In this document: positions 1 to 64,000 of the stretch, in pieces
How the letters are laid out: every line of letters begins with the position of its first letter
How positions within the stretch are numbered: position 1 is the stretch's first letter
Source: Terebella lapidaria
Lineage: Eukaryota; Annelida; Polychaeta; Terebellida; Terebellidae
Direction of reading: 5' to 3'
Length of the DNA stretch: 64,000 nucleotides
NCBI GenBank assembly: GCA_949152475.1
Contig: OX424555.1
Location: forward strand, 12,852,868-12,916,867
Notes under the pieces: generated by a model
Databases searched by the model: none
What the model was told of the DNA's origin: nothing
Seen by the model: the letters and a program-made list of their open reading frames with translations, nothing else
Translations under genes and position numbers: made by a program

Positions 1-619
1 TTGAGCCGGATCCGAGGTCCGTGAGGTCCGTGAGGATGAAATCAAGGCTAATTTTGAGACTTGGTTTCCGGACGATAACTGGAAAAATATTTATGCAATA
101 GTTGCAGAACTCTGCATGGAGGTTCATATGCCACCAGGGAAGAACCCTATTGATTTTGGGATCGATCCGTCAAACGACCTTTGACCTAGAGGTCAAAATA
201 ATTTTTTGCTGATTCATCCTTGAGGCTTCCTGCATATCTCAGAAACCGTGCATCGTAGAGCGAAACGGACGTTATTTTCGGACTCGTCGCCCTAGACAAA
301 CATCTCTAGGGTGTACTTTTTTTTTTGATCCGGCTCCGAGGTCCGTGAGGATGAAATCGAGGAACTTGGTTTCCGGACGATAACTCAAAAATTATTCAGG
401 CAAAAGTTGCAGAATTTTGCACGGAGGTTTATATATCACCAGGGAAGAACCCTATTGATTTTGGGATCGATACCTCAAACGACCTTTGACCTAGAGGTCG
501 AAATAATTTTTTGCTGAGTCATCCTTGAGGCATCCTGCATATCTCGGAAACGGTGCGTCGTAGAGCGAAACGGACGTTATTTTCGGACTCGTCGCCCTAG
601 ACAAATATGTCTAAGGGGT
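1..619. repeat. Diverged flank of the satellite array
   Basis: Two diverged, longer units related to the regular array that follows. The string GTCCGTGAGGATGAAATC starts at 27 and again at 341, a spacing of about 314 bp. Both units share the segment 'gagcgaaacggacgttatttt' with the 147-bp units. No coding potential is seen. This is either the degenerate edge of the satellite or an older unit type. The array runs off the left end of the window. Confidence 0.8.
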
Positions 620-2745
620 ATTATGGATGAACTTTGACCTTGACCCGAAATTTTTTTGCCGAGTCGGCATTTTTCGTTTTCGTCGATATCTCGGAAACAG
701 TGCGTCCTAGAGCGAAACGGACGTTATTTTCGGACTCGTCGCACTAGACAAACATGTCTAAGGGGTATTATGGATGAACTTTGACCTTGACCCGAAATTT
801 TTTTGCCGAGTCGGCATTTTTCGTTTTCGTCGATATCTCGGAAACGGTGCGTCGTAGAGCGAAACGGACGTTATTTTCGGACTCGTCGCACTAGACAAAC
901 ATGTCTAAGGGGTATTATGGATGAACTTTGACCTTGACCCGAAATTTTTTTGCCGAGTCGGCATTTTTCGTTTTCGTCGATATCTCGGAAACGGTGCGTC
1001 GTAGAGCGAAACGGACGTTATTTTCGGACTCGTCGCACTAGACAAACATGTCTAAGGGGAATTATTGATGAACTTTGACCTTGACCCGAAATTTTTTTGC
1101 CGAGTCGGCATTTTTCGTTTTCGTCGATATCTCGGAAACGGTGCGTCGTAGAGCGAAACGGACGTTATTTTCGGACTCGTCGCACTAGACAAACATGTCT
1201 AAGGGGTATTATGGATGAACTTTGACCTTGACCCGAAATTTTTTTGCCGAGTCGGCATTTTTCGTTTTCGTCGATATCTCGGAAACGGTGCGTCGTAGAG
1301 CGAAACGGACGTTATTTTCGGACTCGTCGCACTAGACAAACATGTCTAAGGGGTATTATTGATGAACTTTGACCTTGACCCGAAATTTTTTTGCCGAGTC
1401 GGCATTTTTCGTTTTCGTCGATATCTCGGAAACGGTGCGTCGTAGAGCGAAACGGACGTTATATTCGGACTCGTCGCACTAGACAAACATGTCTAAGGGG
1501 TATTATGGATGAACTTTGACCTTGACCCGAAATTTTTTTGCCGAGTCAGCATTTTTCGTTTTCGTCGATATCTCGGAAACGGTGCGTCGTAGAGTGAAAC
1601 GCACGTTATTTTCGGACTCGTCGCACTAGACAAACATGTCTATGGGGAATTATTGATGAACTTTGACCTTGACCCGAAATTTTTTTGCCGAGTCGGCATT
1701 TTTCGTTTTCGTCGATATCTCGGAAACGGTGCTTCGTAGAGTGAAACGGACGTTATTTTCGGAATCGTCGCCCTAGACAAACATGTCTAAGGGGTATTAT
1801 GGATGAAGATTGACCTTGACCCAATTTTTTTTTGCCGAGTCGGCTTTTTTCCGTTTTCTTCGATATCTCGGAAACGGTGCGTCGTAGAGCGAAACGGACG
1901 TTATTTTCAGACTCGTCGCCCTAGACTAACATGTCTAAGGGGTATTATGGATGAACTTTGACCTTGACCCGAAATTTTTTTGCCGAGTCGGCATTTTTCG
2001 TTTTCGTCGATATCTCGGAAACGGTGTGTCGTAGAGCGAAACGGACGTTATTTTCGGACTCTTCGCCCTAGACAAACATGTCTAAAGGGTATTATGGATG
2101 AACTTTGACCTTGACCCGAAAATTTTTTGCCGAGTCGGCATTTTTCGTTTTCGTCGATATCTCGGAAACGGTGCTTCGTAGAGCGAAACGGACATTATTT
2201 TCGGACTCGTCGTCCTAGACAAACATGTCTAGAGGGTATTATGGATGAACTTTGACCTTGACCCGAAATTTTTTTGCCGAGTCGTCATTTTTCGTTTTCG
2301 TCGATATCTCGGAAACGGTGCTTCGTAGAGCGAAACGGACGTTATTTTCGGACTCGTCGCCCTAGACAAACATGTCTTAAGGGTATTATGGATGAACTTT
2401 GACCTTGACCCAAAATTTTTTGGCCGAGTCGGCATTTTTCGGTTTCGTCGATATCTTGGAAACGGTGTGTCGTAGAGCGAAACGGACATTATTTTCGGAC
2501 TCGTCGCCCTAGACAAACATGTCTAATGGGTATTATGGATGAACTTTGACCTTGACCCGAAATTTTTTTGCCGAGTCGGCATTTCTCGTTTTCGTCAATA
2601 TCTCGGAAACGATGCTTCGTAGAGCGAAACGGACGTTATTTTTGGACTCGTCGCCCTAGACAAACATGTCTAATTGGTATTATGGATGAACTTTGACCTT
2701 GACCCGAAATTTTTTTGCCGAGTCGGCATTTTTCTTTTTCGTCGA
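620..2745. repeat. 147-bp tandem satellite, about 14 units
   Basis: Head-to-tail units of one sequence. The landmark 'gatgaact' ends at 780, 927, 1074, 1221 and 1368, so the period is exactly 147 bp in this stretch. Units are mostly 90% or more identical, with more substitutions to the right. Each unit has a T-run followed by 'gccgagtcggcattttt', a near palindrome, and 'tttgaccttgacc', which on the other strand contains TCAAGGTCA. Open frames here are by-products of the repeat. The array ends abruptly near 2745. It lies upstream of the first recognisable laminin exon, so it is either intronic or 5' to an unseen exon. Confidence 0.95.
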
Positions 2746-3884
2746 TATCTAGTATATATTATAAATTAATCATCACACTGAAATGCCTCCAAGGCATCTT
2801 TAGGCCTTGACGTCTAGTTTTAGAACCAATTTGCTGTTAAACATGAATATATGAGGAAACTAAATGAGGTCAATGATGTAAGACCGGTAATTTATGCTAT
2901 ATTCTGGGCAGTGTAATAGTGTGATAACCTAAATACCAGAAATATTTTTTCGTAGTCTACCAGGACCGAGTACACATTATTGTAATTACACTATCTAGGT
3001 CCACTTCGAGATGTGTATTAACTAGTACAGGAGAGCTTCTGTTGTGTGTTCATAGATGAACATGAAGACAAGGTAGCACATACCCAAATAATACAGGAGT
3101 AAGGTTGAGAAGGAACATCACAGGCTGTGGTGCATACATGTAGCTCACAGGGACGGAACCTCTAAAATCTGGAGCTGACAGATTTTAGTGCCCTGAGCAA
3201 AGTGAGAGGGAGGGGTAGAAGGGAGGGACTCTGTAATAGGTCAGTACTGCTGTTTTCATATCTGAAAGCTTTTACCAGTCTTGGGGAAAAAGGGGCAGTA
3301 ACTGACCATCTGAAAAAATTGAACCATGCAAGCTCTGGAACTCCTGAGAAAATTGGCCAGTGTGGGATGTTTTAGTGGCCTTCTGAGTGCAACTAAATGA
3401 CTGGTCAGCCAGCAACCTTGAGTTACCTTAGACTGCCAAGTAGTCCAGGACTCTGTACATAAAGCGTTTAGTTGTGAGGAGCAGATGGGAGCTACATGTA
3501 GGTGTGCAACATCTGCCTAGTTTCTATCATCTCTAGTCCTCGTGTCTACATAGGAATGTACTGGCAAATGTACTGTAGCAGTGTGTGTTTTGTGTCTTAA
3601 CTTTGGGGGAAACATTGCATTGTGTGTTCGAAAAGTGTTGTAAAGGGGGAGATTCTTAAACACGATGTCCTATTCTTGATTGATTCAGAATTCCTATAGA
3701 TATATATTATGTACAGAGATGTTGTATTTCTATCATAAAATTTACCCGTACATGTATGTTCATAAATGTATATAATGTTACAAATTTCTTGCTGAAGATT
3801 ATTAATGTTCTGGTATTATTAAATCTTGTGCAAGAAATTCACAATAGATTATTTGACGCATTAGTTGCATATTTCGAAAACAGT
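2746..3884. other. Non-coding stretch, probably intron
   Basis: AT-rich sequence with no exon, RNA gene or clear repeat that I can recognise. It probably belongs to the intron before the first laminin exon seen here. Confidence 0.5.
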
Positions 3885-4465
3885 GTTCAATATTCTACAC
3901 TGGGATTTTTCTAACTCGTATACACCGGTTTTTGACAAAATTTTTGCGATGCTAGATGGTAGCATTCCATAACTTGGCATACTTCACCTGAGAATCAAAT
4001 GGCAATTTTCTACATATTTTCACAATTGCATCACAAAAATTGAAGAAGTTGGCAATCTACTCCAATGTTGAATTTCAGCCCAAAACGGGATCTCAAGAAT
4101 CTGAACCTATTCTAGGACTTGTTCCTGATTACATCCATCAGGATTCAAAGTATTTTGGACTAGAAGAGACGTTGGGGTGTATTCTACACAAACTTTTGAT
4201 TTCGAAAAATTGCACTGCTACAATACCAAGCAAATGCGAAAAATTATGTGCGCACCCAGAAACTAAAAGACAGGGCTAAATTTAACATTGGGGTAGATTG
4301 CCAACTTTTAAAATATTTGCAATAGAAGTCTGCAATTCAGTAGAAAATTGCAGTTTGACTCACAGGTATACCGAGTATACCAAGTTATAGAACGATACCA
4401 TTTAGCATCGCAAAAATATCAACAGAAAACAGTGTAAGCGAGTTAGAAAAATCAGAGCATAGTGC
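3885..4465. mobile_element. Foldback / MITE-like element with long inverted arms
   Basis: Two imperfect inverted arms of about 180-200 bp (about 3885-4085 and 4275-4465) flank a centre of about 190 bp. Matching pairs include 'gttggcaatctactccaatg' (4049) against 'cattggggtagattgccaac' (about 4288-4307), and 'gcgatgctagatgg' (3947) against 'ccatttagcatcgc' (4400). The arms are diverged with small indels, so the element is old. The 79-codon open frame over the centre (4040-4279) looks fortuitous. It sits in the intron before the first laminin exon. Confidence 0.75.
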
Positions 4466-4553
4466 ATAATTATTATGTGGTATTTAGCTTGCGATGAAGG
4501 ATGTTATATATTATTTAATATTAAGTTAATAATGGCATTATCTGACATCTTAG

Positions 4554-5130
4554 GTGGTTTTCCGAGTGTTGCCGCCATCTGTGGAGATTGAGAACCCGTA
4601 CAGTAAGGAGGTACAGGACTTGCTGAAGATGACGAACCTCCGGGTGAACTTTACAGGACTTCATACACTGGGTAAATTTGTCACACGGATATCAACTGTA
4701 AAATTGTCACATGTCACGTTAGTGTGCATTAAAAGTTCAGTTTTTCAGTGAAAAAAGATTCCTTCAGGGATGTGTTTCACAACAAAGTAGAAGAGTGATA
4801 TCTAAATAGTCTCCCCCCCCCCCCCCCCCTATGTAAAACTATGTCATGTGTGTTATGATCACACACAAAGTCAGCAGCTACAGGCAGACAAAGGCAGTAA
4901 CACAAATTCGTTGTACAAATGTTTAATTGCCTGTCAGGCAATCGGTTGTGTTGATGATGTATTGTTTGTTTATTCGGTGTGTAGGTGACAACCTACTGGA
5001 CAGCCGTGACGAAGTCAAGGAGAAGTATTACTATGCTATGTACGACATGGTCGTGCGAGGCAGCTGCTCGTGTTACGGCCACGCCAACAGATGTGTACCT
5101 CTTCCAGGACAGAGTGACGACCCTAGCATG
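4554..5130 (+). CDS. LAMB1-like: Laminin beta: end of LN domain and start of LE1 (2 exons)
   Basis: Exons 4554-4671 and 4985-5130 encode the last part of the laminin N-terminal (LN) domain. Typical LN landmarks are [36 protein letters not shown] and [20 protein letters not shown], where the last runs into the first LE repeat. LN domains drive polymerisation of laminin networks. The first exon begins after 'catcttag' at 4553 and ends in phase 1. The second begins after 'gtgtag' and ends in phase 0 before gtacgt. A 19-base poly-C tract (about 4811-4829) lies in the short intron between them. Confidence 0.95.
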
Positions 5131-8100
5131 GTACGTCCTATCAAATCATACGCAATCACTCTACTACCAATTAACTCATTCGAATCTGTTATATGTGTAA
5201 TGGTGCTATGGTAATGAATGGTCATGGAATTTCACAGAGAATTATTACATCTTGAAAGTTTTGCTCAAATGTTTTGGAAATCATAAAGCATGAGTTTCAC
5301 ATTGAAGAATTCCGTTCTCACATTAAACATGTTGAAAGCTTTTTACCTCAAGAGCCCGCAAGTGTAACATGTATGTTCCTAGCTCCAGTGCCTTGGGTCT
5401 TTGTTCAATTTGGCACGCATTGCAAACTTGTATAAAACACAAGTTCCGACAGCACTTGACACCACAAAACCCGCTTATTTGCGGTGAGAAATCCACACTT
5501 TTTGTTGTGGCTTGTAGTGGGTTGTTTGAGGAGCAGACGCTGAACTGTTGTTCTTGTCAATATTTGTTGGACAGACTTGCCGCATTATTTAGAGAGATAT
5601 GATAGTTCAAGTGTCCTAAGATTCTGTCTGGTGGGAGTTTTTACGACACTACAGGAGGGTAGGTCGTCCTAGACAGCCTGACACCCAAAGAAGTTGTGAT
5701 AACCTTTGTCAAAAGTTTACTCGGAGCATCAGTGATGTAACTGCCTCAAGAAAATGACTATCCAATCATTATCATGATTTACATGTCAGATCCACGGCTT
5801 TGTGATCTTTGGCTTTATTTGGGACCCCAGTTATTCAAGTTTTCTGGAAGGTTATGATCTATATAGATTTTAGTCGAGGAAAATTGTGTATTTTATTATA
5901 CCAAATGTGAAAGCTCTGTTTTGAAATTGAAGTTGGAGTTTTAAGTTTTTGCTGTACGTGAAGACCCATAGGTCAGACAGGAAGTTTTTAGGTGATGTAA
6001 CCCAAGTCGTAGAACCCTGGCCCAGTCAGATAACATGAGCCAGGCTACACACTACACAGCCAGTTACACACTGGATAAAACTGATCAATTTAATTGGGAG
6101 GTTTATCGCAAATTTAGAATGAAATGCTCTGTATTCGTGCAGAGATTGTGTACTGTGTCTGATACAGTGCACATGGGCATGGGGTTATGAATATTCATGT
6201 GGTATAATGGAGTGAAATCATGGAGGTATTATACCAGAAACCAAGTTCCCTTATGGGTTTCTGATATTACATAATGTGTACCTACAAAATAATCCCATCT
6301 AGACCTAAATCAAAATTATGAAATTTCATATTTAAATATGTTGTCTTTTTATTTTGGTCCTTAAAACGGACTCATGGTGCTTTAATGTAAGAAATCCCCT
6401 ACAGTACATGTACATTGAAAAAAGTTATTGGAGACAAGACCAAAATATATATGCAAATTGGATGATTTACAAACACATTTATGGCACCTTATGGGATCAA
6501 ACAAGATGTTCTTTTATTAGTGCTTGTGCTTCTATATTGAGAACAATATGATGTGCAGTTGGTCAAAAGTTGTTACTGGCAACTTTAAGCTTGAGGTTGA
6601 AAATCTGAAACATCCCACTTTGTTGCATTTCACCAACTTATGGTGATGAGTTACCACACTAGCTAAATCACTTGACACATAACCCGACAGAAATGTAATC
6701 GTTGACAGAAGGTCTTTGACTTTGACATGAAGATGTCAAGTGCTGACTCTTCAAAGGTTGAGGAGCAGGTCAGGAGTGATGACCTACAGCTTTACTCACA
6801 GGCAGTCACACCACAGCTCTATACATGTGCCACTTGGCCTTCAACATACCACTGGGCTTCTGATGTGGATATCTATGTGCAAATAATATGGCCAGATTAG
6901 CATTTCACTCGAGAATAATTGCTGTGGTATTAGAGGCGGCTGGGGCTGTCAAGGAATTGTATGAATGTTGATCTGCTCTGCTCTGATGTAGGTGGTCTCC
7001 AATGTGTATAAATACATCCAAGTTCAGAGCTCAGTTTGCTGATCTTTCTGTAGGATAATTGAACATTTTCGTATGAAAAAATATATACAAATATATTCTA
7101 GTTTCTTGCATTTTATGGCCATTCAGTTTCTGGCTGATTCTTTTATTTGTGTGTGGAGGTATCAGATACCGTAATGGTAATTTCTCGTCCTGGATTCCAT
7201 AGATACACATTTCAATATAAAGGGGCACCCAACTTGGCAAATACATGCATACATATTTATGTGTTGCTTGATCATGTTGATCGCTGCTGCATTGAAATGG
7301 ACACAACCTGGCGACCGAGTAAATAGTTCTTGTTTGATGTGTTTATGAATAAATTTCATTCATGTAGGTGGTCATCCAAGGCCATTAAAATGTGCACAGT
7401 CCACGATATCTTCACTAGCAGGTTAGGTTATGTTGTATGGGATAGAGTTTTTGATGTTGCTGAATTTAGGTGTAGTTATTGGGTGTTCTACTTACAATTG
7501 AATGAGGACATTATACATATATTTGATATGATTTATGGTATGTACATTGCCAATTAGATGTAAATATATGTATTCTTTTAGCAGAGTTCCTAATCGGTAT
7601 GTTCTTGATGTTCTGTGACAAAGAAATTAGGACTGGTGCCATGCAAATAGCTGACACACACTGAGTGGCTCATGGAATATTTCTAGCCAGTTTGGTTCTT
7701 CCTAGAACATGAGATGTACTCCCGATGCCAGACATTTAGTGAAGGAATAAAAAGCGATAAAACTTCTTCTGTTTTAGACATGTCAGAAGTGCTCTTAAAC
7801 AATGACGGGATTGTGTAGCTCACTTCTGTTCCAGCAAAGAAAATACACCCAACTTTCGGTAATTATCACAAAAACAGCAGGGAATCTTCAAAGATTGTCG
7901 CATATTTCTGTTATGATATAAACAGAAGTAGCAGAGAATTGGGTGGGTGATACGTGGGTTCTGGATAGTAACAGAGAAAACTGGCTCTGCGAGCGAGGGA
8001 GCGTTATGGGAAAGTACTTGCAGACTACAATGGATCTGTGTGTTCACTTTATGTTTAGTTCTGTATGAATCATCTTTCACAAGATTATAGTATCCATATC

Positions 8101-11100
8101 ATCATGAGAAAGACAGAATTCTGTCTATGCATTCAAATTTATTATCCTAGAACATTAAAAAATAAACTGAAACTGTAAGAAGAATTTTTTGGTGGGACAT
8201 AATACATGCACATGCTCGTCTCAAATCATATCACTATTTTCAGACAGAAAATTAATATATAAAAGGATATGTTTTCCTGTGAAGAAATATTGCAAGTGTA
8301 CCATACAGAATTCCCTGCCAGTCTTCGTTTCTTTCAATATGACACAGCATGGACAGAAAATGATTTAAATTGATAAATGCTGGTTGTTGCTGACGTTGAC
8401 ATAATATGCCAGATATAAGAAAGATCTATACAAATCAGATCGATCACAATCAACTGCTCACAAGTGACGGGGTTATTGAACTCCACCAAGTCTACAGCAC
8501 TGTGGATAGAACTAATGTCTGTTGAGCTTGAAAATATTCTAACTCTCCTGACTCCAACCTTGACTGGAAAAACTACAGTCTAAGCAATTTTCTTGTTTGC
8601 AAATATTTGCTGTGGAAAGGAGACGTGGAAAAAAAGCTTTTTCGTAAGAAAGTAGCTCTAGCTAAATTTAAGAGAATTTTCTGGCTGGTTTTAGAGCGCT
8701 GTACGTGTTATATCTGCATATCTCAAAATTCCTAAATCTTGTCCTTAACCCCAGTTGTACTAGTCTGCATTTGTTAGTTAACCCTTTCTCCTTAAGTTTT
8801 ACAGGTCTTGAGGTTATTGAATCTTTCTGCTCTGCCACAAACATGCCAAATTTATGATTATTAGGGCCGTAATTGGGTTCGGCAGATCTTTGGGTGGTAT
8901 TTTCAATGTGTTGAAAAATGTTTCTTCCAAAGAAAGTGCCATGTAAATATGGTCCAGGTGAACAAAGGAGTTTTCCTGCATCTTCAGCTGGTTTTACATC
9001 ATTTTCGCATGTTGTCTGGTCATAGCATTCAATGGCTATAGGCCATGGGTAATCTTAAATTTTGACCAACTGAATTCATACACATTCACACCATTACTAT
9101 ATTTTGACATATTTACTCACAGATTATATTAAGTAATTTTAAGATATACACATCATGTAAATATTGTTGAAATCGTTCCTGGTTGACGATCTTAGGTGTG
9201 ATAAATACCTCCCTCATGTACCTTTGGATAGCCGCCAGTGTATGCCATACAATCGGTACATGTAGACATTTATGGACATACAGTACAGCATGTACATGTA
9301 GCCAGCGTGGAGCTGTCTTTGAAGGTTGTGAGATGGGCTGGGGGCGAGTGAGCGAGAGTAATTGTTCTATCGTTGACTGACTCGGTGATCTACGGAGAAC
9401 TTCTTCACCAGGCGCGAGCAAGGTCTCTGGCAAGGTCTTGGCCTCGCTAGTTCACACTGGCTGTAGTGTCGACCAAGGAGCGAAGCCTCTTGTAGATTGT
9501 AACCTTGCTACCTATAGGCACTGTAGAAAGCATGGTAGAAGGTTGAAAAAGGGAAATGGGTGAAACTCACTTCACAGCTGTGAAAAGAATCTTGCTTTAT
9601 TCCACGTAAACGAAGGTCATCCATGTTAACAACCACTTTGTTTAGAATATATATATCTCATCAAGTTTGAATCATCAAGTTTGAACAATCATAAAATACT
9701 GTGTGTGATAAGAGGATATCATGTTATATGGAACATGTTCAACATACTAAATAATTGCAGATTTTGTTGTAATGAGGATCACAATTATTTTTGTGAAAGG
9801 ACATGACTCATTTTCCTGTACATGTATATTCGTTATATTTAATCTAAATTACTGACTTAAGCGTGTTAACCTTGCTGCTTATGTTGAGCATGTTGAGAAC
9901 CTGCACACATACGTGTGAGGTCCATAAGATAGGTAAAAAAGCAATCATGGTTATCCACTTGTGTATATTTTCACCACAGTAATTTTAGTTTCTGATTTGC
10001 TCCCCTGTAGGTGCACGGTAAATGCGACTGTACTCACAACACCAAAGGCATCAACTGTCAGGAGTGCGAGGATTTCTATAACGACCTGCCCTGGAAACCT
10101 GCTCGACCCCACCAACCCAACGCATGTAAAAGTATGTGCTGTACCCTTTGGGATTCTGCCACAAATGCCAATTATAAACAGCAGAAAATATTGTAGAATG
10201 TTGGATGAATGATTTGTTGTGTTTCTTTATGTTTCAAGTTTATTGAATTGCCAGAATTAATGTCTAGGCAATGAATGTAGTCAGGGCTTCTGGTAGGATT
10301 TTTTCGAAGGGGTACCGTACCCCATGTGTCAAATTACAAGGGGTAAATTTTGAAATGAAGGGGTAATTTTCAAAATGGATGTGCAGTGATTTTCATTATT
10401 TTTAAACTTCAGTCAAAGTGACAGCAATGCTCACGAATCTCGCATATATCATCCAGATTTTCTCTCGAATTTTCAGCACATGATCTTAACAGTCAACGAT
10501 AGACCTTTCTGAAGGTCTTCTATTGCAAAAAACGCACTTGTTTTGGTCTCGAATAGTTTGTCGATTCATTGTCGAGTCATGTTGAAGAAACAAAACTGGG
10601 GAAATCCTGAAATTTATATTCGCAAGGGGGCGCACAAGTAGGCTTTCGATGTCACAGCCATTCGCACGGGGGCGCTGCAGTTTATAGTGCCCGAATTTTG
10701 ATGACGTGTCACACAACGTATTCGCCAGCGAGTGCATTGCACATGCATCTCTTTGGTGGAAATTGACTTTGTTTGATTATATTCTGGAACTTCGTTTTTT
10801 GTGAGCTAATAAATAAAAATCGATGTCATTGTTTTAATTAGTTTCCACAAATCTTTCAAGTGCGTTATCATACGCACTGGTCATGATAGCACTGCGTAAA
10901 TTTCAAAACATCATGCGTAATTACGAATTATTTTACGCTATCCGGAGCCCTGAGTCTCATAGAGTAATTGACACTTATGATACTTTCAATAGCCAATCAC
11001 AATTTATGTTTTGGAAATACAGTTTTTGACATACAGAATGTAAATATAACTTGAAGTAATCATATTATGACCTTGACCTTCGTACAGAATGTGAGTGTCA

Positions 11101-14100
11101 TGGCCACTCGCGCTCGTGTCACTTTGACCCTGCGGTGTATGAGCTGACGGGGCGGGTCAGTGGAGGAGTTTGTGAGGATTGTGAGCACAACACCATGGGC
11201 CGAAACTGCCAGGAGTGCAAACCCTTCTTCTACCAGGACCCAACCAAACACATGGAGGATGCCCAAGTTTGCTTACGTAAGTTCAAATTGAAAAAAAAGA
11301 GAGTTTTGATGAATACCACTAGTTCAATTAATACGCGAGTATTTCATTGTGGAATATTTGTTCAGATAACTAGTAACATTGCTCTTAATCTCAATAAAGT
11401 TATGAAGGATTTACAGAATAATGGGTTAAATCATTAGTTCCCATCAATTCAGTACACTCCATGTTCTCTCATTTATTCATAACTTGTATCCCCATGCAGC
11501 CTGTGACTGTGACCCGGTCGGCTCAGAGCACGGCGGAGAGTGTGAGTCCCGCACGGACCGAGACAACGACTTGGTCGCTGGCCGATGTATCTGTAAACGA
11601 TTCACAGAAGGCCGACGCTGTGACCAGTGCAGAAACGGATACTGGAACTTGCAGGCAGACAACGAGGACGGATGTGAACGTATGTGACAATAGTACCGGG
11701 TTTTTAAAAAAAAATATTGGTGATCTTTCTTTCGTGGAGATGAAAGTTTATTTTATACATCACCAATCTAAACTACTACATGCTCCTTTTCGATCCTTTG
11801 GATCGTTCTGGATAGAAATTCGCGTACTGAAAGCAAGGCACGATCGTCTGCCTGCATGACTCGAGCGCTCCTTTTGCCGCCAAAACCGCCGCGCATATGC
11901 GCGCGCAGCTGCGCAGAAGCTTCACTTTTCTGTCCACCGCCATTTTTGCTTGGCAGCTTTGGATTTTGGTTCCCGGTGAATTCGTAGAATTTAGTCTGCA
12001 AACTAGACTTTTGCGATATATTCTTACGGAATTTCACCTGCCACGTTCATAGACATCGTTTTGTGTCTATTTGGATAAGTATTGGTCGATAGTTTGTTAC
12101 TTGCTAGATCGTCAGCGATTTGTATAGCCAGTTCACCCTATTATCGTCCATCCGTCGTACTTGATAGTGTACTTGTTGTTTACATCTATCAATAGTTCTA
12201 CGTTAATTTTCTACTGTATATATTGTGTATACGTATACTGTAGTTTATATATTCGTAGTCCTCTTAGGGTTCTTTTTTCAGCGCGGTCTCAGGTTTGCAT
12301 ATTTTGCCCGCCCTGTTACTGTGTGTGGTTAGTTCCCTTGTGTGATCATGACTTCACAATCCTCCCTTGGTACCGGTGCCATGGACGAACGTCCATGCCC
12401 GAAGTGTCTGGTCAATACCCTCCGAGGAGGGGAGAAACACAGTTTGTGTTTCGACTGTTTAGACCATGGCCCGGTATCTATGGAGGATTTGAGGTGTGAT
12501 CTGTGTCGTTTCTGGCGTCCCTCTTCCTTCGTGCAGGCGACTGCAAAGTATTCCGAAGCCTCGTTGGCTCGTCGGGATGCTTTGAGGCTTGCGGAAGCTT
12601 CGGCTCCGCAAGTCCGCCAGTCGCCCATGGAGGTGGAGACTCCGCCTGTGACGGCACAGATTGCGTCCGGTGTTAGCCAGCCCCTGGGGCTAACACAGGA
12701 CATGGTCAACGCGGCTGTGCAATCTTTCTTTGCACAGTCGTTATCGTCCCTTCAGGGTCCCCTCCTGCCGGGTCTCTCTTCCCTGCTTGGACAGGGAGTC
12801 CCGGCCGGTTCTTCGGCTGCCCCTTCGTCGCAGGGAGAGCTTGCTCCCCCTGCTGGCAAGAAGTCGAAATCTTCTAAGAAGAAGGTTTCAGTTCTTGCCA
12901 AGGCGAAAGCAGCCAAGGAACCGCACTCCACCTTCGTCGTCCCTCAGTCGGGGTCGATCGAGGTGGAGGGGTCCGTCGTCTCTTCCCCGGGGCCTTCCAA
13001 GAAGAGGAAGCGTGCTTCCTCAAAGCGCCGTGGTGCTGAGACCACATCGATTTTCGATGTGGCTCAGGCTTCGTCCGACCTCTCGGTGGGCGACGATCAG
13101 GCTTCGGGCTTCGATCGGCGGAGCATCTTGGATGGCTCATTCGGGTCCTCGGTCTCGAGGTTCGAGGGAGGAGAGTTCCCTTTGTTTGGGGGTGAGGCTC
13201 TCGATCGTTCGTGCGATCGGGAGTCTTCACTTGGCGGTCGTGCTCCTGGTCCTCGATCAGGGCACGATCGGGCGGGTGGTGCTGGGATCGTTCCTCAGGG
13301 CCACTCAAGTCCTGTGTACGCGGATGTAAGTCGCCCGACGGGCGCGATCGCTGAGCAGGCATTCCCTCGCCCGTCCTTTGATGTACCCTTGGGGTCATCG
13401 AGGTCTTCGATCGGACCTGTGAGGTCCAACGATCGGGGGGGTCGAGTGGAAGCTGATCAGGAGTCGTCCTCCTCGGAGGATGAGACTTCCGATCAGGCCG
13501 GGGGTTCTAACTTCCGGTGGGCTTTGGAGTCGGTCGCAAGGCGAATGGACTTGCCGATCGATGCTCCAGGGCCCTCACGGGGAACCGGTAGGTTCGCGTC
13601 GGCGCCAGTTCGTCGGCCGATCCGGCTCCCTGTGGCTCCCGCGTTGGTCAAGTCCTTCGACAAGATCAACAAGGGAGTTACGGCTAAGAAGGATGTGGCT
13701 CGTACGGAGTCGACATTCCCGACTAGCCGTGTTCGACCTGAGTCGATCGACACCTATCGGACTGTAGAGTCCGAGGGTGGACATCAGACTTCCGTCCCGG
13801 TCGAAGACCCTAACCTTCACCTGCTTTCCCGGAAGCAGGGTACGGTCTGGTCAGCTTATGTGAAAAAGGCTCGCCTTTCTCACTGGCAGACGCTGTCTCA
13901 TCAATTGATGGGGCAGCTCTCGTTGACAGATCACCTGACCACTTTGGTTCAGGAGTTTGTGGACGAGGCGGATCTGGAGGAGGGGAGTCGCGCCAACATT
14001 CATGCAGCACTCGGCGTCTTGGCCGGAGTGGTCCATGCTGCTGAGCGTGACAGTGCGCACCTGGGCGCACAATTGGATCTCACCATGCGTGATGCCGATC

Positions 14101-17100
14101 TCCGTCTGCTTGACGTGTCCGCTACGGACGTCGCTGAGCTACGTGGGAGGCCGCTTTTCTCAGGCTATACCTACGCCAACCTCTCTCGATCGGATATTTC
14201 CGTCATGCGGGAACATCTCCGGGATGAGGCTATGGCCAAGGCTTTGCTTGGGAAGTCGGCGGGGTCTGGGACAGGCAAGAAGACCAAGGGTCAGAAGCCT
14301 GCCCAACCTCAGGCACCACATGCACCCGCTTCTACGCAGCCGCCCTTTCGGGGGGCGCAGCCTCCCCCTCCCCAGGGGGATGGCAAGCGCGGAGGCAAAG
14401 GGGGTGGACGCTTCAAGGGCAAAGGGAAAGCTTCTGGTAAGAAGTGACTCGTTGCGGGAAAGCGTAGGCTCTGTGGAAGGTTCAGTTCTGTCGGAATTCG
14501 ATCTTCCACAACCTGGTCCAGTCGGGGGACGCCTGGCTCAGTTCGTCCAGAACTGGAGCGATCTGGCGTCGTCAGACAATTCAGTCGTGGCATGGGTGAA
14601 GTTCGGTCTCACCTTCAGATGGGAGGCTGGAAAACCACCGATCAGACCCAAAGCGTGGTTCTTCCCTGTGCCCGGCGATCGGGAAAAGTTTCAGCTTCTG
14701 CAGCACGAGGTGCAGCAGTTGCTAGAGAAACGTGCGATCGAGGTGGTCAAGGACGAGAGAGGATTCTATTCTCTCATCTTCCTAGTGCCGAAAAAGACAG
14801 GCGGGTGGCGTCCCGTTTTCGATCTGTCAAACCTCAACAAATTCCTGATCATACCCAGGTTCAAGATGGAGTCGGCGCTTTCCGTCCAGAAAGCTCTGTC
14901 CAAGGGGAAGTGGGCAGTCAGTATCGACGTCAAGGACGCGTACTTACATGTGCCAATACACCCAGCCGATCGGCGATACCTCAAGTTCGCCTTCGAAGGT
15001 TCGGTGTATCAGTTCAGGGTACTTCCTTTTGGGGTAGCCACCGCCCCTTACGTGTTCACCCGTATCGTAAGGACGATGGCAGCCAGGTTTCGATCGGTTG
15101 GAATTCAATTCCACCATTATATCGACGATTGGTTAATCATAGCCGACTCCCCGTCTCAGGCTATAGAGCAATCCGGGTTCGTCCTCAGGTTGGCGACCAG
15201 CCTCGGCTGGATCCCCAATTGGGCGAAGTCTCATCTGTCCCCGACACAGAGGTTCGAATATGTCGGGGTAGATTACGATCTAGAGCGAGGAGTAGCTCTT
15301 CCTCCGCGGAAGAGAGTTCTCAAGGCGATTGCGGCGATGGAGGTCGCGCTGACGCAGTCGTCGATCACAGCTCGACAGTTTCTGTCCATCATCGGTCTGT
15401 TGGCGTCGATGGAGAAACAGGTGCCGTTCGGCAGGTGCTTCCTCAGACCCATTCAATGGTGTCTAGCGTTGCAATGGCGGATCCTCACCGATCGACTAGA
15501 CCAAGTCGTATCGGTGGACGATCGTGCTCGGGAAGCAATGCATTGGTGGCAGGACCATCGGAATCTTTTCCGAGGGATGCCACTCGCGGAGTATCTGCCC
15601 GATCGGACCTTCTTCACCGATGCGTCAGAATTGGCTTGGGGAGCTCATATGGACGAGCACGAACTCTCTGCTGTGTGGAACACGAGCGAGAGGGCGTTGC
15701 ACATCAATGTCCTAGAGCTGCGAGCGGTGAGACGTGCGTTCGAGATCTGGGGGCCTCAGAGTCCCCCAGGGACGAAGTGGTTGGTCTTCACAGACAACAG
15801 CACAGTAGTGGCGCACCAAAACAAACAAGGTGGAACTCGGTCGAGTCAGCTTTGTTTGGAGGCCGAGTGTCTGATCAGGTTTGCCTTCAAGTACCGTCTG
15901 TTTATCAGGGCGAGGCACCTGCCGTGTCACAGGAATGTCCTAGCGGACGCTCTGTCGAGACCGGACAAGATCATAGGCACGGAGTGGAGTCTGCATCCGG
16001 GGGTGTTTCGGCGCGTTTGTCAGGCGTTCGGGACACCGAACATAGACCTGTTCGCAACCTTTCGGAATCACAAGCTCCCGGTCTACTTCTCACCTCTGCC
16101 AGAGAGCGAGGCACTGGCTGTGGACGCGATGTCTCAGTCGTGGGACGGGATGTTCGGGTATGCGTACCCGCCAACTCGGTTCCTAACAGAAGTGCTGCAC
16201 AAAGTAGCCAGGTCTCAGTGCGAGATTCTGTTGGTGGCGCCATGCTGGCCGATGCAGGCGTGGTTCCCCCTGCTACTGTCCCTCCTGATCGATGTACCAC
16301 GGGTTCTCCCGATCGAGGACAGGTTGCTGAAGCAACCGGGGCGGGATATATTTCACGATTCCGTCCACGTGCTCAAATTACACGTCTGGAGGCTATCGAG
16401 CGATCCTTCCAGGAGGCAGGATTTTCTCAGCAGGTGTCCGTACATCTCGCGAGAAAGAATAGGAGATCCTCCTCTAAAACGTATGAGGCTAAATGGAGAG
16501 TATTCGTACGTTGGTGTAACGGAAGGCGCATTGATCCGCTCTCTGCCCCTCTGAATGCAGTGCTAGACTTTCTCTGCTATCTCTTTGATAGGCTTAATTT
16601 GAAGCCTACTACGATCGAGGGATACAGGTCCATGCTGGGCCCTGTATTCCGTGCTAGGGGGATCGATTTAACTAATAATCGTATCCTTGCTGATCTCTTG
16701 GCGTCCTTTAGGACGCAAAGGCCACGCGGAGTTCCTACTCTACCGGATTGGGACATGGCTTTTGTACTATATTGTCTTACTAAAGCACCTTGGGAGCCTC
16801 TCAAGGAAGTTTCCTTGCAGAGGTTAACTCTTAAGACTTTCCTGCTAGTTATGCTAGCAAGTGGTCGAAGACGCTCAGATGTCGCGGCGATCGACGTATC
16901 GCGAGTCGCATTTGGCGCGGATGGGTCCGTTTCCTTATACCCAGTACGTGATTTTATGCCTAAAACACGTGCTGCAGTTGAGGGCGGGAAAGCGTTCTCC
17001 CCTATCGTAATTCCGTCACTGGGCGGTTACGTAGGACGGAATGAGCCGGACGCTCTATTGTGTCCGGTAAGAGCGCTGAAAATCTACATCGATCGTACCA

Positions 17101-20100
17101 GATCGATCAGGAAAGATCGCAAGCGATTATTTATTTCCTATCAGCCTAACAGGGCTACGGATATCTCCACAGCTACACTATCCCGATGGGTGAAGGTTGT
17201 AGTGAGGACTGTCTATGCGGAATCAGGTGCTGACGATCGAGTCACTTACAAAATATCGTCCCACCAAATCCGACACATCTCGATGTCTTTGGCGGCCAGG
17301 TCGAATATTCCGTTGGAATATATCGTGAGGGCTGGAATGTGGACTAATTCTACGACATTCATCGGGTTCTATCTGTCCAATGCTGCCGAACTTCAGGACC
17401 AGTCGTCCAGATTTAGACTGGGTCCGCTGGTCGTAGCGCAAGCTGTTGTTTGAACCAGCTGGACAGAAAAGTCTTGGTTTTAACGTGCACGTGTATATAA
17501 GCAACACTTTGTGTTTGTGTTTGAGTTCTTTATGATTACGGTCTCAAGTAGAGTTCCGTTTTCCACCGATGGGTGAAGAAGAAATTCGTGCATGTCGGAG
17601 GCAAGCGATCGCACCGCTAGGTGAGTATCTTTATTATATTACTAAAGATATATCGAAAATGTAGCATTTTAGCGATTCGCTTGAAATCAAGACTATCGTC
17701 TGTTTTCATGACTCTCTAGCACTACTGCTCCACCGCCTATCCTTTGATTCTAAGGAGCATGTAGTAGTTTAGATTGGTGATGTATAAAATAAACTTCCCA
17801 AATTTTAATTGTAAATTTGCCGTTTATTGTTATTACTCACCTCTAAACTACTACAGTAAAGGCCCTCCCATCCATCCCCGCCAGTTGTGTGCTAGGGGCT
17901 TCCTTTTGTCGTTTTTTGGACAGAAAAGTGAAGCTTCTGCGCAGCTGCGCGCGCATATGCGCGGCGGTTTTGGCGGCAAAAGGAGCGCTCGAGTCATGCA
18001 GGCAGACGATCGTGCCTTGCTTTCAGTACGCGAATTTCTATCCAGAACGATCCAAAGGATCGAAAAGGAGCATGTAGTAGTTTAGAGGTGAGTAATAACA
18101 ATAAACGGCAAATTTACAATTAAAATTTGGGAAATTTACACTTCTTTGTTCAATTATATCGATTTTTGTTGGCATTTTAACACTGTGCATGATGGTGACT
18201 ATATCTTGAAAATACTAACAATAAAAATGCCGAACAACTTTGATTCCAGCATGCTCCTGCAGCACCCAGGGAACAGTTGGTAACTACGGCTGTGACAAAA
18301 GAACGGGAGAGTGTCGGTGTAAACGATTTGTGACAGGTCGTAGCTGTGACCAGTGTTATGTGAGTAGATGTCATGTATATCAGCAAAAATCTTACTTTAG
18401 TCTGCAATTTATGTGCAATTCTATTTGCTTTGAAAGATTATGAGTGAATCAATTGATCAATCAATCAACATTCAGGAAACTTCAGTTTATTAGACAAATA
18501 GTTATTAGATAAATACAAAAGAAGTATCCATACTACCGGGTACTTATCGTTGTTTGTACAACAAATATGACGTGTTGCTCTTGTAGCCTGGTTACTGGGG
18601 TATGGGAGAGAGTGAGGAGGGTTGCCAGCCCTGTGACTGTGACCCCGGCGGTGCCTATGACAACAACTGTGACATCGTCACTGGTCAGTGTAAGTGCCGA
18701 CCTAACATCCGGGGGCGAACTTGCGACCAGACCATTGATGGATTCTTCCTGCCTGGTCTCGACTTCATCAAATATGAGGCTGAGTTTGCCAATCCTGGAG
18801 GGGTATGTGTGAATACAAGTACATATAATGTGATGAATTTTGATTCAAATTATGAAATGCATAAAAAGTAAAATGATATCCAGTGATAGAATCAATGGTA
18901 TACCAATTGTGATTTTCATGATGTCAATTACCCGGTACACAAAATAAATATTCCCAGTATGGAACAAACATACAGCAGATATTAACAAGAATGGTTTCTA
19001 TGTTGACAGAACTGCCAGGTGTTGATGCGAGATCGTGTTCCGGGGCGGCCTGTGACATGGACGGGGCCGGGTTTCATGAAGGTCATGGAGGGTGATTACA
19101 TCGAGTTCCTGATCGACGACATTCCCAAGTCCATGGAGTACGACCTCCTCATCCGATACGAACCTCAGGTCTGGGCACTGGAAACTGAAAGCTTTGACTA
19201 GAATTGAAGACTTTTAGTGCCATTTGGCATGCATCTGATGACTAGGCATCTAAACTGTGTTTATGGATAGCTGGGATCACTTTGTGTACCCTGGTATCCA
19301 CAATCAAACAATCCATCAATCCAGAACCCTTTTATACTTTACTGATCCCCCGCGTGTAGATGCGAGAGCGTTGGGAGGACGTGCGAGTGACGATCCAGCG
19401 CCCGGGCCCTATAGACCAGCGAGGTCCCTGCGCCAACACAATCCCCCAGGACGATCTCAAGAGTCTCTCCTTGCCTGCAGGTACAACCGCATAGGGTCAC
19501 TGTGGAAGTGGTTTCTATTGAACCATAGTGCTTTGTATTGCATAATTACACAGGTCTAGATATGTCTTGTACATATTGTTACTTACATTGTTAATATTGT
19601 CTCATATTGCTTGCTTTTGATGGTATACGCTGTTTTCCAATATATTGTCTCATGAGTTCTCAATTGTATACATGTATATTCTATATCCTGGAATACCAAT
19701 ACTCCGGCAATGTCACTAACACTGACTTCCTTGCTTACTATAAACTTCTGTAGTTAGAGATTCTTAGATGATGCACTTGCAAGCTCTCATGGTAAAGATT
19801 GGTAGTTTGATTCCAAAACAAATAAGACTTTACCAGTAAACTCACCAGTACAAGTACATATGTATGTGTACATTTATATTAATATATACCATACTTAGAT
19901 TTTTGTTCAGAACCAACCTTTTTGAGAATTGTGTGCATCTTGAAATTTGAACTGTTCAATCATGGTATTTCCTATTCCCTCCCCTTGAGACAAGCTTGCT
20001 CTATCACTGTTCCTGTACATTTCCATGTTGCTTTTGTTATCGTGCATGTAGTTGATCCTGCCATAGTGACTGCCCCTCACTCGAGTGCTGACCAGTATGT

Positions 20101-23100
20101 TGGTAGTGGCGACGTAGATGAAGATCTAATATATGACGATGGACGCGGGTATTCCGCGCACAAACGACACTATCCGCACTATGATGGATACCAGTATGAT
20201 GACAATAGCATCGTGGAAGATTTGGGGGCAGAGTTTACCCCAGTCATTGGTAGTAAGTGCTGCTTTCGCATAGTTAAAGCCGTATGCAGCACACAGTTAT
20301 GTAATCTGTTTGTATATTATGATATGCTCTTCTACTGCTTGATAGTTGTACAGAATATCTAGTAGATTTTAACATGTTCTATTAGTTTCTAAGTTTCTTT
20401 AATATGCATGCACTGTGCTTGTGCTTCCATGTTCCAAATAGTTTCCTCTTTGCTATCTTCATGACTGTAAATTATATTCCAATTCTAGTCTTGCTGTAGT
20501 GTTTCGTTTTGTTTCAGCTCATGACAAAAGGACACACTTTAAGCATATGTATTCCCTTTGATCTATTTTTCCGATGGTTCCTAGACCTCGTTGTTTTGTT
20601 TGCCAGGTTCTCGTTATTTCCTGGTTACGCCCGCGACCTGTCTGGAAACTGGGACATCATACACCTTGAGGATCGACTTCCCACGATACAAAATGGGCAC
20701 AGGGACACCTCAGGCCACCATTCTCATCGACTCTGTATGTTTTCATTTCTGCAGTGTGGTCAAACAATCAAGTTGCATAAAACATTAAATGGACTTCTGT
20801 ATAAAACTGATGTCAAGATCTCACTGATCCTGACTGCTTACAGATTGCGCTGATCCCAAGTCTGGATGGGATCTCTATCTTCCAAGGCCCAGGTGTACCG
20901 GAGCGACGCAAGCAGGAGTACGAACATTACGGCTGTCAGGAGGCACAATACGCTGTCAACAAACCCGAACTCGTCGACATTTGCCGCGATCTTATCTTCA
21001 GCATTAGTGCCGAGATGTTTGATGGTGCCAGAGGTAGATGGTGTGAACATAGTCGAATGATGATTTCTGAGTAGAGTTGACAAGGAGAGTATGAAATGTA
21101 AGCTATCACTTTGCCAGATCGCTTATTTCAGAATTGGCTGTTTGTTTATTTCAGACTGTCAGTGTGACCAGACAGGGTCAACAAGTGCAGTCTGTGAGAC
21201 GATCGGGGGTCAGTGCGACTGTAAACCCAACGTCATTGGTCGGACATGTAACAAGTGTGCACCATCTACATATGGATTTGGTCAGAATGGATGTCAATGT
21301 AAGTCTAATGCACTGCAATACAATTGGTATGTAGGACACTTGATGTACACTTCATGTTGTATTTCTTTTCGAATAATTCAACCTGAGCAGTGGCCAATGT
21401 AATCATATTTCACTTCAGCTTGCAACTGTAACGCCATTGGTTCAAGTAACAACTACTGTGACCAGACGACAGGCCAGTGTGATTGTCGACCCATGGTCTA
21501 TGGCAGACAGTGTAACGAGTGTCAGCGAGGCTCCTGGGGATTCCCGAACTGTCAGCCTTGTCGCTGTAATGGTCGGGCCGACGAGTGCTCAAACGATATA
21601 GGAGCTTGTTTACGTTGTCGTGACAACACAGGTGGCCACTACTGTGACCAGTGTGCCCCTGGTTACTATGGTGATCCCAGGCCTGGGTCTGGCTTTGGCT
21701 GTCAGCCTTGTATGTGTCCAGGTGGTGTGGATAGTGGCTACCAACATGGAGATACCTGCAGACTGGACACACGATACAACAGGGCCATCTGTGACTGCAA
21801 ACCAGGATACACAGGTGAGTTCATGTTTGGCAGGATCATCATTTTGTGTACCGTATACAAGTTCATTTCATCCATCCCTAAAGCAGTTCGATAATTTGTT
21901 AACTTCTGAAGAACTTTAGTATGGAATAACATTTGTCTCATCCTCCCAGGTGACCGCTGCGACCAGTGTGCTGACAACTACTACGGTAACCCGCTGATCC
22001 CTGGGGGCACCTGTCAGCAGTGCCTGTGTAATGGGAACATTGACCCAGACATGCCAGGGAGCTGTGATCCCACCACTGGCGAGTGTCTCAAGTGTCTCTT
22101 CAACTCTGAGGGCTTCAACTGTGAGACGTGCAAGGAGGGTTACTATGGAGATGCTACACAACACAGCTGTCTTGGTAATCATGGCTCCACTTCTTAGGTT
22201 CATCTAGACCAATATGTTCTATGAGATAAGAGTAACAAACAAATATTCAGTCAAAATTCAAGCAGGGTGAATTCACACTGACTCATCTTACAAGCTGAAA
22301 TCTGACGAAAGTAATGATTCTACATTTCTGCTTGTCACACCCACCAGAGTGTAACTGTAACCTGCTGGGCTGGGACCGCCGTGCTGGAATGTGTGACCCT
22401 GAAACCGGCCAATGTCCATGTCTGCCAAACGTCGTGGGTCGAGACTGCGGACAGTGTGCGCCCAACCACTGGCGGATTGCTAGCGGCCTTGGCTGTGAAC
22501 CCTGTACCTGCGACCTCCAGGGCTCCTACTCAGCCAGGTGCAATGAGGTACGACATCACTTGTTCTGGATGTGGCTTGTACAGTATGATTGCTTACATGT
22601 CAACAGATAATAAGCATTTACGAAACCAGTACCAAGCCGTTTATCTCTCTCTCTTCCTTGCAGTTCACGGGACAGTGCGAGTGTAAGCCAGGCCGTGGTG
22701 GACGAGACTGCAGCCAGTGTCCTGACCTGTACTGGGGTGACCCCAATCAGCAGTGCATCCGTAAGTATCAGTTCTTTCATCTTTGTCATACTTCACTAGT
22801 GATTGCATATATTCAAACCCGTGGCATATTGAACATTGCTATATAAAATGACAAAACTAGGTGAGTGTGTTTTCCAGCACGCAGGAAAGATCGAGTTTGA
22901 ACTGGCGGAAGAATACAAGAGAGCACGAGACCGAAGGTCGAGTGCTTTCTGGTGTTCTTCCGCCAGTTCAAACGAGATCTTTCCCGCGTGCTGGAAAACA
23001 CACGAAACAGGTTTTGTTTTTAGGTTACCGGACCTTTGGTCCGATAACCTATTGGCATGGCGTTGCGTCCGTCGTCCGTCCGTCCGTCCGTCCGTCCGTC

Positions 23101-26100
23101 CGGCGTTAACATTTTTATCTTTAAAGTTAACGATCAAATCTTTCTGAAATTTTGCACAAAAATGCCTAAAAATATTTTGAGAAGGAGGTATTTTTTTGTT
23201 TTTTGATTTTCGCATTTTTTTCAAAATGGCGGCCGTTTTTGTCGAAAAACGCTCAATATAGGACTTTGACGGCCAATTTCTCAAAAACAGTCTGATCAGT
23301 TTTGAGTTTTTGGTTTCAAAAGATTCCCCTCATATACCTCTGTGATATGTATAAGTGTGGTTGCCCTAAATCTGCCGGTTTCCATGTGGCGGCCATTTTG
23401 AATTTTTGGCGGGTCGGCGAAAAAAATTTTTTTCGCCCCAAATCGCATTACTATCCATTTTGGGCCATTTCTAGGGCAAAAAATTTTTTTCACCCTTTGA
23501 AAAAAATTTTGGACTTGGAAAATTTTCGGCACTTTTTCCCTTCATAATGGGAGCTGTCCGGACTGTACTCATAGAACGCTTGAAGATAGAGCTTAGAAAT
23601 TGGCACTTTCAAATGGGAAGTCATATATGGCGACTTGTGTGGTGACCTTGAATTTGACTTTCGATGACCTTGAAAGGTCAAAACAGCCATTTTGGGGTCG
23701 AAAAACGCTCAAATTTGCACCTGGTCTGTATTTTCTCAAAAACTCTCTGATCAGTTTTGAGATTTTTGCTTAAAAAGATTCCTCTTATATACCTCTGTGA
23801 CGTGTATAAGTTTTGTTGCCCTTGAATCGCCGATCTCAGTGTGGCGGCCATTTTGAATTTTTCACGAGTCGGCGAAAAAAAATTTTTTCGCCCCAAATAA
23901 CATTACTATCCATTTTGGGCCATTTCTAGGCAAAAAAAAATTTTCACCCTTTGAAAAAAATTTTGGACTTAGAAAATTTTCGGCACTTTTTTCCTTCATA
24001 ATGGGAGCTGTCAGGACTGTACTCATAGAACGCTTGAAGATAGAGCTTAGAAATTGGCACTTTCAAATGGGAAGTCATATATGGCGACTTGTGTGGTGAC
24101 CTTGAATTTGACCTTGGATGACCTTGAAAGGTCAAAACAGCCATTTTGGGGTCAAAAAATGCCCAGATTTGCCTTTGTAGATGAAATGCTTGCAGATAGA
24201 GCTCATGTTTGCATTATGAACATATAGGAAGACATATATGGCACAACTAATGATGACCTTGAACTTGACGTCAGATGACCTTGAGTGCCAAATGTCTGAC
24301 TTGGAATGTGTAAATTGACCTGAGCGGCCTAAACGATTCCACCCAACATATAGAATATCAAATGCCGCACACATACATGTAATGGTTATGGTTACATCGA
24401 AGTTCATACGGATGACCTTGATTGGTAAATCCCAAGGTCATATGTTTACACTGCGAACCTTGCTTGGTAAATCTCAAGGTCTGTTACCTGCCAATGCTGC
24501 CATGGCCAAACCAAAATTGTCCGGTAACCTATTTTAGCCTTTGGGCTAATTTTTATCACATGCTATGAATTTATGATTCTAAAATATTTCAAAACCCAAC
24601 GCATGTAAAGTAAAGTGAAATTGTACAAAAAATTGGGAGAACTTCTTACAATCTTTGATTGCACTCAAGGACCCCTTCTACTCATGAGTACAAGAGCCGT
24701 GAACATATGCGTTGCTAGGAAACAGTATAAACAATGCAGATCACCGGGTCGTCAAATACTTTGTATTATGACGTCAAAGTGGTTATACGTTTTCGGCATG
24801 GTTATAGTTTCATTGTCACGTCATAGAACACTCGTGCTTTCGATGTTGTTTCACATCAAGAAAAGTGCATGTGAATATGTGACATGTGAAGCAAAAATGT
24901 GAAGGAAAAAATAGTGCAAACATGATGTTTCCGGCAAAGGTTGTCACACTGTCGGAAATCACTGTGTGTTCCTACTGTTTTTAGTTTAAGATAAATTCAT
25001 AGCATGTGATAAATCATGTTCATTCATTGAATGTTTATCTAAACTTGTCATTTATCACCATATATCTTGCTCTGACCAGCGTGTAACTGTAATGCGGAGG
25101 GCTCTGAGACGCAGCAGTGTGACCGCCGTAGCGGGGCATGTGAGTGTTCCGTGGGTATCGCTGGGGACAAGTGTGATCGATGTGCGCGCGGGACAACTGG
25201 AGAACTGCCGTACTGCGTGCCATGTGGCGAGTGCTTCGACAACTGGGACAGAATCATCATGGAACTCCGCAGTCAGTATAACTCTTACAATACAACAATC
25301 AAAGTAATGACCACATAAACTTTATCGAACCATGGCGCATTGTAGTCATTTCTAAAAAAAATGGAATTTGATGTACCATACAATGTCATGTGTGTATTTC
25401 TCATGTACAGTCATGTGCATGTCTTGCTATAATGCTTTCGTTGGTATGCCCCGCCCACAGACCAGACAGACATTTTGTTGCGGCTGGGAGATAACATCAA
25501 AGTGGGCGGAGCTCCAGGTGCGTTTGACGAAGAATTCATGGACATGGAGGAGAAACTGGATCAGATCCGCAGAATCCTGGGCATGAGTAACATCACTGAG
25601 GATGATATCGACCTGCTTCGCAACAACCTCGACATCATCAGGTCAGTCAGCATGGCGCAGTGCTGCAGTGTGCAGAATGCAAGTGGATTCCATGTAGTTC
25701 ATTAGACATTGGTTAAAAATCCATCAATGAGATGGTTAATACATATCAAGGGAATATACAAGAGTGAATGGTACTGCGGCCCCCTCAAATGAATGTAATG
25801 CTAAAAAGCTATAGTAGGTAAAGTAGGATGTACAGTGGTCCTCCTCAGATAAGACCTACCCTTCTGCCACAAAATTAATGGTCTTATCTAAGGGGATGTC
25901 TTATTAGAGGGGTTCATTTACATGTTAAAGTCATTCTAGTGCCACAAGAATAAGTCTTTACTGATGGGGAAGTCTTTCTTGAGGGGGGTCTTATCTGAGG
26001 GGGACCACTGTACAAGTAAATGTGCCAGTTTGACTGCATGATTTATCATGTGATTTGTTTTACCTGCAGACAAAACCTGACAGACAGTGAGAACACACTG

Positions 26101-29100
26101 CGGGACCTGAACAACGAGATCTTTGACACGGAGGGACGTGTTGAGAGAGCTCGACTCCGCATGGAAGACATCCGCAACAGAGTCGACCTGCTCAAGGGGC
26201 GAGCTGACGATCTCAAGGAACAGGCAACCAACATCAAGGAAAAGGATGTCACAGGTCAGTTGCTGGAATATAACACCAAGGTCGAGGTTTACGATATGGA
26301 TGAGAAACCAAGAATCTGGTTCTTGCTAATTTCTCTGTTTCTATCTCTAGCATCTCCATCTGTTTGATAAAATCAAGATGAATCGGTTCCAACTATTATA
26401 CAAAACATGATTTAATATCACATAAACAGGAGCATTTGACAGCATCAAGGAGAGTGAGAGAAGATCGAGAGAAGCTCAGGAGAAAGTTGACAGTACCATG
26501 GAAACAATCGACCAGTCGATGAGGATCCGTGAGCAAGTTGAGCAGCTGATCTCTGACAACCAGGACTCGTTCGATGAAAAGCTTCAGAATAACGAAGAGG
26601 ACTTGGATGATGTCGACAGTCAGATTGATGGCCTCGAGGATAAAATTGCTGATCTCAATAAAATTGTGAGTGTCGATAGTTACAAAACCCTCAAATACCA
26701 TGTATTTAGTTCTGCCATCTGTAAATCTGACATTCTGTCCCCATCTTCCATCATTATTGCATAACCATGGATACGGGTATGTTACCAGGTGTGTGACTCG
26801 GATCCTGACGACTACCCGTGTGACGGGATCTGTGGCGGGGCGGGCTGCGGGACGTGCGGTGGCACCAGCTGTGATGGTGCTGTGGACGAGGCAAGATTTG
26901 CCCTCCGCTGGGCGCAACAGTCTGAGGAGATACTGAAGGAGAAGGACCTGCAAGCTACTGATCTTCTCACAGATGTAGGTTATCTCCCTATCTTCTAATA
27001 ACTGTTGGCTCCAGCAGTGATACTTTTGGGTTGTGTATATTTCAAAACTGGTGCCAAGATCGAATCCATCAAGATTCATCGACCCATGTAACACGTGGTT
27101 TGCTCTTTATATTTGGTCTGATATATGTTGTAGGTCCGAGATGCACAGATGCAGGTGAACATGTCCAAGTCTGAGGCACAAATGGCACATGATGTGGCGC
27201 TCACTGCTAAGAATCAGTCAGAACAAGCTCGCGCCGATATCGAGATGTTGATCCAGTATATTGATGACTTCTTGTCGAGTAAAGCAGCTAGACCGGCAGA
27301 TGTGAAAGCGGTGAGTTGAGCATCAAAACTTGTCGTAGTTGGTGAAGCTATGCGACGGTAAAGCATTTTTAGGTTACCGGACCTATGGTCCGATAACCTA
27401 TTGCCGTCACGTTGCGTCCGTCGTCCGTTCGTCGTCCGTCGTCCGTCGTCCGTCCACAGCTGTATTTTCAAAGTTTACAGGCGGATTTTTCTGAAATTTT
27501 GCACAAAAATGCCTAAAAATATTTCAAGAGGGGTTTTTTTTTTAGTTTTTTGATTTTCGCATTTTTCTCAAAATGGCGGCCATTTTTGACGAAAAATGGC
27601 CAATTTTGGACTTTGGCGGCCATTTTCTCAAAAACTGTCTGATCAGTTTTGAGATTTTTGTTTCAAAAGATTCCCCTTATGTACCTTTATGATGTGTATT
27701 AGTTTTGTTGCCCTTGAATCGCCGGTCTCCGTGTGGCGGCCATTTTGAATTTTTGACGGGTCGGCGAAAAATTTTTTTTTGCCCCAAATCGCGTTACTAT
27801 CCATTTCGGGCCATTTCTAGGCAAAAAAAAATTTTTCACCCTTTGAAAAAAATTTTGGACTTAAAAAATTTTCGGCACCTTTTTCCTTCATAATGGGAGC
27901 TGCCAGGACTGTACTCATAGAACGCTTAAAGATAGAGCTTAGATATTGGCACTTTCAAAAGGGAAGTCATATATGGCGACTTGTGTGGTGACCTTGAATT
28001 TGACCTTGGATGACCTTGAAAGGTCAAAATAGCCATTTTGGGGTCGAAAAATGCCCAAATTTGCAGCTTTTCTGTCTTTTCTCGAAAACTGTCTGATCAG
28101 TTTTGAGATTTTCGTTTTCAGAAGATTCCCCTTATGTACCTTTATGATGTGTATAATTTTTGTTGCCCTTGAATCGCCGGTCTCCGTGTGGCGGCCATTT
28201 TGAATTTTTGACGGGTCGGCGAAAAAAATTTTTTTTGCCCCAAATCGCGTTACTATTCATTTCGGGCCATTTCTAGGCAAAAAAAAATTTTTCACCCTTT
28301 GAAAAAAATTTTGGACTTAGAAAATTTTCAGCACCTTTTTAGCTTACCGGCCCTTTGGGCCGATAAGCTATTGTCGTGGTATTTCGTCCGTCGTCCGTCG
28401 TCCGTCGTCCGTCCGTCGTCCGTCGTCCGTCCGGGTCTGTAACTTTTTTTTGACGTGATGAATTTCCCCATAAATTTGTCAGAACATACCTTGGGCCAGT
28501 ATCTAAAGACGTTTTTTTAATTTTTTTGATTGAATCGTTTTTGCCGATTTGGCGGCCATTTTTGACGAAAAATTGCCAATTTTGGACTTTGGAGGCCATT
28601 TTCTCAAAAACTGTCTGATCAGTTTTGAGATTTTTGTTTCAAAACATTCCTCTTATGTACCTTTATGATGTGTATAAGTTTCGTTGCCCTTGAATCGCCG
28701 GTCTGCGTGTGGCGGCCATTTTGATTTTTTGACGGGTCGGCGAAAAAAAATTTTTTTGTCCCAAATCAAGTCACTATTCGTTTTGAGCCATTTCCAGCAA
28801 AAAAAAAAAAAAAATTTTTTGGACTTAGAAAATTTCACCCAATTTTCCTTCATAATGGGAGCTGTGCAGAGTAAACTCATAGAACACTTGAAGATAGAGC
28901 CTAAGTAATGGCACATTCAAATGGGAAACCATATATTGCGGTTTGAGTGATGACCTTGAATTTGACCTTCAATGACCTTGGAAGGTCAAAACGACCTTTT
29001 TTTGTCGAAAAATGACCAATTTTGGACTTGATGGCCATTTTCTCAAAAACTGTCTGATCAGTTTTGAGATTTTTGTTTTAAAACATTCCCCTCATGTACC

Positions 29101-32100
29101 TCTATGATGTGTATAAGTTTCGTTGCCCTTGAATTGCCGGTCTGCGTGTGGCGGCCATTTTGATTTTTTGACGTGTCGGCGAAAAAAATTTTTTTTGTCC
29201 CAAATCAAGTCACTATTCGTTTTGAGCCATTTCCAGCAAAAAAAAAAAAATTTTTTTTTGGCCATTGAAAAATTTTTTGGACTTAGAAAATTTCACCCAA
29301 TTTTCCTTCATAATGGGAGCTGTGCAGAGTAAACTCATAGAACACTTGAAGATAGAGCCTAAGTAATGGCACATTCAAATGGGAAACCATATATTGCGGT
29401 TTGAGTGATGACCTTGAATTTGACCTTCAATGACCTTGGAAGGTCAAAACGACCTTTTTTTGTCGAAAAATGACCAATTCTGGACTTGATGGCCATTTTC
29501 TCAAAAACTGTGTGATCAGTTTCGAGATTTTTGTTTTAAAACATTCCCCTCATGTACCTCTATGACGTGTATAAGTTTAGTTACCCTTGAATCGCCTGTC
29601 TGCGTGTGGCGGCCATTTTAAATTTTTGACGGGTCAGCAAAAAAAAATTTTTTTGTCCAAAATCAAGTCACTATTCGTTTTGAGCCATTTCCAGCAAAAA
29701 AAAAAAAAGGAGGCCATGACCAAGCATTCTATGAGTACAGTCTAGGCAGCTCCCATTATGAAGGAAAATTTTTTTTTCAGAATGCTGTGCGGAGTAAACT
29801 CATAGAAGACTTCAAAATAGAGCCTAAGTATTGGCACATTCAAATGGGAAATCATATAATGCGGTTTGAGTGATGACCTTGAATTTGACCTTCAATGACG
29901 GCCTTGTAGCGCATGACACACCGGTACCCGTAAGATCACCGAAGTTAAGCAACGCTAGGCGTGGGTAATACATGGATGGGTGACCCTGTTTGTGCATTCA
30001 CCTGCGCTGCTGTATGCTGTTCACCCAAACAGTATAATTGGGCACCTGGCAATAGACAGAGATGGCAATTGTGTATGCACAGTTTCCCTGCGCCAAATAA
30101 TGGCTGCACATGGAGCTGTATGTCTCCCAGGAGGTTGAGTATGTGTCGGAGTGAACAGGTCTGCCGGGGATAATAATTGTGCAGTCAGAGAGACCGACTT
30201 GAGTTGGTGATCCTAGACTATAAAATGCTCATTATTATAATGACCTTGGAAGGTCAAAAACGATGAAATTTGTCTTTGGTGGCCATTTTGTCTAAATCTA
30301 TTCAGACAGTTTATCTCAAAATCATGTATAAGATTTTCTTTATGTACCTTTGTGATGTGTAATTTGATTTCGTACTATAGTCCATACAGAAAATGTGTTT
30401 CCAGCAACATTTACGAACATTTTTTGACAATTAGAGTTCAAGATCAGTGTAACAATGTATATGTTGGAAAATCAATACTCTGCGTTTCTCATGATTGCCG
30501 GTAAGCTACAGCACCCTTGGTGCTATGTTTCCTTCATAATGGGAGCTGCCCGGACTGTACTCATAGAACGCTTAAACATAGAGCTTAGATATTGGCACTT
30601 TCAAATGGGAAGTCATATATGGCGACTTGTGTGGTGACCTTGAATTTGACCTTGGATGACCTTGAAAGGTCAAAATAGCCATTTTTGGGTCGAAAAATGC
30701 CCAAATTTGCAGCTTTTCTGTCTTTTCTCGAAAACTGTCTGATCAGTTTTGAGATTTTCGTTTCAGAAGATTCCCTCTATGTACCTTTATGATGTGTATA
30801 AGTTTTGTTGCCCTTGAATCGCTGGTCTCCGTGTGGCGGCCATTTTGAATTTTTGACGGGTCGACGAAAAAAAATTTTTTTGCCCCAAATTGCGTTACTA
30901 TCCATTTTGGGCCATTTCTAGGCAAAAAATTTTTTTTCACCCTTTGAAAAAAATTTGGGACTGAAAATTTTCGGCACTTTTTTCCTTCATAATGGGAGCT
31001 GCCTAGACTGTACTCATAGAATGCTTGAAGATAGAGCTTAGAAATTAGCACTTTCAAATGGGAAGTCATATATGAAGACTTGTGTGGTGACCTTGAATTT
31101 GACCTTGGATGACCTTGAAATGTCAAAACAGCCATTTTTGAGTCGAAAAATGCCCAAATTTGCACCTTGTTTGTCTTTAATCGAAAACTGTCTGATCACT
31201 TTTGAGATTTTTATTTCAAAACATAGTAATTGGGGTTTTTGACATGATGTGTATAAATATGTATATAGTGTATAAAGTGCCTTGAATTGGTCAAAAGGCT
31301 AGAAATTTAGGCTGAATAGGCCCCAAATTTAATTTTTGGTCGTTTTCCTTCAAATTTATCTGATCAGTTTTGAGATTTTTGTTATAAAACATGCTAATTG
31401 GGGTCCCTGACATTGTGTATAAAGATGGAGTGCTTTGAATTGCTTAAAAGGCCCCTTGAGTGTGTAAATTGGCCTCTACAGCCAAAAAATGTTTGTAGGT
31501 ATAGCTGGAATTGGAAGTCATATACATGTATACCACATATATATGTGGCTTTTTTGGGTGACGTTGAACTTGACGTCAGATGACATTGAGTGCTATATCT
31601 CAGTGTCACGTCCAACAAGAAATGTGTAAATTTCGTTTATAGACAAAAGACTTGTAGATAGACCTTGTATTTGTATTTTGAACATACATGAATACAAGGT
31701 TATATGCTGCACACTTAATGATGACATTGAAGTTCACGAAGATGATTGGTTTATCTTAACGTCATATCTCACCTGTCCTGTTTCAACTAAAGTTGTCCGG
31801 TAACCTATCTTAGCCCTTGGGCTAATTTCTTTTTTGTTTACGAGCCAATTTTTCTGAAATTTTGCAGAAAAATACTTAAAAATAATTCAAGAAGGAGGTA
31901 TTTTTTAGTTTTTTGATTTTCGCTTTTTCTTCAAAATGGCGGCCATTTTCGACGAAAAAGGCCTGATTTTGGATTTTGGCGGCCATTTTCTCAAAATCTG
32001 TTCAGTAACTTTTTTTCTCTTTGATACATAAGACTCCTCATATGTACTTCTATGATGTCTATATATTTCGATGCGCTTGAATCGTTCGAAGTTGGCCCAA

Positions 32101-35100
32101 AGTCGGCCCAAATGGGACTTTCCCATGTTAAATTCTCCTATGCTTTATAATGGGACACATTAAAGCCTAATATCTCACTTAATATTGAGATTAGAGACTA
32201 GGAATCAATTGTAGACATATAGGAAATGATATATGCTGAATATTGTCGTGACCTTGAATTTGACCTCTGACCTCATTTTCAAGGTCACAGGACAAAATGG
32301 CTAATATCTCGCTTATTATCGACTTTACAGCTTAGGAATCAGTTGTGAACATATAGGAAATGATATATGCTGAATATTCTTGTGACCTTGAATTTGACCT
32401 TTGACCTCATTTTCAAGGTCACATGGCAAAATGGCTTTCAAGGTCAGAGCGGCCGTTTTCGTCGAAAAATGGCCAATTTTGGACTTCGACGGTCGTTTTC
32501 TCAAAATCTGTTCAGTAACTTTTTTTCTTATTGATGCATGACACTCCTCCTATGTACCCCTGTGACATGTATAAATTTCGTTGAACTTGAATCGCTAGAA
32601 GTGGGCCATTTTGGGCCCAAACTCAGCCCAAATGTGACTTTCCCATGTTAAATTCTCCTATGCTTTCTAATGGGACACATTAAGCCTAATATCTCACTTA
32701 ATATTGAAATTAGAGACTAGGAATGAATTGTTGACATATAGGAAATGATATATGCTGAATAATCTCGTGACCTTGAATTTGACTTTTGACCTCATTTTCA
32801 AGGTCACAGGACAAAATGGCTAATATCTCGCTTATTATCGACTTTACAGCTTAGGAATCAGTTGTGAACATATAGGAAATGATATATGCTGAATATTCTT
32901 GTGACCTTGAATTTGACCTTTGACCTCATTTTCAAGGTCACATGACAAAATGGCTAATATCTCGCTTATTATCGACTTTACAGTTTAGGAATCAATTGTG
33001 AACATATAGGAAATGATATATGCTGAATATTTTCGTGACCTTGAATTTGACCTTTGACCTCATTTCCAAGGTCGCAGGACAAAATTGCTAATATCTCGCT
33101 TATTATCGACTTTACTGCTTAGGAATCAATTGTGAACATATAGGAAATGATATATGCTGAATATTCTCGTGGCCTTGAATTTGAGCTTTGACCTCATTTT
33201 CAAGGTCACAGGACAAAATGGCCAATATCTTGCTTATTAGCGACTTTACAGCTTAGGAATCGATTGTGAACATATAGGAAATGATATATGCTGAAAATGC
33301 TCGTGACCTTGAATTTGACCTTTGACCTATTTTCATGGTCACAGGACAAAATGGCCAATATCTTGCTTATTAGCGACTTTACAGATTAGGAATTAATTGT
33401 GAACATATAGGAAATGATATATGCTGAAAATTCTCATGACCTTGAATTTGACCTTTGACCTCATTTTCAAGGTCAACAGGACAAAATGGCTAATATCTTA
33501 CTTATTATCGACTTTACAGCTTAGGAATCAATTGTGAACATATAGGAAATGATATATTCTGAATATTTTAATGATATTGAATTTGACCTTTGACCTAAAT
33601 TTCAAGGTCAGTCATTTTATTTTCAAAGTCAGATTACAAAATGGCTTATATCTCGCTTATTATCAAATTTACAGCTTAGGGATCCATAGTGAACATATAG
33701 GAAATGATGTATGCTGAATAGTTTGGTGATCTAGAATTTAACCTTTGATCCCATTTCCAAGGTTAGAGATATGGCGATTTCAGTGGTCACCTTGAATTTG
33801 ACTTTCAACTTTCTCGGCTTAACTCTGTATATTTCTCCGGTAACCTTACTAGCCCATTGGGCTAATTTTTTGTGTTGTCATTGAATGCCTTCGTCTACAG
33901 ATTGCAGAAGAAGTATTGGCAATGTCGATATCGCTGACACCAGAAGAGATTCTGGAACTTGTCAGGAAAATCAATGAGACAATCGGAGATCTCAAAGATA
34001 TTGATGACATCCTTGAGGAGGCTCAGAATGATCTGGACCAGGCTGAGGGCCTCAAAGATAGAGCTGATAATGCCAGGTAAGCTGAGAGCAGGTCAGATAA
34101 AGCTAGGTAAGCAAAGACAGAGCTGATAATGCCAGGTGAGCAAAGAGCAGGTCAGATAAAGCTAGGTAAGCAAAGACAGAGCTGATAATGCCAGGTGAGC
34201 AAAGAGCAGGTCAGATAAAGCTAGGTGAGCAAAGACAGAGCTGACAATGCCAGGTAAGCAAAGACAGAGCTGATAATGCCAGGTGAGCAAAGAGCAGGTC
34301 AGATAAAGCTAGGTGACCAAATACAGAGCTGATAATGCCAGGTAAGCAAAGAGCAGGTCAGATAAAGCTAGGTGAGCAAATACAGAGCTGATAATGCCAG
34401 GTGAGCAAAGAGCAGGTCAGATAAAGCTAGGTGAGCAAATACAGAGCTGATAATGCCAGGTGAACAAAGAGCAGGTCAGATAAAGCTAGGTAAGCAAAGA
34501 CAGAGCTGATAATGCCAGGTGAACAAAGAGCAGGTCAGATAAAGCTAGGTAAGCAAAGACAGAGCTGATAATGCCAGGTAAGCAAAGAGCAGGTCAGATA
34601 AAGCTAGGTGACCAAATACAGAGCTGATAATGCCAGGTGAGCAAAGAGCAGGTCAGATAAAGCTAGGTAAGCAAAGACAGAGCTGATAATGCCAGGTGAA
34701 CAAAGAGCAGGTCAGATAAAGTGAGGTAAGCAAAGACAGAGCTGATAATGCCAGGTGAGCAGGTCAGATAAAGCTAGGTAAGCAAAAACAGAGCTGATAA
34801 TGCCAGGTGAGCAAAGAGCAGGTCAGATAAAGTGAGGTAAGCAAAGACAGAGCTGATAATGCCAGGTGAGCAGAGAGCAGGTCAGATAAAGCTAGGTAAG
34901 CAAAAACAGAGCTGATAATGCCAGGTGAGCAAAGAGCAGGTCAGATGAAGCTAGGTGAGCAAATACAGAGCTGATAATGCCAGGTGAGCAAAGAGCAGGT
35001 CAGATAAAGCTAGGTAAGCAAAGACAGAGCTGATAATGCCAGGTGAGCAAAGAGCAGGTCAGATAAAGCTAGGTGACCAAATACAGAGCTGATAATGCCA

Positions 35101-38100
35101 GGTAAGCAAAGACAGAGCTGACAATGCCAGGTAAGCAAAGACAGAGCTGATAATGCCAGGTGAGCAAAGAGCAGGTCAGATAAAGCTAGGTAAGCAAAGA
35201 CAGAGCTGATAATGCCAGGTGAGCAGAGAGCAGGTCAGATAAAGCTAGGTGAGCAAATACAGAGCTGATAATGCCAGGTGAGCAAAGAGCAGGTCAGATA
35301 AAGCTAGGTGAGCAAATACAGAGCGGATAATGCCAGGTGAGCAAAGAGCAGGTCAGATAAAGCTAGGTAAGCAAATACAGAGCTGATAATGCCAGGTGAG
35401 CAAAGAGCAGGTCAGATGAAGCTAGGTGAGCAAATACAGAGCTGATAATGCCAGGTGAGCAAAGAGCAGGTCAGATAAAGCTAGGTAAGCAAAGACAGAG
35501 CTGATAATGCCAGGTGAACAAAGAGCAGGTCAGATAAAGTGAGGTAAGCAAAGACAGAGCTGATAATGCCAGGTGAGCAAAGAGCAGGTCAGATAAAGCT
35601 AGGTGACCAAATACAGAGCTGATAATGCCAGGTAAGCAAAGACAGAGCTGACAATGCCAGGTAAGCAAAGACAGAGCTGATAATGCCAGGTGAGCAAAGA
35701 GCAGGTCAGATAAAGCTAGGTGAGCAAATACAGAGCTGATAATGCCAGGTAAGCAAAGAGCAGGTCAGATAAAGCTAGGTGACCAAATACAGAGCTGATA
35801 ATGCCAGGTAAGCAAAGAGCAGGTCAGATAAAGCTAGGTAAGCAAAAACAGAGCTGATAATGCCAGGTGAGCAAAGAGCAGGTCAGATAACGAATAGCAG
35901 AACAAATAATGCCAGATAAGTGAAAGGCAGAGCAGAATATGCCATGTAAGGTGAGATAATGCCAGGTAAGCGGAGAGCAGAACAAACTGCCTTTTGCAAA
36001 TTGGCAAATTTTGGTGCTTTGATTTTGAATTACATGTGTATTCTATCTCAGACAAAATGCTGAGGATATCCTGGAACTGGCGCAGAGGATTATTGATGCC
36101 CTTCGTGAGGCAGAAATAGCCCAAGGTGGTGCTGAAGATTCCATTGAACAAGCCAATGTAAGTACACCTTATAAAACAAATAAGAATCATTTGCTGAGAT
36201 CATTTGCTGAAGAAATATTACTTGGTTCATAGTTACTTTACAGCTAGTACTTTTCATAGAGGCAGCAAACTGGTTAGAGCTACTGCCATGTAAACAAAAC
36301 ACCAACAAAATAATCAATTTTCACCTTACAGTCTGACATAGCGGCCGCAGAAGATGACCTGTTGATGGTTGAGAACCAGACCTCTATTGCGGAGACGAGC
36401 TCGCGGGCGACACTGGACCTGGTGCGAGAGCTGCAGGACCGACTCCGTGAACTCATCAAGAAGTACACGGAGAACGAGGAGAACGTCAAACTGGCCCAGG
36501 AAGAGGCAGAGAAGGCTGAAGACGAGGCCATGAAAGCTGAGGAGGTCAGTGCTTCTCTGTCTGGGACGGGTTTGTGTCTGAGATGAGGTGTGGGCTTCAC
36601 GGATTGAAATTTAACTGACAATGGGTGCGCAACTGAAATTTACACTATCTACAAGGTAATGTTATTTTGGCATGTTGTGGTTTTCGATATTAGTTGTAAT
36701 AACAAAACGAAAAATATATTGTGCTGACAGACAGTTTTGCAATATGTTTTATAAAACCAAGACTTTTATTTTACATTTCAGAATGCAAATAATCTTCAAG
36801 TAGAATACGAACAAGTCACAATAAGAATCCAGTCTAAATACAACATGACAATGAATAGCAAAGAAAAGGCTGACAGGTTGATACAGGAGGCACGAAAGCT
36901 GTATGATGAAACTTTATACAAACGAAATCAGCTTGCAGGTATGGTATTACATGTCATCATATATGGGCTTGGTGTTCTGGCACCTTCACTTTCAGTAGTG
37001 TCCGTCTTCTGATTCAAATTTAGAGGGTTTTAGACTGGATAAATGTGATACAGTGCTGAATATTTCATGATGGATTACTGTTAGTTGATAACAGGAATTC
37101 AGACTTCATTAAACTTTAGGATTCATTGTATTTATTTTCAGCGCTAGTTGTCATTCAGTAAATAAATTCCGACTGATGATTTTGTCACAGTTTGAGCAAA
37201 CACTCTCGCAGACATTGATGGATGTTGCTTGCCCTCCGATTTTGTACAGGAATGGAAGCTCGGTTTAGATCCAATGAGGACAAAATAAACCGAGTGTCGG
37301 TAGATGTTACAGAGCTGCTCAGGAGGATGGAGAATTATGTGGCATCCATTGTGGATGTCGCACGATTCCACCGAAGCTGTGGAACCGCGTAGACATGATG
37401 TCACCAGCTCTCATACACTGCCCACTGTTGTGTTTTCAATGTGTTAGTAGCAGTTACAATTTGCTTCCTATCACACAGCTTTCCAACCCATCTTCCCTGA
37501 TTTTTTGCCAGTTTTTCTTGCGTGTGGCTTTGGTTTATTATATCCCTCATTTATTGTCCATTATAACATTTTTAGCCTAGGAGATGACAATCACAAGGAT
37601 ATTTGCATAAAGTCTTTCAGTTGACTACATTGTGTACTCAAGTGAATGTAATAGACTTTTGAATACTAAAAAAGGCAAATATCCTTGGAAGATTGGACCT
37701 AATGTACATATACTGTAACATTTATTCAACCCTAAAGTTCTTTGCTGTGTATGTAAGATAATGTTGAAAATTGATTTTCTTGATTGTATAAATTAGCATT
37801 CAAGGTATGATGCATCATCAATACACAGCAAAGAATTAGGTGCTGGACTTTGTTTTGCTGCATAAATCAAAAAGCGATACCAATGGTGCAGAAGTTATGA
37901 TCACTTTATCATAGTAATATGGGATTATTATGCTGTACTGTATCAGTTTTGATTTATGCATGCACTATAATAGTTTTAAACTATATTATCTGTTTATGTT
38001 TGAATTTTTTTCAAAATGTTTACCGTATTTGCGTTTGTGGGTTTGAATTTTTTTGTTTCATTTTAATTCTGTTCATCTTCATATTTTCTTACATTTATGG

Positions 38101-38555
38101 TGGTGGTACTTCGAAAAACACCCTAGACTAGTTTGGTATACCTTTTAGATAATATGTAGATTAGCTTGGTATATCTACTAAGTAATAAGTAGATTTGTAG
38201 TTTTGCTTGTGTTAAGCTGATATTAAATTATGATGTTTGAACATGCTAACCAATAAAAGTATGCTATTTTATGAGTATTTTCAGTGGTATAAAAAAGCAG
38301 TATCATCTTCAGAATTTTGACTTTTGACCATGTTATTCGAAAAAAACCCAAAAAAACAAACAAACATAAGAGACAATTACTCAGCATATTTGAGAATTAT
38401 TATTTGGTTGTTGCTTTACAGAAATGGAGACGATATTCACTAAGAATGAGGAGATTCTGATTGACCTCACAGACCAGTTAGCAAGTCTTTTGGCTCGCAT
38501 GCAACTCTACACCAACGACATCATCTTTGCCGCACAGTACCTGCGAAACTGCTGA
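4554..38555 (+). CDS. LAMB1-like: Laminin subunit beta (beta-1-like), 5' part outside the window
   Basis: Secreted laminin beta chain, a subunit of the alpha/beta/gamma heterotrimer of basement membranes. Exons by eye: 4554-4671, 4985-5130, 10011-10131, 11088-11276, 11500-11679, 18250-18359, 18587-18802, 19010-19168, 19360-19480, (20052-20252), 20607-20734, 20844-21033, 21155-21298, 21419-21814, 21950-22174, 22348-22547, 22664-22760, 25080-25303, 25466-25641, 26070-26254, 26430-26665, 26789-26974, 27134-27310, 33901-34076, 36052-36157, 36332-36544, 36782-36938, then 37250-37392 or 38422-38555. Every junction is GT-AG and the phases fit throughout. The frame gives 1636 residues plus stop with the optional exon, 1569 without. 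Order: LN end, LE1-5, LF, LE6-13, coiled coil with beta knob, C-terminal Cys. This is the beta-1/beta-2 architecture, with 13 LE repeats and a complete LF module. The signal peptide and about 190 N-terminal residues are missing to the left. Confidence 0.95.
5131..10010 (+). other. LAMB1-like: Laminin beta intron, 4.9 kb
   Basis: Intron between the exons ending at 5130 and starting at 10011. It is AT-rich with scattered TACATGTA-like palindromes. Several 60-106-codon open frames occur on both strands, but none has family similarity or splice logic that I can see. No RNA gene or structured element was recognised. Confidence 0.7.
10011..11679 (+). CDS. LAMB1-like: Laminin beta: LE1 to LE3 (3 exons)
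   Basis: Exons 10011-10131, 11088-11276 and 11500-11679. LE1 continues as [21 protein letters not shown]2 runs from [14 protein letters not shown] through [22 protein letters not shown]3 is [16 protein letters not shown] to [12 protein letters not shown] modules are about 50-60 residues with eight cysteines in four disulphides and form the rod of the short arm. All three exons end in phase 1, the usual LE pattern. The intron at 10132-11087 carries a hAT-like MITE, and the intron after 11679 carries the DIRS element. Confidence 0.95.
10282..10952. mobile_element. hAT-like non-autonomous element (MITE)
   Basis: Starts CAGGGCTTCTGGTAG and ends CTATCCGGAGCCCTG, an imperfect inverted terminal pair of a type common in hAT elements. 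The interior (about 670 bp) has no transposase. It contains 'gggggcgcacaag' and 'gggggcgctgcag' and is less AT-rich than the host intron. I see no convincing 8-bp target duplication, which leaves the family assignment tentative. Confidence 0.55.
11775..11932. repeat. DIRS left inverted terminal repeat
   Basis: About 155 bp that match 17922-18081 in reverse complement with few or no differences. Within it are 'ttttcgatcctttggatcg' and the palindromic run 'gcgcatatgcgcgcgcagc'. The outermost bases (11744-11774) are not part of the inverted match but are copied in the internal complementary region. Confidence 0.9.
12348..14447 (+). CDS. DIRS ORF1, Gag-like protein
   Basis: About 699 residues from the ATG at 12348; the frame is open slightly upstream through a GTG. 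The N-terminus has three CxxC pairs (CPKC, CFDC, CDLC) in its first 60 residues, consistent with a zinc-binding head. The middle is Ser/Pro/Arg-rich with basic runs, and the C-terminus is Gly/Lys-rich ([16 protein letters not shown]), as expected for nucleic-acid binding. No catalytic motif is visible; the Gag assignment rests on position and composition. The DNA is strikingly rich in GATC, mostly as CGATCG. Its end overlaps the next ORF by 68 nt. Confidence 0.8.
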   Translation: MTSQSSLGTGAMDERPCPKCLVNTLRGGEKHSLCFDCLDHGPVSMEDLRCDLCRFWRPSSFVQATAKYSEASLARRDALRLAEASAPQVRQSPMEVETPPVTAQIASGVSQPLGLTQDMVNAAVQSFFAQSLSSLQGPLLPGLSSLLGQGVPAGSSAAPSSQGELAPPAGKKSKSSKKKVSVLAKAKAAKEPHSTFVVPQSGSIEVEGSVVSSPGPSKKRKRASSKRRGAETTSIFDVAQASSDLSVGDDQASGFDRRSILDGSFGSSVSRFEGGEFPLFGGEALDRSCDRESSLGGRAPGPRSGHDRAGGAGIVPQGHSSPVYADVSRPTGAIAEQAFPRPSFDVPLGSSRSSIGPVRSNDRGGRVEADQESSSSEDETSDQAGGSNFRWALESVARRMDLPIDAPGPSRGTGRFASAPVRRPIRLPVAPALVKSFDKINKGVTAKKDVARTESTFPTSRVRPESIDTYRTVESEGGHQTSVPVEDPNLHLLSRKQGTVWSAYVKKARLSHWQTLSHQLMGQLSLTDHLTTLVQEFVDEADLEEGSRANIHAALGVLAGVVHAAERDSAHLGAQLDLTMRDADLRLLDVSATDVAELRGRPLFSGYTYANLSRSDISVMREHLRDEAMAKALLGKSAGSGTGKKTKGQKPAQPQAPHAPASTQPPFRGAQPPPPQGDGKRGGKGGGRFKGKGKASGKK
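14380..16554 (+). CDS. DIRS ORF2, reverse transcriptase - RNase H - putative Dam-like methylase region
   Basis: About 724 residues from the ATG at 14380; the frame is open from 13957. The RT shows [20 protein letters not shown], the [13 protein letters not shown] motif, [14 protein letters not shown] and the catalytic YIDDWLI box (15120-15140). The RNase H shows [19 protein letters not shown] and FTDNSTVV with a downstream ALSRPD. After it comes a region with [25 protein letters not shown] and [12 protein letters not shown], which corresponds to the segment compared with Dam N6-adenine methylases in DIRS elements. No stop or frameshift is seen. Start choice between 13957 and 14380 is uncertain. 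It copies element RNA into DNA. Confidence 0.9.
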   Translation: MASAEAKGVDASRAKGKLLVRSDSLRESVGSVEGSVLSEFDLPQPGPVGGRLAQFVQNWSDLASSDNSVVAWVKFGLTFRWEAGKPPIRPKAWFFPVPGDREKFQLLQHEVQQLLEKRAIEVVKDERGFYSLIFLVPKKTGGWRPVFDLSNLNKFLIIPRFKMESALSVQKALSKGKWAVSIDVKDAYLHVPIHPADRRYLKFAFEGSVYQFRVLPFGVATAPYVFTRIVRTMAARFRSVGIQFHHYIDDWLIIADSPSQAIEQSGFVLRLATSLGWIPNWAKSHLSPTQRFEYVGVDYDLERGVALPPRKRVLKAIAAMEVALTQSSITARQFLSIIGLLASMEKQVPFGRCFLRPIQWCLALQWRILTDRLDQVVSVDDRAREAMHWWQDHRNLFRGMPLAEYLPDRTFFTDASELAWGAHMDEHELSAVWNTSERALHINVLELRAVRRAFEIWGPQSPPGTKWLVFTDNSTVVAHQNKQGGTRSSQLCLEAECLIRFAFKYRLFIRARHLPCHRNVLADALSRPDKIIGTEWSLHPGVFRRVCQAFGTPNIDLFATFRNHKLPVYFSPLPESEALAVDAMSQSWDGMFGYAYPPTRFLTEVLHKVARSQCEILLVAPCWPMQAWFPLLLSLLIDVPRVLPIEDRLLKQPGRDIFHDSVHVLKLHVWRLSSDPSRRQDFLSRCPYISRERIGDPPLKRMRLNGEYSYVGVTEGALIRSLPL
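16380..17453 (+). CDS. DIRS ORF3, tyrosine recombinase
   Basis: The recombinase domain occupies about the last 350 codons of a frame open from 14592, so its real start is not obvious; the 3' end of ORF2 overlaps its beginning. The catalytic signature is complete: Arg in [10 protein letters not shown] (about 16860), His-x-x-Arg in HQIRH (about 17262-17276) and the nucleophilic Tyr in FIGFYLSNA (about 17370). The N-terminal SAM-like part includes [14 protein letters not shown]. The enzyme integrates a circular DNA copy without duplicating the target. It replaces the DDE integrase of LTR elements and is the hallmark of DIRS and Ngaro groups. Confidence 0.9.
   Translation, partial: TRLEAIERSFQEAGFSQQVSVHLARKNRRSSSKTYEAKWRVFVRWCNGRRIDPLSAPLNAVLDFLCYLFDRLNLKPTTIEGYRSMLGPVFRARGIDLTNNRILADLLASFRTQRPRGVPTLPDWDMAFVLYCLTKAPWEPLKEVSLQRLTLKTFLLVMLASGRRRSDVAAIDVSRVAFGADGSVSLYPVRDFMPKTRAAVEGGKAFSPIVIPSLGGYVGRNEPDALLCPVRALKIYIDRTRSIRKDRKRLFISYQPNRATDISTATLSRWVKVVVRTVYAESGADDRVTYKISSHQIRHISMSLAARSNIPLEYIVRAGMWTNSTTFIGFYLSNAAELQDQSSRFRLGPLVVAQAVV
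17750..17838. repeat. DIRS internal complementary region (circle junction)
   Basis: Reads as two joined pieces. The first, 'gtagtttagattggtgatg', continues into 'tataaaataaactt' and is the reverse complement of the left end (11744-11785). The second, from 'cccaaattttaattg' through 'tattactcacctctaaac', is the reverse complement of the right end (about 18077-18131). In DIRS elements this segment serves as the template that aligns the two termini during circle formation. It also fixes the outer ends of the element. Confidence 0.88.
17920..18133. repeat. DIRS right inverted terminal repeat and right end
   Basis: 17922-18081 matches the left terminal repeat in reverse complement. The last bases, 'acaattaaaatttggg' up to 18131, are unique to the right end and are copied in the internal complementary region. 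An open frame through it is a by-product. Confidence 0.88.
18250..18802 (+). CDS. LAMB1-like: Laminin beta: LE4 and LE5 start (2 exons)
   Basis: Exons 18250-18359 and 18587-18802. LE4 is [19 protein letters not shown] to [20 protein letters not shown]5 starts [20 protein letters not shown] and, as in beta chains, is cut short to lead into the LF module ([20 protein letters not shown]). The first exon completes a phase-1 codon left by 11500-11679, so the 6.4-kb DIRS insertion leaves the reading frame unharmed if it is spliced out. Confidence 0.93.
19010..21033 (+). CDS. LAMB1-like: Laminin beta: LF (domain IV) module
   Basis: Exons 19010-19168, 19360-19480, optional 20052-20252, 20607-20734 and 20844-21033. 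Typical beta-chain LF landmarks: [71 protein letters not shown] and [18 protein letters not shown]. The 5' edge of the first exon may be 19010 or 19019; both keep the frame. The module is globular and found in beta-1/beta-2-type chains. The optional exon adds 67 residues in the middle and is described separately. Confidence 0.92.
19481..20051 (+). other. LAMB1-like: Laminin beta intron
   Basis: AT-rich intron before the optional LF exon, with nothing recognisable beyond splice sites (donor gtacaa at 19481, acceptor 'gcatgtag' ending at 20051). Confidence 0.6.
20052..20252 (+). CDS. LAMB1-like: Phase 1-1 cassette exon encoding an acidic Tyr/His-rich insert in LF
   Basis: 201 nt (67 codons), open, bounded by 'gcatgtag' and a strong donor gtaagt at 20253; a donor 3 nt upstream (20250) also keeps phase. 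It enters and leaves in phase 1, so it can be skipped without a frameshift: without it the protein reads LPAG-SRYFLV, as in other laminin betas. The insert includes [18 protein letters not shown] and [20 protein letters not shown], rich in Asp, Tyr and His, without cysteine. I know of no counterpart in vertebrate beta-1. Codon pattern, flanking sites and phase fit support it as coding, but whether it is always or sometimes included cannot be told. Confidence 0.75.
21155..25303 (+). CDS. LAMB1-like: Laminin beta: LE6 to LE13 (6 exons)
   Basis: Exons 21155-21298, 21419-21814, 21950-22174, 22348-22547, 22664-22760 and 25080-25303. Eight LE repeats follow each other, starting [70 protein letters not shown] and [10 protein letters not shown]. 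The count and order match vertebrate beta-1. The last exon runs on through [18 protein letters not shown] into the long-arm coiled coil. The 2.3-kb intron 22761-25079 holds a hairpin element and a copy of the repeat family with hairpin ends. Confidence 0.95.
22865..23003. mobile_element. Near-perfect hairpin element of about 139 bp
   Basis: Arms of 49 bp (22865-22913 and 22955-23003) pair with only three mismatches by eye. The left arm begins gtgtgttttccagcacgc and the right arm ends gcgtgctggaaaacacac. The 41-base centre holds a further stem ('gagcac' with 'gtgct'). It lies 18 bp before the start of a repeat-family copy at 23022. It is probably a very small foldback MITE; a hairpin RNA source is an alternative. 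Confidence 0.8.
23022..24556 (+). repeat. Interspersed repeat with hairpin ends, copy A
   Basis: Starts with a hairpin (23022-23050, AGGTTACCGGACC / GGTCCGATAACCT), then a CGTC-rich microsatellite (about 23065-23102) and a body of two tandem subunits of about 450 bp. Each subunit has 'cttcataatgggagctgt', 'aaaatggcggccattttt' and clusters of TGACCTTGAA. It ends with CCGGTAACCT and a second hairpin TTAGCC-TTTG-GGCTAA (24534-24549). The short inverted ends AGGTTACCGG / CCGGTAACCT mark it as one unit. No protein domain is seen; the family is probably non-autonomous. Confidence 0.8.
25466..26974 (+). CDS. LAMB1-like: Laminin beta: first coiled-coil half and beta knob (4 exons)
   Basis: Exons 25466-25641, 26070-26254, 26430-26665 and 26789-26974. 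Heptad-rich sequence ([40 protein letters not shown]) forms the long-arm triple coiled coil with alpha and gamma chains. The exon at 26789 encodes the Cys-rich loop unique to beta chains, [20 protein letters not shown] followed by [10 protein letters not shown]. The acceptor at 25466 was chosen over 25461 because only it keeps the phase. The presence of the knob confirms a beta chain. Confidence 0.94.
25833..26010. mobile_element. Short MITE, TA-flanked, pogo/Tigger-like ends
   Basis: 178 bp with terminal inverted repeats of about 25 bp: CAGTGGTCCTCCTCAGATAA at the left and TTATCTGAGGGGGACCACTG at the right, flanked by TA on both sides (25831-25832 and 26011-26012). CAGTGG ends with TA duplication fit Tc1/mariner-pogo type non-autonomous elements. 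It is intronic, between the exons ending at 25641 and starting at 26070, and has no coding capacity. Confidence 0.85.
27134..27310 (+). CDS. LAMB1-like: Laminin beta: coiled-coil exon
   Basis: 177 nt, phase 0-0, encoding [20 protein letters not shown] to [11 protein letters not shown]. It follows the knob exon and resumes the heptad pattern. The donor gtgagt at 27311 opens a 6.6-kb intron filled with repeats. Confidence 0.93.
28341..28369. repeat. Variant hairpin end of the repeat family
   Basis: AGCTTACCGGCCC-TTT-GGGCCGATAAGCT. Compared with the hairpins at 23022 and 27371 it differs at two paired positions, and both changes keep the pairing. It is followed, as in the other copies, by 'attgtcgtgg' and a CGTC-rich microsatellite. 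Confidence 0.85.
29900..30238 (+). mobile_element. SINE with a 5S rRNA-like head
   Basis: The first 85 bases resemble 5S rRNA, including GATCACCGAAGTTAAGCAAC (29935-29954) and the internal control region's last block TGGATGGGTGACC (29973-29985). This is the arrangement of RNA polymerase III SINEs of the 5S (SINE3) type. A body of about 250 bp follows, ending in 'attattat'. The 6-base AATGAC occurs at both sides (29894-29899 and 30239-30244) as the target duplication, inside repeat copy B. It is not a functional 5S gene, since only the middle of the 5S sequence is preserved and a foreign body is attached. Confidence 0.82.
31831..33870 (+). repeat. Interspersed repeat with hairpin ends, copy C, without its 5' hairpin
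   Basis: Follows copy B directly. It has the usual body start ('gcggccattttc', 'ttctcaaaatctgttcag'), then a 134-bp tandem array, and ends with CCGGTAACCT-like 'ccggtaacctta' and TAGCCCATTGGGCTA (33850-33864). The 5' hairpin and CGTC tract are absent. Confidence 0.7.
32150..33775. repeat. 134-bp tandem array, about 11 units
   Basis: The landmark 'aggaaatgatatatgctgaa' begins near 32221, 32355, 32740, 32874, 33008, 33142, 33276, 33409 and 33544, with steps of 133-135 bp, and a diverged copy at 33699. One interruption lies between 32430 and 32650. Each unit has 'gtgaccttgaatttgacctt' and 'aatatctcgcttattatcgac'. It is intronic and non-coding. Confidence 0.9.
33901..34076 (+). CDS. LAMB1-like: Laminin beta: coiled-coil exon next to the splice-site minisatellite
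   Basis: 176 nt, phase 0 to 2, encoding [20 protein letters not shown] to [10 protein letters not shown]. Its last bases, 'agagctgataatgccag', followed by donor gtaagc, are the sequence multiplied in the adjacent minisatellite. If this first donor is missed, the frame meets TAA straight away (AGG TAA). Confidence 0.92.
34077..35985 (+). repeat. 59-bp minisatellite, about 30 units, each carrying two 5' splice-site copies
   Basis: The unit has two halves: 'gtaagcaaagacagagctga' then 'taatgccag' (29 bp), and 'gtgagcaaagagcaggtcag' then 'ataaagctag' (30 bp). Each half starts with AG|GTAAGC or AG|GTGAGC when read with the previous half, that is, a good 5' splice-site consensus. The first half reproduces the 3' end of the laminin exon at 33901-34076. 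Units vary by a few substitutions (gtgagc, gtaagc, gtgacc, gtgaac) and by occasional loss of a half. The array decays after about 35890. Minus-strand Leu/Ala/Ser-repeat open frames are by-products. Confidence 0.95.
36052..36938 (+). CDS. LAMB1-like: Laminin beta: distal coiled coil (3 exons)
   Basis: Exons 36052-36157, 36332-36544 and 36782-36938. Heptad sequence throughout, for example [19 protein letters not shown] stretches and [20 protein letters not shown]. The first exon completes the phase-2 codon left at 34076, so the minisatellite intron (34077-36051) is spliced as one. The last exon ends in phase 1, which both alternative last exons accept. Confidence 0.93.
37250..37392 (+). CDS. 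LAMB1-like: Alternative last exon A of laminin beta
   Basis: Accepts the phase-1 codon from 36938 (acceptor 'ttgtacag') and encodes [20 protein letters not shown] to RFHRSCGTA then TAG. The Cys three residues before the end matches the conserved C-terminal Cys that laminin beta uses to bond the gamma chain. A poly(A) signal AATAAA at 38252-38257 lies before exon B, so this exon could have its own 3' end. It is the same length to the Cys as exon B (43 residues from Met) with about one third identity. Confidence 0.85.
37393..38421 (+). other. LAMB1-like: 3' UTR of exon A / intron before exon B
   Basis: AT-rich, no coding feature. Contains AATAAA at 38252-38257, a plausible poly(A) signal for exon A. 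The acceptor for exon B is 'tgctttacag' ending at 38421. Confidence 0.6.
38422..38555 (+). CDS. LAMB1-like: Alternative last exon B of laminin beta
   Basis: Accepts the same phase-1 codon and encodes [20 protein letters not shown] to AAQYLRNC then TGA. The terminal residue is the conserved Cys. Aligned without gaps to exon A it shares 14 of 43 residues (M, E, F, NE, LL, RM, Y, I, A, R, C). It is clearly a duplicate of the same ancestral exon. Confidence 0.88.
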
Positions 38556-40990
38556 TTGCATTCCTGGCGGGAATGGACTCGGAGGTTTGGACAGGTGTCA
38601 CGCTAAAGAAACGTTCGCTCACTGGATGGCCCTGGCTCTTGGACCGCCAGCCAGCGTGTTCTTCAGTCATGTTGTTACCAGCTCAGTGCCTCGTCAGTGT
38701 CAGAGATCTGTCCGTGTTGTTTTTATCAAGTTTTATTCATGTCTGGTAGCTGGTCTGCATTTTAATTTCAAGGAAGTAGATTAGGGAAGAAGTGATTAGA
38801 AAACATATACTGGAACAAGAACGTAATACCTCACGTCATCTTTGTAACTTGTTCATTAGCATTGGTGCATGTTACTGAGAATATTTTTATGCCCCTCTTT
38901 ATATATATAAATATATGCGAACATGGTTTTACATCATTTTACAAGTTCAATGTGTGATATGTTAATTTAGGAAAATGTCAGCTGAAGTCTTGAGTAGGTT
39001 AACTTTTTGTAGTATGTGAAATGGGGCTAATGGGGCTAATACATTCTCATGTATGCAGTTAATTGTATGCGTGATACAAGGGTTCTACTATTTCACAACA
39101 ATTGAGAGAACCCATGTTTTTTTTACTCGTACATATTGTGTAATATACAAATTTATTACATTTCAATGGTGCTGTTTTTAATATTTTTGTATGTACACTG
39201 CACACAATTCTCAGTCATTTATATTTTAACTGCTGTTTATATTAGGCCACAGTTTCACAGATACTTTATCACTGTATTTATCATATCTGTGTTTTCAAAA
39301 AGAGCTGTATGTAATGCTAATATTTTGTATGGTTTTATATAGTTCAAGCCTAATAAGAAATGGATGTTTCCACAATTTTGTACATTATGTCTATGATGTT
39401 AATATATTATTACTTTGTCTCCGTAAAATGATTTGTGAGTAACCTTTTCATTATGATTCATTCATTGTGTTGCTCTTTTGTAAATTATTACATTGTTACT
39501 CTATTGTAGTGGAACAAAAGTATAGATATGTATATGAAGTAGTTTTGTTTGTAGAATTACTTGGACCAAAATGGTTATGCAAAAAACAACTGTATGGTAT
39601 GTTCTGAATTTTATGGTATGCATGAGTTCCTACTGATCAAAATTGGGTATTTTTACAGATCAAAATTCAATTACTTTCCAAAATGTTGTAGCTACTAGAG
39701 TTTGTGATCAAATGAGTTGGATCATGGTGAAAATTACACTGATGCTTCATGATTTCATTTTACATTTTGCAGTTATTTATCAGTGATTTTGTTATGCAAT
39801 TTTAATAATTTGAGTTCAAATTTTTGTTTGTGTCTGAAACATTTTGGCAGATACCTGGTCTTTATGGACCTTGAATTAATTTAGGAAACTAGATATATTC
39901 AGTATGTGAGAAATATGCATGTCATGTGTTAATTTTTGCCCACACTTGAATAAGTATATGTCTTTGTATATGTGTTTCAAAGGTTACAATGATTAAATTT
40001 GTAATGATATGTTACAAGATATAAGAAACTATATACATAGAAATTATCCTTTACAATCTCACTCTCACAATACATATGGTGTTGATGCTCATGGGAGAGA
40101 TACTACATTAGTACATCATAACGTTGTACAGATGTTTATACATGGCCCTTTGTGCTACCCTCCAGATAGTCATAACGTTAATGTACATATAATCGTTATG
40201 TAACTTTTGTCATCACCTGCATGCCGGGGAGGGGAGGTATCCGTGCTGTAGGTCAAATGTGTTCTGTCATTGAGTGTTCAGCATATTTACCAAAGAGCAT
40301 TCAAACTTGAGTAGGGGTGGAAATATTAAAGGCAGCAGTGAAAAGCTAAGGAAGATGTGGTCCTCGTTAAAATGTCTGCTGGAAGATTACATCTGTCGAA
40401 TGGAATAAAATGTTGATATAATGAGTTCCATATCCTGGTCGGATGCATAGATTGTAGGACCAAGTTGAAAAACAGACCAGGATCAGTCTTAATTGTGGTC
40501 TGTTTCTGCATGTGAGACGTTTGTAGAAGCAATAAATGAGATAAAAGGATTGATCACTGTTTTCACATTGCATTTAAGGCAAAACTTGGGTGACAGACCC
40601 ATTTAGGGGGGTTAAAATTGAATCATCTGAACTTCCACATTGAACAATATATGAAGTACATCATGATGGATATTTTCATAGAAGTCACAGAAAAATCACA
40701 GGAACTTTGTTCAAAGAAAACATGGGTGTGGCGAATTACTTTTCATAAAGAGTAAATATTAACAAAACAAATTGCTCAAGTGCCAGAAAGGTTACTGCAG
40801 ACAATTTAGAGTGCTGAACCACAAAGTCCAAAAATGGTTCTCTTTATTCCATGGTTTTGAGGTCATCAAAGATCAAATTCAAAGTCGCCAGTGAGTTCGC
40901 CATATGACTTACATTTTGAATGTGGCAATATCTATAAAACACCATACATAAATTTTCCATAAAAGTGACTATGAATGAAAGAAAAAGGGA
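38556..40990 (+). other. LAMB1-like: 3' UTR and downstream flank of laminin beta
   Basis: AT-rich sequence after the exon B stop. Candidate poly(A) signals AATAAA at 40404 and 40531. Short open frames here have no support. No other element is seen. Confidence 0.5.
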
Positions 40991-40994
40991 AAAA

Positions 40995-42162
40995 TTAGCT
41001 CAAGGGCTAAGTTAGGTTACTGGACAATTTTGGCTTTGAGTATTGCAGGTGACATACGACCTTGAGATTTACCAATCAAGGTCATCTTAGTGAACTGCAA
41101 TGTCACCATTAGGTATGCTGCATATGACTTCATATTATGTTCATAATACATATTTACTCTATCGACAAGTAATTTGTCTGTAGAGGCCAATTCACACATG
41201 TCAGGTCAGACAAGATTGTGAGATTTGGCCCTCAAGGTCAATTAAGGTCAAATTCAAGGTCACCAAAAGATGTGCCATAAATACATGACTTCTTGTAAGC
41301 TTATACACAATCCTAACCTGCATGTGCAACTGTTTAAGCCTCGGTGGCTAATTTGCACATTTTACGTCGGACATTTAGCACTCAAGGTCATCCGAGGTCA
41401 AGCTCAAGGTCACCATCAGTTGTTCCATATATGACTTCCTATATGCAAAGGTCAAATTCAAGGTCACCACACAATTCGCCACATATGACTCCCTATTTGA
41501 AAGTGTCAATTTCTAAGCTCTATCTTCAAGCGTTCTATGAGTACAGTTCTGGCAGCTCCGATTACGGAGGGAAAATAAGTAAAAAAAAAAACCAAAATGA
41601 ATAGTAATGCGATTTGGAGCCAAAAATTCTTTTTTTCGCCAACTTCAAAAATTCAAAATGGCCGCCACACAGAGACCGCGATTCAAGGGCAACAAAACTT
41701 ATACACGTCACAAAGGTATATAAGAGGAATCTTCTTAAACAGAAATCCCAAAACTGATCTGACAGTTTCTGAGAAGATAGAGCTTAGAAATTGGCACTTT
41801 CATATGGGAAGTCATGTATGGTGACTTGTGTGGTGACCTCGAATTTAACCCAGATATATCTTTGTATTATGAACAAATGCCGCACACGTACATGTAATGG
41901 AGATATTGAAGTTCACATGGATGACCTTGATTGGTAAATCTCAAGGTCATGACGTGTTCACACTGATAACCTTGATCGGTAAATCTCAAGGTCTGTCAGC
42001 TGCCATTTTCCAAACCAAAATTGTCCGGTAACCTATCTGAACCTTTGGGCTAATTTTTTTAAGGCCCTAAACCTTGGAAGTTTGCCTGGACAGACGGACG
42101 ACGGACGCAACGCGACGCAGGTTCGGTAACATAAATCGGACCATATGTACGGTAACCTAAAA
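40995..42162 (-). repeat. Interspersed repeat with hairpin ends, inverted copy
   Basis: Reverse orientation relative to copies A-C. It starts with TTAGCTCAAGGGCTAA (40995-41010) and 'gttaggttactgga', contains the subunit landmark in reverse ('cagctccgattacggaggg') and TCAAGGTCA clusters, and ends with a reversed CGTC-type tract ('gacggacgacggacgcaac') and a decayed hairpin with 'ggtaacctaa' at 42151-42160. It is more diverged than copies A and B. Confidence 0.75.
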
Positions 42163-43004
42163 AAGAAATGGCCATTTCTTCACCCACTCGACGGAAAATG
42201 AAAATGGTTGCATTGTGCATACCATCAACAATACAAAAGCAACGAAATTGTACTTGTCATAAGACACCCATGGGCAGGCAAATGCAACACTTCAAGAAAA
42301 GTTATAGACCAAATTTTGAGACAATGGCCGACAAAGTCTGAGAATTCTCAAAATTCCGTTCACCACTGGAAGCTAGGCTGGTTACCACTGGGATCACCCC
42401 ATGACTTTTCATAAATATATCCATAGACAGTACGCCTATAACGGGGACAAATTTTCTAAAATTTGAGTTCAACACAACTTTTTTTTTTCAAAGTCGGAAA
42501 AGAGAAATTCAGGAAGTAAATAACCTCCGTTTCCTTTGGTTCATGATATAGGGAAAATGGTTTATCATATGGGTGTTTGTAGGGCCCTACATACGTACTA
42601 TCAAAATCAGAGGAGTTACGCGTATGCGCCCTCAGTAATCATAAATATAGTGTTTAGCGGGTGATTCTCTCCCCACAATAACAAAAGAAGCACTGATTAA
42701 TTTTCCTCCCCACTATAAAAAAATTCTACAATCATGAAACTCCCTACACACGACGGGATCATAGAATTCTGTAGTGAATACAGAGATCAATTCAAAAGCA
42801 GTTACAGTGTCAATTGTTCATCTAATATGAGTAGGAAATATCTTTAACAAATTCCATGAATATAATTCTCTATTTTGCCTAGGCATCGACCATAATGCAA
42901 GCTCATTGTACTGTAATGATGTACTAGTATTGTAGGAAAACGACGAACCCTACGGATACACACATGTAGTTCCTTATTTCCCTATTTCATGAACTATATC
43001 ATCG
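42163..43004. other. Intergenic, nothing recognised
   Basis: AT-rich sequence without a supported gene, RNA or repeat. Confidence 0.5.
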
Positions 43005-43865
43005 GTTTTGATGCGATAAGGTATTGTCCGTCGTCCGTAAACAAAAACTTTTTATTTGAATTGATAATATATATATCAATTTAGTTTACCGAAAATTATC
43101 TCGGTCTTATACCTTGAGACATTTTTTTTGGATTGAATCATTTGTTGATTTGGCGGCCATTTATTTCCGAAAATGGTATATATTATGCCATTCAATTTAT
43201 GCATGAAGATGGTTTGGCTTGAATCGCTCAAGAGACCTGAACGTTATGCCCAAAGGGCCCAAAAAAGCCAAAAATGCACTTATCAATTTGCACACCACAT
43301 GGTACAAGATAAAGCTTAAGTTTGCATTACGAGCATATATGAATATTATATGTCCCATTTTTTTATGACCTTCATCTTTGGCTCAGATGACCTTGAGTGC
43401 TCAATGTTATGACTACATGAAGGTGTGTAATTTGGTCAATAAACATTAATCTTGTAGATCGTAGCTAATGTATTATGAATATATAGGAAGTCATGTATGA
43501 TGGATCTACTGTGACATTGCACTTGACCTCAAGTCTCAAGAACAAATCTAATCTGAAATAATTAAATTGACATCTGCGGCCATTTACTACTCTCTGTTCG
43601 TTTTGGGCCATTTCCAGCAAAAAAAATTCACTGTTGTAATTTTTTTTTTGACTATTGAAAATTTCATCCATTTTTTCCTTCATAATAGGAGCTGTGCAGA
43701 GTAAACTCCTAGAACACTTCAAGATAGAGCCTAAGCATTGGCACATACAAACAGGAAATCGTATATTGCGGTTTGAATGGCGACCTTGAATTTGACCTTC
43801 AATTAGGCCTACTTTGAAAGGTCGAAACGACTTTTTTGTCAAAAAAAAGGATGATTTCTGTAGCC
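43005..43865 (+). repeat. Degenerate member of the hairpin-ended repeat family
   Basis: Shows remnants of the family in order: 'gataaggtattgtccgtcgt' near 43016, 'ttggcggccat', TGACCTTGA-type blocks, 'cttcataataggagctgtg' (43678) and 'tgaccttcaatta'. The 3' end is cut by the inverted-repeat element starting at 43897. Confidence 0.65.
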
Positions 43866-43896
43866 GTTTACTCAAAATCTATTCAGATCATGCTTA

Positions 43897-45877
43897 AGCA
43901 CAGTCGTCAACGCGCGGATAGTATTCCTGTAGCGGAGTTACAGGAAGCCTGCAAAAAACAACAACATAATCCGAGAAAATTGATGGTAGGTGGGTATTTT
44001 TGGTTGGGAACACATCCCAAACGAGGTTTCCAGCAAAGGGACTTTCCAGCAAAGTACAATGCACAATCCATGAATCTGAGCTTTGTATGTGTTTATATTG
44101 ATGTGTACAAAGTTAATTTAGTGGAAATATATATTTTGGGGCAATTGACCTTACGACGGTATATGCTTTGAGTTGGTTGTCCGAGGGGATTACTATTGTT
44201 CGGCAATATATGTCCGAGATGTACGCTGCACAGAAAATGTGTTAAACCATGACAGTCGTAAGGTCAATTTTACATCTAGTGTTACTTGATTTAATACTGA
44301 AGCGCCTGTTACGTGAATACTTGAGCGCCTGCTACGTGAATCCTGCAGCACATATCTCGTGTGTGCTACGATAAACAATTGCTTGAAAAACACAAACAGA
44401 CGAGTGTCACCTCCCATTAACTGTTGAATTTGATCAACTGTGAACCAATCAACCCCCATGTACATTAGCAGTGGGCAAAAGTTCCATTATATGGTGATTA
44501 CATGTAGACAAAGAGACAACCAGACGATAAGGCCATTATTTTTTGATTGATTGTTTTACAAACCCGCCGACTCCACATAAAATCGGCCGATGAGAAATAA
44601 ATTCAGCAGTTCCTCTTTATATTTTTATTTTACCCACCGACTGGAAAAAATGCACGGATAAAAATATGCAGCATCAAAATGATAATTCTTTGCCTTCATG
44701 GTTATGCGAAGGAATAGTCTCTTGTCAGCAATTAAAAACGATTATATGTATGTCTGTCTGCCTGTGCTTTCGACTATGGTTTTGCTACAATGACTTTCTC
44801 ATATTTCTTTCCAGATATCATGGATATGTCCCATTTGAATATAACTGGTGATCCATATATTTAGATTATTCAAGGGTGCAATATTCGAGTATCATTTCTT
44901 TGTGTACTTTTGTAGGTAGATCTCCAGAATTTGAGCCCGTATGTATTATGTAACTTTTACATTTGAATTTTCAAAGACTTTTGGCAGCCATTTTGAACTA
45001 AAAATTTGGTCATCATGGCCAGATTGTCTCATTGTCATGTGGTATACTAGTAGTCACAAGGTGCAGCACTGCAGCAGTTTTCTGAATCGTCTAGATCTGT
45101 GACAAGTACATGAAATATTAAAATGAACCAGGAGAAGAAATGTGATCAGATTTTTGTTGTTTTTGATAAAAATAACAAACTGCATATCGTTTTCCCGATA
45201 TTAATTTCGACAAATAGACGAGTTGAATTTCGATATTTTACTAACTATCACCCAAATACATTCATTGAAGTCAAGCTGAAAATTTGGTAAACCATGTCTT
45301 AGTTTGGTTGTGACAGAACTGAATTGTGAAGGAAAAATCCCTTTTTCCATCTCTATAACCATACTAAAACTGGGTTTTGACTTTATGTGTTTATGCCCAG
45401 CGGCATTTCTGGGCCGCCTAAACGCACATGTGAGTCTAATGCGCACAAGCATGCTGGTAAATGGAAGTGTAAGAAATGACCATTTTTTCACTGCTGCATT
45501 TTTTTTATTAGCCCGACTACACATTTTCAGTAACTTATTTTTATTCCTTCCTACCGACCGACTTAAAATATTAAAAGCAAAAAAGTTCGTAAAACAATTA
45601 ATTAAAAAACGATGGCCTAATTGAGGAATAATCTCACTTCATGTGTTTATAGTTAATAATAACGAAGGTGTCAACAACAAATCAAACTACCACGCAAAAG
45701 AATATAATTATGTTAGTCTATCTGCTAAGTCCCTTTGTTGGAATTGGAAACCTCGTTTGGGATGTGTTCCCAACCAAAAATACACACCTACCATCAATTT
45801 TCTCAGATTATGTTGTTTTTTGCAGGCTTCCTGTAACTCCGCTACAGGAATAATGTGCGCACGTTGACGACTGTGAA
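43897..45877. mobile_element. 2-kb element with terminal inverted repeats of about 145 bp
   Basis: Arms 43897 to about 44040 and about 45735-45877 pair closely: the left starts CACAGTCGTCAACG, the right ends CGTTGACGACTGTG. Matching inner parts include 'ggttgggaacacatcccaaa' against 'tttgggatgtgttcccaacc'. No transposase is seen, so it is non-autonomous. No clear target duplication is visible. It contains a second inverted-repeat element and a small 13-bp inverted pair (44145-44157 and 44255-44267). Confidence 0.82.
44530..45618. mobile_element. Nested inverted-repeat element of about 1.1 kb
   Basis: Arms of about 100 bp with moderate divergence: left 'aaggccattattttttgatt' followed by 'gattgttttacaaac'; right 'gttcgtaaaacaattaatta' followed by 'aaaaaacgatggccta'. 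It lies wholly inside the 43897-45877 element. No coding content is recognised. Confidence 0.65.
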
Positions 45878-47740
45878 TGGGTCCGCTTTGGAATGAGCCC
45901 TATCGTTAAATTTGAAGCGATAGGCGGGTTCAGTCCCGGATTTGAAGGAAATGCTGACATCTGGTTCTTCGAACCACCCACCGGTGGCTAGTGAAAGCAG
46001 AAGCAGAAGCCTGTAAGGGTTTCTGTCAGAAGACAATTTTTTGCCACACGTTTTAGTTGATATTCTGTTTCACTTTACTTGCTCAATTTTGATTCTTTAG
46101 TCAATAAAGGTAACAAATTTTAATATAAAGCTGTATAAAAGTATTTTATTTTCAAGGAAAGGAACTGGTTCGAAGAGATTTGTAATCAGGTGCATTAACT
46201 GATTAAGTGTGTTTTTGCGTATGTGATAGATAGACATTCGATGAGGTGCGGGTATGTGTGTAGTAAATATTCCATAAAATTCGGTGGAGAAGGGAGGAGA
46301 TACCGTAATTATATTCCATATATATTTTTTAAAAATACAACAAATAGCATGAGGAGTCCACATTTTCAGAAAATTTTCTGCCATCTATAGTAATTGTGCT
46401 GTTCTATATAGCATGAGACTGAGCCAAGTCCTTAAAAACACTCAACCATGGCTTTACGACCACTCTGCGCCTCCTCCTGACTTGATATAAATATACGACC
46501 AGATTTGCGACAGCGTAGCACTTACGACCTGTTGGTGCAATAGGCGTATCACGAAACGCTTTGGAATCGACCAGCGTAAATTTTACGACCTGTTGGTGCA
46601 ATCGGCCCCTGGATCTGTACGATTACTGGTCTTGTAGGCATGTACAGAACCTAAGTAACAATTTTCAGCGAAATTTATTGCCAAACGGCAGAGATATAGC
46701 CCAAATGAAACATATATGAATTCGACTGACAAGGCATCGATCCTGACTGTTAAGCAACCTTAATTAATGGCTTTTGTGACTCATCATTGGTAGACTATTG
46801 GTGGCATTTATAAGGAGTTTCGGTGAATTGCAGATGACCCGGCGCGCATATGGTAGGTCATGGTTGGTGATCTTTCGATAATCTGTTTTTGTTTAGTAAT
46901 GAAAGGAGTTTTATAGACTGTGAAGGTATCATAGGCCCCTGGGCCTCTATATTTACCTTCGAAAAAAAAGTTACCATATTCAGCACAAATCACGAAACCC
47001 GTGTGAGGAAAACTCACGAGGGTCGGGGCGAACTATGAAGTTGATTTACTAGCAAATATTGCTTGAATAAAACTTCTTATCGCCTACATGAGCCATGTTT
47101 CAGTTCCAAATTTTATTTCATGACATGTACAACTTTCCGAAAGTGCGCCCAGCGCCAGGTTGTGGAAACCTCCAGATACCAGAGAAGTTGGAATAAGAGA
47201 AAACGTGAAGATAGAGAAGATGTGCACAACTACTATCATATTGTTTATTGTATACAAAATATAAATTCAGTCTTTGCCAGACGGTCATTCATGAACAGTA
47301 CATGCGCAGGTTTTCTCGGCGGCAGATGTACGAAATGTTCCTTACACACGCTTACATACACCTGCATGACAACACAAACGATACTCTAAAATGTATTGAT
47401 TTCTTGCAAAACGACAGGCCGGCTGTTGAAAATGGTTTGATTGAATTGAAACTATCCGTTCCAACATTAAAAGCACCAAAGGATAGCAACAACAAATTAC
47501 ACTACACATTACTAACATAGCATTCCAGAATCGAAGAGCTAACGATTCACAGCGCGAATGTACAAACATATCAAAATACAAAAGGTACTACTACTACTAA
47601 ATGCATTGTACTTATCACAAATCACTAAATGCTACTGTTGATATATCATGAACACATGTACTTTATCACCAACATATACATGGATGACTGTACAATGTTT
47701 GGGATATTACACCAATCCTATCGCGGAGGAAGCCAGTAAT
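45878..47740. other. Intergenic between convergent genes
   Basis: Sequence between the inverted-repeat element and the 3' end of the minus-strand gene. Short open frames (47063-47389 and others) have no recognisable domain. The repeated 'acgacctgttggtgcaat' (46523 and 46584) is a local duplication. Nothing else is seen. Confidence 0.5.
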
Positions 47741-50679
47741 TCAATATTTATTCAGTGAACGTCTTTCCTTGAGTAGAAGGTCATTCTGAAATGGAAATAT
47801 ACATTCATGCAATATAGATTTATTACTGAAATCATATCGTGCTACCTAAGATCCATTATTGTGCAATACTTGAATCAAATATTTGAGTATACCTGAACCT
47901 CGCGTGCCAACTTGAAGACGGTTTCTCTATCCTGCACATTGGGAAGCATACTTGCAAGCCTGGTTGTGGTGGTTGGGTGAGACAGCATCTCAATCAGGAC
48001 CGGGTCACCAGACAGTATCCTTCTGATAGTTGGGTCGTGACAGCTGATGTTCTCAGCTCCACTTGTCGAAGCTCTTCCATAAGATCCTTCTACACTCCGA
48101 GAACTTGTTGATGATGAATCATGAGAGTTGTGCAATGGGTGATGACGTACGTTCTGGGACCGTCTGCCTTTTGGACGAGTTGGAGAACGACTCCTGGACT
48201 TTGAAAATTGTCTACTGTCGTCATCATAGTGAGCGATTCTCTCGAGAGAACTGCTTCTCCTATCACCAGACACAACACTACTGCTTGGACTTGCTTCTCT
48301 GTGACCTCTGGTAATGGTAACCTTTCGTTCCGTGCGTAGCTCTGGGACAGGACTTTTTCTCATCTGTGATGGATTTCCTTTTCTCTCTGACAACACATCG
48401 GGAATATTCCTCTCATGCTGTGGAGATGAAGACTGGAGAATGTCTGAGGCTTTCCTGAACATTTCTGTCTTTGGTTTTATTGCTGATTGTTCGCATGTCT
48501 TGGATGAATTTGTTAACTCAGTCCTGTGCTCTGTCTGAGATTTGTAATCTGACCGCCACGGTGTATTGTCTACCCTTATGGTACGACGTTCTGTGATGGT
48601 AGAACCAATGGCATCACCAGAAGAACTTACACTGTGTGCGTGGGTCGCACCATCAGGCTTGATGTCCCACCTATTTTTGGATTTTTTCTTTTGTGCCTTG
48701 CTGCTATCTTCCCATGTGTCTTCTTTTGAAGTCAATTGTGAGTCATTGTTGTTCACAGAAATCAGACGATCCTCTTTGTACGTCGATTGTGCGTCGAAGA
48801 ATGTTGAGCCTTCAGATATATCTGTAGTTTTACCTATCATGAGTCCTGTGCTTGATTCAAGAACTGGCCGCCAATCTACATCACCATATTGGTCACATGG
48901 TTCGGTATCAACGTTGGCAGTTCTGTCGCTAACAGAAGCAGAACAAACCTCGATTTGACATGAATCACTGATGTCTGATATATCCATATCTTGTATACTA
49001 CACTCATCTCCTATAGGTGTGGGCATCGTTGATTTGGTGTTATTATCTGTCAAATCCGTACTTGTTGAATCAAGATTTTCTCCACTTTTATGTTCTATTG
49101 CATCATCTCCTTTGCTGCATGCTTTCAATATAGCAAGTAAACTTGAAACCTTTCTGTCGATCTCGTCTTTGTCAGGTATATTGGGTTGCTCAGTGAATCC
49201 ATTACCTTTGAAATGACTGGTTTCATCTGTGTCTTCTGCATCAGTTCTGAGCACAACATTTCTAGTGTCTGAAATATGTTTTGTGTGGTCCAGGAGCATC
49301 AGGGCTGCTTGTTCACCCGAACTGGTCTCAATATTCTCTGGATCTACTCCAGTGTCATCGACAGGGAAGCGTGAACTTGACAGTGGGTCACTATGTACTT
49401 GAACATCCCCAATTTGCATGTTTTGATCAGTCCTAGACGAGGAAGGATCCACGAATTCGTCCTTATTTGAGATAGACTGGGAATTTTTTGTGTCATCTGC
49501 CGGTACTGTGATATCTATATCCCTGCAGATACTCCCCGTTTTCATTCCTTCTTCATCTCCACAGTCATGTGGTAGTTCCATTGTATGTTTACAGACTTGG
49601 TCAGTGGGAATCTGTTCAGTGGGAATCTGTTCAATCGACTTACTTGGTGAAGTGTTCCCTGAACATGATGACCCTTCTTTGACTGAACCTGCATCCGTAC
49701 TCATATTCACTGGAGCAGTGGCTGAGTCTGTGTTCACATTCATATCTAGAGATGTACAATCATCACCGACTTGGCATTCACGTGACGGTTGCTTGCCTGT
49801 GTTGCGAGTTGTAATGTCATTGGTCGGATGCTGCTCAGGAGTGGAAGATCTTGAGTCAGAGGATACAGACATCTTTTCTTCTTGTGGGGTCTTCTGGTGG
49901 AGGGCACCTTTGCTGGGTACGTTTGTGTCTGACTTCTCCTTGCGCAATTGGACTACAGGAATTATCCCAGTATCGTTGCCGATTTCAGAATCTGTTCCAA
50001 TCTTGCTGGTCGGTTTCTCGGAAACCTCACTGATAGTCAGGGGTGTTGATGGTGCTTCTAAACCAGGTATATCTGTGCACACATTGTGATCAAAGATGGA
50101 ATCATGCTGTTCACCAGCAGCCTTTGGCAAGATCACCTTGTTAGGGGCAGATTCTTTTCCTTTCGACTCACAGCTTGGTGTCCGTGACCTCTGTCTCGTG
50201 AATTTCTTTTCTGCAAGACAGGCATGTAGAGGATGACTAAATCTTCAATATCAATCAACTACAATTGAAAAAGATGAACAACATGGGGAAATAGTTGTGA
50301 TACTACTTGTAATACTACAATATACTATATAACATGATCATTTGGCATATTTGGCAAAATACAACATTATGACATTAACCTGTCACACCCTCTTTGGTCC
50401 TTGCAGCAGCAGTTTTACAGAAAACCCAGACACCATTCTCTGTGCGCTGGAAAAACATACAATACAGTGCATATTAGTTTCAGACACATCGTTTGTGACA
50501 CATACAAATTTGAAAGCAATATATCTGGAAAAGCTGGCATTCGCCATACCTTCATTATCTTACTTACTTGCACAAATCGCAAAATCTTCAAATACAATTC
50601 CAGATTGGCGATACGTTCTTCAATGTAACCAATGAGTTCATCAGAAGATCCATTGTCATGTAGAGCTTGTTCACCCTTT
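47741..50679 (-). CDS. TEX15-like: TEX15-like: C-terminal exons
   Basis: Exons 50679-50568 (helical, DELIGYIEERIANLELYLKI), 50446-50380 (RTENGVWVFCKTAAARTKEG), 50210-47893 (772 codons; acidic and Ser/Thr-rich, then an Arg/Ser-rich stretch SKSRSRSPTRPKGRRSQN and an ordered end DPVLIEMLSHPTTTTRLASM) and 47785-47741 (NDLLLKERRSLNKY, stop TGA). The last codons contain AATAAA (47752-47747), which overlaps the stop; a second AATAAA on this strand lies near 47247. Confidence 0.7.
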
Positions 50680-53600
50680 CTGCAAGATTAATGATAACAC
50701 AAATGCAATGTGATATTTTAAACGTCACATAAAATGCACTTTTCTATGTTTGAGAATATTCTCCAACCTGCACCAGAGAATCCGAGAGCTGAGTTTCTGC
50801 AGAACCGATTCTTTGTTGTTTGGCATGTTGATACATATTTGACAAAGTGTTTCTTTTCTCTCTCCATGTAGCCATCCAAGTCTCAACCTTCCTTGCTGTC
50901 TCTCACCATACGGTGTCTTAGGATTGCTTACCAACTTCTTCTGAGATAGTATCGCTTCCTTCAAGGCATATAACTTTTTGCAGTCAGCCTCATTCAAAGT
51001 TGACACTAGGAAAAGCATATTTCCTTCAACAGAAATATACTTATTCATTTCTTGTGGAAGACGGAATATATCTGGTAGGACTTCCACGACACTGCTTTTG
51101 TGAAACCTATTCAGCCCCTCAAGGTCTTTGAAAAACTTCTCATACCTTACGTCCATCACCTTTATTTCCTGACGCAAGCGTTTCAAGTCTTGATCTGGAA
51201 TACCCATTTTCTGTTGATGATCTGCTTCCTGTCGCAACTGAGTGATTCTAAGAAGTAAAGACTGCATGTTGTCTTCAATTTTCAATTCATTAGCCACCCG
51301 GCAATTTAGGCTTTCTGATGCCATCAATTTTTTACGCCTTTCAGAAGTCAATCCCTTTGTCGGGTCATTAAACAACATTGAATCATCCACTTCGGAAATA
51401 TGCTCATGCAGAATATCTGACATTTCTCTGTTCAGGGATTCCCACTCCAATACGTTGAGCTCCCATACTCTCATCATTGCCAAACGGGTGCTATCGTCAT
51501 GTCCTCCAACATGTTCTTCCGAAAGAATGCTGGTTTCTCTTTCTTCTTTACCGTGTCGGGATTTATCCAGCATGTTTGACCACATGCTACCTGCTTTATG
51601 TCCTTTCGTATGTGATGCTTTTTCAGTAGCTTCTGATTTCTTTGCATTCGATCTGGTCTCCTTCTCTGCATTATGGTCTGGACTTTCTCCGACAGATTTT
51701 GCGGATTGATGGCTTTCACTACACGTCTTTTCAACAGAATGACTAAGGTCAGGTCCCTTTTCGGTTGCGACATTGTTGGATGATCGTCTATGGCTCACAA
51801 TCTCTGGTTTCAGTGTTGGCACAAGAGGTATTTTGCTAGTGTACTTTGTCAGTTTCCTTCCAACATGCTCTTCTTTACCATCAAGTGTATGTTGTCTAAG
51901 CCTGAGCCTGGGATCTGTCTTGCACTTCCCATATCCCTCAATCCTTTTATAGCATGTGCCGTGTGGAACTTCAAAATCATACACAATAAAATTCCATGGG
52001 TCATTCTTTGCTTGAGAATCACAGCGTGAATGCTTATCTGACGGTACTCGTTGGGGAAGATGGGATGATGTGGGCCTTATTTCTTGATTCACATTGATAC
52101 TTTTTTGTTTCAAAAGAAACGGTCCTTTGTTCGGTTTTGCACATATGCTTGTTTCCCAAAGCTTGTTCACCTTGGACTTTGCTTCACACCCCATGTCTTT
52201 TTCAATGGCCAAGGAGGCATCAATCTCTGGCTTCCCTGTATACGATACAGTAGATTTGTGATCTTTGGATTGAGGCATACTTCCCAAAGAATGCCTGCGA
52301 GGGTCCCTGTTCATTTCGGTGGTACGTCCATCCGGGGAAGCCAGTGGGCTAGTTGTCTGAAGGGGAGAAAGTATGACAGAATCACTTGCCGATGAAGCTG
52401 AATCCGTTCTAATTCTTGGTGAAGTTGCACATGAACCTGGACGTTGAGATCTGTAATTCTGATTCCTGTGAATTTGTGGTTGCTCTTCAGTTGAAGCAGT
52501 GTTTATAGCTGAAAAGGCTAATAATGCAATTGTGTTTGCTTCAACCGCATTGATGTCCAAGGAATTTTGTGCCTTACCACCATAAGCAACCGATTTCGTG
52601 GATGGTAGTCGACTGGTACCAATTCTAGATGGTGGCATAAGGTTTTGCTGACCAGAAACTGCGTTTCCATGAAAACCAGGTGGTTTTTGTGAGAAAGTTT
52701 GTGATCGTTCATTACCTGAAGCATGTGATTTTTGTGACTGGGTTGACGGCCGTGTATTGCCTCTCCCATAGGTTCTAGGGTCCCCACGATTGGGTTTCTT
52801 ATAGGGTTGTGGATATTGAGATCTGGGATCAAGTGGCAAATTTGGTCTTGGTACTGTATATCCATGAAGTTGACTCTCTCGGGTCATACTTGGTACCGTG
52901 TGTCCATGAGGTTGATCTCCTCTGGTCATACTTTTGGTCTTCATCACCTTTGATGTCACAGGTGTTGGCTCCTTCACATCAACATTTGCCGAACGAGATG
53001 ATTGATTTGGACTGAGCAATTTCAATGCTTTTGACACCAGTTCACTGACTTCTTCTTTTGACATATTCTTAGACTCTTGCGAAGTTGCTTCTTCGGTAGA
53101 TTTTCTCACAGTTGATCTGTTCCCAACTGATGATGTTCGCTTTATTTTCATTCCTGGAGGCATTGCTGGATACTTGGGATGACTGACATAAACATCCTTG
53201 TCAATATCAATTTTCTGTGCAGATACTTTGGACTGTTCAGGATTTTCATTTCTGGAATCTTTGTTCACAGCAGTTTCTGGTTGCAACACATGATCTTCAT
53301 CTGATTTATCAGTAGAAGTTCTAGCTGATTTAATCTCGTCTTGTGCAGCCTTTGCTGGTTCCGATTCAATGGTTTTGAGAGTGGATTTTGGTTTTTCTGT
53401 TTTACCTGATGAAGCCGAACCTTTACCTTTTTGGTTTAACCTGATCAGGGTACTCAGCCATTGTGTAGGATCTTGACATGGTTTTGGAGAATCAGCCATT
53501 TCTGTGTATCCATCATATAAGCAGCTTTCATCTTCCTTCTTCTTTTCACCCATGAATATTCTTTCACACGTTTCTGCCCATTTTTCGCTGTTGGGTATGG

Positions 53601-56600
53601 TATCAGACTGTGCAGCCCCTGATGCTGTGTCCACTGAGTTTGGGGCTTCAACTACATCTTGATTGTCTTCCGGACTTCCAGTCTGTTCTGTCTTTTTCGG
53701 CTCTAGAATGGGCTCCTTTGAGTTTTCATCTTTGCATTCTGTTGAAATCTCACTGTGGTGTTCGTGGGATGACTCTGTGGTGGAGCATTCAACATGACCA
53801 TCCACGTCAGACTCACTTCTGGAAACAATTTGCCTACTTTTACGCTTTCTTCTTCTTCCAGACTTGTTCTTTTTCTTTCGTTTTTGTCGTTTGCTGTCTA
53901 TGTCTGTTGTATCGTTTTTCTCAGGTGGTGTACGGCTGTTGCTTCTCAACCTTTTGGAGTATGGTTCTTGTGTGGTAGTGGTTGTCGGCTGTCGGCCACG
54001 GTCTGTAGACTCCTCTCCAGACTTGGAAGTAGTGCTTCGGGTGTGTTTTTGATCATTCAGACTGGTTCTCCGTTGCTTGTGACTTGAATTATCTTCATCG
54101 CTATCATTGTCACCTTTGCCGTTAGGTTTCATTTGTGAACAGTTTTGGTCATTTCTCCCAGCATCTTCCAGAGGATCTTCAGATTCATTGTCACTACTGA
54201 CATCAGATTCATCAAGAAACAAATCCAATGCAGACTCTGTCACCTCAACTTTTTTGTCACACTTCTTCCTTTTCAATGTTTTCTGTACTTCTGACAATTT
54301 GGCTAAACATTTCTTCTTCTTTTCATGGTTGGCCTCTTCCAAGTCACGCAATATTGATAATTTTGTGCCCAGCTTTTCGATAGAGCTGGGATCGAATGTT
54401 GGTGCATCTGCAGCACTATCTGTGTCATCCTGGGTCATCTGGTCATCCAGTTCTTTCAGAGATTCCTGCAATTCAGTCCTTTGCTTTAGCAGGTCATCCA
54501 GTTCTGTTGTATTCTTTTGAACAACATCATGTGTATGGTTATTGGTAGAAGAGATGTTGGCAGAATCATTTTTGATTATCTCATCCTTTTCCTTCACAGG
54601 TGATTTGTTATCTTGCATGATAGACAAATTCATACTCTCAACGTCTGATAATCTACTTTGTTTCACTTCAACTTTCTTTTCTTCGACCAGATCCATGGAA
54701 TCATTTGAAGAATGCTCAGATCCGTTTATACTGGTTCCTTTCGATACTTCTGCCGTCAGATGGTCATGGCTGTTTTCCCAGCCAGTTGCGGTTTTTGAAT
54801 CTTGGCCATTATCAGAACTTATTAGAGACTGCACACAAGTAATTTTCAGATTCATGACGTCATCATCTGAAGACTCATCTTTAGACTTAGTCACATAAGA
54901 TCCCCATTTGGCAGATGAGGTGATATCTTCAACGACAACCTTGGGCTGGTATCTTTGATCCAACTTTACCTTGTCCAGACTGATATCCACCTGTGATCCT
55001 GTGCTCCCAGCAGGGGATTCATATCCATTGTCATCATATGTCGTAGGTACAACTGAAGGCATTTCGAATGAGAAGTCATGATAGGCATCCACGGGTGGGC
55101 TTTGTGGTTCTTCTGGCTCGGTCTCGACACTTATTTGTTCAGGACTCGAGTCAATGTGTTCACTGATATCCTCACTATCATTGAGATCTTCAGGATGAGG
55201 TGGTTCACATGGAACTGTATGATCTCCTAAGTGAATGACTTCGCATGGACTGAATTCTTCCTCAATCTCAATGAGAAAATCATTCATTTCTGGTAAGTCT
55301 TTTTCAATTTCTATCAACGTTTTGGATGGACCAATTTCTTCCAGGAATTTTGAGGTCGACAATTGAGATGTAGGTTGGTGTGAGTAGACATCGAAGTACA
55401 TTTCTAATGAACCATCTTTACACACTCTGTATACAGTATTCTCTTGACAAACCTCTTCTCCAAGCGTTGCTTTGAATACTTTAGAATGAACGGAAGCAAT
55501 ATCTGGCCGCTTTTTGACATTTTGTGTCTTCTTGTTCAACTTTCTCTTTTTAGGTTTCGTGGTCAACCATGGAGATTGTGTTCGCTTGCGTTTTTTCTTT
55601 GCTTTGACTGTGATTTCTCTTTGAGATGACATCTCCTTCGGCATATTTTTGGGTTGAGAGAGCATTCCATCTTCTTGGTTCGGTGTTGTCAGTTCAGTTC
55701 CTTCTAACGAATCTATATCACCTTCACTGTCCTGTAGATCAGGTAAAGTATTGTCTTCATCCGCGCCAGGGTCATCTATCATTGTGTTTCTGGACAACAC
55801 TAGAGCATGTGATGAACTTTTGATAGCCATCGATGACGGTGTAACACATTCATTATGTGCAGATATGGGTTCATCCATGCACGTAAGCTTCGACTCACAA
55901 GGGGTGTCTTTCTTGTCTGTATCGGTGCTGGTATCTCGATGTGACACTGCAGGTGCAAAATCATCTATGACAAGTTCATCATCAGTGTATGAAGACCCAC
56001 GCGAACCTCCCTGTCTATTCTTTAGACTCAGCTCCTCTTGAGTTTCTCCAGTATTCTGCAATGCAACAAAGCACAAACATGATGTCATGAGTAATATTTT
56101 ATTTGTATTTCGTTTTCTCATGTTGGGCAGGTGAAACTAAGCTATGGGGAATACCTTTCTTGTCAAATCCAAAACTGGCTGAAGTTCATTGTTTTCACCT
56201 GGTGAAGGACCAGGAATTGAGGTCCCCTGGGGTCTAGAAAGAAATATAACCATTGATATAATCCTCTCCAACTGGAGAATGAAGTTGACCATTTCAACAA
56301 TATAGCATTGATATTAATTCAACTATACATACTAGTAATATGATCAACTTACGAAAGTGATTGCATGTCATCAATGTCTTCCTCCTCATCTATTATGATG
56401 GGCTCAATCACAATACACTTTTTCTTCTTCGTGTTTGATTCTGACTTTATTGTGAGTGACTCTGGTTCCTTTGCAGGTGGTTGGTTGATGTTGAATGAGC
56501 TCACTGCACTGGATAAGTTCTGTTGGGTGACATTGTCGTGAACATTTGACGAATCATCTCTCAAGATTGTGGGCAGGCGCATGTGGGAACCAGCACCAGA

Positions 56601-59565
56601 AGAAACCTGTATTTCATGATTTTCATCTGGTTCTTCCGGTTGGATGACAATAGGCAATCTCATTCCGATACCACCAGCGTTGTCCTCGCTTCCAGACAAT
56701 AAATGTGATGAACCAGAAGTTGGTGGCATTTGTATGGGTATGGTCATTCCATTGGATTGAGCCGCATCTGGCCGCAGATCTGTGTCATTCGTTCTGGAAG
56801 AGCTGAATGCTGGGAAACTGTTCACATAACTTGATGGGTCAGTCTCCAAAGATGAATTCTCTATTGAATCTGTACCATTCGCTACTGGAGGTCGGACAGG
56901 AAGTGCCATGGTTTGATTGCTCGAGAATGACCCATTTGCATTGCCAATATCTGTTGGTGGTGTAATATAAGGTAACCTCATGCCTGGTCGTTGCTGCACC
57001 AAGTTTGTATTGGCATTAGGTGGTATCATATACGGTGCTCGACTCATTGGCGGGAGCATACCTGGTGCATTCAACGTAGATGGTGGCATTTGACCTGTCC
57101 TTGTGTGGTCAATTGCTGATGAGTTGACCATTTGCATTCGGCTGACAGAAGTGGAGATATCATTGGGAAAACCCTGCATCATTGGCACGTTTGGGGGAAC
57201 AAAGGGGTTCCTTGGTGGTAGCCGTGGCTGGAAGTTCGGAATGGGTGCCTGGCTTTCACTCCGTGCAGCGTAATAGTTAGCATGTCTGACGCCTGGAGCA
57301 GGTGCCATCTGGACTAGTGGAGGAGGTGGGGGTTGGAGCTGTGGTCTCGAGTGCGGGTGTTGTTGTTGTTGTGGAAGCTGCATTGATAGGACTGGCATGG
57401 AAGGTGTAGGCGGGATGACACTGGATCTGTTTCTTCTATAGCATACCACAACATATGGAAGAACGTGACGAGGACATGATGACAACTGACCATTGATGTA
57501 TTCATAGCAAAAAACCTGAAAGTGATGGAAACAAACACACATACTTACCCAGTGAATTTCCCTATGAAATAATATCTCATATTCATGAACCAAAATGACC
57601 ACAGTTTCAAGGCAGCTTCCAAGAAAATCGAAGAAATCAGAATTCCTTACCTGGGAACGGATTGCTTGTTGGCCTAAAGGGCTATGTTGATTCACGACCA
57701 TGTTACTGACATGACTGTCATAGCCTTCAACTGGTTGCAACTGGGAGTTATCTGGACTTGGCAGGACAGGAAGTGCTTTTCCCAGCATCACCTGAAACCA
57801 CAAGTTATGAACTTGAACTAATTAACAAATTGAAGGTTATACACAGTACTCCTAGAACCTTATCTGTACTGATTCAATCTAGCCTTGACAGAAATGGGCT
57901 GTGAATTCGAACTTCTGGTTCATTTTAATGATAAGTTATTGCTGCAAAGTTCAAAATACATGTGTTCCCTTTTTGGGTTCACCAATTAAACCCTACATCC
58001 TACTGTTTTGATATCTAATACCTCTCCACAAGAGTCAATTAAGACAAGGGTAAGCAGACTGTCAGGTCACCATTGAATCTACCTTCAAAATAATCCTACC
58101 ACCAAAACAATGTGATTTTATCTTCAGAATGCTCAGCTTTCACAAATAATCAATTATATCTGTTCATGAACATGTTGAGACCCTGACCAAAATGGGAATC
58201 TTCTTCCAGTTTCCGCACCACACATTTTTCACACATAAAATTTATTACATATTTATAAAATATGCAAAATATGAAGCTGCAGCAGTCATTGGCATCAGCA
58301 ACTGGCTATGAGTTGTTGACATTGATGTCAAATCAACTTTTTTCTGTTGTTGCAAATAGCATTGCTTTTTTACCTTTAAATGTAATATACAGGATATATT
58401 CATGAATGGGCTTACCTTGTACATGATGAGATAGCACTCTTCCTGCCCAGTGTTTTCAGCAGCCTTCAGCTGGATGTCAGCATGTTTGCAGAGATTCACC
58501 CCACGTTTGCTGTCTCCTGTGTACCAGAAAATACATCATATAGGTAAATGAAGGAAACTTTTAAGGAGAATTTACATTTCTCACCAACGTTTTTCACGCT
58601 CTACCCATACCTCTACCCCATTTCAAAGTCCATAATGTCACTTCTGGACTGTGATAACAACCAAATGAGCTGAATGCCTGTGTTTGGCCAGGCCCACAAT
58701 ACTAGTATTATACATGTAAAACACTGGAACAGGAACTAATAGAAAATATCTGATTGTATTTTTTTTTACCTAAGAAGTTGAAGCTGGACTGTCTGGTCTG
58801 CAAGCCATTCTCCAGGATGTTCCGGATGAGATCCATTGTCTTATAGCAGGTGAACATGTCATGTTCATTTGTGTCCCGATCTTGTTGCCTCAGGTCCCTG
58901 GCCTTTGCCCTGAAACCACAAACTCAGTTATGAAGAACAATATCACCTGGGTCATGGCATTTTAATGTTTCCTTTATCCATGCATTTTATAATAAACTTG
59001 TTACCAGATCAGTGACCAGTTAATATAGACTTACTGGTAGAGTTGATAAAGTCTAAAGTTTTTGACTGTGCGCAGGCTGTGGACTGTCCAGGAAGGCTGG
59101 TAGCTGGGATCCAGGAAAGAGTTCTTGATAATCTGGATCGCTGTGGCATACTTCTGTTCGCTGGGGTGGACATCTGTGTACTCCACCCTCAGGGGAATAC
59201 CTCCTGTAACTATGGTAACATGCACATGGGTGAGAGTTCATTTAAGAGTTCCGATATCTCTTACTGTGCATCAAGGTGACAAGTATCAATATTTTTAACA
59301 TACATGTACTCTTGTACTATATTAGATGTATATGAATATAAACTGACTATATGAATCCATATGTATATGGTGTTGCGTTGAACTACTGATTATGCTGATG
59401 GAATACATTTTAACTCAATATAAATAAAAAGGTACAATGTGTTATCAAAACCAGTATCATTTGATCCCTCAGCAAGAGAAACTACTAGTTTTCATCTTAT
59501 AGAAAGATAACTACTTGTACTAGATAACATCAAGCAGCCTCTTCACCTCGATTTGCCATTGCCAT
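47741..59565 (-). CDS. TEX15-like: TEX15/TASOR-family nuclear protein (DUF3715), about 3213 residues
   Basis: Twelve coding exons on the minus strand, 5' to 3': 59565-59547, 59203-59035, 58909-58770, 58516-58416, 57791-57651, 57515-56353, 56233-56155, 56055-50768, 50679-50568, 50446-50380, 50210-47893, 47785-47741. Phases fit at every junction and the CDS totals 9642 nt. Residues of about 10-220 match the DUF3715 pseudo-PARP domain of TASOR and TEX15 (KRGVNLCKHADIQLKA; QVFCYEYINGQ; PRHVLPYVVVCYRR). The rest is mostly low-complexity and charged, with two strong basic clusters and a helical block near residues 2110-2366. The length is near full-length TEX15 and about twice TASOR, hence the name. 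Family knowledge: mammalian TEX15 links nuclear piRNA to transposon silencing; TASOR is the HUSH scaffold. Residue-level orthology needs a profile search. Confidence 0.72.
50768..56055 (-). CDS. TEX15-like: TEX15-like: giant 5.3-kb exon
   Basis: 5288 nt, phase 0 to 2, encoding about 1762 residues. Two basic clusters that look like nuclear localisation signals: KKKRKRTQSPWLTTKPKKRK (near 55560-55590) and KRQKRKKKNKSGRRRKRKSR (near 53840-53895). The middle is acidic, Ser/Thr-rich and probably disordered. The last 250 residues are helical and well ordered: LAMMRVWELNVLEWESLNRE, LLLRITQLRQEADHQQKMG, MDVRYEKFFKDLEGLNRFH, DIFRLPQEMNKYISVEGN. I infer that this is the TEX15 domain or its equivalent. 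The end was set at 50768 (donor gttgga) because the next exon needs phase 2; reading on gives a stop 43 nt later. Confidence 0.72.
56353..57410 (-). CDS. TEX15-like: TEX15-like: Pro/Gln/Met-rich linker (exon 6, 3' part)
   Basis: About 350 residues rich in Pro, Gln, Met and Asn, starting SSVIPPTPSMPVLSMQLPQQ. Four or more loose copies of a short motif of the form 'MRLP-I' occur: GMRLPYITPP, GMRLPIVIQP, HMRLPTILRD and, related, MIPPNANTN. They read as a diffuse repeat of unknown role. It ends in an acidic patch (EEEDIDDMQSLS). Confidence 0.65.
57515..59203 (-). CDS. TEX15-like: TEX15-like: DUF3715 pseudo-PARP domain (exons 2-6)
   Basis: Exons 59203-59035, 58909-58770, 58516-58416, 57791-57651 and the first 35 codons of 57515-56353. 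Landmarks in order: YATAIQIIKNSFLDPSYQ; RTVKNFRLYQLYQAKARDLR; MFTCYKTMDLIRNILENGL; GDSKRGVNLCKHADI; ECYLIMYKVMLGKALPVLP; VFCYEYINGQLSSCPRHVLP. In TASOR this fold resembles PARP but lacks catalytic activity and is needed for silencing. Here too I do not see a clear H-Y-E triad, but that cannot be judged safely by eye. Confidence 0.75.
57792..58415 (-). other. TEX15-like: Intron of the TEX15-like gene
   Basis: AT-rich intron between exons 4 and 5 of the minus-strand gene; nothing else recognised. Confidence 0.6.
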
Positions 59566-59619
59566 CTCGGTATCACTCGCTCTTGAACTTGAGCATCAAC
59601 ATGGTTCTCTGTTTTGTGC
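59566..59619 (-). promoter_or_regulatory. TEX15-like: 5' UTR part with a 9-codon upstream ORF
   Basis: Between an apparent acceptor ('gattcacag', ending at 59620) and the start codon at 59565 lies a short upstream ORF: ATG at 59602 to TGA at 59573. The main start reads gagATGGCAATGG. This start was chosen because it leaves a phase-1 codon that the next exon (59203) needs. The other open frame of this exon (HKTENHVDAQVQERV) ends in phase 0 and cannot join it. Confidence 0.55.
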
Positions 59620-62600
59620 CTGTGAATCAAGAAAACATTATATTGATTCATGCTTCACATTATAAATACAGGTCAATAGTCTAACATACAAAATGGTTGC
59701 AAACAACCTCAAGGGGGTATCCACCAAAATCCCACAAGCCATGCTGCACATGTCATACGGTGACATATGAAGAGCTACTTTTTTTATATACCTTAAATCC
59801 CTAAATTATTCGTGTCCTTTTATTTTTGCTAATTTTGCTAATTGAACCAAATCGAAAAAAGTTGGACGCGAATTGAAGAAAAAGTGTTAAATGCCATTGC
59901 ACTACACCTGTTTTCTAGTAATAATGCGAAATTAAAAGGGCACGAATGAGTTCACTTGATTAAAACGCAAAAAATACAGGACGCAAAATTATCTGGTTTT
60001 ACACAATTGGCATCTGCATATCTCATCAAAGTTACTTTAGTGTTCAACTGTACAAGTAGTGCCCTCAATCAGTAGTATAAGCATCTCCTGTGAACATACT
60101 ATATTTCACAATGGATTTATTTTATGGATTTCATGACAGGATCAAAACTGTAAAATGAAATTCCTGCAAAATACAGTTCTATTCATAATATATACTAGTA
60201 CAGTGTGAAGACATGAAACTGTAATCTTATCCTTCGTAAAAATGTTGGGAGGTGCAAAACAGCAAAAGTCCAACAAATTCGGGATACCGTATTGGTCCTA
60301 ATAGTAACCTGGCATGCCAAAGCAAGACCTCCTGTAGTAGCTCGCGCAAAAATGAGGTGAAATTTGAGGTAAAATTTAGGGAAATCGCTGAATAATATAC
60401 CTATAGCCTTCAATCCCCTTGATTACGATTCAATTAACATAAATATGTGGATTGGAACACTTCAAGAGGTAATTAGAAAGATATGAAGTGAAATACAGGG
60501 TTATAAAAATCCAACATTTTTGGATAAATGAGGGGGATGTGCTACTATTAGGGCACGTGCCACTATTGGGATCAATACGGTGAACATTATAAAAACTTGA
60601 AACAAAATTGGCAATATCTTGAGAACGGTTAAGGATATTAAAGTTCTATATAGCCAGCACATTGGCTTTTGCATTTTCTATCACAAACAACATGATGACT
60701 TGAAATTCACTTGACTTGGGCTAGTCTTTAAAAAAGCCCTGTGGAGAAAAGTATATTTACAGACAGTATCCTAACGATTTCATCTCGTCAACATAATCAT
60801 CATATTCATTAACTAACGATGCATAAACCAGTACTAAGTATTGTATTTGGCATCTGGTAATATTGATGATCTGCATGACAGGATCTCCAAGAAAATGTCA
60901 AATCGGCCCAACTATCATACTACTCCCCCTCGAAATGAATGCTATTTAATCCGTCTGCCACCTCTTTAATCCTTATTGAATATAGAGGAAGTGCAGAATG
61001 TGATATTTGGCTGACAAATCCATAGCACTTGTGCTTTGATTTGGGTATACATAATTCAATACAGAGAATGTGGTTTTCTTTTCTCTTGGTATGAAGATTT
61101 GCTTCAAATTTATTTACAATGCTACATATTACATCTAGAATTTTCCTCAAAATCCCATCACCCCTTTCACATGATCATGACTAGTATTCAATATATTCCT
61201 TTCTATCTACACGCACTCTATCCTACATGTTTTTAAGGCCAATTTACACATTTTAAGTACAGTCAAATGTCAAAACCTTACTTGAGACTTTATTTATAAA
61301 AAAACAAAAATTTAAAAATTGAAAATGTGGACAGTGAAAACATCACATCATCACCCTACATATAACGAGAGTTGAAGTGTTTGCCTGATTAAATGGTAAA
61401 TTCACACAAAAAGCCAGAAACCAAGTACTATGTCATGCTACAGCTTCTAGAAATCAAATTATCCAATTGATGACTTCAAATGGCTGCTGTTGCCGTTTGT
61501 ATTCATATATTTCGGCACTTGATGACACTGACGAGGTACAGACAAGCTGTTATGTGTTCTTATTGGCCATCAAACTGCTAAAAATTCACACCTTGGAAAA
61601 CACAGATCTGTAGCAGACTTGTTTGATCCCACCGGGGACAGTGAAAGTAGCAGACGCCACAAAGACAGAACAGAAACAGACGGCCATCGATTCTATATCG
61701 CTAATCCCGGACGAGCTTCACATCCGTTCTAGATGCGATCAATAGCACAAGATTCATGTGATATCACACAAACGGAAAACACTATAAAACCCTGCACAGA
61801 TATTCAAGCAAAAACCCATCCACTCTCGGCGCGTATCAAGAATATCTCGCCACAAGCGGCAACATCAAAGCAACGGATATCGGAATGAATTAACCCTTTC
61901 CCACCGACCATGCCTTTTAACTTGTAGATAAACGATCGAGACCTTCACTGCAAATGCCCAACTCCCGGACACAAGCGCTGTCTCTCGGCCAAGTGATGGT
62001 TCTCTGTATAAAAAAAACACCGTAACACCTAAAGAATGATGCTATCCCGTTACTCTAGAAATTTGATAATACTATGATTTATTCCAAGAAATTGACATGA
62101 ATACAAAGCTCCGAATACACATGCGTGCTCTTCGTCAGGTCACTCACAGCTGTCAAAAGCAAACATATTGTACACAACAGAGAAGCTCCAGTTTATTGTT
62201 TCGACCATAAATTATCTGATATAGCGTATAGTGAGTGATATCGTGAATTATGTACACAGCTATACAAATGGAGATACAGGCGGTTAGTTGTGGAGTGGTT
62301 TGACATATATGTCTTCCGCTGAGTTGCCAACCCTGTATATACATAAGCTCAGCATACATGTAGGCCACAGACCATGCCCTCTGATATACCCGAAGCTACT
62401 AGTACATGTATGGTATGTATATGACACAAGCTGACATGTATCGCACCCTTTCCACGCAAAACAAACAATACTGCTACATGATATGCTGTATTTATAAATA
62501 GCCCTGTATAACAGTAGACTACTAGTATGCAGTATACCATACTGGTCTACCCGCAAATTCGATCACAAATGTATTTCTGTTATCATGCTCTTCCATCCCT

Positions 62601-64000
62601 AAGCGTGTACCACACATAAAAGTGCGATGCAGTAACTTAAAACGTACATGTATTCAACCTACACAGTATCAACTATCAAATAGTTTTGTTCGTCTGGTGA
62701 CGAGTCATTGCCTCGCTATTCGGGGTCGAGCAACCAGATCCCCAGATAGGCAGCCCGATGGTAAAATGTTCTTTCTTTGTGCCGTGTGTGGTCGCTTGCA
62801 TCCCCTCGCTGGCACGCCGCCAACTTGACTGACATTAAACGACGAAATACTATGATCGAGCGAAAAACAGAAGTTCGACAAGCTTCTCCAAAATCTTTAG
62901 CATATATCAAGATATGATTGCCTATCAATCTTTTTTTCCTATAGAAGTGGCCTACACGCCCAATAATCTCACAAACCCCATCAATCTCAAAGCCAACTCG
63001 ACAACAACAACAGAATTATTAAGCATCATGTAAGGAATGTTTGACAAAATTGACAAACCAACAGAAGCATAATGCGTTCTATTCAATAAGAGCATTATTC
63101 ACGGACGATATCACAATAAACATTTTCTGCAAAAAGAGTCTATGACCGTCACGGGAATACACAGCCAACACAAGGCAGGAAACAGAAGCTTATACCATAT
63201 TATGCGAATTGACTGTTATTGTGAATACACAGTCAAATATAAGAATAGACTTCTACAACGTGGCAACATCTGCCTGGCCATTTAGATTTGGTGAAAAAAT
63301 ACCACACTCCACCCAGCCTGAAAGATGTCGAGCGTGATTGGCACAGAGTGATTTTTCCCTGTATAAAAGCCACCAGCTGACGTGCTCCCCAGCGGCCCGG
63401 GACGGGCTGTATACAAAGCCTGTACATAACTGGGAGCCTGGCTGCGCATACACATTCATTTGGCTCCACGCCAATATCCGGCAGGTTTCGCTCACCAGGC
63501 ACAGACGCACGAGTGCCCCCAGACAACAGAGCCGGTCACTGCCTGCCTCAACTAAAAGGGGGCGGCGTGGTATTTTTGCCCAGGCAAGAGGTACTCCACA
63601 GCGAGGTGTATCGACCGTTGTTGAGACAAACCGAGCTTGTGTACATTTCTTTCAACGATGGTGTTTAGCGTCTAGAGCTAGACAAGAAAATAGTTGCTTC
63701 TTCGACTGCAGAATGGATGGGGTTAACACACTGCGATGTATCTTCACTCGTATAGCTGCAGTCGTATCGTCATTGTGATCTCAAGATCCCGTTTGCACGT
63801 GTTGATCCAATCATGAATTTCCAACATAATGTACTCAGCTTCTAATAAATGTCCAAATCAACAGATCTACCACATGGTAGTTATCATCAAGATATCTGTG
63901 GATCTGTATTCGTAGTTTTTTCACACAACAAACAATGCATCCACTATTTAAATCCGTCTAAAGCTGTAGATGTCGGACATACCTGTTTAACATCAAATGA
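59620..64000. other. Upstream region of the TEX15-like gene
   Basis: First intron and/or promoter region of the minus-strand gene, apart from the MITE at 60285-60581. A possible 5' non-coding exon donor on the minus strand is 'ttccaag|gtgtga' near 61590. Open frames up to 146 codons (63338-63778) show no recognisable domain. No RNA gene was found. Confidence 0.45.
60285..60581. mobile_element. MITE-like inverted-repeat element, about 300 bp
   Basis: Left end TACCGTATTGGTCCTAATAG, right end CACTATTGGGATCAATACGG, an inverted pair of about 24 bp with some mismatches, extended by 'tagtaacctggc' against 'gcacgtgccacta'. No coding content. The ACCGTATTG-type terminus is common in Tc1/mariner-like MITEs; the flanking dinucleotide is TA only on the left. 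Confidence 0.6.

What the first reader, a model, noticed from the sequence alone, without database searches (positions are those of the whole stretch)
34060..35985. A minisatellite made of an exon's own 5' splice site: about 60 donor-like sites in 1.9 kb
The 59-bp unit contains the last 17 bases of the laminin exon 33901-34076 plus its donor, and a second half also starting with a donor (AG|GTGAGC). So directly after the true splice site lie about 30 units with two consensus donors each. Any donor other than the first would add an in-frame TAA or TGA at once (AGG TAA or AGG TGA). The donor core is kept in most units while other positions vary. This could be a U1 snRNP sink, a splicing timer, a switch for nonsense-mediated decay of laminin mRNA, or simply replication slippage that selection tolerates because U1 picks the first donor. 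I know of no described case of a splice-donor satellite of this kind.
Basis: partly seen in the sequence, partly recalled or inferred. Interest (0 to 1): 0.85.

Follow-up and report, generated by a model that had tools for sequence, protein, structure and literature searches.

The report
Splice-donor "mirage" minisatellite in laminin gene
In an invertebrate laminin gene the end of one exon, with its splice signal, has been copied head to tail about sixty times into the intron behind it; the same kind of repeat is already known from lancelets and a human gene, and nothing seen here shows that the extra splice signals are kept for a purpose.

Summary
Behind the donor of a laminin beta exon (33901-34076) lie 61 half-units (33 of 29 bp, 27 of 30 bp, one of 23 bp) and a decayed tail, filling 1909 of the intron's 1976 bp. 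The commonest 29-bp half-unit equals the last 24 exon bases (23 of 24) plus GTAAG, so the array grew by repeated duplication of the exon/intron boundary. Its 62 core donors, the true one included, are AGGTRA; 53 are AGGTRAG. None has more matches to the donor consensus than the first; reading past it meets TAA at once. The functional readings are not supported: donor positions vary as often as the rest (5 of 18 sites against 7 of 41, p=0.48) and +5G is lost in 9 of 62; the test is weak. "No described case" is wrong: such arrays are called "mirages" in amphioxus, where splicing is reported normal, and human IFI6 has a splice-donor minisatellite. The window's laminin groups with an annelid sequence (no lancelet was in that tree). 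This is a large new member of a known kind.

The parts
33901..34076 (+). laminin beta coiled-coil exon whose 3' end was duplicated
   Evidence: translation; homologs; alignment
34053..34081 (+). source segment: last 24 exon bases + GTAAG, 28 of 29 identical to the rotated commonest A half-unit
34077..34082 (+). authentic 5' splice site CAG|GTAAGC (8 of 9 matches to the donor consensus, joint best of the array)
   Evidence: no residues inserted at this junction in 119 of 120 homolog rows
34077..35866 (+). core minisatellite: 61 half-units (33 A of 29 bp, 27 B of 30 bp, 1 of 23 bp), mostly alternating
35867..35985 (+). last partial core unit, then a decayed tail with two broken donors (AGATAAG, ATGTAAG) and two AGGTRAG (35949, 35964)
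35986..36052 (+). remaining 67 bp of the intron with the acceptor ...TATCTCAG; no similarity to the unit beyond shuffles
36053..36157 (+). next laminin exon (phase 2 junction, AG|A)

Best explanation
It is a boundary minisatellite ('mirage'). A segment of about 29 bp made of the last 24 bases of a laminin beta exon and the first 5 of its intron was tandemly duplicated; a diverged copy (B) and the original (A) formed a 59-bp dimer that expanded by slippage or unequal exchange to 61 half-units. It lengthened an intron that is otherwise 67 bp to 1976 bp. The first donor, joined to the exon and as good a match to the consensus as any in the array, is the one used; the copies are removed with the intron and are tolerated passengers, kept alike by turnover inside the array and diverging at its 3' edge. 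Shown: structure, origin, absence of a sign of extra donor conservation, protein continuity when the first donor is used. Inferred: use of the first donor in RNA, tolerance, mechanism and order of expansion.
For: Commonest A half-unit = exon end + GTAAG, 28 of 29 identical. Halves A and B homologous. Variable sites 5 of 18 in donor windows and 7 of 41 elsewhere, Fisher p 0.48; the eight AG|GT sites being invariant has probability 0.14 by chance. +5G replaced in 9 of 62 donors. Two tail donors broken. No array donor exceeds the first in matches to the consensus; 10 equal it. Joining the first donor to 36053 continues the laminin coil: 119 of 120 homolog rows have no residue inserted there (9 homolog rows were printed and looked at). 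No pyrimidine run over 2 in the array, so no acceptor-like stretch inside. Precedent: amphioxus mirages reported not to disturb splicing.
Against: GT and +4A are invariant in the core, which weak selection could also give (chance 0.08 for ten sites); but the core was cut at intact donors, and the stretch behind 35867 with broken ones fell outside it by that rule. Only 12 variable sites, so little power; the 23-bp unit was left out. Two of the tail's AGGTRAG are intact. Copies match the consensus about as well as, or better than, 18 other donors of the gene (mean 6.8 against 6.3), so some later use is possible, and the globin paper itself warns of cryptic use. No RNA data.
Confidence: 0.85

Rival explanations
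1. The copies act as decoy donors: a share of transcripts use a later donor, gain the TAA at 34078 and are destroyed, so that array length tunes laminin output.
For: Immediate in-frame stop for every later donor; 10 later donors equal the first in consensus matches; IFI6 shows that copies in such an array can be used (PMC4526556 passage).
Against: No sign of extra conservation of donor positions; +5G lost in 9 of 62; mirage genes in amphioxus are reported to splice normally.
Confidence: 0.08
2. U1 platform: the array binds many U1 particles and shields the intron from early polyadenylation or slows splicing.
For: 62 donors in 1.8 kb; GATAAA, which I recall as a weak variant of the polyadenylation signal, occurs 26 times in the array.
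Against: Rests on resemblance alone; no AATAAA or ATTAAA in the array, no conservation signal, intron short without the array.
Confidence: 0.03
3. On a separate question, not excluding the best explanation: the intron itself was born from the duplication (Rogers-type AG/GT duplication, as proposed for amphioxus globins) rather than being an older intron expanded at its 5' end.
For: 1909 of 1976 bp of the intron are array or tail; the model is in print for mirages.
Against: The last 67 bp and the first 60 bp of the next exon show no similarity to the unit (shuffle p 0.66-0.78); the array has no acceptor-like stretch. Intron position in relatives could not be read.
Confidence: 0.1

Closest known systems
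Amphioxus 'mirages' (Adh3, globins BflGb6/BflGb9, PGBD5, troponin C; passages of PMC3087553 and PMC3902484)
   Same: Minisatellite-like tandem duplication spanning an exon/intron boundary; many copies carry AG/GT; units of 10-72 bp (Adh3) to about 160 bp (globins); edge units escape homogenisation; normal splicing reported
   Different: The host here groups with an annelid sequence; 61 half-units (BflGb6 has 3 and 6 units in two haplotypes, BflGb9 a duplicate); a 59-bp A/B dimer is the expanded unit; splicing not tested
Human IFI6 (6-16/G1P3) splice-donor minisatellite (Turri et al. 1995; title seen in reference lists only)
   Different: In IFI6 two downstream repeat units are used as donors and give isoforms (PMC4526556 passage); its unit is about 12 bp (recalled). 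Here every later donor adds a stop at once
Intron formation from tandem repeats at exon borders (Rogers model; PMC2812944 passages; PMC4974935 listing and abstract start only)
   Same: Tandem duplication of a stretch holding an exon/intron border or AG|GT
   Different: Here an existing donor was copied many times behind itself and no acceptor-like stretch arose in the array

Membership tests
Mirage (boundary minisatellite) | Tandem repeat whose unit spans an exon/intron boundary | tested here: met
   Commonest A half-unit = 24 exon bases + GTAAG, 28 of 29 identical
Mirage (boundary minisatellite) | Copies carry AG/GT splice signals | tested here: met
   62 AGGTRA donors in the core, the true one included
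Mirage (boundary minisatellite) | Homogenised inside, diverged units at the edge | tested here: met
   Core 92% matches; 3' tail aligns to the unit with many differences, two donors broken
Mirage (boundary minisatellite) | Normal splicing despite the copies | not testable with these tools
   Only indirect: no residues inserted at the junction in 119 of 120 homolog rows
Mirage (boundary minisatellite) | Length instability between haplotypes or cells | not testable with these tools
   One haplotype only
Mirage (boundary minisatellite) | Described host group: lancelets (a matter of range, not of structure) | tested here: inconclusive
   Points away from lancelets: the window groups with Ridgeia, an annelid, and three unnamed sequences (support 0.999; 58 of 120 homologs used), and no listed homolog exceeds 50% identity. 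But no lancelet row was in the tree
IFI6-type used splice-donor minisatellite | Several copies used as donors in mRNA | not testable with these tools
   No RNA; later donors would give TAA at once

The most novel reading that the evidence does not exclude
The array is a length-variable dial: some transcripts use one of the later donors that match the consensus as well as the first, take up the immediate stop and are destroyed, so that array length sets laminin beta output in this animal.
Probability: 0.06. Interest if true: 0.7.

Novelty: new member of a known kind. Interest (0 to 1): 0.32.

Why it matters
It carries the mirage phenomenon, which the passages I read describe in lancelets (with a cousin in human IFI6), to a laminin gene of what is probably an annelid, with far more copies than the globin cases. 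Such arrays are natural tests of how the splicing machinery picks one donor among dozens of near-equal neighbours.

Tried and rejected
Donor conservation as a sign of function: not found, positions vary as much as others. Higher-order repeat: no clear period; the ten best unit lags share 21-29% of unit types, and the longest identical block is 6 units against a mean of 3.9 (largest 7) in 500 shuffles. Origin from the downstream exon, the 67-bp flank or the rest of the upstream exon: no similarity beyond shuffles. Other boundary duplications in this gene: of 19 donors and 19 acceptors examined within 3 kb, only donor 34076 has a strong nearby copy (55 of 60, largest shuffle 24); acceptors 22348 and 25080 match each other (31), acceptor 21950 equals its largest shuffle (23), and donor 36544 matches the array weakly (26, largest shuffle 23). 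The 22348/25080 match I put down to both exons opening a cysteine-rich domain (inference). Solved structures: no hit up to E 0.01 for the 261-residue coil. RNA folds of three stretches of the array were computed and gave nothing that I used. Exon borders were set by eye; laminin exons between 18802 and 21155 were not all placed, and the frame at 25303/25461 did not join cleanly. The counts given to Fisher's test were typed into the script from the columns, which leave out the 23-bp unit (1 of 61) and the tail.

Literature: eight searches were answered; two found nothing. The 1995 IFI6 paper and the 2002 Adh paper are not held; I know them from reference lists and other authors' passages.

Full report
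What is there. The stretch 34060-35985 lies in intron 34077-36052 of a laminin beta gene on the + strand. The gene was identified with a 1221-residue chain of the window's exons: 3032 proteins matched at E up to 0.001, and of the 120 listed nearly all that carry an informative name are laminin beta (some are called only hypothetical or unnamed, many have no name, and one bears an unrelated automatic name). No listed hit exceeds 50% identity, so a record of the species itself is not in that list, and no Branchiostoma name is shown in it. A single FastTree of 58 of the 120 homologs places the window with Ridgeia (an annelid) and three unnamed sequences, support 0.999. Against too firm a reading: branches inside that group are weak (0.197, 0.612), another annelid, Owenia, falls elsewhere, and no lancelet was in the tree. 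The host is probably an annelid.

Anatomy. TRF finds 31.1 copies of 59 bp. Cutting at intact donors gives 61 half-units: 33 of type A (29 bp), 27 of type B (30 bp), one of 23 bp, mostly alternating. The commonest A (14 of 33) is GTAAG plus CAAAGACAGAGCTGATAATGCCAG; the exon ends CAAAGATAGAGCTGATAATGCCAG|GTAAG, 28 of 29 identical. Type B aligns with A far above shuffles even when the shared donor is left out (0 of 5000 shuffles reach it); the first B, read in the exon's frame, spells AESRSDKAR, much like the exon's [12 protein letters not shown] (read by eye). After 35890 come diverged units, two with broken donors and two AGGTRAG at 35949 and 35964, then 67 bp without similarity, then the acceptor.

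Is it more than chance? The array is beyond doubt. AGGTRAG occurs 65 times in the window on both strands against 13.1 expected (largest of 100 shuffles 21), 55 of them in the array. Of 19 donors tested in the gene, only this one has a strong copy nearby.

Are the donors under selection? Among the 62 core donors AG|GT and +4A do not vary, but +3 is A or G in both types, +5 is C in five and A in four, and -3 varies in B. Counted by site, 5 of 18 donor positions (-3 to +6, both types) vary against 7 of 41 others (p 0.48). The chance that the eight AG|GT positions are spared is 0.14 (0.08 with +4A). Limits: 12 variable sites only; the 23-bp unit and the tail are left out; and the core was defined by cutting at intact donors, although no double-length unit appears before 35867. 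Weak constraint is not excluded, but there is no sign of it. Changes at +5 speak against upkeep; the short tail, with two donors broken and two intact, says little either way.

Which donor is used? Joining the first donor to the acceptor at 36053 continues the laminin coil: 119 of 120 homolog rows have no residue inserted at that junction, 1 has; 9 homolog rows were printed and align across it. By matches to the donor consensus the first donor scores 8 of 9; of the 62 later donors counted (to 35966) 10 equal it and none exceeds it; 18 other donors of the gene average 6.3, the array 6.8. Reading on past the first donor meets TAA at 34078, so a later donor yields a shortened protein and a message that should be a target of nonsense-mediated decay (general knowledge). 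The array is 70% purine with no pyrimidine run over 2, so it offers no acceptor-like stretch.

What is known. [quoted passage not shown] 1995 in reference lists); PMC4526556 says that two downstream repeat units serve as donors (passage). PMC2812944 (passages) says that variable repeats at an exon-intron boundary may form new introns in human duplicated genes.

Verdict. Structure, origin and variability are shown; donor use, instability and the mechanism of expansion are inferred. It is a new and large member of a known kind, probably in a host outside the lancelets.

Noticed in passing
37249-37392 and 38420-38555: Two consecutive exons both look like the last laminin beta exon (ending ..FHRSC and ..YLRNC), which suggests alternative C-terminal ends; their DNA was aligned once.
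   Followed up: partly
32167-32436 and 32686-33763: 134-bp tandem repeats rich in TGACCT motifs in the intron just upstream of the same exon, ending 137 bp before it; they do not span the boundary.
   Followed up: no
539-2750: 147-bp tandem repeat, 15 copies, 95% matches.
   Followed up: no
12333-17450: Long open frames with reverse-transcriptase-like words (recalled, not searched) inside a laminin intron, perhaps a retroelement.
   Followed up: no
47875-57821 (- strand): Long open frames of 789, 1803 and 490 codons on the other strand, perhaps one neighbouring gene; not identified.
   Followed up: no
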